Positions 1 to 60,786 of a DNA stretch of 60,786 bases are shown piece after piece; the stretch's first letter is position 1, and every line of letters begins with the position of its first letter. The notes under the pieces are model-generated. The model was not told the origin of the DNA and did no database searches. It was given only the letters and a program-made list of their open reading frames with translations. A program made the translations under genes and the position numbers. Source of the DNA: Pancytospora philotis (Eukaryota > Microsporidia); contig JALRLY010000256.1 of assembly GCA_023647555.1 (NCBI GenBank), positions 1 through 60,786 of the forward strand. Direction: 5' to 3'.

Positions 1-219
1 CGGGCCGAAGCTAAAAGCGAATCGAAAACACCTGAAGGCGGCATAATAATCAAAAGCCGGGGGATATGATATACCTTAACATTTATTATCTCAATAAATT
101 ACCCCTATGTCTAATTATGTTCTTCAATACTTCAAAGTAAACACAATCAGGAATGGCAGTGGTAATAAAACTGAATGCAGATGCAGCAATAATGAAGTAC
201 GACATCAAGCTAAAATTTA

Positions 220-3200
220 TTATTCATTGCGCAGCTGATACACCTCCCTCAGCATCGCAGACTCTTCGGAGCTAGGGCAGTTCCGGACAAGCGTCATACA
301 GCGCTGGGGATTCTCCATGCACAGCGGGTACACGCGGCGCACGAGCTGGATGAGCTTTTTGTTCTCGGCCCATTTCAAGATGCAGCTGCGCAGCGGCCTC
401 GTCTCGCTGCTTGCAGTATTTTCCTGGAGCGCGCTCGGTTCGTATCTAAAAATGCGGAGCAGCACGCGGAGCGCCTGCCCGACGATACTCAGATCGTCCT
501 CGTTGGCGATGAACCGGCAGTACTGAACGAAGTACGGCAGGGAGATCGCCTTCATGTCGCCCAGCGCCTCCACGGCCCATACCTTAAAGAGCGCGTTCCG
601 CGTGTCGAGCCGCTGGATGATCGCGTGGTAGCACGGCTGCGTGAAGCGGTACGAACCGAGGATCTGGGCGACGCGGCCGAAGAGCTCGCTCTCGTACAGG
701 CTGCTCAGCGCCGCCACCAGCTCTGTGACCATGTTGTCGTTGAGCGTGAAGCCGTGCTCGTATATCTTGTACTCTATGTAGCTCAGCGGCGCGATGTAGA
801 ACATGGAGTATATCCTGTTCATATTGGCCGAGGAGACAGACGCGGTATCCAGCTTTGCGATCAGAGTTGCGGTGATCCCGTCCAGGACGCCTCTGCTGAA
901 GATGATGCGCAGTATTTCAGCGTTGTGCTGCCCCTTCTCAATCTGCTGCGCCACGTAGCCGAGAATCGCATCGTCGCTGGTGCCGAGCAGGCCGGCGATG
1001 TCGAAGCCGTGGCCGTCCAAGAATCTGGCGGCCTTCACGCCAACAAGCACTTCGCTGTTCGCCGTGCTGGTAACAAGGCCGCCGACCAGCTGTGTGGCTG
1101 CCAGCAAGCTGGCCTCGGCAGCTTCTGCGCCGTTCCTTGCTAGCCGGTCTTTCAGCGCGTCGAGCAGGTGCGGAAGACCGCACTCGAGCCGTTCAGGGTT
1201 GGCGTACTTGCCGTGCATTAGGCCAATGCCGGCGGCAATCTCATCTGATCTGTCGGGGTAGTCGGCAATTATGCGCAGCACATCCTCGCTGCTCACACTG
1301 CACACCACGTGCGCAAGGATAGAGTGGTCTGCGGCCTTGGCAACCATCGCAGCGACCATCTCGCTGAAATCGCCGTACCTGAGGGCGTAGAACGGAGCAG
1401 TGGCCTTCAAAAGCAGCCCGAGCTTCGCCACGTGCCGGGAGTCCTGCACCCACTCGTAGATGCTCTTGAATGTGTAAAGATACTCTGCGTCCGAGGCGAT
1501 CTTGCTGAAGCACTCGCTGAAGTCGTTCTGCTCCGACCGCAGCGTGTCGTAAATCTGGCTCACGTTCGTGTTGATACCGGGCTTGTATGCGATGTCATTT
1601 ATGACAACAGCGTCGTCAGCGGCAGTTGCTCCATTCTCGGGCGCATCCTCCTCCTTCCAGCGGAACAGCACGCCTTTCATCGCCTTGACTCTTCTCTCGT
1701 GCTCCTCAGACGTCTCGTCCTCGAGTGCGCGCTTCCCATGCTCCGTGCCAATGACTTGCAGATCGACAGCGCGGCGGTCCGCCTCGTTCAGGATATCCTT
1801 ATGCGCCGAGAGGCTGATCACAGTCCAGATGTGCTTCGTGATGCCTATCCGGCGGATCTCGTCGATGTTCGCGACGGCCCACTCAAGGTTGTACTGCGCG
1901 TACAGCAGCTTGTACCGGTCTGTCATCTGGGCGGCGTACGGCTGCATGTCCATAGGGAACCATATGTTCCGCTTGATGAGATACGCCGCTAGCAGGTCCT
2001 TGCTGATGGAGGAGGCCACGCGCTGCTTGATTCTGTCGTGGGCCAGGTTGATGTGGAACTCCCGCAGCAGCCGCGCCTCTGCGGTGTCGATGCGCGCGAG
2101 CGACAGCATGAAGAAGGTATCGGGCAGGCCCAGGACCTCAGCGATGGACGGTGTGTGGGTGTCCAGGAATGCGTTATAGATCACGTACAGCCTTGCATCG
2201 GTGATGAAGCTGCTTTCCGGCCCTGCTAGCGCTTTCATCAGAGCGTCTATGCTGAACTTCTCCAAGCCGGCCGCGATGTCGCAGCGGATGTGCTCCGCCA
2301 CAGCAGCGCTCGCGAAATGCGCCGCAGTCGTAAACATCTTTGTATGGTGCATTATGACGTATGACAGAGCGGCCAGGGCCTCGACGCAATCAGCACTGAG
2401 CGCGTGCTCGGTCCTCTTCAGATGCGAACGCACTGAGGCAGAAAGGGGCTCGAACAGCTTGGTAAAAGACGCGGGTGTGCACAGCGCGCGGGTGGCTGTA
2501 GAGACAAAGTGCACGAAATCAGCCTCAACTGCCAACTTGTCGATTATCTGCGCTGCCATCGCCACCCGGGAGGCATTTTCGACGTGCTTAAGACTGGCCT
2601 CAGAGAGCAAGCGGACAACGCAGTCGCCGTCTATGAGCTTGAAATCGAGCGCCGGCACGATGCGGTAGATGGTTCCGGTCTCGAGCAGATACTCAAAAAC
2701 ATGTGCGATGCTCCCCGCGCACGCGGCCTGGACCCGCGGCTCGTTGATGTCCAGCAGCGCGATGATCCTCGGATTGATCTTCGCGTACGCGCCGAACACT
2801 TCCTCGAACGACTGCGCCAGGATGTCGTACATCGTCACGTATCCGAACACGGTGTACTCGTCCGCGGAGGCGAGGTCGAGCGGGATCCCGGAGATCCGGA
2901 ACAGCTCGCCGCGCAGGATGGCGAGCAGCTGGCTCCCGAGATCGCTCTGCACCGGCGCGGTGATTTCGCAGATGGCCGCGGCGGACGCGTCCTTGAGGTA
3001 CTCCTTCATCACGTTGTACGCTACGTTGGTGATGTCGCTGCGCCGCAGATGCCGCAGATAGTCCATGATGTCGAACGCGCTACTGTAGTAGAACGCGACG
3101 GTGAACGCGTCCTCGGACGAGTCCAGCAGCAGCTCCTGCGTCACGGTATTGTTGCGGTAGTGCATATACAGCTGCGAGGACTTGTCGAGGTCCTTCTGCG

Positions 3201-3264
3201 CGATGCGCTTGAACAGCGGCCGGCGCAGCTCCAGCAAGCTGTCTCGCCTCTCCGCTGTTATCAT
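220..3264 (-). CDS. Large unrecognised alpha-helical (HEAT-like) protein, 1014 aa
   Basis: I do not recognise this protein. It is one long uninterrupted frame of 1014 residues, rich in Leu, Ala, Ile and Glu and predicted by eye to be almost entirely helical, with short amphipathic helix pairs that recall HEAT or ARM solenoids such as importins, nucleoporins or cohesin/condensin accessory proteins. A charged, possibly disordered stretch lies near residues 510-550. No signal peptide, membrane span or catalytic motif is visible. The ATG at 3264 is preceded on the minus strand by two A/T runs of the AAATTTTT type, as in neighbouring genes. The coding sequence is GC-rich at third positions like the housekeeping genes, so it is probably a conserved cellular protein rather than a recent invention. 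Function is unknown. Confidence 0.85.
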   Translation of the reverse strand: MITAERRDSLLELRRPLFKRIAQKDLDKSSQLYMHYRNNTVTQELLLDSSEDAFTVAFYYSSAFDIMDYLRHLRRSDITNVAYNVMKEYLKDASAAAICEITAPVQSDLGSQLLAILRGELFRISGIPLDLASADEYTVFGYVTMYDILAQSFEEVFGAYAKINPRIIALLDINEPRVQAACAGSIAHVFEYLLETGTIYRIVPALDFKLIDGDCVVRLLSEASLKHVENASRVAMAAQIIDKLAVEADFVHFVSTATRALCTPASFTKLFEPLSASVRSHLKRTEHALSADCVEALAALSYVIMHHTKMFTTAAHFASAAVAEHIRCDIAAGLEKFSIDALMKALAGPESSFITDARLYVIYNAFLDTHTPSIAEVLGLPDTFFMLSLARIDTAEARLLREFHINLAHDRIKQRVASSISKDLLAAYLIKRNIWFPMDMQPYAAQMTDRYKLLYAQYNLEWAVANIDEIRRIGITKHIWTVISLSAHKDILNEADRRAVDLQVIGTEHGKRALEDETSEEHERRVKAMKGVLFRWKEEDAPENGATAADDAVVINDIAYKPGINTNVSQIYDTLRSEQNDFSECFSKIASDAEYLYTFKSIYEWVQDSRHVAKLGLLLKATAPFYALRYGDFSEMVAAMVAKAADHSILAHVVCSVSSEDVLRIIADYPDRSDEIAAGIGLMHGKYANPERLECGLPHLLDALKDRLARNGAEAAEASLLAATQLVGGLVTSTANSEVLVGVKAARFLDGHGFDIAGLLGTSDDAILGYVAQQIEKGQHNAEILRIIFSRGVLDGITATLIAKLDTASVSSANMNRIYSMFYIAPLSYIEYKIYEHGFTLNDNMVTELVAALSSLYESELFGRVAQILGSYRFTQPCYHAIIQRLDTRNALFKVWAVEALGDMKAISLPYFVQYCRFIANEDDLSIVGQALRVLLRIFRYEPSALQENTASSETRPLRSCILKWAENKKLIQLVRRVYPLCMENPQRCMTLVRNCPSSEESAMLREVYQLRNE

Positions 3265-3543
3265 AACGCTTCAAAAAATTTGGAGCAAAAATTTCGTACC
3301 CGCGCGCCGGTGGGAGTTGCTGCTGTAGAATGGCTTGGCCATAGCGCCGTTGCTTTTGTCAGTAGGTTACCGTTGAAAGTACAATGTCCTATTTAGTGGG
3401 CTGCCAGGGAGTCTGTCGCATTCTAACCAGCATCTCTCACTAAAATACACCAGACTAGTCGATATGCAATTAGAAAGGCAAGCCATGCAAGTAAATTTAA
3501 TTATTCACCGACAACTCTCCACATCTCTTAGCGTACAGCGCTT

Positions 3544-4878
3544 TCAGTCGCCGACGTGCGCCTTCACCTTCAGATACAGACTCATACGCTTAAGCAGCTG
3601 CTTCCAGTCGCGCAGCGTATTCTCGTAGGCGCTCACGTAGTCACTGATCCGCTTGAAGTGCGCTCTCTGGAGGATTGCGTCGTGCACAAGCATGCAGTCC
3701 TTCCTGTGCACGTAGAACCCCCTGTACACCTTCTCGCCGGGCCTGAAGCCCACGACGCAGACGGCGTGCGGTATGTCCAGCAGCGCGCAGATCTCCGGGT
3801 CGGCGTCGATGTACACGCAGCTCTGCGGGGTGAAGTTCTCGTGCAGCGCGAGCATCTCTCTGCCGCAGATGTCAGCGATGCGCACCGCCTCGGTCTGGAA
3901 CCGCGCGTACATGTGCACGCCGTCCACTATGCGGTACGGCTTGGGCCGTGCCCGCTGGCCGGCGGCGCCTGGGGGATGGGCGCAGCTCTGTGCATCTGGC
4001 ACTGCCTTCAGCGTTCTCCCCTCTCTGAACCAGCCCTTTTCGGTCTTGAGCCTCTGCACGCGGCTCCGCAGGTACACCTTCTCGTCCTTGAATGTGCCCT
4101 TGGGAACCCCCTTGGGGTAGACTATCTCGCTCTTCCGACAGAGTGACTCGACGGTGTACAGCGGGTGGATCTTTAGCTTTGCGATCGTGGCCGGAATCGC
4201 TCCCATGCGCTGCGAGTCGAGCTGCCCGAACAGCTCGTGCTTCAGGGGCAGGAATGGCAGCTGTTGCGAGTCTGCGCTCCCCTTATTCTGCGACTCAACA
4301 AGCCGCGCGCCCACCACGCCCAGAATGTGCCTGAAGATCCTGTGGTAGCGCGTCGTCTTGGTAAAAACGACCGTCTGGTCGCTGAGCTGCCCGTGCCTGT
4401 CGCAGCCGAAAACGTTGCCGCTGTACTTCTTGGTGTGCTCTACAATCTTGGGGCCCACGTTGTACTCTACGAAGGCTGATACATTCTGGCCGAGGGCAAA
4501 GTACACCCGGGCCTCGATGCCGCTCATGTTCAGACTGACGAACTGCTCGATCGCAGCATCGATCTCGGGGCCGTCGGGATCGTGCAGCTCGGGACTATTA
4601 TCTGCGGATTTTGCCGAGCGGTAGAAGCCGCCGAAGGGTTTGATCTCTAGTTCGCCGCCCTGGGCAAAGATCTCCCTGGCTATCTCGTATGCGTTTATCT
4701 CCTTGGACAAGCGATACGACCGGGGCTGTCGCAGCTTCTGAACCACGAGCAGAAACTGGTGCAGCATCTTCATCTTAACGTGCTTAGCAGACTCCCTGAC
4801 CTTCTGCTGCTTAGGAGGCGCAGGCTCGAACTCGACGAGCGAGGCTGCATCCCAGCTGTCCGACGACTGCTCGCCCAT
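3544..4878 (-). CDS. RAD4: Rad4/XPC-like DNA damage recognition protein (short form)
   Basis: This is a nucleotide-excision-repair damage sensor of the Rad4/XPC family, acting in the nucleus to bind distorted duplexes and recruit TFIIH. The family is recognised from the beta-hairpin (BHD) region in the C-terminal half. The stretch reading HPLYTVESLCRKSEIVYPKG, then a VYLRSRVQRL block and a GWFREGR block, matches BHD1 of Rad4 and XPC. The later segment with PHAVCVVGF and VHRKDC matches BHD3. At 444 residues it is much shorter than yeast Rad4 (about 750 aa) or human XPC (about 940 aa). The N-terminal transglutaminase-like part is reduced to about 200 poorly conserved residues, and a Pro/Gly/Arg-rich linker sits near residue 300. 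The start ATG follows a GGCCC-type motif. The assignment rests on motif reading only. Confidence 0.8.
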   Translation of the reverse strand: MGEQSSDSWDAASLVEFEPAPPKQQKVRESAKHVKMKMLHQFLLVVQKLRQPRSYRLSKEINAYEIAREIFAQGGELEIKPFGGFYRSAKSADNSPELHDPDGPEIDAAIEQFVSLNMSGIEARVYFALGQNVSAFVEYNVGPKIVEHTKKYSGNVFGCDRHGQLSDQTVVFTKTTRYHRIFRHILGVVGARLVESQNKGSADSQQLPFLPLKHELFGQLDSQRMGAIPATIAKLKIHPLYTVESLCRKSEIVYPKGVPKGTFKDEKVYLRSRVQRLKTEKGWFREGRTLKAVPDAQSCAHPPGAAGQRARPKPYRIVDGVHMYARFQTEAVRIADICGREMLALHENFTPQSCVYIDADPEICALLDIPHAVCVVGFRPGEKVYRGFYVHRKDCMLVHDAILQRAHFKRISDYVSAYENTLRDWKQLLKRMSLYLKVKAHVGD

Positions 4879-5165
4879 GGGCCGGGATGCAGTTTTACAT
4901 CAAAAAGCGCATGGTAAGCTAGCTGCACAGCAGTACGCGTGCAAAAACTTTGAAAGAAAACGCAAAATGCTTGATAGCTTATGTTAAGTTGTGTTACACG
5001 ACAGGTTAAGTGTTATACGAAAATGAAGCTGCCATACCACCACAGTTTACAGCTTCCGAACGCACATCTAAAACAATACAACTGTAAATGCCCAAAACAC
5101 CACGCACATACAATGATAAAACGCGCTAAGCGCACAGAACCAGACGAGAAAAAAGGTAAGTTGAT

Positions 5166-6317
5166 TTAATAATCTTCTACAACCTCTGGCTTAGAAATAC
5201 CATAGAAGGCCCTCTTTTCCTCGGATGTCTGGAAGCGGCCTCTGCCGATCTTGGAAGAAGTATCGATGAACTTGATGGCGATGTCCTCCTTAGCCGGCTT
5301 GGGCGCGAGCGACTTCCTGAGAGTGACGACTCTCTTGCACGGGCCGGTGACAGGGCCCTTGAGCATGATGTAGTCGTTCTTGACGTTACCGTAGTGCGGG
5401 AAGCCGCCCATGGGGTTGATCGTCTTGACCGTCAGATCGAACTCAGTGGTGATCGGAGACTGGCCGTTGCCGAGGCCGTAGACGCAGAGGTTCTGCTGGG
5501 TCCTTCTGTGGAAACCGAGCTGACCAGCACGGGCCACTGTGTACATGACACGGGCCGGGTGCCAGGCACCGATACAGGCGACCTTACGGCAGCCCTTGTT
5601 GGTCTTTCTCGGCAGGATGGTGGTGCCCCATCTCTTGACGACACCCTGGAAACCCTTACCCTTGGTGACGCCGATCGTATCGATCAGCTCGTTCTTGTCG
5701 AAGACCTCGTCGATCTTGATCTCCTTCTCGAAGCGCTCCAGGGCGAAGTCGACCTTGTCAGCGATGGAACCGCCGTTGATCTGGATCTCGGCGATGTGCG
5801 CCTTCTTCTGGCCGATGGAGAAGATCTTGTCGACCTGGGAGTGGACAAGCACCCTGATCACATCAGAGGTCTTCTTGAGCTCCTCGACATCCTCAGCGGT
5901 GAAGCCGACAGACTTACGCAGATCGGTGTAGACAACACCGGGGACATACTTCTTGGCGAACATCCTTCTAATGACATTCTCAGAGAGGTGCTCAGCAAGA
6001 ATAACCTTGGTCCTGGCGAGACCGTTGATGGTCTTCTGGTAGCCGACGACACCGTGCACAATCATAGCGGGCGTCTCGAGGATGGTGACAGCCTCGAACA
6101 GCTCCTTCGTGGCGAGCTTGTTCTTGGACTTGAACTCCTTGGAGCGGATGACGTGGGTCATACCAGCCTTGTAGGCCAGGAAGCCGGTGATGTGGCACGG
6201 GCTTGCGGCATCGTCCTTCGGGAAGGCCTTGATGCTCGGCCTGATCGTGCTGGAGCGCCTCTTCGGACGGAACTGGAGCGAACCGTGTCTGGGAGCCTCA
6301 AACTTCCTGCAGCTCAT
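5166..6317 (-). CDS. RPL3: Large-subunit ribosomal protein uL3 (RPL3)
   Basis: RPL3 is a core protein of the 60S subunit whose central loop reaches the peptidyl-transferase centre. The 383-residue product has the standard eukaryotic length. It begins [14 protein letters not shown], contains the [15 protein letters not shown] block near residue 45, the [16 protein letters not shown] block, and the [16 protein letters not shown] segment that carries the conserved His of the central loop. The start at 6317 is fixed by a CCC motif 5 bp upstream and by three AAAATTTT boxes within 45 bp. No intron is needed. The 3' end lies in an AT-rich 287-bp spacer with the stop inside a TTTAAT run. It is divergently arranged with the C2H2 gene at 6649. 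Confidence 0.98.
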
Positions 6318-6325
6318 TGATGGGC

Positions 6326-6362
6326 AAAATTTTCGCGGTTATGTAAAATTTTGGAAAATTTT
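6326..6362 (-). promoter_or_regulatory. Triple AAAATTTT promoter boxes of RPL3
   Basis: Three copies of AAAATTTT lie at 6326-6333, 6345-6352 and 6355-6362, directly upstream of the RPL3 start. A CCC motif sits between the nearest box and the ATG. Single copies of the same 8-mer occur 6-30 bp upstream of many other starts here. In microsporidia, AAATTT-like signals are known upstream of ribosomal-protein genes, and CCC or GGG motifs are known just before start codons. The 8-mer is palindromic, so its orientation cannot be read. Confidence 0.7.
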
Positions 6363-6648
6363 GCGCAGCGCGAGCGGACGCGTCGCAGCGGGCAGGGCGA
6401 GTGTGCGCCTCCAAGTAGTAGCCATGGGGCTGTCCATAACAAATTTAATCTGCTGTTGCGCTAGTTTATTCGACAAATGGGTGCTATCCAACCTGGTGGG
6501 AGATTTGTGTATTTTAACCGTAATTCGTTGTTAGGGAAAGTGATGCTGCATTTGCTGGTGTCTTTGTTTTAAGCATGCTTGCACTGTCTTGTTACTGTAC
6601 CCGGTGCAGATACGCGACACGCAGAAAAGAAGCACGCAGCTGCAGCCC

Positions 6649-7155
6649 ATGCAGCTGCGCTGCCCGTGGGCCAACTGCGACAAGACGTTCCCGTGCAACG
6701 CCAAGCTCGAGGACCACATGAACGTGCATCTCAACAACCGCCCGCACGTGTGCGACATCTGCGAGCGGGCCTATCCGTCCAGCAAGGGGCTGGAGGTCCA
6801 TCGGAGGACGCACGCGCCGCCCGCGCACGTCTGCGAGGGATGCAACGCAACCTTCATCCACCGGAGGAACCTCCAGCGCCACCGCAAAATCTGCGGGCGT
6901 GTCTTCAAGTGCGAGCACTGCGGTCGCGAATTCACACGGGAGGGCAACTACCAAAACCACCTCGCGAGGAAGCACCGGCCGAGGCCTGAGGGCCCCGTCA
7001 AATGCGACGAGTGCGGTGCCACGTTCAAGTCGGCCTCCTCCTGCAAGACGCACCACAGAATCATACACCTAAAAGAGCGCATCCAGTGCCCAAAGTGCGA
7101 CAAGACGTTCTCGTACAAGTACAGCTTCGAGCAGCATCTCAAGAAGCATTCATGA
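6649..7155 (+). CDS. Six-finger C2H2 zinc-finger protein, TFIIIA-like
   Basis: The protein (168 aa) is essentially a string of six zinc fingers and little else: CPWANC..H..H, CDIC..H..H, CEGC..H..C, CEHC..H..H, CDEC..H..H and CPKC..H..H. The third finger ends in Cys instead of the last His. The closely packed architecture and the first finger with four residues between its cysteines resemble TFIIIA, the 5S rRNA gene factor, which normally has nine fingers. It could equally be another nucleic-acid-binding zinc-finger protein. I chose the ATG at 6649 because it is immediately preceded by GCAGCCC, the local start motif; the frame is open back to 6589, which would add 20 residues. It is divergent to RPL3. 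Confidence 0.75.
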   Translation: MQLRCPWANCDKTFPCNAKLEDHMNVHLNNRPHVCDICERAYPSSKGLEVHRRTHAPPAHVCEGCNATFIHRRNLQRHRKICGRVFKCEHCGREFTREGNYQNHLARKHRPRPEGPVKCDECGATFKSASSCKTHHRIIHLKERIQCPKCDKTFSYKYSFEQHLKKHS

Positions 7156-7343
7156 AAGCTGCCGCGCCGTCAGGATCGACCTGCCGCATAATAAACTCGC
7201 CTTGTAAGTAGATCTTTATATTTTTGCGCTGTTTGTACACAGACGTTGTGCGAGCGCGAAGTTGTCGCTATCGATTATTTTCACGGCACTTTGCGCGGCT
7301 CCCGTGCAAAAACGCACCAATGAAAATGCGACGGCAAAAAGGA

Positions 7344-7415
7344 TTTCCCATCCGGGAATCGAACCCGGGCCCTAAGAGTGAGAGTCTTAAATCCTAACCA
7401 CTGGACCAACGGGAA
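7344..7415 (-). tRNA. tRNA-Glu(CTC)
   Basis: A complete 72-nt cloverleaf is readable on the minus strand. The acceptor stem TTCCCGT pairs with ATGGGAA (one G-T pair), followed by discriminator A. The D arm carries GTCC/GGAT with the GTGGTTA A-box core. The anticodon stem is TAAGA/TCTTA with loop CTCTCAC, giving anticodon CTC (plus-strand 7380-7382). The T arm is CCGGG/CCCGG with loop TTCGAAT. No intron is present and CCA is not encoded. It lies between the zinc-finger gene and BUD23. Confidence 0.97.
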
Positions 7416-7590
7416 TAACTAAATTCATTACACAGTTCACAGTTGCTCTCGTTCGAAATGACTGTTGCTACGGCACAGTAGCAGCAGCAAAAATTCCGAG
7501 TGTATGCAAAAGCGGTTAGAGCGCCAGCAAAACGATTTACTAAGGCGTCAAAACTATTTTACTACAAGCAAATACTGCAGTTTACAGTTT

Positions 7591-8262
7591 CTACTCCTGC
7601 TCCATGATCGCGCGCTTCCTGCTCGGCTTCGCAGTCCTCCTCTTCGCCTCGCTGGGCTTGCGCGCGTACTTGTCGAGCACGAGGTACGTCTTGACGTTCT
7701 TGGTGCCCTCGTTGTCGACGACCAGCCCGCCGGTGAATCCAGCGAGCTTCGCCTCGCGGCTGAGGATGTCCAGCTCCTTTTTGCTGCAGTACACCTGTAT
7801 GACAGCGCGCACAGACACAACGGCGTGCAGGCTCTTGAAGAACGTCTTGATGCGCTTCAGCGGATAGTGCTGCGCCGAGTACGACTGGAAGAGCCACTGC
7901 ACGGCGCTGATGCTCACGGCGTACTCGAACGCCTCCTTCCGGAACGGCAGCGGCGCGCCCAGATCGCAGCACAGCAGCCCGAGGCTGGGCGACTGCTCGC
8001 GCGCGACCTGGAGCATCGCCGGCGAGATGTCGACGCCGACCCACTGGTGGCCGCACTCGCGCAGCGCCTGGCCGCTCAGCCCGCTGCCGCATCCGAGATC
8101 GAGAACGACTGCTCGAGTCTCCGCCGGCATCTCGAGCAGCTCGGCCGCCCTCAGCGTGATTTCCCGCTGTATCTTCGATATCCGCGTGTTTGCGTTGTAC
8201 TTCTTGCTCTCCACCGCGTCGTAGTACAGCTCAGCGGGCGCGCTCAGCTCGGGAACAGCCAT
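7591..8262 (-). CDS. BUD23: 18S rRNA (guanine-N7) methyltransferase Bud23
   Basis: Bud23 methylates a guanine of 18S rRNA (G1575 in yeast) during 40S maturation. The 223-residue protein opens with the family N-terminus PELSAPAELYYDAVESKKY and NTRISKIQREITLRA. It then carries the SAM-binding motif VLDLGCGSGLSGQ near residue 55, the GVDISPAML acidic motif, SAVQWL, and a basic C-terminal tail rich in Lys and Arg as expected for nucleolar targeting. The reading frame is open three codons further upstream, but that codon is TTG. The ATG at 8262 sits 7 bp after an AAAATTTT box (8270-8277) and is the natural start. Bud23 normally works with Trm112, which is not seen in this window. Confidence 0.93.
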   Translation of the reverse strand: MAVPELSAPAELYYDAVESKKYNANTRISKIQREITLRAAELLEMPAETRAVVLDLGCGSGLSGQALRECGHQWVGVDISPAMLQVAREQSPSLGLLCCDLGAPLPFRKEAFEYAVSISAVQWLFQSYSAQHYPLKRIKTFFKSLHAVVSVRAVIQVYCSKKELDILSREAKLAGFTGGLVVDNEGTKNVKTYLVLDKYARKPSEAKRRTAKPSRKRAIMEQE

Positions 8263-8549
8263 GACGGCCAAAATTTTAACAGCATTTATTCGGCGCGCCG
8301 GTGCTCGTACCGTCCAACTGAAATTCAGTTAAAAGAGGCTCAAAGCTTACAGATATGCTATTTGATCAATATCAATGTACTTTTTATGCATTTTTAAGCA
8401 CCAAATGTAAATTTATGCACGCCATTCTATTCATGCGCTTACATACGCGTCCGCTCCGCACGGCGCTATGCGGATGGCAGCGAACAGCCGCACGGCTCTG
8501 TTTATGCGCGGCGCGCCTGCCTATAAATAAACAGAATATTCGCCCCTGA

Positions 8550-11363
8550 ATGAGCGACGAGCAGGAGATCAAGATCGACGAGGAGCTGTACAGCAGACAG
8601 CTCTACGTGCTCGGGCACGAGGCGATGAAGAAGATGATGAAGACGCGCGTGCTCGTGGTCGGGCTGGACGGGCTCGGGCAGGAGATAGCGAAGGACCTCT
8701 GCCTGGCCGGCATCCGGGTGGTGAACATCTGCGACCCCTGCGAGGTGCGGACGCGGGACCTGGGCGCGGGTTTCTACTTCTCGGCGGGCGCCGTCGGGCA
8801 GCCGCGCGACCGCGCCGTGCTGGAGAAGCTGCAGACGCTGAACAGGTACGTCTCGGTGGATGTCGAGGACTGCGGGAGCCTGCAGGAGTACGAGCCCGCG
8901 GGGTACGACGCGGTGATCGCGGTGAACCAGAGGATGGAGGACAGCGTGGCGCTGGGCAAGCGCTGCCACGAGCGCGGCGTGAAGTTCGTGCTCGCGAGCG
9001 TCTCCGGTGTTTTTTCGCAGATTTTCGTCGACTTTGGCAAGCATTTGTGTGTTGACAAGAACGGCGCGCCGCCCTGCATCGGCGGGATCAACGATATCAG
9101 CGCCGACGGCGTGCTTACGCTTTCCGACGGCTCTAAGCACACGCTGGAGACGGGCGACAAGATCAAGGTCGGCAAGGAGGTGTACGCGGTGGAGGTCTTG
9201 TCTCGGATCGAGCTCAGGCTGCTGGACTTCAAGGGAATCGACGGGGAGATGCCCCGGGACTTCGAGGAGGTGAAGGATTCCTTCGTGATTGAGCACAAGA
9301 GCATAGCCGATGCGCTCGGCGAGCCCGATATTGTATGCTTCGACGACATCGAGAAGGCCAGCTGGCTGCATGCGCTGTTCTCCGGCGAGGAGCTTACGCA
9401 GCATAGGCCGGAGGTGTGCGAGGAGGAGGTGAGCAGCAGCACGAACGAGGCTGCGAACAGCGACCGCGCGGAGGCGATCGGCAGCCCCAAGAAGATGTGC
9501 CTGAAGACACAGGGGATCAGCATTGAGGACTCGCGCCAGGCCAAGGTGGAGAAGCTGTTCAGCAGCACGCGCGGCTGCGTGACTGCGCCGATGTGCTCCA
9601 TCATAGGCGGCTTTGCGGCGCAGGAGGCTCTCAAGGCCGTTTCTGGCAAGTTCATTCCGCTTAAGCAGTTCTTCTACTTTGACTACGCTGATACGTTCCT
9701 TTCGCTGCTACCTGGCGGTGCTGAGCGCGCCGGTGCTGGGCCCTCCACCGATGACAGATACTTCGATGCGCGGATGGTCTTTTCGGATGCCGGCTTTGAA
9801 AGCCTCAAGAAGCTCAGGATTTTCCTTGTTGGCGCGGGCGCCATCGGCTGCGAGCACCTCAAGAATTTTGTGATGACCGGCATCGGCCTGGAGGGGCAGA
9901 TCGCTGTGACGGACATGGACTCGATCGAGCAGTCCAACCTGAACAGACAGTTTCTCTTCAAGGAATCAGACGTGTCCAAGCTCAAGTCCGAGTCTGCTGC
10001 GCGCCAGGCCGGCTGTCTGAACGAGGACTATGCTGGCGATGATAAGCCGCTGGTCTCTTACAACTTGGCGGTCAACGAGGAGAATGAATCCGTGTTCTCC
10101 GATGTCTTCTTCGATGGCCTTGATATCATTGCCAATGCTTTGGACAACGTGGAGGCGCGGCACTACATGGACCAGCGCGCAGTAACCACACGGACGGCCT
10201 TGGTAGACAGCGGTACCCTCGGCACGAAAGGGCATGTGCAGGTGGTGGTCCCGTTCGCCACCGAGAGCTACTCAGCCACGGTCGACACGGCCGATGCCTC
10301 CATCCCCATGTGCACCATCAAATCCTACCCGAGCAGCATCGAGCATACGATCGAGTGGGCGCTCGGCGAGTTCAAAACGCACTTCGAACAGGAAATCGAG
10401 CCGATCAAAAATACGGAGGACTGCATAAAAACAGCACTCGGAATGTTCGTGAACCAATTTTCTACGCAGATCCAGAACCTGCTCAGCACCTTCCCCGCCG
10501 ACCACATCACCAAAGAGGGCGTGCCGTTCTGGGCACCGCCCAAGCGGCCACCGACCCCGATTTCCTTCAACGTCAATGATAAGACGCACCTTCTTTTCAT
10601 CCACAGCTGCGCCAATCTCTACGCAACCTGCTACGGGATCAGCCATATCAGCAAGGACAAGATTCTGGCGTACATCGATAACGTATTTAGTCTGTCGGAG
10701 CCGAGCCCGATCCGCTTCGATGAGAACAGCAGCTCGAGCACCACGCTGCCCACGCCCATGCCGATCATCTACGACAAGGACTCGTGGCACGCTGATTTTA
10801 TCTACGCATGCGCGAATCTGCGCGCCAGGAACTACAAGATAAAGGAGCGGTCCAAGCTGTTCATCAGGGGCATATCGGGCAAGATCATCCCGGCGATCGC
10901 AACCACTACAGCGGTGGTTTCTGGGCTCGCGGTCATGGAGATGATCAAGTACGCGCTGGGCAAAGAGCTAAATGTGCAGAGCGATGATACGCTCAAGAAC
11001 TCGTTCCTGGACCTTGGTATGCCCTTCCTGGTGCTCACCGACCCGATCCCGCCCAGAAAGCTGTACTACGACTGCAAGGACGAGAGCATCGAATACACCG
11101 AGTGGTCCCGGATCGAGGTTGCGGACAAGCCGCTCAAGGATATCATTGCGGAGCTGTCTGAGCGGCTCGGCTGCGATGTGGACATGGCCTCGGCCGGTTC
11201 CAAGATGATCTACTGGAGCTCATCCAAGAAATACGACGGGAATCTGGACAAGACGGTCGCTGAGATAGTCAAGCGCAAGGACGGGCAGTTGGTGCAGTAT
11301 GTCGATTTCTTGACCAGCAGCGATGCTGATATGGAGAGGATAGCGGTCGTATTTAGTAGTTAA
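8550..11363 (+). CDS. UBA1: Ubiquitin-activating enzyme E1
   Basis: This is the E1 that adenylates ubiquitin and transfers it to E2 enzymes. At 937 residues it is slightly shorter than yeast Uba1 (1024 aa). The inactive adenylation half is at residues 10-400 (SRQLYVLGHEAMKKM). The active adenylation half begins near residue 420 with GAGAIGCEHLKN and continues with DMDSIEQSNLNRQFLF. The catalytic cysteine is in PMCTIKSYP (Cys588). The second catalytic Cys half-domain follows, with WAPPKRPP. The C-terminal ubiquitin-fold domain covers about residues 830-937. The start is preceded by CGCCCCTGA, which contains the local CCC motif. The stop is followed closely by A/T-rich sequence. All expected parts are present; nothing is broken. 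Confidence 0.97.
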   Translation: MSDEQEIKIDEELYSRQLYVLGHEAMKKMMKTRVLVVGLDGLGQEIAKDLCLAGIRVVNICDPCEVRTRDLGAGFYFSAGAVGQPRDRAVLEKLQTLNRYVSVDVEDCGSLQEYEPAGYDAVIAVNQRMEDSVALGKRCHERGVKFVLASVSGVFSQIFVDFGKHLCVDKNGAPPCIGGINDISADGVLTLSDGSKHTLETGDKIKVGKEVYAVEVLSRIELRLLDFKGIDGEMPRDFEEVKDSFVIEHKSIADALGEPDIVCFDDIEKASWLHALFSGEELTQHRPEVCEEEVSSSTNEAANSDRAEAIGSPKKMCLKTQGISIEDSRQAKVEKLFSSTRGCVTAPMCSIIGGFAAQEALKAVSGKFIPLKQFFYFDYADTFLSLLPGGAERAGAGPSTDDRYFDARMVFSDAGFESLKKLRIFLVGAGAIGCEHLKNFVMTGIGLEGQIAVTDMDSIEQSNLNRQFLFKESDVSKLKSESAARQAGCLNEDYAGDDKPLVSYNLAVNEENESVFSDVFFDGLDIIANALDNVEARHYMDQRAVTTRTALVDSGTLGTKGHVQVVVPFATESYSATVDTADASIPMCTIKSYPSSIEHTIEWALGEFKTHFEQEIEPIKNTEDCIKTALGMFVNQFSTQIQNLLSTFPADHITKEGVPFWAPPKRPPTPISFNVNDKTHLLFIHSCANLYATCYGISHISKDKILAYIDNVFSLSEPSPIRFDENSSSSTTLPTPMPIIYDKDSWHADFIYACANLRARNYKIKERSKLFIRGISGKIIPAIATTTAVVSGLAVMEMIKYALGKELNVQSDDTLKNSFLDLGMPFLVLTDPIPPRKLYYDCKDESIEYTEWSRIEVADKPLKDIIAELSERLGCDVDMASAGSKMIYWSSSKKYDGNLDKTVAEIVKRKDGQLVQYVDFLTSSDADMERIAVVFSS

Positions 11364-11637
11364 ATTGATTCATTTTTTTATTTGAAGATTTATAATGCTG
11401 GTATCACCGTAGTGCGATTAGATTTATGCGTGTGTCCGTTTTATTCTATATTATCGATCGCTTTAGATTTGGTAAAGACACTGCCTTGATCAATAAAGCA
11501 TCATTCTGCAGATACTATGAGTTACTACAGTAGAAACGTGGCAAATAAGGTCATAAAAGGATTTATTTTATACAAGAACAGAATGGATGCGCCGAGAGTG
11601 CTAGTAGCGCTTAGTGCAGGCTTAACTAAACATATCC

Positions 11638-13077
11638 CTATTCAGGCGCTGGATACATGAGCCGCTCGAGCGTTCTGAAGTCCGGACAGCAGCTGTTCCG
11701 TAGCAGGTAGTCCCTAAGGTACAACAGTGCCCTGTCATTGGGCTCGCCGGAGTACGACGGAATCAGCTGGCCATTCGCTGGATTGAAACTGAAGGAATCG
11801 GCAAGGTCATCCACAAGTATCATCTTGGCGGTGTCGCGGCCAATCAGATCCAAAGGCTTCGCATAGACGGCCGATTCGCCGCAGCCCTCGAGCTCCATGC
11901 AGTGGCGTCTGTCAAAAACGTGCTTGATGTGCCGGCCGCCATCGATAAGAGCCACTATTTTGGTGCAGTACTGCTCAAGGCCAGCAGAAAACACAGCGAT
12001 CTCATAGAAAGGGCCGACGGACGCCAGGAACTCGGCGAGGAACGGCCTACGCAGAATCTTGATGCGGCGCACGCCGCTGGCCAGCTCGAGCTCTACCACA
12101 TCGTCGCGCTCGCACTCGCCGGGCGTGGTAGGGCAGATGAGCGTGTGGTCCAGATCCAGAACGAGCAGCGGCTTGGTATCTGTCGCATCCGGCAGGTAAT
12201 ATCCGTTCGGCTGTATGATCTCGCTCTCTATTGCAGGGATGACCTCCGCATCGCTGATTCCCTCAGAGTGGCTCGCATAGGCTGATACAACGTACTCCAC
12301 GTACAGTCTGGTGCACTCCTGCATCAGCGCCATCGGGCACGCCGTATCGCGTTCTATGGCAGGGGAGGACGGAGAGTTCACCGCACCCGCGCGCCCGGGC
12401 TCCTTCTCCATCGCGAGCAGCACCGCCATAATCTCATACTTCACCCAGTTCACCGCTTCCTCCGGGTATTTATCGTAGATGCTGGCTTCGGCAGCTGCAT
12501 CAGAGTGCGTACTATTTTCATGTGGGCTGGAGCACGCATCGTCTAGACTCTCTGCCGTGCCCGCCTGAAGCTCTGGGCTAGCATCGGCATGCTTGGCTTC
12601 GTGTGCAGCATCAACATTTTCCTGAAAAACTGCAGTATCAGCCATCTCCTCGTCTATGGATTGCACCAAAAGCTCTTCACTATTCGAGGCAGAGCCATCG
12701 ATCAGTTCCTGCATGCTCTCCGCAGAAATTTGCCTATCTTGCTCCTGCGAGATTTCATTGTTGTGGCACGCATCCTCCAGCAACTCGTCGATCACCACAG
12801 GCTCAGAGTCGCCGGGCGCCTGCGCCAAGAATACGCCATCGCTACCATGGGCCTGTGCATCAGGAACCGCTGGTAGACCTGGTGCATCACCGAATGTTAT
12901 GCTATTTTCTGCACCATTTGGCTGCGCAAAATCATCCACACAATGATCGCCGGAAGCGCCAGCCACCCCGCCCTTAAGCGTTTGTCCGCGGCCAGACTCC
13001 CTTTCCTGGCTGCTCCTGTCGCTGAGCAGGACGTCCTCCGCGTTGCCGCAGCAGAGACTGTCAAAAACAAATGCCAT
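11638..13077 (-). CDS. HAD-family protein phosphatase of the FCP1/SCP/NIF type with long acidic N-terminus
   Basis: The C-terminal 180 residues form an FCP1-homology phosphatase domain. The nucleophile motif DLDHT is at residues 308-312. It is followed by RIKILRRPFLAEFLASVG, the EIAVFSAGLEQYC segment, DRRHC, and the DDLADSF motif that holds the Mg-binding acidic pair. The family dephosphorylates Ser/Thr, for example on the RNA polymerase II tail (FCP1, SCP) or on lipin (Nem1). No BRCT domain and no membrane span are seen, so it cannot be assigned to FCP1 or Nem1. The first 300 residues are low-complexity and rich in Asp, Glu, Ser and Ala, unusual for a compact genome. The start follows a CCC motif (AGCCCTT then ATG). 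The gene is convergent with UBA1. Confidence 0.88.
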   Translation of the reverse strand: MAFVFDSLCCGNAEDVLLSDRSSQERESGRGQTLKGGVAGASGDHCVDDFAQPNGAENSITFGDAPGLPAVPDAQAHGSDGVFLAQAPGDSEPVVIDELLEDACHNNEISQEQDRQISAESMQELIDGSASNSEELLVQSIDEEMADTAVFQENVDAAHEAKHADASPELQAGTAESLDDACSSPHENSTHSDAAAEASIYDKYPEEAVNWVKYEIMAVLLAMEKEPGRAGAVNSPSSPAIERDTACPMALMQECTRLYVEYVVSAYASHSEGISDAEVIPAIESEIIQPNGYYLPDATDTKPLLVLDLDHTLICPTTPGECERDDVVELELASGVRRIKILRRPFLAEFLASVGPFYEIAVFSAGLEQYCTKIVALIDGGRHIKHVFDRRHCMELEGCGESAVYAKPLDLIGRDTAKMILVDDLADSFSFNPANGQLIPSYSGEPNDRALLYLRDYLLRNSCCPDFRTLERLMYPAPE

Positions 13078-13779
13078 AAGGGCTGGCCGCCCGCGATTTT
13101 AATGCCGCAGTGTGGCTCGGGCCTGGCATCAGCACAGGCGCTGAATACAGAAGCAGCAAGCTAATAAATCTTCGTATTTTTATTTGGTGCGCATTTATCA
13201 CACAATATACTAGTTATTCGTTGCTGTAGGCACGCGCTCAAGTCTGCTCTGTAGCAAACAATTGCATCACAAGTCACGTGCGGCTGCAAGCAGAGGCCGT
13301 GTACGTGCCCCTTTAGCTGAATTGATATGCATTTGCTTGACAGATTGCGATAGCTATCATTTTGATCGCGCCTAGATCTTTGATCAGTAATGCGTGTTGG
13401 CTACATTTACACGTTTGTTCGATGAAAATAGGGCGAAAGACGCAAACAGGCGGTTGAGGCGCACCGCGCAGTGCTGATCTTTCTACCGGCGCGTATGTGT
13501 TCTAACAGACGCGCTCTTTGCCCGGCAAAGACTGCATGGACAGCTTCAGCGTGGGTGATCGCCGTAAACATTCGATGAGAATGCCAGAGCTTGCAGCAGT
13601 AGCAAAGCGGACCATGCGCTTGGCACTTCGCACGCTGCTGCGCGAAGATCCCGGGTGTCTGGCCGCCATGCCATGCGCCCGTCTAGACCGCGGGACTAGC
13701 ACGCGGCCCCGGTGCCCAGAGCAGCGCGCGAACAGCAGCAGAAAGACCGCCGCGAAAGCAATGTCAATCCAAACTTTAA
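13078..13779. other. Gene-free stretch, 702 bp
   Basis: No convincing gene is seen. Two overlapping opposite-strand frames of 66 and 100 codons around 13502-13820 are Arg/Ser/Cys-rich, have no start signal and run into the next gene, so I treat them as chance. The stretch holds the upstream regions of the phosphatase gene and the 3' flank of the zinc-finger gene. No tRNA is visible. Confidence 0.5.
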
Positions 13780-14286
13780 TTATATACCATTGGGATGGGC
13801 CTTACTCATGTGATACTTGAGCCCGTTGCTATTCCTGTATGCCTTCTGGCAGCTCCCGATCTGGCACACAAACGGCTTGTACACGTTCTCCTTGTCCTTG
13901 CTGTGCCCGTGCGTCATGTGGTACTTGAGCCCGTGGGACGACGTGTAGGACTTGTTGCAGCCGGGGCGCGGGCACACATGCTTGCGGTCCTGCGCCGAGT
14001 GCGTCGAGATCTCCTGCTCCTGCACGGAGTCGGACATGTCGTACTGCTCCCCGATGCTGATCTCGTTCATGAACTCGTCGAAGTTGAACAGGACTTCCTT
14101 GTCCTCGGCCGCGTCGGGGCTGAAGAGCGCGTCGTCCTCGAGCCGGAAAAGCGTCCGCTCGATCGCCTTGTCCTCGTCGCTGAGCAGATGCTTCTTCTCC
14201 TCGAAGCGTTTCTTGCGCGTGTAGTGCGTGGCTCTCAGATTCTCGAGCAGCGACTCGTAGCTGAAACTCTTATCAAAATTACTCAT
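13780..14286 (-). CDS. Two-finger C2H2 protein, SFP1-like
   Basis: The 168-residue product has two C-terminal C2H2 fingers of the split Sfp1/JAZF1 style: CPRPGCNKSYTSSHGLKYHM then CQIGSCQKAYRNSNGLKYHM. The repeated NGLKYH/HGLKYH signature is typical of fungal Sfp1, the regulator of ribosomal-protein and ribosome-biogenesis genes. The N-terminal 100 residues are charged and acidic (DEDKAIERTLFRLEDD), perhaps an activation segment. The frame is open upstream for 56 more codons, but the ATG at 14286 is preceded by AAAATATTTTGCCC, the local start signal, so I start there. With many ribosome genes in the window an Sfp1-type role is attractive, but it is inferred from the finger pattern only. Confidence 0.82.
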   Translation of the reverse strand: MSNFDKSFSYESLLENLRATHYTRKKRFEEKKHLLSDEDKAIERTLFRLEDDALFSPDAAEDKEVLFNFDEFMNEISIGEQYDMSDSVQEQEISTHSAQDRKHVCPRPGCNKSYTSSHGLKYHMTHGHSKDKENVYKPFVCQIGSCQKAYRNSNGLKYHMSKAHPNGI

Positions 14287-14524
14287 CTTGCGGTTGGGCA
14301 AAATATTTTTTACAAGAGGACTATTAAAGGAGCAGAGGAAGACGGGGCGGGCGCGCGGCGGGCCGGGAGAGGGGGCGCGGGGAGCAGCATTGCAGAATGC
14401 ACTATAGTAGATGGGCAATAAAGCTACGGCGGAGCCAGCGCGCAAGATTCCCACACTCTATCCCGGACACGTATTTTTATTAAAATTTGATTCATTACTT
14501 CATCAGGGATAAGTGAACTTTGCC

Positions 14525-14943
14525 AAGCTGCGGCGCCACCCCGGGCTTGGCGCCGCTTATCTGCGGGCCTTTCGACCGCCAGCGCTTCTTATTTGGCTGC
14601 TGCGCCGGAGCTTTGCATCACGCCCATGCAAAATTCTCCGGCTGAGCAGTAGAGTCGCACAGATCGAGCAGTGCGTGCTTAGCGCCCATCATAGAGCTGG
14701 ATGTAGTGCATGCAATGGCTATGCGTACTACTATAGCGGGGACATGTCTCTCTCCTCTCTGGCTCAACGCGCGGACTAGCTCCTCTATTAGCAGGAGATT
14801 CTCGACATGCGCGATGGTCGATGACCGGTGCTGAGCACTGGCACCGCGGTATACCGGGGCGGCTCGGCGCCGCTCGCGGAGCCACTCTTGTCGATATCGT
14901 ATTCTAGAGCGGCGGATGCGCTGGATCAACGCATGGAATCCGC
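14525..14943. ncRNA. Candidate structured RNA: chain of hairpins
   Basis: At least six stems follow each other. 14530-14556 has a perfect 9-bp stem GCGGCGCCA/TGGCGCCGC. 14598-14649 has three stacked stems of 5, 6 and 7 bp with small internal loops. 14703-14731 pairs GTAGT-GCAT with ATGC-ACTAC. 14780-14797 pairs CTCCT/AGGAG. 14825-14841 has a 7-bp stem with a 3-nt loop. 14912-14943 pairs GCGGAT and GCG with CGC and ATCCGC. I do not see diagnostic motifs of U2, U6, 5S, SRP or RNase P RNA, so family and strand are unknown. GC-rich DNA forms some stems by chance. Confidence 0.3.
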
Positions 14944-15492
14944 ATCCGGTGTTCTGGTACACTATACATAAGATTCTTGCGTGCGCTGCAGTTTCTATAA
15001 GCAAACATGTGCGCTGCACTATTTATATAATCTAGCGCTAGTATAATACTTGACTAGCATCATTGGGCGTACTTACGCTTTATGTTGCGCAATCCTGCAG
15101 TGCCATTGCACGGCATTTGGCGATCGATCGGCGATTCTGCCTGGTTTGTCTGCTGCTAATACAGTGCTGTATTTTACCGCACTGGCCTCTTAGCCCGTAA
15201 GCGCGCTTTTGAACGCGTATGTTGAATAACTGAAAGACATTTGTTTTAAATGCGCAGAGCGGCATGCAAGCTACATAATGCATATAGCGGCATGCGTGTG
15301 CCCGCACAGGAGCACTAACATGGCCGTTCGCCGATCGGCTCGGAACCTATACTTCAATTACACCCTATAAGCAGCCGCTGAAAGCAAGCCAGAATAAAAG
15401 AAAGAAAATACAAACACACATGCGTAGGCTTGATGCACACAGTCCCTCGGAGACGCCGGCGGCGCGCGCCCGCCCCGCCTGCTTAATAGAAG

Positions 15493-15516
15493 AAAATTTT
15501 GCAAAATTTTTACCCC
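15493..15516 (+). promoter_or_regulatory. Double AAAATTTT box plus CCCC start motif of RPL7
   Basis: AAAATTTT occurs at 15493-15500 and again at 15503-15510. A CCCC run follows directly before the ATG at 15518. This is the clearest example of the two-part start signal in the window and fits a highly expressed ribosomal-protein gene. Confidence 0.7.
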
Positions 15517-15517
15517 A

Positions 15518-16228
15518 ATGGTTTTTATGGTCGCGCCGGTTTCTTCGGTTAGGAAGCAGGAATACGAGGCGAAGGTCGACGCCCTCAGACAGAAGCAGAT
15601 GGACGCCTTCGAGAAGCGCGTTGTCAGCAACACTGCGCACGCTGAGACGATGACCGTGAAGATCCTCGAGAACATCAAGGCGCAGAAGGCGGCCGAGGCG
15701 GAGAAGATGCGCAACGCCGACTCCTTCTACGTGCCGGCCGAGCCCAACTTCATCGTTGCGATCCAGATCCGCTCCAAGTGCAACGTCGGCCCTGCGCCGC
15801 GCAAGGTCATGGAGCTGATGAGGATGACCAGCATCAACACCTGTGTGATTCTGAGGAACAACAAGAGCACCAAGAACATGCTCGCGAAGGCCAAGGACTA
15901 CATCGCCTTTGGCTTTATCGACTACGAGCTGCTGAGAAGGCTCGTCTACGAGAGAGGCTTCGGCAAGATCGGCCACTCCAAGGTCAAGCTCACCAACGAG
16001 AACATCGAGGAGCACTTTGCGGGCAAGTACAGATGCATCGAGGAGCTCGTGTACGCCATATACAGCGGCAGCGACGACATCAAGCAGATCCTCAATTTCC
16101 TGTACCCGCTCAAGCTCAGCGTCCCGCTCGGTGGCTTCAAGGGCAAGAAGTCTAAGAACTACCTCGAGGGCGGTGCCTGCAACAACCACAAGGAGCTGCT
16201 CGGCAAGCTGCTTGAGAGGATGATATAA
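15518..16228 (+). CDS. RPL7: Large-subunit ribosomal protein uL30 (RPL7)
   Basis: RPL7 (uL30) is a 60S protein. The 236-residue product shows the eukaryote-specific basic N-terminal helix (residues 10-65) followed by the uL30 fold: FIVAIQIRS, RKVMELMRMTSINTCVILRNN and KAKDYIAFGFIDYELLRRLVYERGFGK, with the conserved C-terminal block HKELLGKLLERMI. The length agrees with yeast Rpl7 (244 aa). The first ATG at 15518 is preceded by CCCCA and two AAAATTTT boxes. A second in-frame ATG at 15527 would remove only three residues. No intron is needed, although RPL7 genes of many fungi have them. It is convergent with the next gene, 79 bp away. Confidence 0.97.
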   Translation: MVFMVAPVSSVRKQEYEAKVDALRQKQMDAFEKRVVSNTAHAETMTVKILENIKAQKAAEAEKMRNADSFYVPAEPNFIVAIQIRSKCNVGPAPRKVMELMRMTSINTCVILRNNKSTKNMLAKAKDYIAFGFIDYELLRRLVYERGFGKIGHSKVKLTNENIEEHFAGKYRCIEELVYAIYSGSDDIKQILNFLYPLKLSVPLGGFKGKKSKNYLEGGACNNHKELLGKLLERMI

Positions 16229-16307
16229 TTAAATTACGTCCAGACTATTCTGTGGGTACGGTGTGTCGGCTCATCTGTAGTTTATTGCTGCTGCTTTGAA
16301 GCCATTG

Positions 16308-17780
16308 TTAAGCAAGAGATCCGAAGAGCAAAAGGGCCGAGGGAGAGCCCACCAAAAATGCATAGCGATCAACTTTTTTAATTTGCATGATGTTGTTGAA
16401 AAATTCGAGAAACTCTGCCGACTCTATTTTGATTGGCTGGTTGCTCAGCAGCTCAGCGGCTCCAACGCCGTCGCCGCTGCTGTACAGCGTGTCTAGGCAG
16501 CTGCGCCCCGAACGGGCATGGCCCTCAGTCAGCTTGTTGAACAAGTAGCTGCAGTTCTCCCCGAGGAGATCGCTGTACTGGTTGCGGGGATCTGTGGCGC
16601 GCAGCTTCAGCTCGGACACTTCTCTGACCGCCGTGCTTTCCTTCAGAGCGGACCGCAGCCCGAAGAGATCGACTGCGTGCCCGAGGCAGTTCGTGTCCAT
16701 GAACCGCTTGATCTTCTGCTCGATGGTGGCCAGGTCGTGCTCGTGGTTCCGCTGCAGCGAGGAGCACTGTGCGCTCATGACATCGCCCGTAACGATCATC
16801 GGATCGCTCCACAGGAAGGCGTTGTTGTAGATCTGGATGTTCTTGATGCTGAGCTGCTTCATCAGCTGCAGCGTGTTCGCGCACAGGCAGAAGTACCTGC
16901 TGAGGAAGAGGTGAATGAGGTCTATCTCGTAGTTCTCAGTGAAAGCCGTCCTGAAGCTTACGTACAGCGCGAGCACGAGGTTCTTCTCGGTCCGCGACGC
17001 GATGAGCAGCGCGAGCAGTATTTTGTGGTTAATAAACGACGGGGACGCCGTGTAAAGCGCAAGCATCCGCTGCAGCAGCTCCTCGCTGTAGCCGCGCCGC
17101 AGGTAGGCGATCAAAACATCGTAGTTGGGCTGCCCAGTTGATTCGAGCCCGGTGGTGCTGAGGATCTTGCGGAGTTCACCAAAATCGATGGTGTTTAGGG
17201 CCATTTTAGTGGCGAGGATCATATCCTTGTCTTTGAGCAGCGTGTACCAGCGGTAGTTGCTGGACCTGCGCTCGCTCAGCAGCAAGCCGCGTGCGAGCGC
17301 ATATTCGTAGAGCCGGAAATCGTCGATCTCGTCGATGAGCTTGTCGAGGCACTTTGCGGCATCGCACTCGCCGGATGCATCGGGCCCCGCCAGCGCGGCA
17401 TCAGCGAGCGCTGGTGCTTCCGCGGCGCATCTGAGAAGCCAGTCGCGCCGGACCGCCTTGTATATGAAGCTGCCCCCGGTGCACCGGGACACGGCTGCTG
17501 CCAGCTCATCCACGCTGAGCCTCTCGTCCTTAATGAGTATGCGGACGAAGAACGGGTCGATGTGCACCACCCGCTCGAGAAATAGCAAAAATAGCCTCTT
17601 GCTGTTCGCCAGATCCATGTAGAGGCTCAGGAGGATGTACTGCGGCTGCTGGTCGCACACCTTGATGGCGTGCTTCTGGGCGGCATCGTGCTTCCCGCCC
17701 AGAATGCTGGCAATGCAGCTGTCCTGCGGGCTGAGCAGCCTGTGCAGGAACGTCTCCAGGCTTTTCGCGAACTTCACCAT
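16308..17780 (-). CDS. MDM20/NAA25-like auxiliary subunit of NatB acetyltransferase
   Basis: The 490-residue protein is all-helical and TPR-like. The family call rests on the segment around residues 290-330, where NYEIDLIHLFLSRYFCLCA is followed by LMKQLSIKNIQIYNNAFL. This fits the conserved Mdm20/NAA25 pattern (solenoid helix, then LNIKNIQxDTLSHLL). Mdm20 anchors the catalytic subunit Nat3 on the ribosome to acetylate N-terminal Met-Asp, Met-Glu and Met-Asn. It is shorter than yeast Mdm20 (796 aa), as usual for reduced genomes. The frame extends 21 codons upstream from a GTG. The ATG at 17780, with two A/T boxes of the AAATTTTT type within 40 bp, is preferred. Another TPR scaffold remains possible. 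Confidence 0.6.
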   Translation of the reverse strand: MVKFAKSLETFLHRLLSPQDSCIASILGGKHDAAQKHAIKVCDQQPQYILLSLYMDLANSKRLFLLFLERVVHIDPFFVRILIKDERLSVDELAAAVSRCTGGSFIYKAVRRDWLLRCAAEAPALADAALAGPDASGECDAAKCLDKLIDEIDDFRLYEYALARGLLLSERRSSNYRWYTLLKDKDMILATKMALNTIDFGELRKILSTTGLESTGQPNYDVLIAYLRRGYSEELLQRMLALYTASPSFINHKILLALLIASRTEKNLVLALYVSFRTAFTENYEIDLIHLFLSRYFCLCANTLQLMKQLSIKNIQIYNNAFLWSDPMIVTGDVMSAQCSSLQRNHEHDLATIEQKIKRFMDTNCLGHAVDLFGLRSALKESTAVREVSELKLRATDPRNQYSDLLGENCSYLFNKLTEGHARSGRSCLDTLYSSGDGVGAAELLSNQPIKIESAEFLEFFNNIMQIKKVDRYAFLVGSPSALLLFGSLA

Positions 17781-18097
17781 GCGCGGAGGCGCAGCAAATT
17801 TTTGCCGAAAAATTCGCCGCTCCGCAATACCGTTGTCTAACACGTCTGCGCCATTGCGTTTGCATTCTCTTTATAGCTGGTACTGCTATGCATTGTATTT
17901 GCTAGTCAAGCGCATTGTAAATCTATTTCCGCAGCCAGAAAACGCGAATGCATGTCGAATAGTAAATCTCATTTCCGCCTGTGACTTTATTTTCTTGGCT
18001 TTTAGCTTTGCATCCAAGCGCGCCAGGACTCTATCCAGCATCACGCCCAATCCATTGCCTGCCAATCCAAATATCGGACGCGCTGATTGGAGGCCCA

Positions 18098-18964
18098 ATG
18101 GCAGCGCCGGCGCAGGACAAGGAGGAGTTGCCGGAGATCAAGATGAAGCGCGCGTTCATCGAGAAGCAGATGGCGCTGCTGCAGTACCTCGAGGAGGCCG
18201 AGCGGCTCGCGCTGGTGGACCTCATCCACGACCCGCTCGTCGTGCACCGCGTCGAGGACTACGCGGCGGCGTACAAGGAGCAGAACGACGTGCGGCGGAT
18301 CAAGCGCGTGCTGAAGAGCATGTACAAGCTGAAGCGCAAGGGCGGCAACATATCGCAGTACATCGAGCGGCTCAGCACCGTGCTGCCGCCGCCCGCGGCC
18401 GAGAGCGCGCCCGAGCGCGTCGCGTACACGGCCCGCAGAAACGCGCGACCGGCGCTCTTCCCGCTCGTGCCGATGCCGGAGCCCACCGCGCTGACGCGCG
18501 AGAACGCAACGAGGGACTTCAAGGAGCACATCCGGCGCATCAACAGCTTCCCCAAGTTCAAGATCCAGTACCCGAGCTTCACGCGCTCGCTGACCGTCTC
18601 GCCGTCGCACAGTCAGCTGATCCGGAAGATCGACAAGCAGGAGGGCCTGCCGCCGAAGGAGCAGCCGCAGCCGAGCTGCACGCTGAACGAGATAACATCG
18701 CCGACGTCCTTCCGCAACGGCGTGCTCAAGAGCGTGGGCAGGTCCGCAGGCGCGCAGCGGCCCAGCACGACGCCGAGCAGCCAGGGCTTCGGGCAGCGGC
18801 GCCCCTTCCCGGGCTCGCCCGTCGAGGCCTTCGGCTACCAGCGCAGCCCCCCGACGCTGAGCCCCGAGAGCATCGAGGAGGCGATCGCCCAGAAGAAGCG
18901 GCGGGTCGAGAAGTCGCGGGAGCTGAACGATAAGAACAAGCACGACTCAATGAACAGCCAGTGA
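18098..18964 (+). CDS. Unrecognised basic protein, 288 aa
   Basis: I do not recognise this protein. Residues 1-95 look helical and charged, with many Leu, Glu, Lys and Arg. Residues 95-160 hold a Pro-rich segment, and the C-terminal 120 residues are Ser/Pro/Arg/Gln-rich and probably disordered, ending in a basic stretch (QKKRRVEKS) that could be a nuclear localisation signal. The start at 18098 follows AGGCCCA, matching the CCC start motif; an upstream frame extension begins with GTG and is ignored. Its GC-rich codon use is like the neighbouring housekeeping genes. A nuclear role is only a guess from composition. Confidence 0.75.
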   Translation: MAAPAQDKEELPEIKMKRAFIEKQMALLQYLEEAERLALVDLIHDPLVVHRVEDYAAAYKEQNDVRRIKRVLKSMYKLKRKGGNISQYIERLSTVLPPPAAESAPERVAYTARRNARPALFPLVPMPEPTALTRENATRDFKEHIRRINSFPKFKIQYPSFTRSLTVSPSHSQLIRKIDKQEGLPPKEQPQPSCTLNEITSPTSFRNGVLKSVGRSAGAQRPSTTPSSQGFGQRRPFPGSPVEAFGYQRSPPTLSPESIEEAIAQKKRRVEKSRELNDKNKHDSMNSQ

Positions 18965-19244
18965 AATGTCCAAGTTGAATTGAGATGCTACTGGCGCATC
19001 GCTGCGTGCTATGATAGTTACTCTGCAAATAAATTTAGTAAATTGAAATCGCTAGCTTTTGTATTATTTCACTTCGACTGGGTGCGCTTGCCTCCTATCC
19101 GGGAGCACCCCTGCAAATTACTCGCCGCCAATACCGACTCCTGATTGGTTAGTTTTCTTTTCGTCAAATTAGAAGTTGTGAAGCTGATTGGACGGGGGAC
19201 GGCGCTTTTTCGCAATAAATGGCACCGGCGGCGCTCGCAGTCGT

Positions 19245-21041
19245 ATGGCGCTTCTGGGACCGAAGGACATGCAGGCTGAGAATGCCACGGCGGCGGCCGA
19301 GGCGCTCGGTGCGCCGAACAGAGAGGCGGCGCTGGGCAGCCGGCCCGCGCCGCTGCCGGAGAGCACGCTGTCCTCGGAGCGGAGCAGCATCGAGTCCGAG
19401 GACATCGAGACCTGCAGCATGTTCAGCGACGGCGAGCTCGCGGAGGACGCGTACGTCGAGGACAAGGCGGTGGGCAGCTACCGGATCGTCAAGAGCATCG
19501 GGGGCGGGAGCAGCGGCAAGGTCGTGCTCGCCTACAACACGGAGACCGAGGAGCGCGTCGCGATCAAGATCGTGCGGCGCAAGAGCGGCGAGCTGGGCGC
19601 GGAGGCCGACCGGCGGATATACCGCGAGGTCGTGATATCGACGCTGCTCAACCACCCCAACATCGTGCGCCAGCTGGACTTCCTGTACAACGACTCGTAC
19701 TTCTTCCTGGTCTTTGAGTACGTGAAGGGGCAGCAGCTGTACGATGCGGTGCTCAGGAGCTCGTTCATCAAGGAGGACCAGGCGCGCAAGTACTTCCGGC
19801 AGATCGTGTCCGCCGTGGACTACGTGCACCGCAACTGCATATGCCACCGCGACCTCAAGATCGAGAACATCCTGATCGACCACAACGACAACGTGCGGAT
19901 CATCGACTTCGGGCTGTCCAACTTCTACGACAACAAGCTGATGCTGAAGACGTTCTGCGGGAGTCTGTACTTCGCCGCGCCGGAGCTGCTGCTGGGGCAG
20001 CAGTACAGCGGGCCGGAGGTGGACGTGTGGAGCCTCGGCGTGGTGCTCTACGTGATGCTCTGCGGGAAGGTGCCCTTCGACGACGAGAGCGTGTGCGTGC
20101 TGCAGGGCAAGATCAAGAGCACGCGCTTCGAGTTCTGCCGCGCGCTCTCGCCGCAGGCGCGCGACCTGATCGTCAGCATGCTGAGCACCGGCGATGCGCG
20201 GCTCAGCCTCGACGACGTGAAGAAGTCCGCCTGGCTGAACATCGACCACGAGCACATCGTGCACAACTACATGATAGCGCGCCAGCCGATCCGGAAGCTC
20301 AACCCAGAGTGCCTGACGGCGCTCAAGGCGGTGCTCGCCTTCGACTTCGACGATGTGGAGGACGAGCTGCGCAACTTCGTGGATCTCTGCAGCGCGGAGC
20401 TCGGCTCGCTCGAGGGGATCTACCTGACCAAGCGGCCCATCGTTTCGCTCTACTACCTGCTCGTGGAGGACTACTGCGTGCGGCCCGAGCGCACGCGCAA
20501 CTTTGCTGCCGAGCCCTGCACGGACACCTCCGAGAGCGACGAGGCGCACGGCGGCGCGGGCAGCATGCCCGCGGTGCTGCACAACTTCGTGAACTTCGTG
20601 CTGGCCGGCTCGCACGACGAGGTGTACAAGCGCTACTTCATCAAGAGCGTGTTCAAGCGCAGCCCGGCCATCAGGCCGCAGCAGACGGCGCAGCCGTCCT
20701 GGCCCAGGATCCGCAAGTCCTACTTCAAAGGCTTCTTCAAAGGCATCCGCGTGCGCAACATCGGCTCGCACAACGCGCTCAAGAAGACGGTGCTGGACAT
20801 ATTCGGCAAGCTGGAGATCATATACGAGGCCAAGGAGAAGAGCTACTACTGCTCGTACTTCGACAAGGACGAGGAGTGCTTCTTCAAGATCTCCATGTAC
20901 TACAACGTCATACTCTCCGAGTACTACCTCAACGTCAAGCTGCTGAACAGCAAGGAAAAGCGCTTCAGAGAGCTCTTCGGCGTTATACAGACTATGCTGA
21001 ACAACAGGACATGCCCGGTCGGAGCGCCACAGCCCGAGTAG
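19245..21041 (+). CDS. KIN1/PAR-1/MARK-type serine/threonine kinase with KA1 tail
   Basis: This is a protein kinase of the CAMKL group. The kinase domain covers about residues 79-330. The glycine loop is GGGSSGKV, the catalytic lysine is in VAIKIV (Lys108), the catalytic loop is HRDLKIEN at residue 201, DFG is at 221, and the activation loop ends TFCGSLYFAAPE, the KIN1/SNF1/MARK style. The far C-terminus (YYNVILSEYYLNVKLLNSKEKRFREL) resembles a KA1 membrane-binding domain, which favours KIN1/MARK over SNF1. Such kinases control polarity and exocytosis. The frame is open to 19188, but that codon is TTG. ATG 19245 is taken as start, with ATG 19269 as an alternative. An equally long antisense frame overlaps it and is a codon-bias shadow. 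Confidence 0.93.
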   Translation: MALLGPKDMQAENATAAAEALGAPNREAALGSRPAPLPESTLSSERSSIESEDIETCSMFSDGELAEDAYVEDKAVGSYRIVKSIGGGSSGKVVLAYNTETEERVAIKIVRRKSGELGAEADRRIYREVVISTLLNHPNIVRQLDFLYNDSYFFLVFEYVKGQQLYDAVLRSSFIKEDQARKYFRQIVSAVDYVHRNCICHRDLKIENILIDHNDNVRIIDFGLSNFYDNKLMLKTFCGSLYFAAPELLLGQQYSGPEVDVWSLGVVLYVMLCGKVPFDDESVCVLQGKIKSTRFEFCRALSPQARDLIVSMLSTGDARLSLDDVKKSAWLNIDHEHIVHNYMIARQPIRKLNPECLTALKAVLAFDFDDVEDELRNFVDLCSAELGSLEGIYLTKRPIVSLYYLLVEDYCVRPERTRNFAAEPCTDTSESDEAHGGAGSMPAVLHNFVNFVLAGSHDEVYKRYFIKSVFKRSPAIRPQQTAQPSWPRIRKSYFKGFFKGIRVRNIGSHNALKKTVLDIFGKLEIIYEAKEKSYYCSYFDKDEECFFKISMYYNVILSEYYLNVKLLNSKEKRFRELFGVIQTMLNNRTCPVGAPQPE

Positions 21042-21579
21042 GCGCAAGAATGAAATAAATATGGTTAAGTGTAGCTGATTTTAATGCTTATGTGCTCTAA
21101 TGAGATACACATCTGAGTGTAGTGAGTAGTTATGGAGCAACCAGTTTATAAATACCAGCTGCGTTTGCGTAATACGCGCCGAGACAGCTCCGCGCCTGCA
21201 AAAATTTTCACAATTTTGCTATTTAAAAAACGCAGCTCAGCAGCCCACTGGGTTTTTCTCTTGCTTTTTGTAAAGTTGAGGTTCATGCCCCAGTGATAAT
21301 CGCGGACGCGCGCACAGCCTCCAAGGCGTTGCACACCCCGTACATTTATAAGTTCAAGTTTTCTGTGCATATGCCGGCGTGCCTGAAAAAGCGCGTCTGG
21401 TGCAGTGTTTGTATGGATGCTGGCTGCCCATCATGTTGTACGCCGAGTGCTGCCCTTCGCATACGGTGCTCGGCGTTTTACATCTTTGTTTTGGCATCTT
21501 TGTTTTGACCGTCTGAGCGCGTGCTGTGCTGCCGCCTGTGTTTCAGCGGGCTGAGACAATAAATTTCAGAGGAGGCGGA
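21042..21579. other. Gene-poor spacer, 538 bp
   Basis: No supported gene. One AAAATTTT box at 21201-21208 has no convincing reading frame behind it on either strand. A 74-codon minus-strand frame (21146-21370) starts with ATG and contains an internal ATG behind a GGGGC motif, but it resembles nothing I know. The right end is the upstream region of the CAP-domain gene, with no CCC motif visible. Confidence 0.5.
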
Positions 21580-23514
21580 ATGAAAGTGATGCTGCAACTG
21601 ATCGCTGTTCTGGCGGCCGGCGGCACGGCCGCGGTGCTTTACGAGCACGAGGCCAGGTACGGTGATGACACTGTTGCGTATGCATCGATGGGACAGGGCG
21701 AGCGCTCCGGGCGCGGGCAGGACCGGACGGGCGCCGGGTCGAGCGACCGCGAGCTCGAGCGGCAGATGGCCGAGATCATAAACGACTACCGGAAGGAGGC
21801 CGGGATGGAGCCGCTCGCGAGGGACGGGATCCTCCGCCGCGCCTCGCAGGAGCACGCGCAGAACATGTGCAAAAACGCGGTCCTCGCGCACAGCTCCTCG
21901 GGCGACTCGCTGCACGACAGGGTGCGCAGCCTGGGCTACGAGGTGGTGCGCGTCGGGCAGAACATCGCGAAGCAGGAGAACTCGGACTACGTCGAGCTCA
22001 GCAAGGCGTGGCTCGGGAGCGACGAACACCGCAGGAACATCTTCGGGGACTACACGAACACCGAGGTGGTGACGTGCCGGGACCGCAAGGGCGACCGCTA
22101 CTGGGTGCAGATTTTCGGCCGGAACGCCGGCAACAAGGACATCGGCGTGGCTGGGGACGTGCACAAGATGCAGCAGACGCTGACCCGGAACAACCCGGCC
22201 GTGGAGAACGACAGCTACGTAGTGATGCTCAAGCCCTGCGACGGGAACGAGGATGATGCAGACAACTGCAGTCCGCGCCACAGCAAGGCGCCCGAGAGCT
22301 TCGGCGGTTTCAAGCCGCTGCGGCCGCAGATGCAGAAGCAGCTGCTCGACCAGCTCCGGCAGTTGCTTAACTCGCCGAGCGATGATTCCACAGAGGGCCC
22401 AAGTACCATGCACGGTAAAAAACGCGGAGACACGGATTACAGCATTTCTAGGGTCCACGAGCCCCATAGAACGCACAGCACGGACACATCGACGCGGAAG
22501 CGCAGCTCCTCGGAGATTCCCAGGTCTGTGACGCTTTCCCGCTGGACCGAAGAAAGCAGCTCTACGCGCTCTGCCCACCGCACGAGCTCTTCGCGCAGCT
22601 TGGCAGTCCCATCGATATCCTTTTCTAATACCCCACGCGACACAACCACTGTTTACTCTACGGTTACAGTCCGCATTTCAGAGCCACACACGGTCTACCA
22701 GACAACCACCGACTACGTGTACAGCTCCCGTTTCTATACGACAGATGCAGGAAGCAGCGCTGCGAGTAGCTCCTACACGGATAGCACGTCTACTGCTTCT
22801 TCATCGGCTTATGTACCGTCCACGACTGCATCTGCTGTTCATCGCACTCACACACCACGCAGCTCAACTGCGTCAAGCACTGTCTCTGTGCCCGCTGCGT
22901 ACATCTCTAGCATAATTGAAGAGATTCTGGGCGATGCGGGCAAATGGTCGCACAAAAGCCCTTTCAGCGCTGATAGCTCATCGGCTAGGAGCAGTATGAA
23001 GCGAACCAGCTCTGCTACCCGCACATTATCATCATCGGTGGAGCGCAGCAGCCCGCAGCAGCCGACAACCACTGAGAGCCCCGTGCCTAATTCAGTGCTC
23101 GTCGACCTGATCAACGCGCTGACGGCAAGCCCCGATATCCAGAAGCTGCAGTGCAAGTGCAAGGACTCGAGCAAGTACAACTGCTGCCCGGGCACAGATA
23201 ATGGCAGCGGCGGCCAGCCTGGCTCAAAGCACACTCCGGCGGGAGGCACGTCCCGGCCCGATAAAAATAAGGGGAATAACCGCGAGGGCCCTGAGCGTGG
23301 AACCCATAGCAGCGATCCAAGGCCCAAGGCGAACCGCGGCCCGGTGAAGAAGAACCAACCGCTTCCGGGCATCCCCAAGCAGGACCTCGTGTCGCTTCTG
23401 CATGGCCTTCTAAAGGAAAATGAGTTCAGCATCAAAATTACCGACGGACAGACGAATTCAGGCGAGACCAGCAAGATCGAGATCGATAAGGCGCTTCTGG
23501 GGAACGACGAGTAA
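21580..23514 (+). CDS. Secreted CAP-domain (SCP/PR-1) protein with Ser/Thr-rich mucin-like tail
   Basis: The 644-residue product begins with a likely signal peptide (MKVMLQLIAVLAAGGTAAVL). A CAP domain follows at about residues 55-180. It shows ERQMAEIINDYRKEAGMEPL, the HAQNMCKNAVLAHSS block with the metal-binding His, RVGQNIA, and AWLGSDEHRRNIF with the second His. The rest is low-complexity: Ser/Thr-rich from about 260 to 510, likely O-glycosylated, then a Cys cluster (LQCKCKDSSKYNCC) and a Gly/Pro/Lys-rich tail. It could be a spore-wall, polar-tube-associated or host-directed protein. CAP proteins of fungi can bind sterols; whether this one does is not visible. The chosen ATG is the one that exposes the signal peptide. 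The upstream frame adds 18 non-hydrophobic residues. Confidence 0.88.
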   Translation: MKVMLQLIAVLAAGGTAAVLYEHEARYGDDTVAYASMGQGERSGRGQDRTGAGSSDRELERQMAEIINDYRKEAGMEPLARDGILRRASQEHAQNMCKNAVLAHSSSGDSLHDRVRSLGYEVVRVGQNIAKQENSDYVELSKAWLGSDEHRRNIFGDYTNTEVVTCRDRKGDRYWVQIFGRNAGNKDIGVAGDVHKMQQTLTRNNPAVENDSYVVMLKPCDGNEDDADNCSPRHSKAPESFGGFKPLRPQMQKQLLDQLRQLLNSPSDDSTEGPSTMHGKKRGDTDYSISRVHEPHRTHSTDTSTRKRSSSEIPRSVTLSRWTEESSSTRSAHRTSSSRSLAVPSISFSNTPRDTTTVYSTVTVRISEPHTVYQTTTDYVYSSRFYTTDAGSSAASSSYTDSTSTASSSAYVPSTTASAVHRTHTPRSSTASSTVSVPAAYISSIIEEILGDAGKWSHKSPFSADSSSARSSMKRTSSATRTLSSSVERSSPQQPTTTESPVPNSVLVDLINALTASPDIQKLQCKCKDSSKYNCCPGTDNGSGGQPGSKHTPAGGTSRPDKNKGNNREGPERGTHSSDPRPKANRGPVKKNQPLPGIPKQDLVSLLHGLLKENEFSIKITDGQTNSGETSKIEIDKALLGNDE

Positions 23515-23756
23515 GGCATAAGCTGTTAGATGATGTGATTTATGTGGATTATGTTATTATGTGGCAAATCATTTTGCACGCACGCCTGCAGTATATTCAA
23601 AGCAAATAAACTAAATTTATAAGCGTTGTATTACGTGAGCATTTAGCGTTCAGTATAATGAATTTTGTGGCCGGTTAAATACATACACCAATAGCTGCTG
23701 CACTATAACGCAGTAAACAACCAAAGACTATTTTTTGAATAATTTAAGCTAGAATA

Positions 23757-25355
23757 TCACTCGTACGGCAGCAGACCGACCTTGTCAAAGATCGTCTGCA
23801 GATCGAGCAGGAACTTCTCGGTGTTCTCGTGGAGCCGCGACAGCGAGATCCCGTCGATGTTGAATCCGACCACAATGGAAACGCTGAGGACCTTCTGGCT
23901 CACGAGCTTGGAGTCCTTGTAGTACGGGTTCCTGCGGAAGATCTTCGGGTGCGAGTCGATGTGGTCCTTGAGCGCCTGCAGCAGATCGTCCTTCTTGCTC
24001 CTGTAGTTGTGCAGGTTGAACGGATAGGTGTAGACCTGCTCGTACGTCTTGCTGAGCCGGAGATTGGTGATCGGCGTGCCGAGCAGCTTGTTGTTCGGGT
24101 GGATGACGATCAGCTTGTTGACCGCGAGCGAGGAGGTGAGCATGTTGATGGCCATCACCTTCGACAGGTGGCCGTCGACGATCACGTAGTCGTTGATCTC
24201 GCAGGGGCGCGTGAAGAACACGAAGATGAGCGAGCCGAGGAAGTTCTTGATGATGTCCGAGAAGATGTAGCCGCCGGACGCGAGGCCGGTTATGACGAGC
24301 GCGATCCTGTTCTCGCCGCTGCCGCTGGACAGCAGCTGGCTGTAGACGATCGAGGCGCAGATCGCGATGCAGAGGAAGTTCGCGACGAAGTTGAGGTTCT
24401 CGACGGAGGAGTTCTTGTGCGTGAGCCCGTTCGCGAGCTGCGCCTGCTCGTTCATCGTGTTTTCGTAGAGGATGCGGAAGTCGTGGTTCTCCAGATGGTC
24501 GGTCTCGCAGTCGCGGTCCAGATAGGCGTAGATGGCCGTGGCCTCCTCGCGGGAGATCGCCTTGCAGAGCTCGGCGAAGGACACGACGCCAATGCCGTGC
24601 GAGAGCTTCTCGACGAGCTGCGCGCTGATGATGTCGTAGTCGTCCGAGGAGCCTGCGTCGATCAGCTGGTTCAGCGTCTTGAGCGCATCGACCATCGCTG
24701 CGTTCTTCGCGATCCGCTCGGCGTAGTACACGAAGTGCACGTGGTAGCTCAGGCCGTAGAGCAGAATGCTCTTGATGAAGAACACGCCGGCGCACAGGCT
24801 GATCGCCATGTAGAACGCCGCGATGTTCTCGAAGACCTTCTGCCAGCCGATCGCGTTGAGCAGCTTGCTGCTGAGCGTCTCAGCGGCAGGCGCCGCGTTG
24901 GGCGCCGCTCCCGCTGCCGCCGCGGTTGTGGCGGGATCGACGGGCAGCGTGTTGATCCGCAAGTAGTAGGAGAAAACGAAGCTCACCAGCATGAGCGCGA
25001 TGAGGTCCGAATACCTGTTGAAGATGCCGTAGATGAAGTTGGCCTCGATGCCCAGCTGGCGGAGCAGATACTCGGAGAACAGCAGCGCCGTGCTCAGCGC
25101 CGTGAAGGCTGCCACAAAGAAGGCCATGTACTCAATGAAACTCAGCAGCGTCGCGAAGAAGTGCTGCTCGTTCTCGTAGCCTCTGAGCAGCAGACTGCAC
25201 ACAAAGCCGACCACGATGCACCCTAAAATGACGCTGCCACGCTTGACGAACCGCCTCAGCTTAGGCTGGCTCGCGCTGTCGTGCTCCAGCGTGGCCTTCT
25301 CAAGGACCGGACTCTGGGCGATGGACATATTAGTGTCGCGCGACTCCTCAATCAT
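23757..25355 (-). CDS. MscS-family mechanosensitive ion channel
   Basis: This is a membrane channel of the MscS superfamily. In the 532-residue product, hydrophobic segments lie near residues 36-55, 65-95 and 110-135, two more flank residue 200, and two lie just before the MscS pore region. The pore and beta-domain region reads VITGLASGGYIFSDIIKNFLGSLIFVFFTRPCEINDYVIV, the TM3 and beta-domain signature of MscS, followed by LTSSLAVNKLIVIHPNNKL. Microsporidia are known to carry MscS genes thought to be of bacterial origin, and this fits that group. The ATG at 25355 is preceded by TTGCCCGCCC, the local start motif; a longer upstream frame is ignored. It probably helps osmotic control, important in spore germination (inference). 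Confidence 0.9.
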   Translation of the reverse strand: MIEESRDTNMSIAQSPVLEKATLEHDSASQPKLRRFVKRGSVILGCIVVGFVCSLLLRGYENEQHFFATLLSFIEYMAFFVAAFTALSTALLFSEYLLRQLGIEANFIYGIFNRYSDLIALMLVSFVFSYYLRINTLPVDPATTAAAAGAAPNAAPAAETLSSKLLNAIGWQKVFENIAAFYMAISLCAGVFFIKSILLYGLSYHVHFVYYAERIAKNAAMVDALKTLNQLIDAGSSDDYDIISAQLVEKLSHGIGVVSFAELCKAISREEATAIYAYLDRDCETDHLENHDFRILYENTMNEQAQLANGLTHKNSSVENLNFVANFLCIAICASIVYSQLLSSGSGENRIALVITGLASGGYIFSDIIKNFLGSLIFVFFTRPCEINDYVIVDGHLSKVMAINMLTSSLAVNKLIVIHPNNKLLGTPITNLRLSKTYEQVYTYPFNLHNYRSKKDDLLQALKDHIDSHPKIFRRNPYYKDSKLVSQKVLSVSIVVGFNIDGISLSRLHENTEKFLLDLQTIFDKVGLLPYE

Positions 25356-25693
25356 GGGCGGGCAACCATTACGTCTTAAATGCACTGCTCCTTTACTCCT
25401 CTGCTCCTTTGCTCCTATAGCGTTTGGACCAATCAGGGCTGATGAACAGATGCGGTGGTGAGCGCAGCCAACGAGGCAGGAGCCGGATGCATACTCAAGG
25501 AAAAGTGGGGATGGCTCGTGTAGAGCACTTAAAATCAAGTTAAAGCCACCAATAATCTGCCATGAGAGTTGCAAGCCTATCGGGCGAATAGCAGCAGGCC
25601 AAAAACGAGTCTCTACACCAGATAGTTCTGGTACGACAACGCATCTGCAGACCGCGTCTAAGAACACATTCCAAGCTCCTAATAAATATTTAA
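25356..25693. other. Spacer with CTCCTTT-like short repeats, 338 bp
   Basis: No gene is seen. A pyrimidine-rich run of four CTCCT units, in part CTCCTTT, lies at about 25386-25416, upstream of the MscS start. The right end is the 3' flank of the 14-3-3 gene, with AATAAATATTTAAT next to its stop. Confidence 0.5.
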
Positions 25694-26464
25694 TCACGCG
25701 TGTTCGACGTTGTCATCGTTGGCCTTGCTCTGGCTGGCGTCATTCTTCGACGACCACAGCGTGAGGTTGTCGCGCAGGAGCTGCATGATGAGCGTGGAGT
25801 CCTTGTAGTAGTCCTCAGAGAGCGCGTCGAGCCCGGCGATGGCGTCGCTGAACGCCTTGCGCGCGATGTTGCACGCAGCCTCGGTGTTGCTCAGAATTTC
25901 GTAGTTGAACACCGAGAAGTTGAGATACAGCCCGAGCCGGATCGGGTCCGTGCAGCTGAGCCCCTCCGCGAGGTCCTTGGCCGCCGTATAGCACTGCAGC
26001 GCGAGGTTGGAGGCGTCCTTCTCCTCCTCCCCGGAGAGCACCTCGGCCTTGTAGCGGTAGTAGTCGCCCTTCATCTTCAGGAAGAAGACCTTGTTGGGCA
26101 GCGGCTTGCTGTCGATGTCGGTGAGCGCGTAGGAGTCGATGATATCGAGGACCTCCTGGCTGTACGCCAGCAGCTCCTCCTCGACGCGGCCCAGGATCTC
26201 CTCGACGATCTGCAGCTCGCTGGACTGCTTCTCCTCGAGCTTCTGCTTCTCAGAGAAGAGCACGCGCCAGCTGTTCCGGCGCGAGCTCACCAGATTCTTG
26301 TACGCCAGCGAAAAGAGATTCCTGATCGACATCGTGATCTCCAGATTCTCCTCGTGGCATATCTGCAGGACATTGCGCATTTCCACGGCCATGTCCTGGT
26401 ACCTCTCGGCCGCGTCGTAGAAGCGGGCCTTCTGGATGTGCACTTGCTCCTTACTCTCCGCCAT
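25694..26464 (-). CDS. 14-3-3 protein
   Basis: This is a phosphoserine-binding adaptor protein that forms dimers in the cytosol and regulates many signalling partners. The 256-residue length is normal. Family hallmarks are the RNLFSLAYKNLVSSRRNSWR block (helix 3, phosphopeptide-contacting Lys and Arg), MKGDYYRYKAEV (second Arg-Tyr pair), the SDAIAGLDALSEDYYKDSTLIMQLLRDNLTLW block of the last helices, and an acidic tail. The start is 7 bp after an AAAATTTT box (26471-26478), with a CCCT motif between. The stop overlaps an A/T run. Kinases that could make its ligands include the KIN1-type kinase nearby, but no link is shown. Confidence 0.97.
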   Translation of the reverse strand: MAESKEQVHIQKARFYDAAERYQDMAVEMRNVLQICHEENLEITMSIRNLFSLAYKNLVSSRRNSWRVLFSEKQKLEEKQSSELQIVEEILGRVEEELLAYSQEVLDIIDSYALTDIDSKPLPNKVFFLKMKGDYYRYKAEVLSGEEEKDASNLALQCYTAAKDLAEGLSCTDPIRLGLYLNFSVFNYEILSNTEAACNIARKAFSDAIAGLDALSEDYYKDSTLIMQLLRDNLTLWSSKNDASQSKANDDNVEHA

Positions 26465-26958
26465 TAGGGTAAAATTTTCGCCACGCTACTATAGACTGGG
26501 TGATCACGCCTGTGGGCGAGCGCGATCTACTGGAAGATTTCTAGTGCATTGACTAGGCGAGCTATTCCCTGCACTGCGAGTGTAGAAGTACATTCGTCTT
26601 GCGTGATGCTTTAGCTTGTGTGCACACCAATCCTATGCTTGCTCCACGAGTAGAGTGAATGCGAGCCGGCTATATGGCGCAATTTACTGGAGATGGCGAA
26701 GTTTGAGGTGTTTGCAATGAACTCTTCTAATGCGAATATTGACCATGCTCAGCAGAGCGTGCACCAGGTATCGCCTATAAAGACGCGGTGCGCCGCACAA
26801 TGGTACATCACAACTGATCGAATCTATTGCAAAGTGATGGAAAATTTTGGAGGTTCAAGCTGCACAGTGAAGCACGAAATAAAAAACTACTGCCGTAAAA
26901 GAGTAGCAGCCAAGCTAAATACCGGCTCGGATTGCTGCGCGTATAATTTAAGAAGTAT
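26465..26958. other. Gene-poor spacer, 494 bp, with a weak 89-codon frame
   Basis: A plus-strand ATG frame covers 26693-26962. Its product is AT-rich in codon use, has no recognisable motif, lacks the start signal and overlaps the stop of the next gene, so I do not call it a gene. An AAAATTTT box at 26841-26848 lies inside it. No tRNA is visible. Confidence 0.45.
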
Positions 26959-28137
26959 TTAATCCTCAGATAGACTGCGTTTTACGCCACGCTTAGTAGC
27001 CTGGGCAGTAACCGGCTTCTGCTTGATACGGCGGATTGCGTGTTCGACCAAGAGCGCCAGCAGCTTAGGCCGCGTAATCTGGGCCTCAAACGCTTCACGC
27101 GGAGCTACTTGGCCATCATATTCATAGCCTGCAATATTACGGAATTTCAAGGGGTTCAGGCGCCCAGCATCGAGCATTTCATTCAGTTTATCTACGCCAA
27201 ACCAAGATTTACCGGCCAGTTTAGTGCGGGAGTACACGCTATAGGCCAGCAAAGAGTTGACTTCCTTCACTTTGGAGCAGAAAGACTCTGCCTCCTCGGT
27301 CGAGTAAAGCCTCACATCTTCAGGATCCACAACGTTTGCCGAGACGAGCGCCTTCAGAACATCCTCGCCGGACATATTCACGGTGTCGTATTTGCACGAG
27401 GCCTCATTTGCCCCGGGAGAGTTGCTGCAGTCCCTGGTGAATGAATCAATATCACTGAGCGTAATAGCATCAATACTACCAGAAGAGAGCTCCATCGGCT
27501 GCTCTTGTAAAAACGTTGAGTACATTGCTATTAATTCTGCAAGGTGTTTGACATAAAACGCGTTCTCCTTGCCTACCTGCTCGTATTCACTTTTAGATGA
27601 GAGTGCAAACAGTATTCTCTCTGCCGTAAGCTCCGGCTCCATTATCCGGATGAAATCGAAGATGTTTGAGAACGAATCCTTTTCGAAAGCGCCCTGCAGT
27701 CTCTTAGCAGAATCCATTTCTTTGAGTTTGGAGTAATCGCCACTGTGATCTTTGTCCCGCTCAAACCTTTGCAAAACTGGTAGATCGGGAAAGAAGAACC
27801 TGCCAAAATCAGAGCACTCAGACATCGCTTCCTTCTTAAACCCTTTGCATAATTCGCTATAGCCGTCTGCACCATCCGAGGCATAAGCACGGGTGAATCT
27901 TTCTAAGAAATAGAGAAGAAAAGCGCCCGCCTCATCATGCGACGGCAACGCAAGAGGCGATGCCTCAGACGCACTAGCTTGTTGAATCACAGCGGGCTGC
28001 CTCTCACTCCCCGCAGGCGTCGACTCTGCTGAAGCTTTATAACTGAAGTAGTTAGAGCACAAACAGCCACCGCTCAAGATATCGCTCAGCGCTAGAATAC
28101 TAAGTGCTCCAACGGTATAAGTCCTCGTCGAGGCCAT
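26959..28137 (-). CDS. Membrane-anchored or secreted lineage-specific protein A (392 aa)
   Basis: I do not recognise this protein outside the window. It starts MASTRTYTVGALSILAL, a hydrophobic signal or anchor segment (residues 7-27) closely similar to the N-termini of the two genes upstream of it. An Ala/Ser/Pro/Glu-rich linker follows to residue 68. The rest (about 320 residues) is a mixed helical domain unlike the tails of the other two, ending in a basic segment (ATKRGVKRSLSED). It is the first of three same-direction paralogues. The start is preceded by AAAATTTT (28145-28152) and by a CCCGTTACCCC block shared with the other promoters. The stop lies within AAGAAGTATTTAAT, an element found downstream of all three. 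Codon use is more AT-rich than in the housekeeping genes. Exported effector or surface protein is an inference. Confidence 0.85.
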   Translation of the reverse strand: MASTRTYTVGALSILALSDILSGGCLCSNYFSYKASAESTPAGSERQPAVIQQASASEASPLALPSHDEAGAFLLYFLERFTRAYASDGADGYSELCKGFKKEAMSECSDFGRFFFPDLPVLQRFERDKDHSGDYSKLKEMDSAKRLQGAFEKDSFSNIFDFIRIMEPELTAERILFALSSKSEYEQVGKENAFYVKHLAELIAMYSTFLQEQPMELSSGSIDAITLSDIDSFTRDCSNSPGANEASCKYDTVNMSGEDVLKALVSANVVDPEDVRLYSTEEAESFCSKVKEVNSLLAYSVYSRTKLAGKSWFGVDKLNEMLDAGRLNPLKFRNIAGYEYDGQVAPREAFEAQITRPKLLALLVEHAIRRIKQKPVTAQATKRGVKRSLSED

Positions 28138-28174
28138 AGGGACAAAAATTTTCCAGTTTTTGTGTTCCCGTTAC

Positions 28175-28192
28175 CCCCTTTTTGAAAAGGGG
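28175..28192. repeat. Perfect 8-bp inverted repeat in the promoter of family gene A
   Basis: CCCCTTTT and AAAAGGGG face each other with a 2-bp gap. The promoters of the two paralogues have degenerate versions (CTCC, T-run, AAAGGGG at 29400-29420 and 30993-31011). It is part of a shared promoter block and may be a binding site for a dimeric regulator or simply a duplicated spacer. Confidence 0.5.
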
Positions 28193-28271
28193 CATACAAT
28201 GCTGCTCTTAAACGTTAGCAACAACGGAGCCCGCAGCCTAGTTGAACTCAGGACAAAAAACCGCTTTGCAC

Positions 28272-28291
28272 AACTTGAAGAAGTATTTAAT
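28272..28291. repeat. Conserved 20-bp element downstream of family gene B
   Basis: AACTTGAAGAAGTATTTAAT occurs here and, letter for letter, at 30270-30289 downstream of gene C. A close copy spans the stop of gene A (26945-26963). It could be the 3'-end processing or termination signal of the family. Confidence 0.6.
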
Positions 28292-28314
28292 CGTAGGAAA
28301 ATAATGGAAGTATT

Positions 28315-29364
28315 TTAATAGTTAGGGAAATACAATTTTGACACTTTTATTAAAGCTGCGTCATGCTCTTTCTTCATCTCTTGCTGGTTATACTCGTGCT
28401 CCTCCTTCAGTGCTTTCAAATCCTCATCGTACTTTTCCTTTCTTCTCTGAATCGCCTCCTCCAGCTTGTGCCCTGACAACCGATCCCTAAAATGCTCTAG
28501 ATGGTCATTGTAGTTAATATCAAGTCTCTCCAAAGCAGTTTTTTGATAGCGATTCTGCTTATCCCATTCTTCCTTGTTCAGTCTTTGCTGCTCCTTCAAA
28601 GCCTGATCACACTCCTGAAGCCGCGGATTAATCTCTGTTTGAATTCCACCAGTAGTGTTATCCTTTCGCTCCCTCTCCAACTGCTTCCGAGCATTCTCAT
28701 CCAGCTCGTGCTCACTCAGCACCGATGGCCTCACTGGCAAAACCTGAGGCTGCCGCCTTGGGAAGTTCTGCTCCACAAGCTCTCTATCACGCTTCCGCTC
28801 CTCATTCTTTGCCCGCTTCCAATCCGCACGGCCGCTCTGCGCCTCCCGGCGAACGAGCTCATCCTGCGACAGCTGTGGCCAATCGCGATGCGACATCTCC
28901 CCCTGGTCCTGCAGATCTCCGTAATGCATTTGGTGGATCCTGGAAACATTATGACGCGGCGCCTCCCAGTCTACTGGTTCCCTTGGAGACGAACGCAGCG
29001 GATGCACCCACCCATCCTCCAGCGGCGAAAACTGCGTAGATTCCGTCTTCGGCATTTCTGACGAAGTAGACCCCCGATGCGGGCCCTCACGGAAGGGCAT
29101 TTCCTGCAGATGCTCTGTCACAGGCTGCTGCGACGGGGCCTCGTAGGAGCAGCTCGGCACCACGTCGAGCTCCCGCTTGCTCGCCGCGGTCGGCGAAGCG
29201 CTGCTCGCCGCAGACGTGTCCGCGGGCGCTGCGTCTGTTGACGTCGCGGGCGCTGCGGGCGCGTCCGCTTTGAAGTGGTTGTAGCTCCAGTAGCAGCCAG
29301 CTCCGATGATGCCAAGCGCCAGAACACTGACCACGCCAATGGCGTATGTCTTCGTCGAAGCCAT
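28315..29364 (-). CDS. Membrane-anchored or secreted lineage-specific protein B with charged coiled-coil tail (349 aa)
   Basis: Function is unknown. The N-terminal 100 residues are nearly the same as in protein C: MASTKTYAIGVVSVLAL, a hydrophobic segment to about residue 25 (GIIGAGCYW), then an Ala/Thr/Ser/Asp/Pro-rich linker, RELDVVPSCSYEAPSQQP and EHLQEMPFREGPHR. After residue 99 the sequence departs completely into a Gln/Glu/Arg/Lys-rich region with heptad-like spacing, probably a long coiled coil (about residues 195-345). The start ATG is preceded directly by GTGCCC, the local start motif. The frame stays open upstream but holds conserved promoter sequence there. It is the middle gene of the tandem family. 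It could be exported to the host or anchored in a membrane with the tail exposed. Confidence 0.85.
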   Translation of the reverse strand: MASTKTYAIGVVSVLALGIIGAGCYWSYNHFKADAPAAPATSTDAAPADTSAASSASPTAASKRELDVVPSCSYEAPSQQPVTEHLQEMPFREGPHRGSTSSEMPKTESTQFSPLEDGWVHPLRSSPREPVDWEAPRHNVSRIHQMHYGDLQDQGEMSHRDWPQLSQDELVRREAQSGRADWKRAKNEERKRDRELVEQNFPRRQPQVLPVRPSVLSEHELDENARKQLERERKDNTTGGIQTEINPRLQECDQALKEQQRLNKEEWDKQNRYQKTALERLDINYNDHLEHFRDRLSGHKLEEAIQRRKEKYDEDLKALKEEHEYNQQEMKKEHDAALIKVSKLYFPNY

Positions 29365-29438
29365 GGGCACAGCATCCCTCTGCTTTTTATTTCCCGTTAC
29401 TCCTTTTTTATTTAAAGGGGTACGCGCCAATGGCATTG
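29076..29438. repeat. Duplicated block, copy 1: N-terminal coding module plus promoter
   Basis: This block and 30661-31029 are near-identical. The coding part (29076-29364 against 30661-30949) aligns without gaps and with few mismatches. The promoter part continues with the GCACAGCATCCCTC block, a T-rich run and AAAGGGGTAC. Similarity ends abruptly at 29076, where the coding tails begin to differ. Confidence 0.85.
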
Positions 29439-30325
29439 CGGTAGATCGCAACGTGATTTGTATGCAGCAGAATGGCGTGGGCAGAAGCGGAGGCAAGCAG
29501 CATGGTTGCGGCGCACTTAGGTGCTAGCCGTATTTATGAGTTTTATGCGTTTCGTTCAAATGTAACGCGACCCATGCATCGGACGGATGTACCGCTTCTC
29601 ATAGCAAGGATGCTTCGACTATCGACTGCGTTTCTCGCCCGATCGGATGCGTAGCGGCGCGAAAACAGGTAAAAAAGCCTCCGTAGCCTCTCTTCAATGT
29701 AACAAGCGTACCTTGAAATACCAGAGCATGCGAAAAATAGCGTTATAATAGCCGCAGCTACTTCACCGACATCATTTACCCATGAGTAAGGCCTGTGTTA
29801 TGGTCTCTCGCCATTTTCTGGGCTGGATAGCTCTCAGTACGACATGTAATGGCTCTGAGTGCTGATGGAGCACGGAAAACGCGGATTCGGGTCGAAAATA
29901 AATTTACTTCGATCATCAGACGCTACTCAACTACCTGTGCTTGCTTCTGTATATATCATGCGCATCCATGTGGCAGCTCTTCCACCACCGTCACGGGCTG
30001 CACCTCAGCGCTTTCTCTTGAGCCCCACTCCATACTTGCACAAGATTGACCTAGATGTTCTCAGCAGCATTCTGTGCTATGTAGCTAGGCAGTGACAAAT
30101 GCAAATAGAAGTTAGCTGCTCCTCAAACACCCAGGTGACACAGCAGCGAGTACCGACAGCGCATAATGCTGGTGGTAAATAATAATTACATAGGCATTAG
30201 CTCGTTTCTGAAAGCTGGCGAGGAATCCCGCGGCTTAGTTGAGCTCGAGGCACAATATGCGCAACGTATAACTTGAAGAAGTATTTAATAATAGTAGAGA
30301 TAACAGTGTATTGATGCTTTGGTAA
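29439..30325. other. Gene-free stretch inside the family cluster, about 890 bp
   Basis: Only short frames without start signals are seen. The composition is AT-richer than the gene-dense parts. A segment near 30229-30289 resembles 28231-28291 (TTAGTTGAGCTC against CTAGTTGAACTC, then the shared 20-mer). So the 3' flank was duplicated together with the gene. Confidence 0.6.
30270..30289. repeat. Second copy of the 20-bp element, downstream of family gene C
   Basis: Identical to 28272-28291. It lies 36 bp beyond the stop of gene C, against 23 bp for gene B. Confidence 0.6.
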
Positions 30326-30949
30326 TTAAGAACTCTGCATCCTCTTATGAGCGTTTTCATGGTAGTTCAGCCGCTCCTGCCATGCCCGGGTTAGCTTTTC
30401 CTTCAGCGCATCTCGCTCCCTAGCTTGCCTCTTTGATACGCGCTCAATATGCTCTTGACGCTCTTCTGCTGTCGTACCCAGTCCCGGACGATTTAGCGTA
30501 TGCTCTACATTGGGCCATTCAGCCTCATGCCTCTTCTTCTGGGTTTCCCACTCCTGGTCTAGCCGGGTTTTCAGTTCCTCCAGATCCTGCTTCCGCTCAA
30601 TTATAGAAAGCGGTTTCTCCCGGTTATGTTTTTGCTCAGGAGAAAACTGCATAGACTCCCGATGCGGGCCTTCACGGAAGGGCATTTCCTGCAGATGCTC
30701 CGTCTTCGGCTGCTGCGACGGGGCCTCGTAGGAGCAGCTCGGCACCACGTCGAGCTCCCGCTTGCTCGCCGCGGTCGGCGAAGCGCTGCTCGCTGCAGAC
30801 GTGTCCGCGGGCGCTGCGTCTGTTGACGTCGCGGGCACTTCAGGCGCGTCCGCCTTGAAGTGGTTGTAGCCCCAGTAGCAGCCAGCTCCGATGATGCCAA
30901 GCGCCAGAACACTGGCTACCCCAATAGCGTATGTCTTTGTCGAAACCAT
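30326..30949 (-). CDS. Membrane-anchored or secreted lineage-specific protein C with charged coiled-coil tail (207 aa)
   Basis: The first 100 residues repeat those of protein B with about six changes (MVSTKTYAIGVASVLAL, GIIGAGCYWGYNHFKAD, linker, RELDVVPSCSYEAPSQQP). The tail (residues 100-207) is different: Arg/Glu/Gln/Lys-rich, with IIERKQDLEELKTRLDQEW and ERVSKRQARERDALKEKL suggesting a coiled coil. The ATG at 30949 follows GTGCCC as in gene B. The frame is open two codons further to a GTG, which I reject. Near-identity of DNA and promoter to gene B shows recent duplication or gene conversion of the 5' half. Function is unknown; the hydrophobic N-terminus suggests export or membrane anchoring. 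Confidence 0.83.
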   Translation of the reverse strand: MVSTKTYAIGVASVLALGIIGAGCYWGYNHFKADAPEVPATSTDAAPADTSAASSASPTAASKRELDVVPSCSYEAPSQQPKTEHLQEMPFREGPHRESMQFSPEQKHNREKPLSIIERKQDLEELKTRLDQEWETQKKRHEAEWPNVEHTLNRPGLGTTAEERQEHIERVSKRQARERDALKEKLTRAWQERLNYHENAHKRMQSS

Positions 30950-31029
30950 GGGCACAGCATCCCTCCGATTTTTATCTTCCCGTTGCCGGTTCTCCTATTT
31001 TATTAAAGGGGTACTCGCGAATGGCATTT
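30661..31029. repeat. Duplicated block, copy 2: N-terminal coding module plus promoter
   Basis: Partner of 29076-29438. The two copies lie in the same orientation, about 1.6 kb apart, so they could recombine with each other. Confidence 0.85.
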
Positions 31030-31357
31030 GTGATTCGCTCGCAGCAGAATGCTTGGGTCAAAGGAGGATACCAGTAGCATGATCGCTGTAATTGAAGATT
31101 TTCAGAGTGCATTACTACAAGTAACGGTGCTTTGAATTTCAATTTCATTTACAGCGCGCAGTTGCAAAATTTTGCACTGTATAAAGCCAGTGAATTTTGC
31201 TGTTGCCCTTTTTGATAGCACTGGAGCTTCCTAGTGCCCACAGTAGTATCCATAGCCACCAATAGTGCTTACTGTAACGCTTTTAATACGGCAAAATCGT
31301 AGGATAGCTGCTCTTGCATTCCTGACAAACTTAACGTGCATGGCAAGGCTCCGTGTT

Positions 31358-31654
31358 TTACAGCAGCGCTTTCCCGGCGGCACTTTGTTTTTGAGCGCAT
31401 TCTTCTACACCTGCACGAAGCACATCTACTTTCACCACGTGGTACCCTGGCTCTAGTGCAACGCTATGCAGCGCATCATAGAGTTCGCAGATCGTGAAGG
31501 GCCTGTATGTCCCTTGCCTCCGCAATAGCTTTCCCACGAGTTTCCTCTCTTTCTGCGAGCAATATTCGGCAAATGGTGGTTTGATTGGACACGAGACACA
31601 ACAATTAAATTCATTGCAAGTCAATTTACGCCGGGCGTGCAAATAAAAGCACAT
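31358..31654 (-). CDS. Possible small protein, 98 aa, unrecognised
   Basis: A minus-strand ATG frame whose product has a protein-like central part (residues 30-90: PFAEYCSQKERKLVGKLLRR, FTICELYDALHSVALEPGYH) with balanced composition and several Cys (CVSC, EEC). It resembles no family I know. No AAAATTTT box precedes the ATG. It is head-to-head with the membrane-protein gene at 31669, only 14 bp away. It may be chance, but no better frame fills this stretch. Confidence 0.35.
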   Translation of the reverse strand: MCFYLHARRKLTCNEFNCCVSCPIKPPFAEYCSQKERKLVGKLLRRQGTYRPFTICELYDALHSVALEPGYHVVKVDVLRAGVEECAQKQSAAGKALL

Positions 31655-31668
31655 GCATGCAGGTGCCC

Positions 31669-32304
31669 ATGGGCGTGAAGCACTGTCTGGTCTACCCATT
31701 GCGGGCTGCAGCGCTACTCGCGCTCGTCTGGGCCGTCTTGGATTTCCCAGCATCGCCGAGCGTTTTGAGAAACGGCGAGTTTCTGGAGCCCGAGCGCGCG
31801 CTGCGCTTTACGGTGGTCACCGGCCTGCTGCTGTTGTGTGCATTGGCGCTCCGGCTCGTTGCGTTTGTCTGCAAAAGCGCCCAGCGTGTGTGCGTCGGGC
31901 TGTGTCTGCTCGCCTTCAGCCTCAGTGCCGCGGAGGCGCTGGTCTTTGTGATGCTCAGCTACGCAGACAGAAGCGAGCACGTCAACGGGAGATTTCTGTT
32001 CCACGAGTACAGCGAGCCGATATACAGGCAGTACCTCATACGCGCAGCATCGCTCGGCACCGCTTTCCTCTTCAGAGACTTCATCGGGGCGGTGCCCAAG
32101 GCGTCGGTCGCCCAGCTCACGGTTGCGTTCTACACGTGCTACTATGCGGTTGCAGTGTGTCTGGGCGTCGCTGTGCATGACTACATCGGCGGCTTCACGC
32201 GGGACTGCAGTGCCCCTCAAGCCCTCGCACTGTTCGCCGGGCTGGCATACACCACGCTCATGTTCGGCGTATACATCGCGTCGCTGCAGAGTCTTGCACG
32301 CTAG
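31669..32304 (+). CDS. Multipass membrane protein, unrecognised (211 aa)
   Basis: Six hydrophobic spans are readable at about residues 10-26, 49-68, 75-98, 127-147, 150-175 and 187-207, with short loops, so this is an integral membrane protein. I see no motif that names the family. It sits in the same direction just upstream of an AIG1/FAR-17a-like protein of similar length, which might point to a related role or old duplication, but the typical FWSLY motif of that family is absent. The ATG at 31669 is directly preceded by GTGCCC, the local start signal. An in-frame ATG at 31657 would add four residues. Confidence 0.82.
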   Translation: MGVKHCLVYPLRAAALLALVWAVLDFPASPSVLRNGEFLEPERALRFTVVTGLLLLCALALRLVAFVCKSAQRVCVGLCLLAFSLSAAEALVFVMLSYADRSEHVNGRFLFHEYSEPIYRQYLIRAASLGTAFLFRDFIGAVPKASVAQLTVAFYTCYYAVAVCLGVAVHDYIGGFTRDCSAPQALALFAGLAYTTLMFGVYIASLQSLAR

Positions 32305-32514
32305 AGTCAGTTTATGCTGGCGCAACCAAAACTCTCGACTATATTTCGCTTTGTGCTGCCGAGCATCTTGCAAGTGATATAGGCTATTAATTGCGAAAAG
32401 TACAAGCAATATCGCATACAATATTCCAAGCAGAGGCGCCTCGCCCTGCATCCTGCACTATTTGAGTTTGTTGCTGGCAGCAGGATAAATTTTTAATCGC
32501 AGCCCACCCCACGC

Positions 32515-33171
32515 ATGCAAAAGGGGGAGTGTGCTCTTCTTGGGGCCGAGATGGCGCTGCTGGGCTGCTGCATCTACGCTGTCACCGACTACTCCGTAAA
32601 TCCGAAGCAGTTCGAGGTCACGCACACCTACTCGGACATGCCCTACATGTACTTCACCAACATGTCGCTGTACACCACCATCGCCACTGCGCTGGTCGGC
32701 TTTGCCGCGCGGCTGGCCAGCCCCGCCAAGAGGGTCTTCCGCGAGATGCTGCTGCTGGCCACCATATTCAACAGCATCACCGTCACCGTGTTCTGGTCCC
32801 TGTACTTCATCAAGCGCGATCTCATCGTGAACAAGGACTTCCTCAGGCCGGGCTACGAGACGTACCCGCTGACGGAGTTCTCGCTGCATCTGGCGCCGAT
32901 GCTGCTCACGTTGCTGGCGCAGCTCAAGGTCCGCCTGTCGCGCTCGAAGCTGCACTACCTCGAGTTCTTCGTGTGCGTGTGCCTCTACGCTGCGATCGTG
33001 CATGTCGGCAAGTACTTCCGCGGGAAGTTCGTGTACCCCTTTCTCAATGGGCTGCCTCCCGCTGGGATCTTCCTCTTCTTTGCGGCGATGTTCGGCATAT
33101 GCATGCTGTTCTACAACCTCATCATGGTTGTGAACCACCGCATCCACGGCGTCAAGTATGTGTACGAGTAA
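32515..33171 (+). CDS. AIG1/FAR-17a-like membrane protein
   Basis: The 218-residue multipass protein matches the androgen-induced 1 (AIG1/ADTRP/FAR-17a) family. MYFTNMSLYTTIATALVGFA corresponds to the conserved WKFLTNWN-type block with the candidate catalytic Thr. NSITVTVFWSLYFIKRDLIV matches the VTMFWTLYAYDRELV-type block, and EFSLHLAPMLLTL carries the conserved His. In animals these proteins are Thr-dependent hydrolases of fatty-acid esters of hydroxy fatty acids. About six spans are visible. A CCACCCC motif lies 4 bp before the ATG. In a parasite with reduced lipid metabolism, a lipid hydrolase role is plausible but inferred. Confidence 0.82.
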   Translation: MQKGECALLGAEMALLGCCIYAVTDYSVNPKQFEVTHTYSDMPYMYFTNMSLYTTIATALVGFAARLASPAKRVFREMLLLATIFNSITVTVFWSLYFIKRDLIVNKDFLRPGYETYPLTEFSLHLAPMLLTLLAQLKVRLSRSKLHYLEFFVCVCLYAAIVHVGKYFRGKFVYPFLNGLPPAGIFLFFAAMFGICMLFYNLIMVVNHRIHGVKYVYE

Positions 33172-33416
33172 GACGATCTAATATTCATCTATTCCACTGT
33201 ACCCCTCTCCTAAGCCCATGGCAATTATGCCGTACTGGGCGTAGCTGATTACGCATTAGCAGCCGCTGGCTCCCTGCTGTACATATAACCCAGCGTGCAA
33301 AGACAGTGCGTAATCCCCCATCAAAAATAAATCGATTATTCCATTACATTTATTCACTATGGCGCGGACCAGCCAGATGGCCGATCTAAGAGCGCGCCGG
33401 CACTGCATCCGGACGG

Positions 33417-33848
33417 CTACGCCTCGCTGGCCTTGTCCTTGAGCTGCTGCAGCTTGACCAGATCGAACTGCGTGAAGTTGCGCAGCGCAGACTCCACGCG
33501 CGACGGGTTGTTCCGCAGCTCCCGCTTGTACTTCTCGCGCAGATTCCCGCGCGTGCGCTCGGGGAAGAGCGTGTTCATGATGGAGAACTCGCAGCCGCAG
33601 CACTCCAGCGACTCGAAGAAGATCTCGTCGTCGCGCTTCGTCCAGTGCTTCTTCCCGCGGTCGCGCTTGGTGAGATACGTGCTCGACGTAACGGCCTCGT
33701 CCTCCTCGGCCTGCACGGGCGCCGTGTTGAGCACGATCTTCCCGTCGACGACCTGCAGCATGTCGTTCTTCTCCAGCACTTTGCCGCGCGGTATCTTGTG
33801 CGCGAAGTTCTTGTTGTTCAGATAGTACTTGAGCTTCTTCTCCTCCAT
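33417..33848 (-). CDS. BDP1: TFIIIB subunit B'' (Bdp1), minimal SANT protein
   Basis: Bdp1 is a TFIIIB component needed for RNA polymerase III initiation. The 143-residue protein carries the extended SANT domain at about residues 68-125: HWTKRDDEIFFESLECCGCE, SIMNTLFPERTRGNLREKYK, RELRNNPSRVESAL. This matches the Bdp1 pattern of a Trp, FPGRTRxQIKxKFK and NPxRVxxAL. It is far smaller than yeast Bdp1 (594 aa) and is reduced to the SANT core with short flanks. The ATG at 33848 is 4 bp from an AAAATTTT box (33853-33860). A 35-codon upstream extension is rejected. With the TFIIIA-like protein it covers part of the Pol III machinery. Confidence 0.87.
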   Translation of the reverse strand: MEEKKLKYYLNNKNFAHKIPRGKVLEKNDMLQVVDGKIVLNTAPVQAEEDEAVTSSTYLTKRDRGKKHWTKRDDEIFFESLECCGCEFSIMNTLFPERTRGNLREKYKRELRNNPSRVESALRNFTQFDLVKLQQLKDKASEA

Positions 33849-34445
33849 GGCCAAAATTTTGCAGTTCGTTATATCGCCGCGGCGGCCGCAGGGAGCGCAC
33901 AGGGGCTGTCGGTAGGGGCCATGGGCGCAGTGATTCACACATAATGAGGGCACATGTATGATGCAAATGCATGCTAGATGGCATTAGAACATGCTGAAAT
34001 AAACAGGAATAGTAGTGCTGCTTAGCCATGGCGTTTTAGGACCGAAGGATGCAGATGGCCTGCGCCCTTTAATGCCCCTTTTAAATTGAACGCATGAGGC
34101 GTGCGTCTCCTTATTGGACAAATTATTGCCCAGTGGTTTGTTGCTTATACAACCTGTAAAAATTTGGCCCTGTTTTCCAGAGTGGCCGGACAGCACGAAC
34201 CTTTGACTTTACTCGGGATTCCCATGGCCACTCGCGCACGGAAGCCGCAATATTTTGAAATCGGCCCTTGGGCTTTTATAAGCTAAGCAGCGCAGCGGCG
34301 CCTTTCTTTATGTTTGGCCTGGGGTAGAGCGGCTTTTACTTTGCTCTTTGAGCCCATGCCCCATGTAGATGCTACATGAATACCAGCATGCACAGTTAAA
34401 AGTCGAACATCAGGTATGCCAAGCATTTATTTAAACACTTTCGCT
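33849..34445. other. Gene-free stretch, about 600 bp
   Basis: No supported gene. A short plus-strand frame (34101-34286) and a minus frame (33984-34196) lack start signals and recognisable content. The segment at 34176-34245 (GAGTGGCCGGACAG) recalls a tRNA D-arm but has no matching T-arm or anticodon stem. The right end is the 3' flank of PGK. Confidence 0.5.
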
Positions 34446-35729
34446 TCATTTGATCAGTCTATCGAGCGCGGGGCACTTGCCGCCGCCCAAAAAGGCGAGC
34501 ATGGCGCCGCCGCCGGTCGAGATGTGCGCAAATCTAGAGCCATCCGAGTGCTGGATGATGGCACTCACGGTCTCGCCGCCGCCGGCTACCACTTTGGCGC
34601 GCGCTTCGTCCAGCAGCTTCACAAGCATCGCCGTGCTGCTGACTCCCTCGTTTTCGAACTTGCCGAGCGGCCCGTTCCAGAGGATCGCGCCCGCCGCTCT
34701 GACCAATGCCGCGAGGTGCTCTGTGGACTCGGGCCCGATATCAATGCACGTGTCGTCTTCGGAAATACAGTCATAGCGCTTTGCCTTGTATTCCCTTTTG
34801 TTCCCCACCATCATCACGGTCATGAAGTCAGTTGGGAGAATAAAGCTGGTACCAGTGCGCTTGCGCTCGCTCTTTTCAGGCGATGCGCGAGATGTGTTAT
34901 CAGACTTAGAGCCGCAGTGGCATTGCGTACAGCGTATTCTGACCTGCTGATCAGAACCCTCTTCGACAGGCGATACTTGCCTGGTTTTATGCGCAGTATC
35001 CGCAGCTTGTGTATGGCTGCTCTCTTCGGAAGTGGACTCTGGGACGGTGCGCCCTATCACCAGCTGATCCTTGATGCCGGAGCAGTCGAACGGCTCGGCT
35101 TTAGTCGAGTGCCCGACCTGGTAGCCCAGCGCCTTGTAGATGGTCAGGCTGAGGCACCCGCCGATGAATACGGTTCCCTCGAACTGCTGCGCCATCTTGA
35201 GCTTCTCCGCGATCTTGGCACCGCCTATTATAACGAGGTCGCAGTCGCGCGCTGCGTGCAGCTGCTCGATCTCCTTCTGCATGAGGAGCCCGGGATGCGC
35301 GTCCACGAGCGCGGGCCTGTGGATGCACCCGAACGCCTCGTTGATGACCAGGTCGTACATGCCGTAGAGCCGGGCGAGCTCCGCGTCGTCGTAGTAGCGG
35401 ATGTTATCGACGATGCGCAGTTTGTCAGGGTTCCCGCCCCATCTAGCTTTCAAAGCATCGGGGACGCAGAGCTGGGCCAGCGATGGGTATATGCCCTTCA
35501 GATAGTCGCAAACCGGCTGTAGCGAGCACTCGCTTTTGCTCTTGGGGCGACCCAGATGGGAGGCGAGTGTAAGGCTGCGGCACCCCGCGCCCAAGACGTG
35601 ATTGATCGTGGGAAGCGTCTGGTCGATCTTGTAGGCGCACAAAACCTTGTCACTAGCGATCGGCACGTTAAAATCAGCGATGACCAAGACGTTTTTGCCC
35701 GTTAGCGGGAGATCTGCTATGCTTGCCAT
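34446..35729 (-). CDS. PGK1: Phosphoglycerate kinase with a large insertion
   Basis: This is the glycolytic enzyme that makes ATP from 1,3-bisphosphoglycerate in the cytosol. The N-terminal substrate domain shows ADFNVPI (residue 19), SHLGRPKS (58) and NEAFGCIHRP. The nucleotide domain shows IIGGAKIAEKL, IGGCLSLTIYKALG, AILWNGPLGKFENEG and the C-terminal STGGGAMLAFLGG. Total length is 427 aa. Residues about 205-295, between the KALGY strand and FILPTDF, are a Ser/Thr/Glu/Lys-rich low-complexity insertion with a CTQCHCG cluster, replacing a normally much shorter helix. The start at 35729 lies downstream of a TGCCC motif. The gene shows that glycolysis is retained, unlike in Enterocytozoon. Confidence 0.96.
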   Translation of the reverse strand: MASIADLPLTGKNVLVIADFNVPIASDKVLCAYKIDQTLPTINHVLGAGCRSLTLASHLGRPKSKSECSLQPVCDYLKGIYPSLAQLCVPDALKARWGGNPDKLRIVDNIRYYDDAELARLYGMYDLVINEAFGCIHRPALVDAHPGLLMQKEIEQLHAARDCDLVIIGGAKIAEKLKMAQQFEGTVFIGGCLSLTIYKALGYQVGHSTKAEPFDCSGIKDQLVIGRTVPESTSEESSHTQAADTAHKTRQVSPVEEGSDQQVRIRCTQCHCGSKSDNTSRASPEKSERKRTGTSFILPTDFMTVMMVGNKREYKAKRYDCISEDDTCIDIGPESTEHLAALVRAAGAILWNGPLGKFENEGVSSTAMLVKLLDEARAKVVAGGGETVSAIIQHSDGSRFAHISTGGGAMLAFLGGGKCPALDRLIK

Positions 35730-36018
35730 CCAAGGAAGGGCAGCAGCCTGCGACCGGCCTTGGTAGAAATTTTCTACATGGAATGGTTGGAGCAAAGTGA
35801 GCGTAACTGAAGTGTGTAAAATCTAGAACTGTTTCATCACTGCATTTAATCATAGAAGCAAAGCCATGGTCCAATCAGCAGACTTGAAATGCTTAGCACA
35901 TATCCAAATCGTGGGAATCCTTGCGGGCGCTTTAAATAACGCTGTGAATGCCATACTGCCAATGGCCTTAACAATAAGCGCAAGCCAGCCCAATTCAACA
36001 GAGCCAGAATATCTGAGG

Positions 36019-37383
36019 TTAAAAATTGCTAAACACCGGATCCCCGCCCATCGCTCGTTCGAACTCCTCGGGGTAGTGCATCCTAGTGATCTGGATGCTG
36101 CTGAGCTGTATGAGCCCGAGCCTCGAGAGCTCATCGGCGCAGGCTCGGAACGCCATGAAATCGAGCTCAGAGATTCCCTTGGCGCGGCAGTGCGACTTGA
36201 AGTTCCTGAACCATTCGAGGAGGTTCGCCGGTGCGCTCCGCAGATTTACGAACAGCAGGAGCTTTTGGTAGTAGCCCAGCGCTCTGACGAACTTGTCGAG
36301 CAGCGGCGCGTTCATCTCCTTGATGATCGCGTCCGTCTGTCTGAGGTCCTGGCCGCCCGCGCGCCGCGACAGCTCGATCGCCTTTCGTATGTCGCCCGTG
36401 GACGCAGCAACGCGCTTGCAGATAAGCTCCATGGGCTTGGAGCCGACGGCCGCGGACCTGGCGGCTTGCTCTTCATGCTCTTGCTGCTTTTGGTCTTTGA
36501 TGCCGCTGCGCAGCCGGGACGGCCGCGGCTTCGCGCCATCCGCAGGTGATGGCTCTTTCTGCATGTGCTCAAGTATGTGCTGCAGGTCTGCGGCGGCGTA
36601 CGGCTTGAACTCGATCCTGTCCTTCCCGATGCGGCTCTCGATCTTGGTCGACAGCGCGTTGAGCGTGTTGGAGATCACAATCAGAAGTAGCCGGCTGTTC
36701 TCAATGAACGGTAGCTCAAAGAGATTGTACAGATGCATCTCGTTCTTGGTGTACAGGAAATCAACCTCGTCGATGAACACCAGATGCTTCTCCGGGCAGC
36801 TGTGGAAGTGGGCGCGCAGCCCCTGGAGAGACGCGTTGTCGCAGCAGGAGAGTCCCCTGGCGATCCTCGAGTAAATATTGCTCTTCGGGCCGATGGTCGA
36901 GCAGTTGACGTAGGCAAGCGGTGCAGACACGTCTGCCAGGATCTTCTTCACGGTGTGCGTCTTGCCGGAGCCGGGAACGCCGGTGATGTAGATCACCTGG
37001 CCGACGCTGCTGCTTAAAAATGCGTTGATACGCGTAGAAATCGCATTGTACTCCCCTTCGCGGCAGAGGACGCTCTCAGACTGCGGAGCCTGGCCAGCTA
37101 TTCGCTGCTTTGTGGCAACTGCTTCTGTTTTTTCACGAGCAGCCTTCTTGGCCTTGGCGGCGGGTTTACTCGTGAATTTTGGCAGCTTGAGGTCTTTGCT
37201 CGCGGTTCTGCGGCCCTTCGGAGCCTGCGGGGCTGCAGGAGCCCTCCGCGGGCTCGAGAGCAGGATCTTGATACTCTTCTTCGGTGCGTTCTGCACGGGC
37301 GTGGCGCTTTTGTTCTCTTCTTTGGCAGGCTCGGCCTCTTGTATGCTTTTCTTGCCGCTGCGCGGCGCTGTCTTCCTGGCCAT
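36019..37383 (-). CDS. ORC1: Origin recognition complex subunit 1 / Cdc6-like AAA+ ATPase
   Basis: This is a replication initiator ATPase. It has Walker A GVPGSGKT at residues 135-142 and Walker B VFIDEVDFL at about 203. LYTKNEMHLYNLFELPFIEN and SNTLNALSTKIESRIGKDRI follow, including the sensor and arginine region, and a winged-helix-like C-terminus. The SRIG...IEFKPYAAADLQHIL block is closer to Orc1 (SRMGxxRxxFxPYTxxQL) than to Cdc6. The N-terminal 95 residues are very basic (Lys, Ala, Pro) and no BAH domain is present. In such reduced genomes one protein may do both jobs. ORC4 lies 6 kb away. Start ATG 37383 is near AAATTTTTG and TAATTTTGC runs. Confidence 0.9.
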   Translation of the reverse strand: MARKTAPRSGKKSIQEAEPAKEENKSATPVQNAPKKSIKILLSSPRRAPAAPQAPKGRRTASKDLKLPKFTSKPAAKAKKAAREKTEAVATKQRIAGQAPQSESVLCREGEYNAISTRINAFLSSSVGQVIYITGVPGSGKTHTVKKILADVSAPLAYVNCSTIGPKSNIYSRIARGLSCCDNASLQGLRAHFHSCPEKHLVFIDEVDFLYTKNEMHLYNLFELPFIENSRLLLIVISNTLNALSTKIESRIGKDRIEFKPYAAADLQHILEHMQKEPSPADGAKPRPSRLRSGIKDQKQQEHEEQAARSAAVGSKPMELICKRVAASTGDIRKAIELSRRAGGQDLRQTDAIIKEMNAPLLDKFVRALGYYQKLLLFVNLRSAPANLLEWFRNFKSHCRAKGISELDFMAFRACADELSRLGLIQLSSIQITRMHYPEEFERAMGGDPVFSNF

Positions 37384-37654
37384 GGCTATGTGGCTGCAAA
37401 ATTAATCTTCAAATTTTTGTTTCGCCAATCATGTAAACTTACGAGGTACTAAGTGTAGAATGCGGAGGATGGTACCTCATTTTACCACGAAGCGTCGCTG
37501 ATTTCTAATGGCGCGCCATCGTACAAAGTTGCTCAAATAACAAGCACACCGCTTATAGCCACTGCAGTGCAAAATATCTGACTGCATACACACAATCTCC
37601 AATAAATTTATTATTCGCGCAAATAGCCCAACGTATGCCACACCGCCTCTCTTC

Positions 37655-39895
37655 TCAGTAATAGCCGTTCGAGAAATACTGGTACCTGTCGTACACGACC
37701 GTTCTGATGCTGTTGATAGAGCGGTCGACCAGCCCGCTGCAGTACTCCTCGAAGTCCTTCTCGTTGGCGGAGGTGTTGAAGCGGCCCGTGAGCGCCTCGG
37801 CGGTGCCCGATGGCCACATGCCGCCGCTCTCCATGATCTCTACGAGCCGCGTTATCTGCTCGTGGTGCTTGCGCAGCGCACAGAAGCCGCTGTGGAAGAG
37901 CGCCTTGAAGTCGGCGAGCTTGACCAGCTCCAGGTACTCGTGGGAGAACTTGAACGGCGCGTTCTCAACGCAGTAGAAGCCCGGATGGCTCCCCAAAATG
38001 AATCCGAAGTCCACGTGCACCATGTGCCCCTCGGCGTCGATCAGAATGTTGCCGTTGTGCCGGTCTTTGAGCTGCAGCAGATACGAGGCCAGCGAGTAGC
38101 CGGCCAGCGATTTAAGGAAGCGGCCGCGCGCCGCCTCCTCGTCCTTGAACGCAGTGCTGAAGTGCTCGACCAGCGTGCTCGTCTTGCTCTTGATCTTGTG
38201 GATGGAGTAGGCGTCCGTCACGGTCTCGATCAGACCGGCGGTCTCGGACACAAGGTAGATCTTGTAGTTGCGCAGGAAGCAGTCGACGCCCTCCGCCTCA
38301 AAAATACGCTTCATCTGCGTGATAATCTGGTAGGCGAGGTACTCCTGGCGCAGAATAGAGCCGGATTTTACGATGAAAGAGACGGCCGACCAGCCCGGAT
38401 AGCCGGTGTACGCCGAGCCCTGTTTGACTCTATCAACGACGGCCGACCAGCTCCCCAGACCGCCCTTCTTGGTCTGGCGGTGGCCCTGCTTCTTGCCCTT
38501 GGGGGCCTCGGCCTTGTGGCGGTCCTTATGCTCCAGCAGCGCGTCGTTCTTAATATTTATGATATCCTCCTTGATGCTGCCCGCGATTGCAGACTTCTTG
38601 TCCGCCGCGGCGCTGAGCGCGGACATGGACGGCGCGCCCTGGCCCCGGTTGTCGTCGAACAGCACGAGCTCGAGGGCCTCCAGAATGTTCTCTTTGATCC
38701 CGTTGATATCGCCCACATCGTTGAGCTCGTTGATCGAGCTGAGATGGCTCTGCAGAACGCTCGCCTTGTACGTGCGCAGCGAGAACCGCGGCGAGAAGTG
38801 CGCCGCAGCGGGCTGCGCGTGGCGGCTGACGACCTCGGCAACGATGAGGTAGGGCACGTACTCGGCGGAGTCGAGCGTAAAGCACTCGTCCACGGCGACA
38901 GACACGATGGCGGTGGAAGGGTCGAAGGGATTGAGCACCGGCCCGGTGAGCGACAGGTTGAGGTACTCCAGCTCGGCTTCGAGGCTGCGCTGGCGGAGCG
39001 CCTGCGGCTGCAAGCGCACCCTGTTGGACACGCCGACAAACATGTCGTAAAAAAGGACGCTTCTTTTGAAGGGCGAGAGCGTCTGGCGGTTCATCTGCAG
39101 GCTCTTGAAGTTCTTCTTGGTGTTGAAAATACGCAGCATGCCGTTCAGGCTCTTGAAGAGGCCCGGGTCGGCAAGGGACGACACTGCGCGGGCGAACGAG
39201 AGCACGAGACTGCTGAATGAGGGCGTACGCGGCCGGTACGGATGCACAGACTGGGTTCTGAACATAATCTGTCGCCTTCTGGCTTTGTGCTGGCCGCTGC
39301 GCAAAGAGAGTTTGGAGCAGCTTTGCGATATGTCCGGGACGTCCGCATCGGTGCTCTGTGCGCCGTGTCCACTGGTCTGCTCATTTGTTCCGGGCGGGCT
39401 TGCGGGAAGCTGCGGTATATCGGGGCGGCCGACGGCGCGGGCGCGCCTCCGGGCCTCTGCAGCGCGGTGGTTGCGCGCAAGCGTGACGAGGTTGCGGTTC
39501 TCGCGCGCCTTCGCGATGCCAAACAGGTCACAGCAGAGGAAATAACAAAACGACGCCTTCGACTCGTCGGCCTTGCTCAGAATCCCCTTGAGCGCCAGAA
39601 AAAGCTCGGTCTGGAACGCAACCGAGCGCCGGGCCCTGCGCACCAGCATGGAGTAGATGGGGAGCGACGGCTGCGCGGGCGAGAGCATCACCTGTATGAG
39701 CTGCGGCAGGATGCTGCTTACGTCGGCCCGCTCCAGCTGTCGGCAAACCGCATGGTGGATGCCCGGGCCGCCGTTCGCGGACAGCAGCGCCAGGAGCTCC
39801 AGGTTGTTGTTTTTTGCCTCTCTAATACTGCTGAGCAGCTCCTCCGGGGCCTCCGGGGGCCGCTTCGCCGGGTCCTTGGGCGCGGCGGCGTGCAT
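37655..39895 (-). CDS. PIK1: Phosphatidylinositol 4-kinase, PIK1/PI4K-beta type
   Basis: This lipid kinase makes PI4P at the Golgi and nucleus. The 746-residue protein has a helical LKU-like N-terminal region and a Ser/Arg-rich middle, then the catalytic domain at about residues 485-746. Catalytic motifs are SFIVKSGSILRQEYLAYQII (P-loop side and lysine), KIYLVSETAGLIETVTDAYSIH, LKDRHNGNILID (catalytic loop) and HVDFGFILGS (metal binding). The ENAPFKFSHEYLEL block matches Pik1 (ETAPFKLTQEYIDVM) rather than STT4 or PI3-kinases. It is shorter than yeast Pik1 (1066 aa). With SAC1 in the same window it forms the two sides of PI4P turnover. The ATG follows a GGTCCCT motif with AAAATTTA just upstream. 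Confidence 0.93.
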   Translation of the reverse strand: MHAAAPKDPAKRPPEAPEELLSSIREAKNNNLELLALLSANGGPGIHHAVCRQLERADVSSILPQLIQVMLSPAQPSLPIYSMLVRRARRSVAFQTELFLALKGILSKADESKASFCYFLCCDLFGIAKARENRNLVTLARNHRAAEARRRARAVGRPDIPQLPASPPGTNEQTSGHGAQSTDADVPDISQSCSKLSLRSGQHKARRRQIMFRTQSVHPYRPRTPSFSSLVLSFARAVSSLADPGLFKSLNGMLRIFNTKKNFKSLQMNRQTLSPFKRSVLFYDMFVGVSNRVRLQPQALRQRSLEAELEYLNLSLTGPVLNPFDPSTAIVSVAVDECFTLDSAEYVPYLIVAEVVSRHAQPAAAHFSPRFSLRTYKASVLQSHLSSINELNDVGDINGIKENILEALELVLFDDNRGQGAPSMSALSAAADKKSAIAGSIKEDIINIKNDALLEHKDRHKAEAPKGKKQGHRQTKKGGLGSWSAVVDRVKQGSAYTGYPGWSAVSFIVKSGSILRQEYLAYQIITQMKRIFEAEGVDCFLRNYKIYLVSETAGLIETVTDAYSIHKIKSKTSTLVEHFSTAFKDEEAARGRFLKSLAGYSLASYLLQLKDRHNGNILIDAEGHMVHVDFGFILGSHPGFYCVENAPFKFSHEYLELVKLADFKALFHSGFCALRKHHEQITRLVEIMESGGMWPSGTAEALTGRFNTSANEKDFEEYCSGLVDRSINSIRTVVYDRYQYFSNGYY

Positions 39896-40134
39896 TAGGG
39901 ACCAAAATTTACGGGATTTTGAAGCACCGCTCTACGCAGCGAATCCATCGTTTAGCAGCACAGCTAGGCATTTGAATGACCTGGAACGGCCCCAATGATC
40001 GCAACAGACATTTAATTACAAGTGCAGCAAATCCCCGGCGCTCATCACAAACACTACAAGAAAGCCACCAACGGTCCAGATCGCCTCAACAATTTATTGC
40101 CGTAGAAAACACGCACAGTCTCAACACAGGGGAA

Positions 40135-41142
40135 CTACCGGAAGTAGTACTGTATCAGGAAGATCGACTTGTTGTACCGCTTGTCCTTCTCGAGCACGTA
40201 AATGAAATCCTTCATCGTGATCACGCGGTCCTTGATCTTCTCATCGAACGCCTTCTCGTCAAACGGCGCGTATATGGAGCTGAACTTCCCGTTGTCGTCG
40301 CCGCTCTTCGACGGGTCAAGATTCATCCAGGAGCGCTGCTTGAGCCCCATCGCAGCCATCGCCACGGTGTTGCTCTGCCGCTTCTTGATGAGCAGGTCCT
40401 CGCGCTCCTGGATAATTTTCTTCTTCTTCTGGTCCTCGTCGCGCTTGATCATCAGCTTGTCCATCTTCGCCTTCTCGAGCTCGTTCAGGTACCACAGCTG
40501 CTTGGAGACCTCGTTGTCGATGTGGAAGCTGTAGTCGGCGAGCTGCGCCTCGCTGCGGATCTTGCACGCGCTGTCCATCTTGTCCACGAAGTCGAGCAGC
40601 TTGCGCTTGACGGCCTGGAACAGCGTCGTGACGCCGTCCTCGTTGATCTTCACGCCGCGCGCCACGCACAGCTTGACCAGGAACTCCTTGAAGAGCGCCG
40701 CGTTGAACAGCGAGTCGGGCTGGTTCGCCGCGTCGCCCTCGTCGTACATCCCCATGGACACGCTGTGCTCGACCTCCTTCGTGATGTTGTCCGCCTCCTC
40801 CTTCAGATCGATCCCGCTATACTGCATGATGTCCTCGATGTTCTCCGTCTTGATCTCCTCGCGCACGAGGTCCTTCGGCCCGCCCTGGAAGCCCGGCGTG
40901 TGCTCCGGCGCGTCGAGATCGCCGAGCCGCGCGCCCATGCCCGCCATCGCCGCCGTGGTCTGCGAGGCGACGCTCTTGGCGCGCTCGCTGAAGAGCGAGG
41001 AGTACTCCGCGTCGGTGAGCGTGCTCCGGCAGATCGTGAAAAACTCGCCGGGCGATATTTCCTTCTTGTACGCGGCGTAGTACGCCTGCTCGATCATTTC
41101 TTTCTTCTCCTTGGGAAGCTTCTCGAAGCTCTCCTTGTTCAT
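40135..41142 (-). CDS. TAF4: TFIID subunit TAF4
   Basis: TAF4 pairs with TAF12 through a histone fold in the TFIID core. In this 335-residue protein the fold begins at about residue 145 (LFNAALFKEFLVKLCVARGV, then VTTLFQAVKRKLLDFVDKM). The conserved C-terminal TAF4 tail follows: a charged helix (KAKMDKLMIKRDEDQKKKKI), and ITMKDFIYVLEKDKRYNKSI, which matches the family end block of the R-hxxxDLhhhLE type. The N-terminus is an uncharacterised helical part. The start lies 15 bp from an AAAATTTT box (41157-41164), with GCCCCA before the ATG. The assignment is from pattern, not alignment. Confidence 0.8.
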   Translation of the reverse strand: MNKESFEKLPKEKKEMIEQAYYAAYKKEISPGEFFTICRSTLTDAEYSSLFSERAKSVASQTTAAMAGMGARLGDLDAPEHTPGFQGGPKDLVREEIKTENIEDIMQYSGIDLKEEADNITKEVEHSVSMGMYDEGDAANQPDSLFNAALFKEFLVKLCVARGVKINEDGVTTLFQAVKRKLLDFVDKMDSACKIRSEAQLADYSFHIDNEVSKQLWYLNELEKAKMDKLMIKRDEDQKKKKIIQEREDLLIKKRQSNTVAMAAMGLKQRSWMNLDPSKSGDDNGKFSSIYAPFDEKAFDEKIKDRVITMKDFIYVLEKDKRYNKSIFLIQYYFR

Positions 41143-41372
41143 TGGGGCTGCGCGACAAAATTTTCGAGGAGGGCATCAGCTCCGAGTATCCCACGCGCCT
41201 CTGTCGGGCGTTGGCAGTGGCACGATGGTAATATTGCTTTCATCTGCGAGGCTCGGTGCATATGCTTCAAAATGAATTTGAAAATACAGGTCGTTGCATC
41301 TGGCAACGAATCACATGCACTACAGCCCATCAATATCTGAACGATGCTTCTATAACTCACAATTTATTTATT

Positions 41373-42848
41373 CTACACATAGAAGACCATCTCCTCGAAG
41401 ATCTTTGGGCGTATCTCCACGCTGATTTTGAAGTCCTTGCAATCGGGCTTCAGATGCACCATCAGCTCTGCATCCCGCAGCTTGCAGCTGCCTGCAGCCG
41501 GATCGACGCTGAAGGTGCGCCCGGGCCCCTCAATGGCGAAAACACACACCGTTTCGCCGTCCAGATGCTGCACATCGGCCAGCCTTACGTCAGTCTCTCT
41601 CGCTAATATCTCAAAACTCGCGTCCAGTGCTACTTCCTGGCCGTCTGAGAGCAACGCGCTTTTGATGCAAATACGGCGCGCGGATCCGCCGTTCTTTGCG
41701 CGATCCTTGCTATCATCTGCACAGCTTGGTATGTTGGCCTGCGGCCGCGCGCGCGTGCCATAGACCGGGACATACGCGCCTGTGTCAAGAATCAAAGCAT
41801 CTATCGCGCATTCGTTGGTGTTGTGGAGCCGCAGCCGCCCTGTGCACGCGTCGGACAGCTCTTTCTTGATGATATTGAACTCGTAGATGCAGGTAGCACT
41901 GCGCACCGTCGGCGTCTGTAGCGGCGCCCGGCCAATGTCCACGTCAACGGGTGTGTAGCCGAGCGCCTTGCCGTATCTCGACGCCTCGTCGGCATGAATT
42001 TTGCTCGCAGCGCGGTGCAGCGCAGCATGCCAGCTCCGGGTGTGCGGAAGCTGCAGGGCACGCCTGATCAGCTCATTTTTGAGCTGCACATCCTGTCCGC
42101 TTTCTATTTTGCGCGCCGCGGCGAAGAGCACCAGCGCCCCGAGTCTGATGAGTCCACCGCCTGCCAGCCTCTCCGCCGCCTTGATCGCGAAGTACAGATA
42201 CTCGTAGAAGCTAGCCGTCTTCAGGCGCCGCAGCAGCTCGAGCAGTGCCAGCGGCTGGATGTGCTCAATGGCACCAAGCGCGAAGATGAGCGCGGTGTGC
42301 GTGTCTACGCCGCTGCATATCTTCAGAACCTCAGACGTGCTGCGGCGCAGGCTCGATGGAGCCGCATCGCTCCGCGAGGAAGGAGCTCTTGCCGGTGTAC
42401 CTGCGGCGTAGTACTTCTCCTTGTAATTGGCGCAGCAGTCTGGATGCTTCGCAATAAACTCGAGCATCTTTGTATCGCCTGAGCCCGCCTCGCGACCAAG
42501 AAGCGCCAGCGCCTGCTTGTACTCGCCCAGGTAGAAGTGGTACTTCACCAGGGCTGCCGGAGACGCTGCGCCGCTTTTTAGCGTGGGTATGAACCCCTTC
42601 AGATGCGCCTCCAGATGCTCTTTGTACACGTCTTCTGCAATCTCGCTCTCGTCAGACGGGAGCCCGCGGGGGTCGGTGCCGAAATAGGCTGCACCGCTGA
42701 CGCAGGCCGAGTAGAGCAACGGCCGCAGTCTGAACAGACTTTTCGCACGGAGGACCTGGACGCACAGGTTGCGCGAGCCGTAGGCAACCTGGAAGAAACT
42801 GGGGAGCCTCTGCGGGCCCTCGTGGGAGACTATTACTACGCTAAACAT
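41373..42848 (-). CDS. Unrecognised protein: helical repeat plus beta-rich C-terminal domain (491 aa)
   Basis: I do not recognise this protein. Residues 75-300 are helical and solenoid-like (KYHFYLGEYKQALALLGREA resembles a TPR unit). Residues 300-490 look like one or two beta-sandwich domains (CIYEFNIIKKEL, RLRLHNTNECAIDALILDT, EMVFYV). Helical repeat followed by appendage-like beta domain is typical of trafficking proteins such as TRAPP or coat subunits, but that is only an architectural hint. No signal peptide or membrane span is seen. The start ATG lies at 42848 behind an ACCCCT motif. Codon use is GC-rich like the housekeeping genes. Confidence 0.8.
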   Translation of the reverse strand: MFSVVIVSHEGPQRLPSFFQVAYGSRNLCVQVLRAKSLFRLRPLLYSACVSGAAYFGTDPRGLPSDESEIAEDVYKEHLEAHLKGFIPTLKSGAASPAALVKYHFYLGEYKQALALLGREAGSGDTKMLEFIAKHPDCCANYKEKYYAAGTPARAPSSRSDAAPSSLRRSTSEVLKICSGVDTHTALIFALGAIEHIQPLALLELLRRLKTASFYEYLYFAIKAAERLAGGGLIRLGALVLFAAARKIESGQDVQLKNELIRRALQLPHTRSWHAALHRAASKIHADEASRYGKALGYTPVDVDIGRAPLQTPTVRSATCIYEFNIIKKELSDACTGRLRLHNTNECAIDALILDTGAYVPVYGTRARPQANIPSCADDSKDRAKNGGSARRICIKSALLSDGQEVALDASFEILARETDVRLADVQHLDGETVCVFAIEGPGRTFSVDPAAGSCKLRDAELMVHLKPDCKDFKISVEIRPKIFEEMVFYV

Positions 42849-43080
42849 AGGGGTGGGTGCAAAATGCCGCGTTATTGCAGAGCTCTACAGAAGCTGCGAT
42901 TAGCATCAGCAAATAGCAGGGCTTAATGAAGCGATAGGCAGTGCGAGTATAGCAGCAAGTAACACTGCTGCGCTGACAATTTCTGGACTGAGAGTCCAAC
43001 GTACTTAAATATGCAGTGGTCAAGCCCATAAATGCACATCTACTCAAGATTTTAATCACATGGCATGCTTTTACTGTACG

Positions 43081-43905
43081 CTACCTATTTTTGGCGCACA
43101 TGTCCCGCAGATACCTCGGACACTTAGCGGCCACATAGTCGCAGCACTCGCCAAAGTCGACGAGCAGCTCGCCCGATTTCCCGATGACGGCCGCCTCCAC
43201 CAGGTCACAGTAGCAGTGGGCGACCGTCTCGCTGGATACGCCCTTGATCTCGTTGACGTGGAGCGCAAACTTGCGGTACAGCTCTGCCGCATTGCGCAGG
43301 GCGATCTTCTGCCGGTTCGCCATCGCGATCAGCGCGAAGTGGACAGGCCCGAGCAAATCGAGGAGGTAGGACAGCGAAAACTTCTCCAGATCGTACGTCT
43401 CCCGCAGCCTCTCCTGCCGCTGCGCACAGAGCGTCTGGCAGAGGCCGTCCTCCTTGTCCGAGGATTCGGATACGTTCAGTTCAACGCTCGAGTCGTCGCA
43501 CTCGGCGTCGGCAAGGCTGACGTACGGGACAAAGTAGATCTGGTTCTTGAAGCGGCTCTTTACGCGCTTCTCCAGCGAGTTGAGGCAGAGGCTGGAGGTG
43601 GACACCAGGCACACGAAGCAGTCGTGCTGGAGCGGGAGCTCGAGGTAGTAGTAGAGCAGCGACTGGTAGTCGATGGCCGCCTTGTTGGCGAGCTTCAGGA
43701 AAAATATTTTGTGCTCGGGCGCCAGGTGGCGCGTGCTCTTGACCAGCACCGAGCTGTAGCGCGCGGTCTTCTGGATCGCCTGCACCAGGAGATCGAGGAC
43801 GGCCTCGTCCGGGCCGACGAGCAGGAACTGCCCGCGCTTCTCGCACAGCAGCTCTTTGATGGCGCAGAGCTGCGCCTCGCATGCCTCTGCTACGACCTCT
43901 TCCAT
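43081..43905 (-). CDS. ORC4: Origin recognition complex subunit 4-like, degenerate ATPase
   Basis: The 274-residue protein has an ORC4-like layout. A degraded P-loop region (FLLVGPDEAVLDLLVQAIQ) lacks the GK[ST] of Walker A. CFVCLVSTSSLCLNSLEKRVKSRF corresponds to the Orc4 sensor block of the type DxLELLEKRVKSRF, and a helical winged-helix C-terminus follows. Orc4 of yeast is 529 aa, so this is a reduced form. The upstream frame continues antisense to NHP2, but the ATG at 43905 is preceded by GGGCCCG, the local start motif, so I start there. It would act with the ORC1-like protein in origin recognition. Assignment depends mainly on the EKRVKSRF block. Confidence 0.7.
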   Translation of the reverse strand: MEEVVAEACEAQLCAIKELLCEKRGQFLLVGPDEAVLDLLVQAIQKTARYSSVLVKSTRHLAPEHKIFFLKLANKAAIDYQSLLYYYLELPLQHDCFVCLVSTSSLCLNSLEKRVKSRFKNQIYFVPYVSLADAECDDSSVELNVSESSDKEDGLCQTLCAQRQERLRETYDLEKFSLSYLLDLLGPVHFALIAMANRQKIALRNAAELYRKFALHVNEIKGVSSETVAHCYCDLVEAAVIGKSGELLVDFGECCDYVAAKCPRYLRDMCAKNR

Positions 43906-44123
43906 CGGGCCCAAGGATTTTGCACGGCAAATGGCCGAATATTTTGGGCGGTCGCGAAAGGCTATGGCAGACGGGTCTGCAGTGGAGACTGTAGATGCCT
44001 TTATTTTTAGGCATACGACGGCAAACATTACTATCGAATGCAACAGTAAAACACCAATGAAGAATAAATGTGTACAGAGATAGCGTTGCCCGGAATATTT
44101 AATTAGAAGCGGTGGCCCGGCAG

Positions 44124-44465
44124 TCACTCGTATTTCTTGGCCGCTGCCAGCACCCGCTCGATGTTGCTGTTGCCGGCTGCAATCGGCAGCATCACGCAGG
44201 TGAAGCCGTTGATGAACTCGGCGCTCGGCACGAACGCATACGGAACGCGGTTCTTCTCGGCGAACACGGGGAGGTGCGAGATGACGTCCATCGGCGAGGT
44301 GTCCGCGCTCATGATGAACACCTTGCCGCTGCCGCCGGCCGCAATGGACTTCTGGCACGGCTTGATCCCGCTCACGATCGTTTTGTTCGCGTAGCTCGCG
44401 GTCGTCTCCGCGCGGATGGCCTCGGCGGTCTCGGCAGACACGAGCGGCTGTGCAAACGTAATCAT
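44124..44465 (-). CDS. NHP2: H/ACA snoRNP protein Nhp2 (L7Ae family)
   Basis: This small RNA-binding protein (113 aa) of the L7Ae/Nhp2/Snu13 family acts in pseudouridine-guide particles. Family blocks are IVSGIKPCQKSI (GxxxVxK region), KVFIMSADTSPMDVISHLPV (matches the xxxIAGDxSPxDVISHxPV block of Nhp2), and KNRVPYAFVPSAEFI. The DVISHLPVFAEKN wording is closer to Nhp2 than to Snu13 or RPL7A/RPL30. It is shorter than yeast Nhp2 (156 aa), lacking the N-terminal extension. Start ATG 44465 is 8 bp from an AAATTTTT run. It is followed in the same direction by ORC4 after 218 bp. Confidence 0.88.
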   Translation of the reverse strand: MITFAQPLVSAETAEAIRAETTASYANKTIVSGIKPCQKSIAAGGSGKVFIMSADTSPMDVISHLPVFAEKNRVPYAFVPSAEFINGFTCVMLPIAAGNSNIERVLAAAKKYE

Positions 44466-44708
44466 CTGGGGAAATTTTTGCAGCGGCGCTTATAGAACGG
44501 GCGCCGCGGCGGTTGCGCAAAAGAGGAAGAGGACACAGCCTTTTGACATGGATGCGCCGGATGGTATGAGGGCCATAGCGTGCACTTCTCAGCCTTATCT
44601 GTTTGTATCTACGATCTTGTATGCTGGCAGCTGGTAAACCGCTGCCTCCTAGTGCATGGTGGCGCGCCCGCGCCCATGCGAGATTTTTGTTGGGCACCGC
44701 GACCCCAG

Positions 44709-45047
44709 ATGAACAATGGCTACCACGTTTCGCCGCAGGAGACCTTCCGGGGGCTCTCGAACGATGAGATCCGCTCAGTCGTACCGCACCTAGATGCGAC
44801 GCAGCTCGACCAGATGGCGGTGTGTCTGGAGGGGCGCACCAACACTCTCGAACTGCAGCTTGCGGCCAACGAGCGGAGGATCAGGAACGAGACGGCCGTC
44901 GTGAATCTGCTGCTGCAGCGCGCCTGGCGCAGCCTCGATCCCGAATCGAAAAGGGAGAACGCGGGCTTTTTCAAGGCGCTGAGCACCGAGATTAATTCGC
45001 ACACATGCAATTTGCACGGCGAAGAGCGGCTCGACGCTGCCCTTTAA
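44709..45047 (+). CDS. Small helical protein, unrecognised (112 aa)
   Basis: Function unknown. The product is soluble and helical, with a long amphipathic stretch (residues 35-75, rich in Leu, Ala, Glu, Arg and Asn) that could form a coiled coil. The ATG at 44709 is preceded by GACCCCAG, a clear CCC start motif, so I trim a longer upstream frame. It is head-to-head with NHP2. No related sequence in the window. Confidence 0.7.
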   Translation: MNNGYHVSPQETFRGLSNDEIRSVVPHLDATQLDQMAVCLEGRTNTLELQLAANERRIRNETAVVNLLLQRAWRSLDPESKRENAGFFKALSTEINSHTCNLHGEERLDAAL

Positions 45048-45270
45048 GGCAATTCGCGCTTTGTTAAATGGTCGTTATCCGAATTGTAGTTTTTTGTTCT
45101 AATTATGGCCGGCGGTGCGGCTCTCTACCAAAGTTAGAAGAAAGGGCATCAGGAAACATGTATAGAGATCTGCTGTGCAACAACAGCACCGCGAACGCAG
45201 TTCTGACACCTACCAAAGTCACCACGTAAAACTACTAGTAACAGCAGGTTACACCCTAAAACAGAACACT

Positions 45271-46305
45271 TTAATTTCTAACGAAGAAGCTGTCGAGCTT
45301 CAGCTGGCTGCCCTTCTTGTACGTCTTCGTCAGCTTCTCGATGCCGTTGGATATCCTGGTGGTGTCGAAGCCCTTCTCCTCGCACAGGTACTTCATGATC
45401 GCGTCCCTGTCGATGTTCTCGTAGTCGATCCGGAAGGTGTGCTCGTCGCCGATGCTAGAGAGGTCCTTGAAGATGCCGCGCGCCAGCTCGTAGCTGTAGT
45501 TCGCCGGCAGCTCGAGCTTCTCGTTCTCGAGCATCTTCTCGATGCTGCCGTGCTGCTTGATGTGCTCGAGCGCGCGCTTCGGGCCGATGCCCTTGATGGT
45601 GTCGCAGAAGTCGCAGCCGAGCAGGATGCAGAGGTCGATGAAGGCGTCCATGCTGAGGCCCATCTCGCCCAGCACCGCCTTCAGGTTGTACTCATCGATG
45701 TCGAGCTTCTTGGCCTGCGACGCGTTCATGTTGCGCAGCAGCAGCGGCGCGCCGAAGCAGAGCGCATCCATGTCCTCGGTGGCGACGGCCTTCACGCAGC
45801 CGGCCTTGCAGAGGAACGCGCAGTAGGCCTCGGCCTCGCTGACCGCGGTCGCGTGCGGTATGCCCATGAGCGTGAGCAGCTTCTTGCACTCCTCGATGTG
45901 GAACGCCTCGATCTTGACCTGGCGCTTCTCGAACTTCGCGACGCTGACGAGGTCGCCGTCCTGCCGCGCCTCCTCGAGCTTGACGAGCGCCTTATCGCGC
46001 CGCTCCTGCCGCTTCTTGAGCTCGCCCACCTTGCTCGCCGGCGCGACGCCGTCGAACACGTACACCGGGATAATCCCCGACTCGACGAACTTGATCGTGC
46101 GGTAGAACAGCCCGCTGAGGTGCGAGGTGGTCGAGTCGCCGCTGGAAAGCGCCGAGCCGTCCGAGCGCACGGCGACCAGGAACTGGTAGATCGCCATGGA
46201 GGCGTCGATGGCGACCTTCGCGCCGTGGTAGTAGGAGAACTTCCGCGGGACCACCGCGCTCCTGGTCTTTTCCTTGATCAGTTTCGAGAGCTGCTTTACT
46301 CCCAT
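45271..46305 (-). CDS. FEN1: Flap endonuclease 1
   Basis: This structure-specific nuclease removes 5' flaps in Okazaki fragment processing and base excision repair. The 344 residues contain all catalytic carboxylates: D34 in AIDASMAIYQFL, D85 in YVFDG, the acidic pair in SEAEAYCAFL, the pair in EDMDALCFG, and the Asp of LGCDFCDTIKGIGPKRA in the helix-hairpin-helix region. The C-terminal QLKLDSFF is a canonical PCNA-binding box. It is slightly shorter than yeast Rad27 (382 aa), with a short C-terminal tail. The start is preceded by GGCGCGCCCCA, holding the CCC motif. Nothing appears missing. Confidence 0.97.
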   Translation of the reverse strand: MGVKQLSKLIKEKTRSAVVPRKFSYYHGAKVAIDASMAIYQFLVAVRSDGSALSSGDSTTSHLSGLFYRTIKFVESGIIPVYVFDGVAPASKVGELKKRQERRDKALVKLEEARQDGDLVSVAKFEKRQVKIEAFHIEECKKLLTLMGIPHATAVSEAEAYCAFLCKAGCVKAVATEDMDALCFGAPLLLRNMNASQAKKLDIDEYNLKAVLGEMGLSMDAFIDLCILLGCDFCDTIKGIGPKRALEHIKQHGSIEKMLENEKLELPANYSYELARGIFKDLSSIGDEHTFRIDYENIDRDAIMKYLCEEKGFDTTRISNGIEKLTKTYKKGSQLKLDSFFVRN

Positions 46306-46448
46306 TGGGGCGCGCCGCGGCCGTGCCCAAAGGCCTGAAATATTTTACAGCCGTTGTGCTGCCCGGGTGCAGCAAAAGATGTAAATAAAGATGTAAATGC
46401 CGTCCTTTATTGCGATACAGCATTTTGTACGAATATTAAAATGCCTCA

Positions 46449-46512
46449 CAGCCATATCCTGATTATACAAAAATACGCTACAGCCATATCCTGATCATAC
46501 AAAAATACACTA
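46449..46512. repeat. Tandem 32-bp direct repeat, two copies
   Basis: Unit 1 is 46449-46480 and unit 2 is 46481-46512. They differ at only two positions (T to C and G to A). Each begins CAGCCATATCCTGAT and ends in an A-rich segment. The repeat lies between FEN1 and the TFIIA gene, next to the 3' end of the latter, and is noncoding. Confidence 0.95.
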
Positions 46513-46546
46513 CAGCGAACCGGTTCAATAAAACACCAACATTTAT

Positions 46547-46933
46547 TTACCACTCGAGCTCGCCCGTGGCCACGCTGAAGGGAATATCGTTATTATCTAC
46601 ATTTATGAAGCCCTGCTTGAAGTTGCACTTCCATTTGTTCTTGGACTTGGCGACCTTCACGAACAGACACATCATGTAGCTGTTGATGCCCTTCTCTATC
46701 TGCTCCAGCTCCTCCTCCGATATGTAGCCCTTGCTCAGGTCGATGTTGAGCGACTCGTCGTCGCCGACGCTCTCCTCGCTCAGCATCTTCTCTATGGTTT
46801 TGATCCACTCCGTCTGCAGCATGTACACGGTGCTCTGGTCGATGTCGTAGAGCGGCCCCTCCTCGGTCAGACGGTTGCACACCTCATCGATGATCTCGTA
46901 GTACAGCCTGTTTCGTTGCTCGTTAAGACTCAT
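46547..46933 (-). CDS. TOA1: TFIIA large subunit (TOA1), minimal form
   Basis: TFIIA stabilises TBP on promoters. The 128-residue protein joins the two conserved ends of the alpha/beta subunit almost directly. The N-terminal helical part (residues 5-50: YYEIIDEVCNRL, VYMLQTEWIKTIEKML) forms the four-helix bundle. The C-terminal beta-barrel part (residues 85-128) is MCLFVKVAKSKNKWKCNFKQ, INVDNNDIPFSVATGELEW, matching the family RSKNKWKxxLKxGIM...DYxFxKAxGxxEW. The long variable middle of other eukaryotes is reduced to a short acidic link. The stop is followed at once by AATAAA. It shares a 44-bp promoter with the opposite gene. Confidence 0.92.
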   Translation of the reverse strand: MSLNEQRNRLYYEIIDEVCNRLTEEGPLYDIDQSTVYMLQTEWIKTIEKMLSEESVGDDESLNIDLSKGYISEEELEQIEKGINSYMMCLFVKVAKSKNKWKCNFKQGFINVDNNDIPFSVATGELEW

Positions 46934-46977
46934 ATAAGGGTATTTTTTATATTTTAAAAATTTTATTATTTGTTTTG
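46934..46977. promoter_or_regulatory. Short bidirectional A/T-rich promoter
   Basis: Only 44 bp separate the ATG of TOA1 (minus) from the ATG at 46978 (plus). The segment is almost wholly A and T, contains AAAATTTT at 46957-46964 and a CCC next to the TOA1 ATG. It must serve both genes if both are real. Confidence 0.6.
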
Positions 46978-47202
46978 ATGCTCGTCCCGCCTGCTCTGGA
47001 CACCAAGGACCGCGAGGCGCACGACCTGAACGACCTGCGCGTCTACTACATGCTGTGCGAGGAGCTCGGGATCGCCAACGACGAGGAGGTGCAGAAGTCG
47101 TTCAAGTGCCTGATCAACTGGGCCGGCAAGTTCAAGTTTGTCGAGGAGTTCACGATTTTCAAGCAGCACGTGGACCGCCGGAAGAAGGAGCTGTGCAGAT
47201 AG
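46978..47202 (+). CDS. Small protein, unrecognised (74 aa)
   Basis: A compact charged protein (MLVPPALDTKDREAHDLNDL at the start, VDRRKKELCR at the end), probably helical, with no family I can name. It is head-to-head with TOA1 at 44 bp with an AAAATTTT box between, which supports it as a real gene. A TTG one codon upstream is not used. It has GC-rich codon use like the neighbours. Confidence 0.65.
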   Translation: MLVPPALDTKDREAHDLNDLRVYYMLCEELGIANDEEVQKSFKCLINWAGKFKFVEEFTIFKQHVDRRKKELCR

Positions 47203-47623
47203 TCAGTAAATGTATAGAGTGTGCGCTGTTTCGTTCTGTGTCGCGGCGTGCTCCGCGATGGGGTCGGCGCGCCGCGAGTAAAAATTTTCAGGCGGCTCAC
47301 AAAAGGCGGCGCCTGGCCTTCCGGCAGCTGCGGCCGCGTCTTGGCCGATGTGCAGCGCATCCACGAGCTTTCTGCAAGGTGCGGCAAAGGTCACTTATGC
47401 CTATTTGTTTGTAAAGTTTCCGATGCTGGAGGGAAAGCGCGGCGAATCGCAGAGTCTGGGCGTTTGTTGATCGCAAACAGATACGAGCTATAGGACTGTG
47501 TGGAATGCACGGGGAATGTAGCAATGCGTTCATAATACGTGGAGTACAAGGTAAGGCCCCGTAGACTGCCGCCCTAATAATACGCCAATACGCGTCACTA
47601 AAAGTTTTGTGGGTTGCGCCCCA
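47203..47623. other. Gene-poor spacer with an orphan AAAATTTT box, 421 bp
   Basis: AAAATTTT at 47282-47289 is followed by no long frame. The next plus-strand ATG (47348) opens only about 39 codons, and a 90-codon frame starting at 47221 runs through the box. On the minus strand a 63-codon frame exists without a motif. No tRNA is seen. It may hold a very small gene or a noncoding RNA. Confidence 0.45.
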
Positions 47624-48040
47624 ATGCCGGATAAAGTCGTTATATCGCTGTCGCAGCACCTTCCGGCCAGCGACGGCGTGTTCCGGATCGTGGAGGACAG
47701 CATCCTGCGCCAGCCATGCAGCAGTGGCCAGTACGCGTACTGCTCGCAGGAGGAGATAGAGGAGCATCTGTACAAAATCATGGAGAAGCACGACTGCATC
47801 GCGTCATTCGCTGTGTACGTAGATGACCTGGCCGCGAGTCTCGATACGCTGTGCTTCTTGCGGGACCAGAACCCGCGCAAGGAAATCCTGCTCTACGTGT
47901 TCAGCTCGGCATATGAGGGAGACTGGGGCCTTTCCGCCGATCTGTCCGGGGCGACCGCGGATGAAATGGAGCTGTTCGAGATTGCGGCCGACATCGCGAC
48001 CTCTCTGCGGTTCGTAAAGCCGCCGGCCGCTGGTGTGTAA
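47624..48040 (+). CDS. Unrecognised protein, 138 aa
   Basis: Function unknown. The product is mildly acidic with alternating helices and strands (LPASDGVFRIVEDSILRQPC, ASFAVYVDDLAASLDTLCFL, KEILLYVFSSAYEGDW). No signal peptide or span is seen. The ATG at 47624 is preceded by GCGCCCCA, the CCC start motif; an upstream GTG is rejected. It is convergent with the V-ATPase gene, with only 49 bp between the stops. Confidence 0.72.
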   Translation: MPDKVVISLSQHLPASDGVFRIVEDSILRQPCSSGQYAYCSQEEIEEHLYKIMEKHDCIASFAVYVDDLAASLDTLCFLRDQNPRKEILLYVFSSAYEGDWGLSADLSGATADEMELFEIAADIATSLRFVKPPAAGV

Positions 48041-48089
48041 ATGGGCAAGTAAATTTATTCGTCTGTCAGCGCATTGTGCATCAGCTTCG

Positions 48090-48548
48090 TTAGGTCTTGT
48101 CGGTCGAGAACACGAGGATCAACGAGCACAGGAACGCGAGCACCAGCGTGACCTCCACCGATGCGAGCGCGAGGATGAAGGACACGAAGAACTCGGGCCG
48201 CTTTGCGAGCCGCCGGAAGCTGTCGTTGGCGATCCGCCCCATGGCGAGCCCCGAGGAGAGCCCGACGCCGCCGAGCAGCAGGCCCGCCGCGAGATGCACG
48301 ATTCCGTGGCTGAGCGGGTAGGTGCCGGTGAGGCGGTTGATGATGACTATCGCGAGTATGAAGGCGTAGAAGAAGACCGTGGATATGATGATCATCGCCA
48401 CGTACGAGTAGGTTATGACCGACGGGACGTGCGAGTTCAGGGTCGAGGCAGCGCCGCACGCGCCCATGCCCGTGCACGATCCGTAGGCCGATAGGCCCAG
48501 CAGCGCGCTCACGCCCAGCGCGCCAAACAGGTACGCGCTGTCCGTCAT
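48090..48548 (-). CDS. V-type ATPase proteolipid subunit c
   Basis: This is the rotor subunit of the vacuolar proton pump. The 152-residue protein has four hydrophobic helices (about residues 5-33, 45-71, 83-106 and 120-147). Helix 1 is rich in Gly/Ala/Ser (GLSAYGSCTGMGACGAA). Helix 3 has the GLLLGGVGLSSGLAMG packing pattern. Helix 4 carries the proton-binding acid as E132 (ASVEVTLVL). There is no acidic residue in helix 2, as expected for subunit c rather than c''. The ATG at 48548 is the first in-frame ATG that gives the usual start; a GTG extension upstream is rejected. No AAAATTTT box is evident. Confidence 0.93.
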   Translation of the reverse strand: MTDSAYLFGALGVSALLGLSAYGSCTGMGACGAASTLNSHVPSVITYSYVAMIIISTVFFYAFILAIVIINRLTGTYPLSHGIVHLAAGLLLGGVGLSSGLAMGRIANDSFRRLAKRPEFFVSFILALASVEVTLVLAFLCSLILVFSTDKT

Positions 48549-48796
48549 GCTGTTGTTGTTTACGGCCGCATAAATATGGTAAAACACGGGTGCGCTAGTA
48601 CTTGGCCAAGCAGAGCACACTCTTAGTTTGTGTAAAGGGCAGAGGAGTCATATTAAAAGCACCAGAATATTTTAATATGCTTAAGCATTTATTTAAAGCG
48701 GGCATCGAACACAAAAGTAAGACTATTAATTTAAATTTACTCCTTCGCTATAATACACTGCTCTCCAGTGCCAGATCTAACGCAAGCGAAAGGCCC

Positions 48797-50473
48797 CTAG
48801 TACATTTCTTCAGACGGCTCCAAGTGCAGCAACTCGTCGTGCCTGTCGCCACTTCTACCTCTGCACATAAACTTGCGAATGCAGTAGTAGCACAGCAGCA
48901 CGAGCAGTCCATAGAATATCAGCAGCACCACGAGGGACCAGAACGGATGGTACATCGACTGCTTGGTGTTCCAGTCCGTGACCAGATCGGCGGGCGGTAC
49001 CATCGCGATGGGCAGCTGGTTGTTGTTCGTCAGCGCGCCGTTGATCAGGAACTGTGCGACCTGCTGCGCCGACGAGCCCGGGTTCTTTTCCAGGTACAGC
49101 GCGGCCATGCTCGCCACCAGCGCAGCGGCGTAGCTCGTGCCGCTGTCCCCCGAAAAGCCGTCGCCCAGCGCGTATATTCTGTTGCAGCTGCCGTGGTTGC
49201 TGTAGGTGTCGACGCTCCCGTGCTTGGTGACTGCGCCCACCTTGATCACGCCAGCGCCGTTCGGGCTGTAGTTGCAGCTGTCCTCGCCGTTGTTCCCCGC
49301 CGCAGCGACCACGACGGTGCGCTGCCCGATCTTATTGATGAGCGCGTCGAGGGCGTTGCTGCGCGGGCCGTAAACGGGCAGGAACAGCACGTCCGTTGGC
49401 TCCGCATTCTGCAGGATGTCCAGCAGACTGGAGAGCCGTATTGTCCCGTCGCTGGCCACCTTGCTTATGCTCGTGAGCACCGCCGACTTGGCAAACGAGT
49501 TTGCAGGGCCAACCAGCAGATCGGTGACTGTGCGCCCGTGCGCGTTCTTCTGCGCGTTATCGTCCACGTCTATCTTAGCGATCTTCACGCCCCTTCCCGT
49601 GTACATAAAGGTGTAGTTGTAGAAGTACTTGATCATGTAATTGATCCGCAGGATTCTGAACACAGCATTGTCCAGCAGATAGTTGTTGAAGAAGAGCCCG
49701 CCCATGTTCTCCATCCTGTAGAAGTGGATGGGCACGGGCGACTGCACATTCGCACCGGTGGCTCCTGTCGTGTAGGTATCGGGTGTTTGTGCAGGTATTT
49801 GTGCGGACTTTTGCAGCTCTGGCTGGGTATTATTATTGCAGCTCTGCCTGCGCCTCCGCAGCCTTCTATCGTTCTCCACTGATCCGATCCGGAAGAGCGA
49901 GTCGTCTTCTATGTCGAGGAACGAGTACTTTCCCTTGATGGCGTTCACCAGCGCTACGTTGCTGGTGCAGAAGGAGATGCCTGTGATGTATTTGGTGTAC
50001 GCGTACTGCACGGAGCTGGACATCTGCCGCACCTCGCCCCATATCTTGCCCGAGTCTGCGGTCTCCGGTATGCTCGCGATGTAGCAGCGGCTGGGCGCGG
50101 AGGCATCGGTGCTTGGGGTGCTCTTCGCTACAGACGTATTACTGGAACTACCGGCTATAGGCTGCGTCTCCGGCACCGTTATCTCGACGACCTCTTTTGC
50201 AACGGGTGGGCTACTCTCCGCACAACTCTGCGCACCTACGTTTGGATTCGGCCCGGGATCAGGCATCTGTACGATGACGCCAGCGACACTGCCATCCAGC
50301 GTGGGCTCCGGCATAATTGTATTGGCGCCGGAAAGGGCGCAGGGCTGTGCTGCCGTGACAAACGCCGCACGTGCGACAGAGTGGGGATTCGTGCCGAGCT
50401 GCAGTATGGAAGCAAGCGCTGCTGCATACAGTCGACGCATGGCTGCTGCCACGATAGGCTGCCTTATATTCAT
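48797..50473 (-). CDS. Membrane-anchored subtilisin-like serine protease (S8)
   Basis: A secretory-pathway or surface protease of 558 residues. An N-terminal hydrophobic segment (residues 5-27) acts as signal peptide. A Pro/Ser/Thr/Glu-rich stretch follows to residue 125, then an I9-like pro-region (130-200) and a basic cleavage-like site RRLRRRR near 205. The catalytic domain begins near residue 295. The triad is Asp302 (KIAKIDVDD), His313 (NAHGRTV) and Ser447 (GTSYAAALVASM), with oxyanion Asn394 (AAAGNNG). A single span at about 511-535 precedes a short Cys/Arg-rich cytosolic tail. Asp and His are only 11 residues apart, against about 30 or more in most subtilases. Microsporidia are known to have subtilisin-like spore proteases. 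Start is ATG 50473; ATG 50440 is possible. Confidence 0.9.
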   Translation of the reverse strand: MNIRQPIVAAAMRRLYAAALASILQLGTNPHSVARAAFVTAAQPCALSGANTIMPEPTLDGSVAGVIVQMPDPGPNPNVGAQSCAESSPPVAKEVVEITVPETQPIAGSSSNTSVAKSTPSTDASAPSRCYIASIPETADSGKIWGEVRQMSSSVQYAYTKYITGISFCTSNVALVNAIKGKYSFLDIEDDSLFRIGSVENDRRLRRRRQSCNNNTQPELQKSAQIPAQTPDTYTTGATGANVQSPVPIHFYRMENMGGLFFNNYLLDNAVFRILRINYMIKYFYNYTFMYTGRGVKIAKIDVDDNAQKNAHGRTVTDLLVGPANSFAKSAVLTSISKVASDGTIRLSSLLDILQNAEPTDVLFLPVYGPRSNALDALINKIGQRTVVVAAAGNNGEDSCNYSPNGAGVIKVGAVTKHGSVDTYSNHGSCNRIYALGDGFSGDSGTSYAAALVASMAALYLEKNPGSSAQQVAQFLINGALTNNNQLPIAMVPPADLVTDWNTKQSMYHPFWSLVVLLIFYGLLVLLCYYCIRKFMCRGRSGDRHDELLHLEPSEEMY

Positions 50474-50773
50474 CGTGAAACGCACGTTACAAATCTGCAG
50501 GACGGAGCAGGGATGCGTAGGTATGTTCCAACCATCCTCACAGGTGTGTCATTTCTAGAATCCTCTGTGCCTTTGAGGCTATGGCAGTATGTTTGATTCT
50601 ATCAGAGCGCTGATGTTTGGCGAGCCCTTTCGAAAAACACTCTGAAACAGATGCGAGTGGACACTAGACAGCGCACTGCGAGGCTACGCGGTGTGTTTTA
50701 TAGCTAACATATGCAAGCAAAAGAAGTGCGCAGTACAACAAAGCTTCCCATCACAAAAAATTAGACAGATAAT
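50474..50773. other. Spacer of 300 bp, nothing evident
   Basis: This holds the upstream region of the protease and the 3' flank of the calponin-homology gene. I see no AAAATTTT box, tRNA or plausible frame. Confidence 0.5.
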
Positions 50774-51256
50774 TTACTTACGCTCGTGATCATAGTCGAT
50801 GATCTCTGGCGCGTAGCCGTACTCGAGGCGCATGACGCGCTTGGCATCGTCCAGCTGCGCACGCGTGAAGGACACCTTGACCGGCTCGATGAGCTTGGGC
50901 CCGATCACGGGCAGATCCGTCCGGCCGCTCTTGTGCAGATGGCGCGACAGCGAGTAGAGGCAGCAGATCACCTGCTTCATGCCGCTGCCCTCGAACAGAT
51001 CGATGGTCTGGAAGTTGTCCGAGTCGGGCACGCCGAGCTTCCGCGCGCTCTCGATGAAAAAGCAAATGTTTTCCATCTGCACAAAGCTCATCTTGGAGAC
51101 GTTCGGGAACTTCGACGGCTGGCCCGTGATCTTGTTGATAAGCACGCAGAGGATGACGCCGTCCCTCAGCTGCTCGTAGAGCGCATCGTCGTTCATCTTG
51201 AGGCATAGGACCTCCTCAATCCAGCCCTTAACTTCTCCCTCGTTCTGTGCCTGCAT
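50774..51256 (-). CDS. Calponin-homology domain protein, transgelin/Scp1-like
   Basis: The 160-residue protein is almost entirely one CH domain (residues 8-110). It has EVKGWIEEVLCL, LYEQLRDGVILCVLINKITG, FVQMENICFFIESARKLGV and DLFEGSGMKQVICCLYSLSR, the last being a strong type-3 CH signature as in transgelin/SM22 and yeast Scp1. Such proteins bundle actin. The start at 51256 is directly preceded by GCGCCC and, 6 bp away, AAAATTTT (51263-51270). An upstream nine-residue extension is rejected. The tail after the CH domain is short and lacks a clear calponin repeat. Confidence 0.92.
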   Translation of the reverse strand: MQAQNEGEVKGWIEEVLCLKMNDDALYEQLRDGVILCVLINKITGQPSKFPNVSKMSFVQMENICFFIESARKLGVPDSDNFQTIDLFEGSGMKQVICCLYSLSRHLHKSGRTDLPVIGPKLIEPVKVSFTRAQLDDAKRVMRLEYGYAPEIIDYDHERK

Positions 51257-51683
51257 GGGCGCAAAATTTTCATTTCTGATCATCTACGTATTGCGCAGAT
51301 CGCGCGGGCGGATCGATCAGAGAAGAACCTGGCGATCAGCGAATTGCATATAAATGATTATGGGCAGAGCAATTCTGCAATGATGTTGGTAATAAAAATC
51401 TGGTCTTGGATGCCACGCAAGACCGCAAAGTCTGTACTCCTCAGGGCGTGTGGCGAGTTTTCAGATGATGGGCGATGCTTGCTGGTTGAGAAACTGAAGC
51501 ATAAACTAGCGTAGAAGATGCTAGAGTGCGGGTAATGCACGGATGATAGTTATAAGGCACCCATTCTAAAAATTTATTTTGTATACAGCCATAGTATTGT
51601 AGTGTGTATGCATATTATTATAGCGCTTCATAGCCTGCACGCTGTCCGGTTGTCAAAATTTTATTTCTGCTGCAGCATGCCCC
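51257..51683. other. Spacer of 427 bp between divergent genes
   Basis: No gene seen. It contains the promoters of the calponin-homology gene and of the secreted-family gene at 51684, including AAAATTTT at 51656-51663 upstream of the latter. The rest is AT-rich with no clear structure. Confidence 0.5.
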
Positions 51684-52694
51684 ATGCGCCCCGTTATATT
51701 ATTCGGCGAGCTGCTGCAACTGGCCAGCTGTGCAAGTGCGGCATCCGAGAGTGTAAACCGGAAGCGCAAGTTGGAGCCGTGCACAGGCCTGAAATATAGG
51801 TGGGACTGCACCATTTTTGATCTGCTGCTCGAATCATGCAGGAGCATCAACGCGTCGCTCGGGCGATTCAAAAGCGTGTTCGCCGAGGACTGCCGCGTGC
51901 GCATTACCGGATGTCTGCATCAGATTACTGGTTCTGACCCGTCTGTGCCAGCTATGGGGCGCGAAGGTAATGTAGCATCTGCCCTCTTTGGAAATAAGAG
52001 CGCAGTCGTCGATGCCCCGTACAGCAATTTAGAGCAGCGTAAGGAGATACTCGCTGAACTCGAGAAGTTCCTCAAATTTTTTGCAGCTCTAAGAGCACAG
52101 GGACAGTTCTTTGATATGAACAATCCAATCTCGTGGCATAGATACAAAATACCCAGGTGGCTTGCGACTGCTAATGCGCAAAAGGGCGAAAGTCTATCCT
52201 GGTGGGACCCGGTCTTGAAAGCTGCGAGGCTCGAGTTCAATAGAACAATCACGAGATGCTTCAAAAAGATGTATGATGAGGCCCTTGCTACAGAATTAGA
52301 CTCTGGGCAGGAAAGTAAGCATCGATTTACTATGCCAGCTAGTTACAACATAATCAACAAGCATTATCTGCATGATTTTATACTCCGCCTGGCACATCTC
52401 TTTTTTGACTACGTCGAGTTTATTGCCAATTTGCATGAAAAGCGGGGCTCTGTCTTAAATCCCTGCATACTTTACTTGCTGGACTATAAAAGGCATGCTA
52501 TTCGAATGCCGAGCGAGGGCGTGTTGATGGATCACATAGGGAAGTGTGCATCAGAGCTGTTCACAGAGCAGGAGGCAGCATTCGCTGCATTCTTGAATGA
52601 CGTTGAGCAGAAGCGTGATGAGCACAGAGCGCGTGCTGAAGAGGCAGCATCAGCCAGCGAGCCTGTGCCTAAAAAGACTGTTTCAACTGAATAA
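51684..52694 (+). CDS. Lineage-specific secreted protein, tandem copy 1 (336 aa)
   Basis: Function unknown. It is clearly a paralogue of the next gene. It starts with a likely signal peptide (MRPVILFGELLQLASCASA). Shared blocks follow: NRKRKL, RWDxxxxxxLxESCxxIxASLGRFK, YSNLEQRKEI, FxFNNP-type and KRYxxPxWL motifs, LSxWDxPxxxAR, HYLHDFILRLAHLFFDYVEFI, and SELFTEQEAAFAAFLNDVEQ near the end. The tail is Ala/Glu-rich and polar. The fold is probably all-helical, with few Cys. The ATG follows ATGCCCC, the CCC motif, with AAAATTTT 20 bp further up. Codon use is more AT-rich than in the housekeeping neighbours, fitting a fast-evolving exported protein, which is an inference. Confidence 0.88.
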   Translation: MRPVILFGELLQLASCASAASESVNRKRKLEPCTGLKYRWDCTIFDLLLESCRSINASLGRFKSVFAEDCRVRITGCLHQITGSDPSVPAMGREGNVASALFGNKSAVVDAPYSNLEQRKEILAELEKFLKFFAALRAQGQFFDMNNPISWHRYKIPRWLATANAQKGESLSWWDPVLKAARLEFNRTITRCFKKMYDEALATELDSGQESKHRFTMPASYNIINKHYLHDFILRLAHLFFDYVEFIANLHEKRGSVLNPCILYLLDYKRHAIRMPSEGVLMDHIGKCASELFTEQEAAFAAFLNDVEQKRDEHRARAEEAASASEPVPKKTVSTE

Positions 52695-52749
52695 ATAAGG
52701 TTTGAGGGGCCATTCTGTTTAGGACAGGTCTTAAAGGAAATGGAGCTTT

Positions 52750-52769
52750 GCTATTCGATGCATGGTTTA
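52750..52769. repeat. 3'-flank element shared by the tandem secreted pair, copy 1
   Basis: GCTATTCGATGCATGGTTTA lies 56 bp after the stop of copy 1; GCTACCCGATGCGTGGTTTA (54132-54151) lies 117 bp after the stop of copy 2. They differ at three positions, so the duplication included the 3' flank. Confidence 0.6.
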
Positions 52770-52989
52770 CGTAAATATTGTGCGAAACCAGGTCTTGGAG
52801 CTCAGCATATAGAATTTCAACATATTCATTATGAGAAAACTTTGGCTTCTTGTCAGGATGACTGAAGTTTATATCCAGCATTGTTTTATAAAAGGGCTAC
52901 TACTTATACAGGAATATTTCAAGCGACCAATCAATACCAGTCCATAAAGGAGATACCTCCCGTATTTTATTTTCGCCGTATGGTACCCC

Positions 52990-54015
52990 ATGCATCCCTT
53001 TATAATATTCGCTGAGATGTTGCAACTGGGCAACTGTGCGGTAGCCACTTCTCAGAATGTGAACAGAAAGCGCAGGTTAAACGCAGCACAGGACCATTCA
53101 AAGAGAAACAACAATTTGTCCTCATCCGCCGTTTCTAGTGCTAACGGCCAAGGGATGGCTCACAGATGGGACTACGCTGTCTATGGATGGTTGGCTGAAT
53201 CCTGCAAGCGTATCACTGCGTCGCTCGGGCGATTCAAAAATGAGTTTACTGAGGACTGTTTCGCGCGTTTGAGCGTGTATCTGAATCATATCCGTGGAGC
53301 TAATGCGGATATGGAAGGCATGGGGCGCGGAGAATGCGAAGCGTCAGCCGAAACAGAGTTCGCAGATGGCGGCGCCAAGTATAGCAATTTAGCGCAGCGC
53401 AGAGAAATAGCTGATGAGCTGCCCACGTTCATCAAATTTCTCAAAGCGCTCGTGGCTAAAATGGAGCAGGGTCGGTCCTTTGATTTCAATAATCCGGCCG
53501 GCATGAAGCGATACGTGACACCCGTGTGGCTGAAGAGGGTGCAGGAAGCTGATGCAGCATCAGGTGACAGGCTATCCTACTGGGATGCACCCATAGAAGA
53601 TGCAAGGGGGCGGTTCAAAGATTCGATTACGAGGCAATTCCAGAGGATGTACAGTGAAGCCAACACTATCAAACCAAACTCCGAGCAGGGCGACGAGTAC
53701 TGTTACATCATGCTAGTTGGTTTTAATAATAACAACAGGCACTACTTGCATAATTATATACTAGAGCTGGCGGACCTTTTCTGGGACTATATACAGTTCA
53801 TCTACAGCATGCATGAACAGCGAGGCGCTGTCTTAGCTGCCTACAAAAATTGCTGCGCAGAATATGAACGGCATCATACCGGGATGCCGGGCAAGGAAGT
53901 TTGGAGAAGCTGTATAGAGGAGTGTATCTCAGAGCTATTCGCGGAGCAGGAGGCAGCATTCGCCACGTTTTTAAACAAGGTCGAGCAGAGACGCAGTATA
54001 CTAAGCTGCATGTAG
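52990..54015 (+). CDS. Lineage-specific secreted protein, tandem copy 2 (341 aa)
   Basis: Paralogue of 51684-52694 in the same direction, 295 bp downstream. It has a likely signal peptide (MHPFIIFAEMLQLGNCAVA), then NRKRRL, a Ser/Asn-rich insertion at residues 35-55 absent from copy 1, RWDYAVYGWLAESCKRITAS followed by LGRFKNEF, YSNLAQRREI, RLSYWDAPIEDARGRFKDSI, HYLHNYILELADLFWDYIQF and SELFAEQEAAFATFLNKVEQ. The ATG follows TACCCC, again the CCC motif. The two proteins are clearly alike throughout but far from identical, so the duplication is older than that of the 27-31 kb family. Export is inferred from the N-terminus. Confidence 0.88.
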   Translation: MHPFIIFAEMLQLGNCAVATSQNVNRKRRLNAAQDHSKRNNNLSSSAVSSANGQGMAHRWDYAVYGWLAESCKRITASLGRFKNEFTEDCFARLSVYLNHIRGANADMEGMGRGECEASAETEFADGGAKYSNLAQRREIADELPTFIKFLKALVAKMEQGRSFDFNNPAGMKRYVTPVWLKRVQEADAASGDRLSYWDAPIEDARGRFKDSITRQFQRMYSEANTIKPNSEQGDEYCYIMLVGFNNNNRHYLHNYILELADLFWDYIQFIYSMHEQRGAVLAAYKNCCAEYERHHTGMPGKEVWRSCIEECISELFAEQEAAFATFLNKVEQRRSILSCM

Positions 54016-54464
54016 CAGAGGCTGCATGAGCTAGCAAACCAAGACTCCAAAAACTTTCAATATTGAATAAACTATAATTTTAAGGCTATTTCATCGTTCT
54101 AACGTAGGACTTCACGGCGCAGGCCGGCGCTGCTACCCGATGCGTGGTTTATCGAAGAGTCGTACAGAACCCGATATTGCGAAACTGAGTATACTGGATA
54201 TTAATGCATTTTTAGCTCCAGACGTATAGAAAATATCAGTGATCCTTGAGCTATTATCAGAGCAAAATTCCATGTTATAATTCATAAAAGTCGCATGCTT
54301 GATTCTAGTAAATGTCATAGCTAAGGTAACCGTAAGCGTATCGAAATGTACGATAATATCGGCTAGTAAACCCAAACGGAAGACCCTTTGTTCGACAAAA
54401 GAGCACGCAGATAAAAAGCCGCAGGGAGAATCTCTAATATCAAACACAGTTTAGACAAGGCAAT
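54016..54464. other. Gene-free 3' region of the tandem pair, 449 bp
   Basis: It contains the second copy of the shared 3'-flank element (54132-54151) and AATAAAC soon after the stop of copy 2. A 104-codon minus-strand frame starts with GTG and has no recognisable content. The composition is AT-rich. Confidence 0.5.
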
Positions 54465-55952
54465 TTAGTTGAGCGGAAAATCGAACAGATTATGGGCAAA
54501 CATCGCAGCGCATGCTACAACTATGACTAGCATCGCAAGAAGCTCGGTGGTCCCCAGCGAGCCGGAGATGAGCTTGGATAGTAGAAAGCAGACGACAAAG
54601 CCGAGCACCGACAGTTTTATCTTGCGGCTGTGGCTCTCCAGCGGGCCCGAAGTCCGGCGGCCGCACATAACGTCGTACGTGTTTTGCAGAGTGCCGTGGT
54701 AGAACCGGTTGATGAAATAGCGCTTCAACGAGTAGTAGCCATCGCGCATGCAGCCGCTTAATTGGCCGCCGACGATGTGTTTCGCCAGAAGCGCGGGCGT
54801 GCCAGCGTACTGGGCGCTCAGGTAGTTCCCGTTTTTGAAGAACATCTCCCTGAGCGCATGCGCGTACTCCGCTTCGTCAGCGCGGCCGGCCGCGACGAGC
54901 TTGCTCTTTGCGAGCTGCTCCCGGAGGATGCGCCGCCCGACTATGTACTGGAAGGAGTTCGTTCTGTCGAGGCAATCGATGCAGTTTGTCCTTACGATGG
55001 TTTGCTGTTTGCTATCGCCGCGCGTTATTCCCGTGCCCGCGATATCGAAAAGGTCGTCAGCCCTGCCGGCGTCGCGGTGGAAGTTGAAGTGGTGCGCGTC
55101 CTCGCCGCCCAGCACCGCAGAGAACTCCGCGTGCATCTTGCCCTCGTAGCCAGTATCTTTGATGAGATTGACGTACTTGATTTGCTCGGGATAGCATCTG
55201 CGCAGGCGGCTGTGCGCGGCTGCAAAGCCGCTGTCTGCGCTGCAGCCGGGCGGCTTTCCGTTTCGGTCCAAGACGATGTCGGGCGCGTACTTCCAGGCCA
55301 GACGGTGGCTCCAGAACAGCGGGATGGAACCCCTGAGCTGCAGATAGGAGGACTCGCCGTCGATGAACTGCTCGGTCTCGACAAAGTTGCTGCAGTTGCC
55401 CTCAGCGTCGCACCCGCGCGAGAAGTACCGCACGCCCGCGCGCAGGTACGACCGCCGCGAGAGCAGACACAGCCCCTTGAACGAGGAGAAGCAGCCCTGG
55501 ATGCAGTATACGCCGAACTCGGGGGCCTTCTCGCGGTACCTGCGGAGCGGGACCTGGTTAAACAGGAACTCGTGCTCGTCGGCGAGGTCCACGCTGCCCA
55601 CGGCGACGCGCGCCTCATTCCTGCGGAAAAGGCTGTACTCGCTGAAGTAGATCCCGCCGAGCCGGAAGAACTGCCGGATGCGGCTGATCAGAGCCTGGGA
55701 CCGGCTGTTCCCGAGGGCGCTGACGAGCACGTCCGTCACCTCGTAGACCGTGTCGGCAGAAACACAGCCGGCTGCCTTGGCCCCTGAGATCGTAATCAGA
55801 TACTCGATGCTGTCGTACTTTATGATTCCGTACACGCCGTGCACGTGCATCTTTAGTTGACGGCTCTCGTAGCCCTGGAACTCCACGCGGCTGCTGCCGT
55901 CGTCCGCCGAAATTCTTATGGTCCTTCCGCTTTGCTCGAGCACGCAGCCCAT
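54465..55952 (-). CDS. SAC1: SAC1-type phosphoinositide phosphatase
   Basis: This ER/Golgi membrane enzyme dephosphorylates PI4P and related lipids. The 495-residue product has the SAC N-domain (residues 40-150), the LLSRRSYLRAGVRYFSRGCD block (about 165) and WKYAPDIVL. The catalytic P-loop RTNCIDCLDRTN starts at residue 321, with Cys324 and Arg330 forming CX5R. Two hydrophobic spans close to the C-terminus (about 442-487) place it in the ER membrane like yeast Sac1 (623 aa). The ATG at 55952 is directly preceded by AAGGCCC. With PIK1 upstream in the window, both making and removing PI4P are covered. Confidence 0.95.
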   Translation of the reverse strand: MGCVLEQSGRTIRISADDGSSRVEFQGYESRQLKMHVHGVYGIIKYDSIEYLITISGAKAAGCVSADTVYEVTDVLVSALGNSRSQALISRIRQFFRLGGIYFSEYSLFRRNEARVAVGSVDLADEHEFLFNQVPLRRYREKAPEFGVYCIQGCFSSFKGLCLLSRRSYLRAGVRYFSRGCDAEGNCSNFVETEQFIDGESSYLQLRGSIPLFWSHRLAWKYAPDIVLDRNGKPPGCSADSGFAAAHSRLRRCYPEQIKYVNLIKDTGYEGKMHAEFSAVLGGEDAHHFNFHRDAGRADDLFDIAGTGITRGDSKQQTIVRTNCIDCLDRTNSFQYIVGRRILREQLAKSKLVAAGRADEAEYAHALREMFFKNGNYLSAQYAGTPALLAKHIVGGQLSGCMRDGYYSLKRYFINRFYHGTLQNTYDVMCGRRTSGPLESHSRKIKLSVLGFVVCFLLSKLISGSLGTTELLAMLVIVVACAAMFAHNLFDFPLN

Positions 55953-56272
55953 GGGCCTTGGTGAATCTGGCGGTATTTCATTGCGGAACTGGAGGGCTGC
56001 ATGCTAATAAAAGAGCTGCGCTCCATAGTAAAAGAAATAAAGTAGTCGGGGATGCTCGTGTGTTGTATCAGGGCTATGTGTGCTTGATTGTAGAATTAGT
56101 AGCAGACTGCAGTTCGTATTGGCGATGCAGAGGGTAACTGTTGGCAATTTACAGCAGCGGCCTAGTCACATCACATTATGCAAAATATTTGCACAGTCCA
56201 GTATTACTGCGCCGCGGCCTTCCGTTGCGCATTTCTCGCACCGCTTTTCTTGCACACAAAATTTTATCCTCC
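55953..56272. other. Divergent promoter region of SAC1 and NOP56, 320 bp
   Basis: No gene seen. The right end has AAAATTTT at 56258-56265, 7 bp before the NOP56 ATG. The in-frame extension of NOP56 into this stretch is treated as untranslated. Confidence 0.55.
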
Positions 56273-57769
56273 ATGCAGCGCACGTTACGGCATGTCCTCT
56301 TCGAGCACGTCTCGGGGTACGAGCTTTTCGAGCTGCGCACGCTCGAGACGCTCGCCGACGAGTCGTACGCCGACTACCAGGCGCTTACGCAGAGCGTCAC
56401 GCACATCTCCTCGCTCCCCTTTAGCAACGCCGCCGAGGCCGCCGATGCGATCCGGCCGGGCGGCGCGGAGAACGCGGCGCTGCCGGCGGAGCTCGTGAGC
56501 TTCCTTGCGCTGAACCGCGTGGCGGTGCTGTATGCGGACCGCGATCTCAAGCACGCGGTGCAGGCCGCGGGCCTCGAGTACCACGTGTGCCCGGCGATCA
56601 TGCGCGGGATCCGCACGCACATCCACCGATTCACGGGCCGCGCGCTCGACGGCCAGCAGCTGCTGGCGACCGCCCATCTGCTGAGCAGGGAGGCCATCCG
56701 CTACGACATGGAGCGCGAGGACAATCTCGCGATCCACGTGGGCCACGAGTGCGAGGCACTGGAGGCCGAGGTGTCGGCGCTCTCTGCGCGCATATCCGGG
56801 CTGCTCGACTGGCGCGTGCCCCAGTTCAAGAAGCTCATCAAGGGCGAGGGCTTCAACGCGCAGCTGGCGAGCGAGATCGCCAAGGAGCTCGCGCGGCAGC
56901 AGGGCGGCGCGGCGGCGGAGCACCAGTCGATCGTGGACGAGGCCGTGGAGATCACGCGGATCGCGCCGCACGACCTCGCCAGCCTCAACGACCTCAACAA
57001 CACGATCATCGAGAAGAAGCGCCTGCTGGCCGAGCTCGATGCCTACCTCGCCGAGAAGCTGAGCGTGCTTGCGCCCAATCTCCGGGCCATTCTCGGCGAC
57101 CGGCTCTGCTTCAAGCTCATCCACAAGGCCGGCGGGCTCGACAGCCTTGCCTGCCAGCCGGCCTCGACGCTGCAGCTGCTCGGCGCGGAGAAGTCCCTCT
57201 TCCGCAGCCTCAAGATGCGCACGCGCACGCCGAAGTACGGCATGCTCTACGGGTTCAAGGGGCTCAAGGGCGGCCGCGGCCAGATGTGCCGCTTCATCGC
57301 GAACAAATGCTCTCTTGCCGCGCGTATCGATGCGTACGATACCGAGCGCTCCGATGCGTACGGCAAGGAGCTGCGCCGGCTGATCGATAAGAAGATGGCG
57401 GCCGTGAAGACGGGCGGCAGCGTCGAGCAGACGCAGGATCTGCTGTCGCGGGTGCACGACATGCTGGCCGAGAACTTCGCCAATGCGTCCGGCGCGGGAG
57501 CCAAGGCGGCCGGAAAGCCCGCTGCGGGCGCGGAGGCCAGCAAGCATAAAGCGGCCCCGGATGCAGCGGTGCAGGCGCCCACTAAGAGCGCAGGCAGCAT
57601 AAAGCCCCATCCCGCCAATAAGAACGGAAATACCCAGAGCGGCCATGCAGCAGCAAGTTCTAACGGTAGTGCTGGCAAGAAGGGCAAGGGCTTGCTGGAC
57701 GGGACGGAGGCGTCCAAGCGGAAGGCGGTCCAGAAGCCCCAGTCCAACAAGAAGGCTAAGAAGCAGTGA
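56273..57769 (+). CDS. NOP56: Box C/D snoRNP core protein Nop56
   Basis: Nop56 is a scaffold of 2'-O-methylation particles in the nucleolus. The 498-residue protein begins with the family N-terminus RHVLFEHVSGYELFEL and has a long coiled coil (residues 150-280). The Nop domain (280-400) contains LAPNLRAILGDRLCFKLIHK, AGGLDSLACQPASTLQLLGA, and EKSLFRSLKMRTRTPKYGML. The FIANKCSLAARIDAY block marks Nop56 rather than Nop58 (which has LAAKxALxxRxDA). The tail is Lys/Ala-rich, replacing the KKE/D repeats. The start at 56273 is 7 bp after AAAATTTT; 44 upstream in-frame codons are rejected because homologues start at this Met. Confidence 0.95.
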   Translation: MQRTLRHVLFEHVSGYELFELRTLETLADESYADYQALTQSVTHISSLPFSNAAEAADAIRPGGAENAALPAELVSFLALNRVAVLYADRDLKHAVQAAGLEYHVCPAIMRGIRTHIHRFTGRALDGQQLLATAHLLSREAIRYDMEREDNLAIHVGHECEALEAEVSALSARISGLLDWRVPQFKKLIKGEGFNAQLASEIAKELARQQGGAAAEHQSIVDEAVEITRIAPHDLASLNDLNNTIIEKKRLLAELDAYLAEKLSVLAPNLRAILGDRLCFKLIHKAGGLDSLACQPASTLQLLGAEKSLFRSLKMRTRTPKYGMLYGFKGLKGGRGQMCRFIANKCSLAARIDAYDTERSDAYGKELRRLIDKKMAAVKTGGSVEQTQDLLSRVHDMLAENFANASGAGAKAAGKPAAGAEASKHKAAPDAAVQAPTKSAGSIKPHPANKNGNTQSGHAAASSNGSAGKKGKGLLDGTEASKRKAVQKPQSNKKAKKQ

Positions 57770-57975
57770 AGCGGAAGAATAAATTTACTCTTAAGTGCTA
57801 ATGCTTTTTGTATTTACTTAAACGCCTCTGTCTGCCGCGATACTGTGCTTTCGCTTACAATTATCTGCGCCATTTCACAATCCTCCAAGTCCAAATGGAA
57901 TAAATGGAATAGTCGAGCAGTTATAAAATTGCAAAGGAATGTAACAATTTTAATCATTGCATGTGTAGATTCTCC

Positions 57976-59013
57976 TCAGAAGCTGAAGTCCAGCCCGACG
58001 CTGTACTTCTCCACCTCCGGGTTGCTCGTCAGCGGGGCGGAGTAGACAAGCGAGACGCCGCGCTTGTCCCTCAGCGAAACGCCAACGCCGACCGACCTGC
58101 CCATGCAGTTCGTGTCAGCATGCCCAGCAACAATCTCGTAGCACTGCGCGAGGCCCTGCGTAGAGACAACCGCAGCATCCGCGAATGCGAACACGCGGAA
58201 CGGACCCATCAGCGCACCGGCCTGCGTGCGCAGCGCGGCAAAGCTGTTTCCGCCGATCTTCTTGTTGTGCGACACAGGCGTGATGGACATCGGGCGGTAG
58301 CCGCGGACGTCGGCCCCCAGGAAGAACTTCTCGGTCAGGTTCGTCTGGCCGAAGAGCCGCCCGAGGCTGAGCGAGCCGTCGGCGAAGAAGCGCCCACACG
58401 CCACACCGAACGGCCGCTGCAGCACAAGCTTGAGGAAAGGCACATACTTGTCCTTCGTGCTGTTCAGGGAGAACCCGCCCTTGGAGCTGAGCTGCGCGCC
58501 GCACATCGCGTAGTCCGACCCAGCATACAGGACCGTGAGCTTGGAGATGCGTTCAGCGCCCAGGCTGACCGCCCGGCCCTTCGCCGACAGCGAGAGATGC
58601 GCGTTGTGCACGGCCACCTTCCTGTCGTTGTACTCCTTGGAGCGCGAGGACGCGGACAGCTTGTACTGGCAGAGCTTTCTGCCCAGAAACCCGGGGAGCC
58701 CAGCGACGACGCCGCAGCTCCGCGGGCCGTCGTAGCTGACGTTCACGAACTCCCCGCCGCCGAAGATGTTCGGGAAGGCCATGGACACGCTCCTCTTGCC
58801 GCTGGAGTTCACGCTCATCTTGACCGAGTTGGGTGCCTCGTCGAGGAGCAGCTTCCCCAGGCTCCTGGCGCTGCCCGTGGGCGTGACCGCCTGGAAAATG
58901 CGGAGCGACTTCAGATTCTCGAGCAGCTGCGCGGGGCTGGCGGAAATGCCCTTGATCTTGCCGAGCAGCGCATCGCTCGTCTTCTTGTGGCCGGTAAGGA
59001 ACGGGAAGTCCAT
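57976..59013 (-). CDS. SAM50: Mitosomal outer-membrane beta-barrel assembly protein Sam50
   Basis: This is an Omp85/BamA-family protein that inserts beta-barrels into the mitochondrial or mitosomal outer membrane. The 345-residue product is rich in alternating hydrophobic strands. The key signature is FFLGADVRGYRPMSITPVSH followed by KIGGNSFAALRTQAGALMGP, matching the GG/RGF motif of loop L6 and the LGGxAYWAxGLxLxxPLP block of Sam50. The C-terminal strand reads KYSVGLDFSF. It is too short for a POTRA domain plus a full 16-strand barrel, so POTRA is probably lost. The ATG follows TTTCGCCC, the CCC motif. It confirms that a mitosome is present. Confidence 0.85.
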   Translation of the reverse strand: MDFPFLTGHKKTSDALLGKIKGISASPAQLLENLKSLRIFQAVTPTGSARSLGKLLLDEAPNSVKMSVNSSGKRSVSMAFPNIFGGGEFVNVSYDGPRSCGVVAGLPGFLGRKLCQYKLSASSRSKEYNDRKVAVHNAHLSLSAKGRAVSLGAERISKLTVLYAGSDYAMCGAQLSSKGGFSLNSTKDKYVPFLKLVLQRPFGVACGRFFADGSLSLGRLFGQTNLTEKFFLGADVRGYRPMSITPVSHNKKIGGNSFAALRTQAGALMGPFRVFAFADAAVVSTQGLAQCYEIVAGHADTNCMGRSVGVGVSLRDKRGVSLVYSAPLTSNPEVEKYSVGLDFSF

Positions 59014-59308
59014 GGGCGAAATTTTTTTGGTGCTGATGGATCGCTCCAGGGCGTGTTCTCGTACGCTTGCACGTGGCCATAGCAACGAATGCAGTATTAC
59101 TTTAGCAGTCTGAGCGGTTAACGATAGCTGCGGCATAGCTTTGAGCGCGCGTCTATCGTAAACGCCGCCTAGCGGTACTTGCTATAACGCACTAAAAGTG
59201 GCGGGCAGACTGTACTACTGCGCAGTGACTCTGCCGCACCCTTTGAATCAGCTAAAAAGCCGTCCGGTCCCGCCCGCGGTTTTCACTGAAAATTTTGCCA
59301 ACCGCTGT

Positions 59309-60559
59309 ATGAAGGGGAACCAGAAGGGAAACTTCTACAACAAGAAGAAGATCAAGTATCTGAACATGATCAACTCCGGGCTGCCCAAGCGGAACAGCAG
59401 CGGCGAGATCGTGAAGGACGCGATCTTCCAGAAGACGAAGGCGCCGCAGGCGCACATTGAGTCCACGCGCTCGCTGTTCAACGACACGAAAGTCGTGACG
59501 CAGAACGAGCTCGAGGCGTACCGCTCGTGCGTGACCGTGCGCAACCCGTACGACGTGCTGCTGAGCACGGGCAACGTGCCGTACTCGGTGATCAACAACG
59601 ACGTCAAGCCGAAGAAGTCGCACGATTTCAGCGGCTGCTTCGGGAGCAGCACGCAGGCCAAGCGCCCGAAGCAGCGCTACGCGAGCCTCGAGGAGATGAA
59701 GCGCACGGGGGACAGCGCCGCCGCGAACAGCAAGGCCTACACGGAGCGCAAGCGCGAGAACGTCAAGGGCCAGAGCCGGCGGATATGGAACGAGCTCTAC
59801 AAGGTGCTCGACAGCTCCGACGTGATTGTGCACGTGCTCGATGCGCGCGACCCGGTGGGCACGCGCTGCGACCAGGTTGCGGAGTACGTGGCGAACGAGG
59901 CGAAGCACAAGCACCTCATGTACGTGCTGAACAAGGTGGATCTGGTGCCCACGTCCGTGACCGCGCAGTGGCTGCGCGTGCTGAGCCGCCACCACCCGAC
60001 CATCGCCTTCCACTCGAACTCGCTCGAGAACAACTACGGCAAGACGAATCTCATCAACGTGCTGCGGCAGCTGAAGACGCTCTACGACAAGCAGAACATC
60101 AGCGTCGGCTTCGTCGGGTACCCGAACAGCGGCAAGTCGAGCATCATCAACGCGCTGCGCGACAAGAAGGTGTGCAAGACGGCGCCCGTGCCCGGCGAGA
60201 CGAAGGTGTGGCAGTACATCACGCTGACGCGCGAGATTTACCTGATCGACTGCCCGGGCGTCGTGCCTGTGCCCGATTTCCGTATGGCGGTGCTGAAGGG
60301 CGCCATCCGCGTCGAGAACCTCGAGGATCCCGACTGCTACGTCGGCGATGTGATCCGGCTGGCGGGCAAGGACGCGATCGAGCGCACGTACGACATCGCT
60401 TTTGACACCGTCGATGACCTCTACGAGAAGATGGCGCGGCGCTACGGCAAGGTGACGAAGGGCGGCGAGCCGAACGTCGATCTAATTTCCAAGCTGATCC
60501 TGCACGACTGGCACCGCGGGAAGATCCCTTACCACACGGTGCCTGAGACTGTGGTTTGA
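59309..60559 (+). CDS. NOG2: 60S assembly GTPase Nog2 (circularly permuted)
   Basis: Nog2 is a nucleolar/nuclear GTPase of the YlqF/RbgA group needed for late 60S maturation. The 416-residue product has the basic N-terminal NGP1NT domain and then the permuted GTPase order: G4 NKVDLVP, then G1 GYPNSGKSSIIN, G2-type VPGETKVWQ, and G3 DCPGVV. The C-terminal conserved block is LILHDWHRGKIPYHT. Length is somewhat below yeast Nog2 (486 aa) because the tail is short. The start at 59309 follows AAAATTTT (59289-59296) and the family Met-Lys-Gly-Asn start; 37 upstream codons are rejected. It is divergent to SAM50. Confidence 0.95.
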   Translation: MKGNQKGNFYNKKKIKYLNMINSGLPKRNSSGEIVKDAIFQKTKAPQAHIESTRSLFNDTKVVTQNELEAYRSCVTVRNPYDVLLSTGNVPYSVINNDVKPKKSHDFSGCFGSSTQAKRPKQRYASLEEMKRTGDSAAANSKAYTERKRENVKGQSRRIWNELYKVLDSSDVIVHVLDARDPVGTRCDQVAEYVANEAKHKHLMYVLNKVDLVPTSVTAQWLRVLSRHHPTIAFHSNSLENNYGKTNLINVLRQLKTLYDKQNISVGFVGYPNSGKSSIINALRDKKVCKTAPVPGETKVWQYITLTREIYLIDCPGVVPVPDFRMAVLKGAIRVENLEDPDCYVGDVIRLAGKDAIERTYDIAFDTVDDLYEKMARRYGKVTKGGEPNVDLISKLILHDWHRGKIPYHTVPETVV

Positions 60560-60645
60560 GCGGGTGGTCATTAAAATGTTGCTTTGATTTGTGTTTTCAT
60601 CTTAGTATTTTTACTTGCTTAGCTTGAAGATATTTGAATGATCAT

Positions 60646-60786
60646 ATGAATGATCTACTCAAGTGTGGGGTGAAGATAGTGCCGTACGTCATGACTTGGG
60701 ACGGCGTGGTGACTAAGTGTCACCGGAAATACGTAAGCGAGCTCGGCATACCTCCGAACGTGGAGGCCTACATCCAGTCCAGAGTG
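60646..60786 (+). CDS. Partial frame at window end, possibly non-LTR retroelement-related
   Basis: An open frame starts at ATG 60646 (an in-frame stop lies 21 bp before it) and runs off the end after 47 codons: MNDLLKCGVKIVPYVMTWDG, then VVTKCHRKYVSELGI and NVEAYIQSRV. The VPYVMTWDGxVTxxHxKY wording reminds me of the C-terminal region of reverse-transcriptase proteins of some protist and microsporidian retroelements. That is from memory and uncertain. If right, this could be a 5'-truncated copy beginning 86 bp after NOG2. If not, it is the start of an unknown gene. Confidence 0.4.
   Translation, partial: MNDLLKCGVKIVPYVMTWDGVVTKCHRKYVSELGIPPNVEAYIQSRV

Follow-up and report, generated by a model that had tools for sequence, protein, structure and literature searches.

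A gene family of the microsporidian Pancytospora philotis that joins a shared N-terminal module, likely kept alike by conversion, to diverged rear parts

Three adjacent minus-strand genes, here A, B and C, in a 60,786-nucleotide stretch of the worm-infecting microsporidian Pancytospora philotis (the whole stretch analyzed, hereafter the window; GCA_023647555.1, contig JALRLY010000256.1) are part of a family of at least 12 genes, which whole-genome searches placed on six contigs of the 3.68-Mb assembly. We consider it fairly probable that an N-terminal module (N-module) has been kept alike among several neighboring copies, likely by conversion, with the heads behind it drifting apart, and that B and C are headless members. 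The build has three parts, namely the N-module, which is hydrophobic and carries an Ala/Pro/Ser linker plus, in most members, a KRELDxVPSF-like motif, a charged stalk built of repeats, and a head some 320 residues long. The head occurs in 10 of the 12 members, A included, and leave-one-out HHalign comparisons recover it at a probability of 99.6-100 in nine of these ten and of 90.1 in C14, the least sure case. Only B and C lack it, being linked to the family by the N-module only. A sequence-only reading of the window had proposed one module joined to switched tails, that of A being a third kind. The shared module, the common control DNA and the diversified rear parts are borne out; however, 10 of the 12 members have the same head, and the tail of A is this head.

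At the locus, where all features given here lie on the minus strand, gene A (26959-28137; 392 aa) comprises a hydrophobic N-terminus, a short linker devoid of the KRELD motif and, the stalk being absent, the family head (26962-27951; 330 aa), which matched the remaining heads over 302 columns at a probability of 100. Gene B (28315-29364; 349 aa from the family start) consists of the N-module (the first 100 codons, 29065-29364) and a private charged tail (28318-29049; 52% E/D/K/R/H/Q). A longer in-frame alternative from an ATG at 29436 is less likely, because the upstream inverted repeat falls inside that extension. Gene C (30326-30949; 207 aa) joins its N-module (first 100 codons, 30650-30949) to another private charged tail (30329-30640; 56% E/D/K/R/H/Q). 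The KRELDVVP motif lies at 29156-29178 in B, close to where the shared module ends, and, by the genome pattern search, at 30741-30763 in C. When searched as degenerate DNA, KR[EQ]LDxVP gave six genome matches, all in the family, and none for the reversed control, which, for this pattern, rules it out as a general export motif. AlphaFold2 predicts for C an N-terminal helix (5-33, low confidence), a linker and two tail helices (116-152 and 161-206), at a mean pLDDT of 63 and of 64-85 in the tail blocks; modeling of A from two alignment rows (pLDDT 30) gave no reliable head fold.

Whole-genome searches with B, A, C56, C14, C48_3 and the C48_1 module as the six queries recovered, in total, the 12 genes on six contigs and no others; a search for further copies in the same genome had been suggested by the earlier reading. 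We found no other use of the module, with all ten matches of B (E <= 0.001) and all nine of the C48_1 module (E <= 1) falling within the 12 genes. None of the 12 proteins had a Pfam match at the cut-off (matches appeared only at E 0.025-0.34). A PDB search by head profile gave nothing convincing (best E 0.098), and searches of 5.8 billion sequences with B and the head profile, which needed exact 5-residue words and in which the best 7996 head-profile candidates were scored, returned P. philotis proteins only. The stalks have no clear 3.5 peak of a heptad rhythm. With regard to genome location, the nearest contig end is 12-47 kb away for seven of the 12 members and 2.7-8.8 kb away for the C48 array of five genes, the ends not being known telomeres; the suggested proximity of the copies to telomeres is not seen in the assembly. 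A microsporidian SSU rRNA model matched nine of 14 control genomes but not this assembly, from which rRNA may be missing.

The near-identity of B and C over their first 100 residues, noted at the outset, holds at 92 of 100 residues (dS 0.16, dN 0.04, dN/dS 0.28; silent-codon differences 10/89, 11%), with a gap-free DNA alignment over 298 bases from the ATG and upstream DNA that is alignable with gaps for about 145 bp. The sharp boundary reported behind it stands insofar as the tails beyond are unalignable, but it is slightly softer than described, as the match persists past B's 30-bp insertion at 17 of 21 bases (B 29043-29023, C 30658-30638). Farther on, the two tails score no better than shuffled sequences (z 0.02; 484/1000 shuffles as high), and against the head profile they reach HHalign probabilities of 0.1 and 0.0, respectively. 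C52 and C6 include stalks rich in the same residues as the B and C tails, and these two stalks compare at z 2.0 (36/1000 shuffles as high). The tails of B and C match the C52 stalk weakly (z 2.2, 32/1000, and z 1.6, 75/1000, respectively), and the shuffle tests do not support homology between these two tails or with the C52 and C6 stalks. Genome searches, whose first look let through only one and two candidates for the tails of B and C, respectively, found no other place for the tail of B at E <= 0.1 and none for that of C at E <= 0.01, with a single weak match of the latter on C4 (E 0.05).

Could B and C simply be degenerate genes, which lost the head and are drifting in frames that stay open by chance? 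Both are indeed headless, no tail relatives were found, the 961-bp spacer between C and B has no separate frame of at least 100 aa, and no head relic lies near either gene (the best near C has 2.6 bits, E 6.4), which fits an old loss. Nevertheless, frames of 349 and 207 codons remain open, the module evolves under a dN/dS of 0.28 between B and C, the upstream and 3' elements are retained, and the tail of C is predicted as two helices, with stalks of similar residues present in C52 and C6; we thus regard degeneration as unlikely.

The argument for conversion comes primarily from silent sites in the C48 array. Among C48_1, 2, 4 and 5, silent codons differ by 13-24% in the N-module versus 38-65% in the heads (counts at identical residues of 7/53 to 13/55 in the module and of 58/154 to 52/80 in the head). 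The module lies below the head in all six pairs (Fisher p from 0.003 to 2e-9), which draw on four genes and are not independent, and of which the weakest (p 0.0031) misses the Bonferroni limit for 21 tests. Upstream DNA identity is also raised. At the protein level, the head of C48_5 is 28% identical to that of C48_1, 28% to that of C52 and 27% to that of A, whereas the corresponding module identities are 77%, 48% and 38%. As a control, a three-gene tandem family on C43 did not have a lower 5' value (9/57 versus 32/321; 11/17 versus 57/104; 13/17 versus 52/96). Outside the C48 four, one of 15 pairs with both parts reached p < 0.05. Comparing A, C52 or C6 with these four, the module lies below the head in nine of 12 pairs, one of them significantly, which makes some silent constraint or an older exchange possible. 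C52 and C6, which are on different contigs, do not differ significantly between module and head (22/56 versus 47/89, p 0.13), and conversion between contigs therefore lacks support; gene A lies outside the homogenized module, with a dS of 1.4 to B. C48_3, C14 and C56 were omitted from the module counts as too divergent. In the head tree the five C48 heads stand apart from A, C52 and C6 (96/96); in the module tree no fork is fully supported, and the two trees do not conflict outright. From the sequences, then, the module is likely kept alike between several neighbors by gene conversion, and the silent-site pattern fits an exchange ending near codons 50-100.

It might alternatively be posited that there is no conversion and that the genes merely evolve at two speeds, with a targeting module constrained in its protein and partly in its codons, and with heads and tails changing fast. 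The module protein is constrained in sequence (dN/dS 0.21-0.58 across 36 pairs of nine genes), and the nine of 12 pairs just mentioned point the same way. However, the C48 four have a far wider gap between module and head; the same module reaches silent differences of 35-63% when the C48 genes are compared with A, B, C, C52 and C6, which indicates that it is able to change; and the silent difference between B and C is 11%, yet their tails are unalignable. We accordingly give this alternative little credence. Still less probable is the switching of cassettes, whereby a common promoter and module would be joined to interchangeable tails from a repertoire, since one homologous head occurs in 10 of the 12 members and no donor of the B or C tail is found elsewhere in the assembly, which may be incomplete, even if the nearly identical modules, the unrelated tails and the break at about codon 100 in both genes agree with it.

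The common control DNA includes an inverted repeat, CCCCTTT...AAAGGGG, which in perfect or imperfect form precedes 10 of the 12 members, all except C48_3 and C14, and starts 55-63 bp before the ATG. It lies at 28175-28192 before A (CCCCTTTTCAAAAAGGGG; perfect arms of 8), at 29399-29421 before B (one mismatch between the arms) and at 30994-31011 before C (two mismatches), all on the minus strand. CCCCTTT occurs within 150 bp of the start of A, B and C versus none of the 29 other window frames taken as genes. A 3' element, ATTAAATACTTCTT, is found on the same strand at 26950-26963 in A, where it overlaps the stop codon, at 28278-28291 in B and at 30276-30289 in C; its four exact matches in the 3.68-Mb assembly are those behind A, B, C and the C52 member, and a one-mismatch copy lies behind C6. 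Three further one-mismatch sites are outside the family: two mark the stop codons of tandem genes from an unrelated C43 family, and one is in an opposite-strand frame on C36. This rules out family specificity and raises the possibility that the element is a polyadenylation-type signal. Of the common promoter and 3' element described in the sequence-only reading, an upstream element and the 3' element are present in A, B and C, but the latter is not specific to the family.

The N-terminal hydropathy is at least 1.6 in 10 of the 12 members, a level that stretches in three C48 heads also attain. Hydropathy and the low-confidence helix lead us to predict a signal anchor or signal peptide in the N-module. 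The rear parts of the family proteins likely face the host. In the conversion model favored above, tracts would extend from the upstream DNA as far as about codon 50-100, and the module would target the protein to the surface of the parasite or to the host cell interior. The inverted repeat might act as a joint switch of expression, with the heads and stalks binding host partners. Delivery and expression would be held constant by conversion, while the binding part could still change. B and C would likely be headless rod forms, the products of a conversion or replacement that fused the current module with charged helical tails. We can carry this further, albeit only as a doubtful proposal, to a distributed system of fixed delivery and free payload, in which conversion would keep the promoter and anchor uniform throughout a tandem array and a palindromic operator would switch the copies jointly. 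Only the exposed heads and stalks would then diversify in response to the worm, and headless rods would form a second class of product.

Large clade-specific families are already a known kind in microsporidia. Such families, defined by ten or more homologous proteins per genome (PMC5423893, PMC10393165), which the 12 genes exceed, are commonly, but not necessarily, restricted to a clade. The accounts of NemLGF, PanLGF and EbrLGF in nematode-infecting species (Wadi et al. 2023, PMC10393165) describe an enrichment of signal peptides or transmembrane segments, in over half of the members. The present family resembles these three in its at least 10 paralogues, its N-terminal hydrophobic segment, its occurrence in one species so far and its partly side-by-side arrangement, and it may already be among the families in S7 Table of that paper. 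However, the present architecture, 5' pattern and inverted repeat do not figure in the descriptions of those families within the part of PMC10393165 considered here, and the 81 members given there for NemLGF1 in P. philotis, as opposed to 12 here, argue against identity with NemLGF1. InterAE and InterB of Encephalitozoon (PMC4704409), as far as that account was covered, likewise have a signal peptide or N-terminal membrane segment (predicted in the present case) followed by conserved domains, and recombination sites and truncated copies occur in them. In contrast to the P. philotis family, they carry DUF1609 and DUF3654 (neither these nor DUF1686 and DUF2463 had a Pfam match in the 12 proteins at E <= 1). 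They are also subtelomeric; in the present family, seven genes are 12-47 kb from contig ends and five within 9 kb of one end of C48, ends that may or may not be telomeres. Outside microsporidia, the variable surface proteins encoded by Pneumocystis msg, in the portion of PMC5676039 consulted, parallel the family in having a promoter and leader segment (UCS with CRJE) before a diverse rear part and a Lys-Arg motif near the junction. Recombination occurs at that junction, and the silent-site pattern in P. philotis may reflect a comparable exchange. Compared by description, they differ in having one single-copy expression site, with promoter and leader, for family I genes and silent donors devoid of a promoter, whereas each of the 12 P. 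philotis genes has its own start module and 10 have their own upstream element; if the proposal of fixed delivery is true, it would represent a many-expression-site counterpart of the single Pneumocystis leader.

Among the papers listed on conversion, concerted evolution, domain shuffling and expansion, we found no description of a converted 5' module in microsporidian families. An earlier study reportedly concerned how dispersed rDNA and protein-coding genes recombine in microsporidia. A host-facing role of the large gene families is supposed, and little was found on how they diversify. Nematode hosts have no antibodies, and such a diversification would hence argue for a race between effectors and targets rather than for antigenic variation. 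The two speeds inside single genes are visible at silent sites, which makes conversion testable with strains of one species, and the inverted repeat, whose distance from the start hardly varies, provides a handle on regulation. An inverted repeat of this kind also lies before the C55 frame, which has strongly hydrophobic stretches, and before the C70 frame, whose N-terminus is short and moderately hydrophobic.

The three minus-strand genes of the window, A (26959-28137), B (28315-29364) and C (30326-30949), which we place where the sequence-only reading had them, belong to a family of at least 12 genes in the 3.68-Mb assembly (83 contigs, the window being C60). The other members lie on contigs C52 (671 aa), C6 (925 aa), C14 and C56, with five more in tandem on C48 (C48_1 to C48_5; 375-406 aa). 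Six genome searches were combined, with B (10 places) and A (12 rows) at E <= 0.001, the C56 member (11), the C14 member (5) and C48_3 (9) at E <= 0.1, and the C48_1 module (9) at E <= 1; every row falls inside these 12, a lower bound obtained by scoring the best candidates. The C14 member is identical letter for letter to the Pancytospora philotis protein PAPHI01_1765, which a head-profile search retrieved, and this identity assigns the assembly to P. philotis. No relatives outside P. philotis were found with B or the head profile as query. The family is large enough to count as a microsporidian large gene family under the size rule. The consulted portion of one account describes PanLGF1 and NemLGF1, the latter counting 81 P. 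philotis members (PMC10393165), and the present family may already stand under a PanLGF number. InterB was considered as its identity and rejected on domain content, as far as the consulted part of the InterB literature gives it (PMC4704409).

Up to three parts make up these proteins. The N-terminal module runs from a hydrophobic stretch, ending in most members in G-C plus aromatic residues, through an Ala/Pro/Ser-rich linker to the motif KRELDxVPSF or a variant, which is absent from A and C48_3. A charged stalk (61-73% E/D/K/R/H/Q) is built of tandem repeats, 18-48 bp long in C52 and 18-54 bp long in C6, where rows of 81 and 141 were also reported; A and the C48 genes are without it. The head, of 292-330 residues, is present in A, C52, C6, C56 and all of the C48 genes, and with less certainty in C14: matched in turn against a profile of the other nine, nine heads reach a probability of 99.6-100 and that of C14 90.1, while the B tail, the C tail and the two stalks score 0.1 or less against the head profile. 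Accordingly, the tail of A, earlier taken for a third kind, is the family head; the full set of three occurs in C52 and C6, and B and C are headless. The B and C tails contain 52-56% E/D/K/R/H/Q, yielded no stalk-type tandem repeats, and when compared with the stalks gave no support for descent from them.

As had been noticed, the N-termini of B and C are nearly identical (92 of 100 residues equal; dS 0.16, dN 0.04), and the gap-free alignment extends over 298 coding bases, with about 145 bp upstream also aligning with gaps. The sharp boundary claimed for this likeness holds in that nothing similar follows farther on, except that 17 of 21 bases still match past a 30-bp insertion in B. The tails show no likeness to each other, their comparison scoring like shuffled sequence. 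The 961 bp between C and B (29365-30325) contain no separate frame of at least 100 aa, save a possible N-terminal extension of B, and resemble the flanks of neighboring copies at their ends only.

Silent sites suggest how such modules stay alike. Counting codon differences at identical amino acids (Met and Trp excluded; C48_3, C14 and C56 dropped from module counts), we found the module less diverged than the head in all six pairs of C48_1, C48_2, C48_4 and C48_5, which, being drawn from four genes, are not independent: 10/60 against 58/154 for C48_1-2 (Fisher p 0.0031), 11/58 against 57/117 for C48_1-4 (1.4e-4), 7/55 against 53/88 for C48_1-5 (1.1e-8), 11/60 against 61/119 for C48_2-4 (2.2e-5), 7/53 against 52/80 for C48_2-5 (1.8e-9) and 13/55 against 49/86 for C48_4-5 (1.2e-4). 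B and C differ at 10/89 silent codons in the module and have no comparable tail. High identity spans about 100-150 bp upstream to codon 50-60 in the C48 genes and to codon 100 in B and C. The C48_5 module is 77% identical to that of C48_1 versus 38-48% to A or C52; its head, in contrast, is about equally far from all three (28% identity with C48_1, 27-28% with A or C52). The module tree places C48_5 with C48_1, 2 and 4 (94/90) and gives full support to no fork; the head tree puts it outside their group (93/99), pairs A and C6 (93/89), and separates the five C48 heads from A, C52 and C6 (96/96). Trees by themselves are no proof of exchange, and the case is built on silent sites and lengths. We favor gene conversion, acting on the 5' part inside arrays, as the probable cause; protein constraint alone cannot reduce silent divergence. 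Among the other 15 pairs with both parts, p falls below 0.05 in one (C52-C48_1, 0.013), and C52-C6 gives 22/56 against 47/89 (p 0.13), which does not support exchange across contigs. When A, C52 or C6 is paired with each of these four C48 genes, the module value lies under that of the head in 9/12 pairs, and thus the module may be under some milder constraint at silent sites; that codon constraint instead of conversion keeps its divergence low is unlikely, as the modules of the C48 genes differ from those of A, B, C, C52 and C6 by values of 0.35-0.63. In a control tandem family on C43 the first 75 codons show no reduced silent value.

The N-terminal hydropathy is at least 1.6 in 10/12 members (C52 has 1.57 and C6 1.54), as is a window in three C48 heads. 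AlphaFold2 predicts for C, at low confidence, a continuous helix at 5-33, followed by a disordered linker and, in the tail, two helices with blocks of pLDDT 64-85. P. philotis is a gut microsporidian of the nematode Oscheius tipulae, per the consulted part of its description (PMC5179134). In Nematocida, host-exposed proteins are enriched in targeting signals, large gene families and clade-specific proteins, according to the portion consulted (PMC5423893), and by this rule the family is likely host-facing. Toward the end of the module, the KR may be a kexin-type site, like the one proposed for Pneumocystis CRJE in the consulted part of PMC5676039.

An inverted repeat, CCCCTTT...AAAGGGG, begins 55-63 bp upstream of the ATG in 10/12 genes, with perfect arms in six, one mismatch in two and two in two; it was not found upstream of C48_3 and C14. 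In C6 the arms are altered jointly (CTCC...GGAG). Within the window, CCCCTTT lies within 150 bp of the start in A, B and C and in 0/29 of the remaining frames treated as genes. Across the genome, exact matches to CCCCTTTN(2-9)AAAGG occur at 11 separate places (17 matches, both strands; reversed control, 1 match). Six of these belong to promoters of the family (A, B, C52, C48_1, C48_2, C56), with 37-43 bases from site to ATG. The pattern also precedes two other frames: on C55 it lies 38 bases before the ATG of a 409-aa frame whose strongly hydrophobic stretches reach 2.25 in the best window, and on C70 it lies 62 bases before that of a 427-aa frame with a short hydrophobic N-terminus (best N-terminal window 1.42); both are possible further members of one regulon. 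Three places, on C22, C23 and at C56:18249, have no listed frame within 400 bp downstream. We infer that the repeat is an operator; alternatively, it may form a 5' UTR hairpin. The 3015-bp surroundings on C22 and C23 are identical letter for letter, which may reflect either duplication of a chromosome region or a duplicate in the assembly.

The C43 tandem family (13311-14738, 16074-17501 and 17923-19323) has frames of 466-475 aa with, by eye, hydrophobic starts. At the stop codon of two of its genes stands ATTAAATACTTCTA, one base off the 3' element of the A/B/C family, which suggests a common 3'-end signal. A frame between two copies (C43:15152-15886), with masked letters nearby, may be part of a retroelement. 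Near the C48 array, a 627-aa minus-strand frame (C48:15795-17678) with a Gly/Ser-rich middle has a C-terminus that we take to be like a GH19-type chitinase. The window neighbors are ordinary by Pfam (29 frames scanned), including ribosomal L3, an E1 ubiquitin-activating enzyme, 14-3-3, a mechanosensitive channel, PGK, a PI kinase and a subtilase (48797-50473), among others. A plus-strand 644-aa frame (21580-23514) contains a CAP/cysteine-rich secretory domain at residues 66-179 (PF00188, E 5e-12), the long remainder being without a Pfam match.
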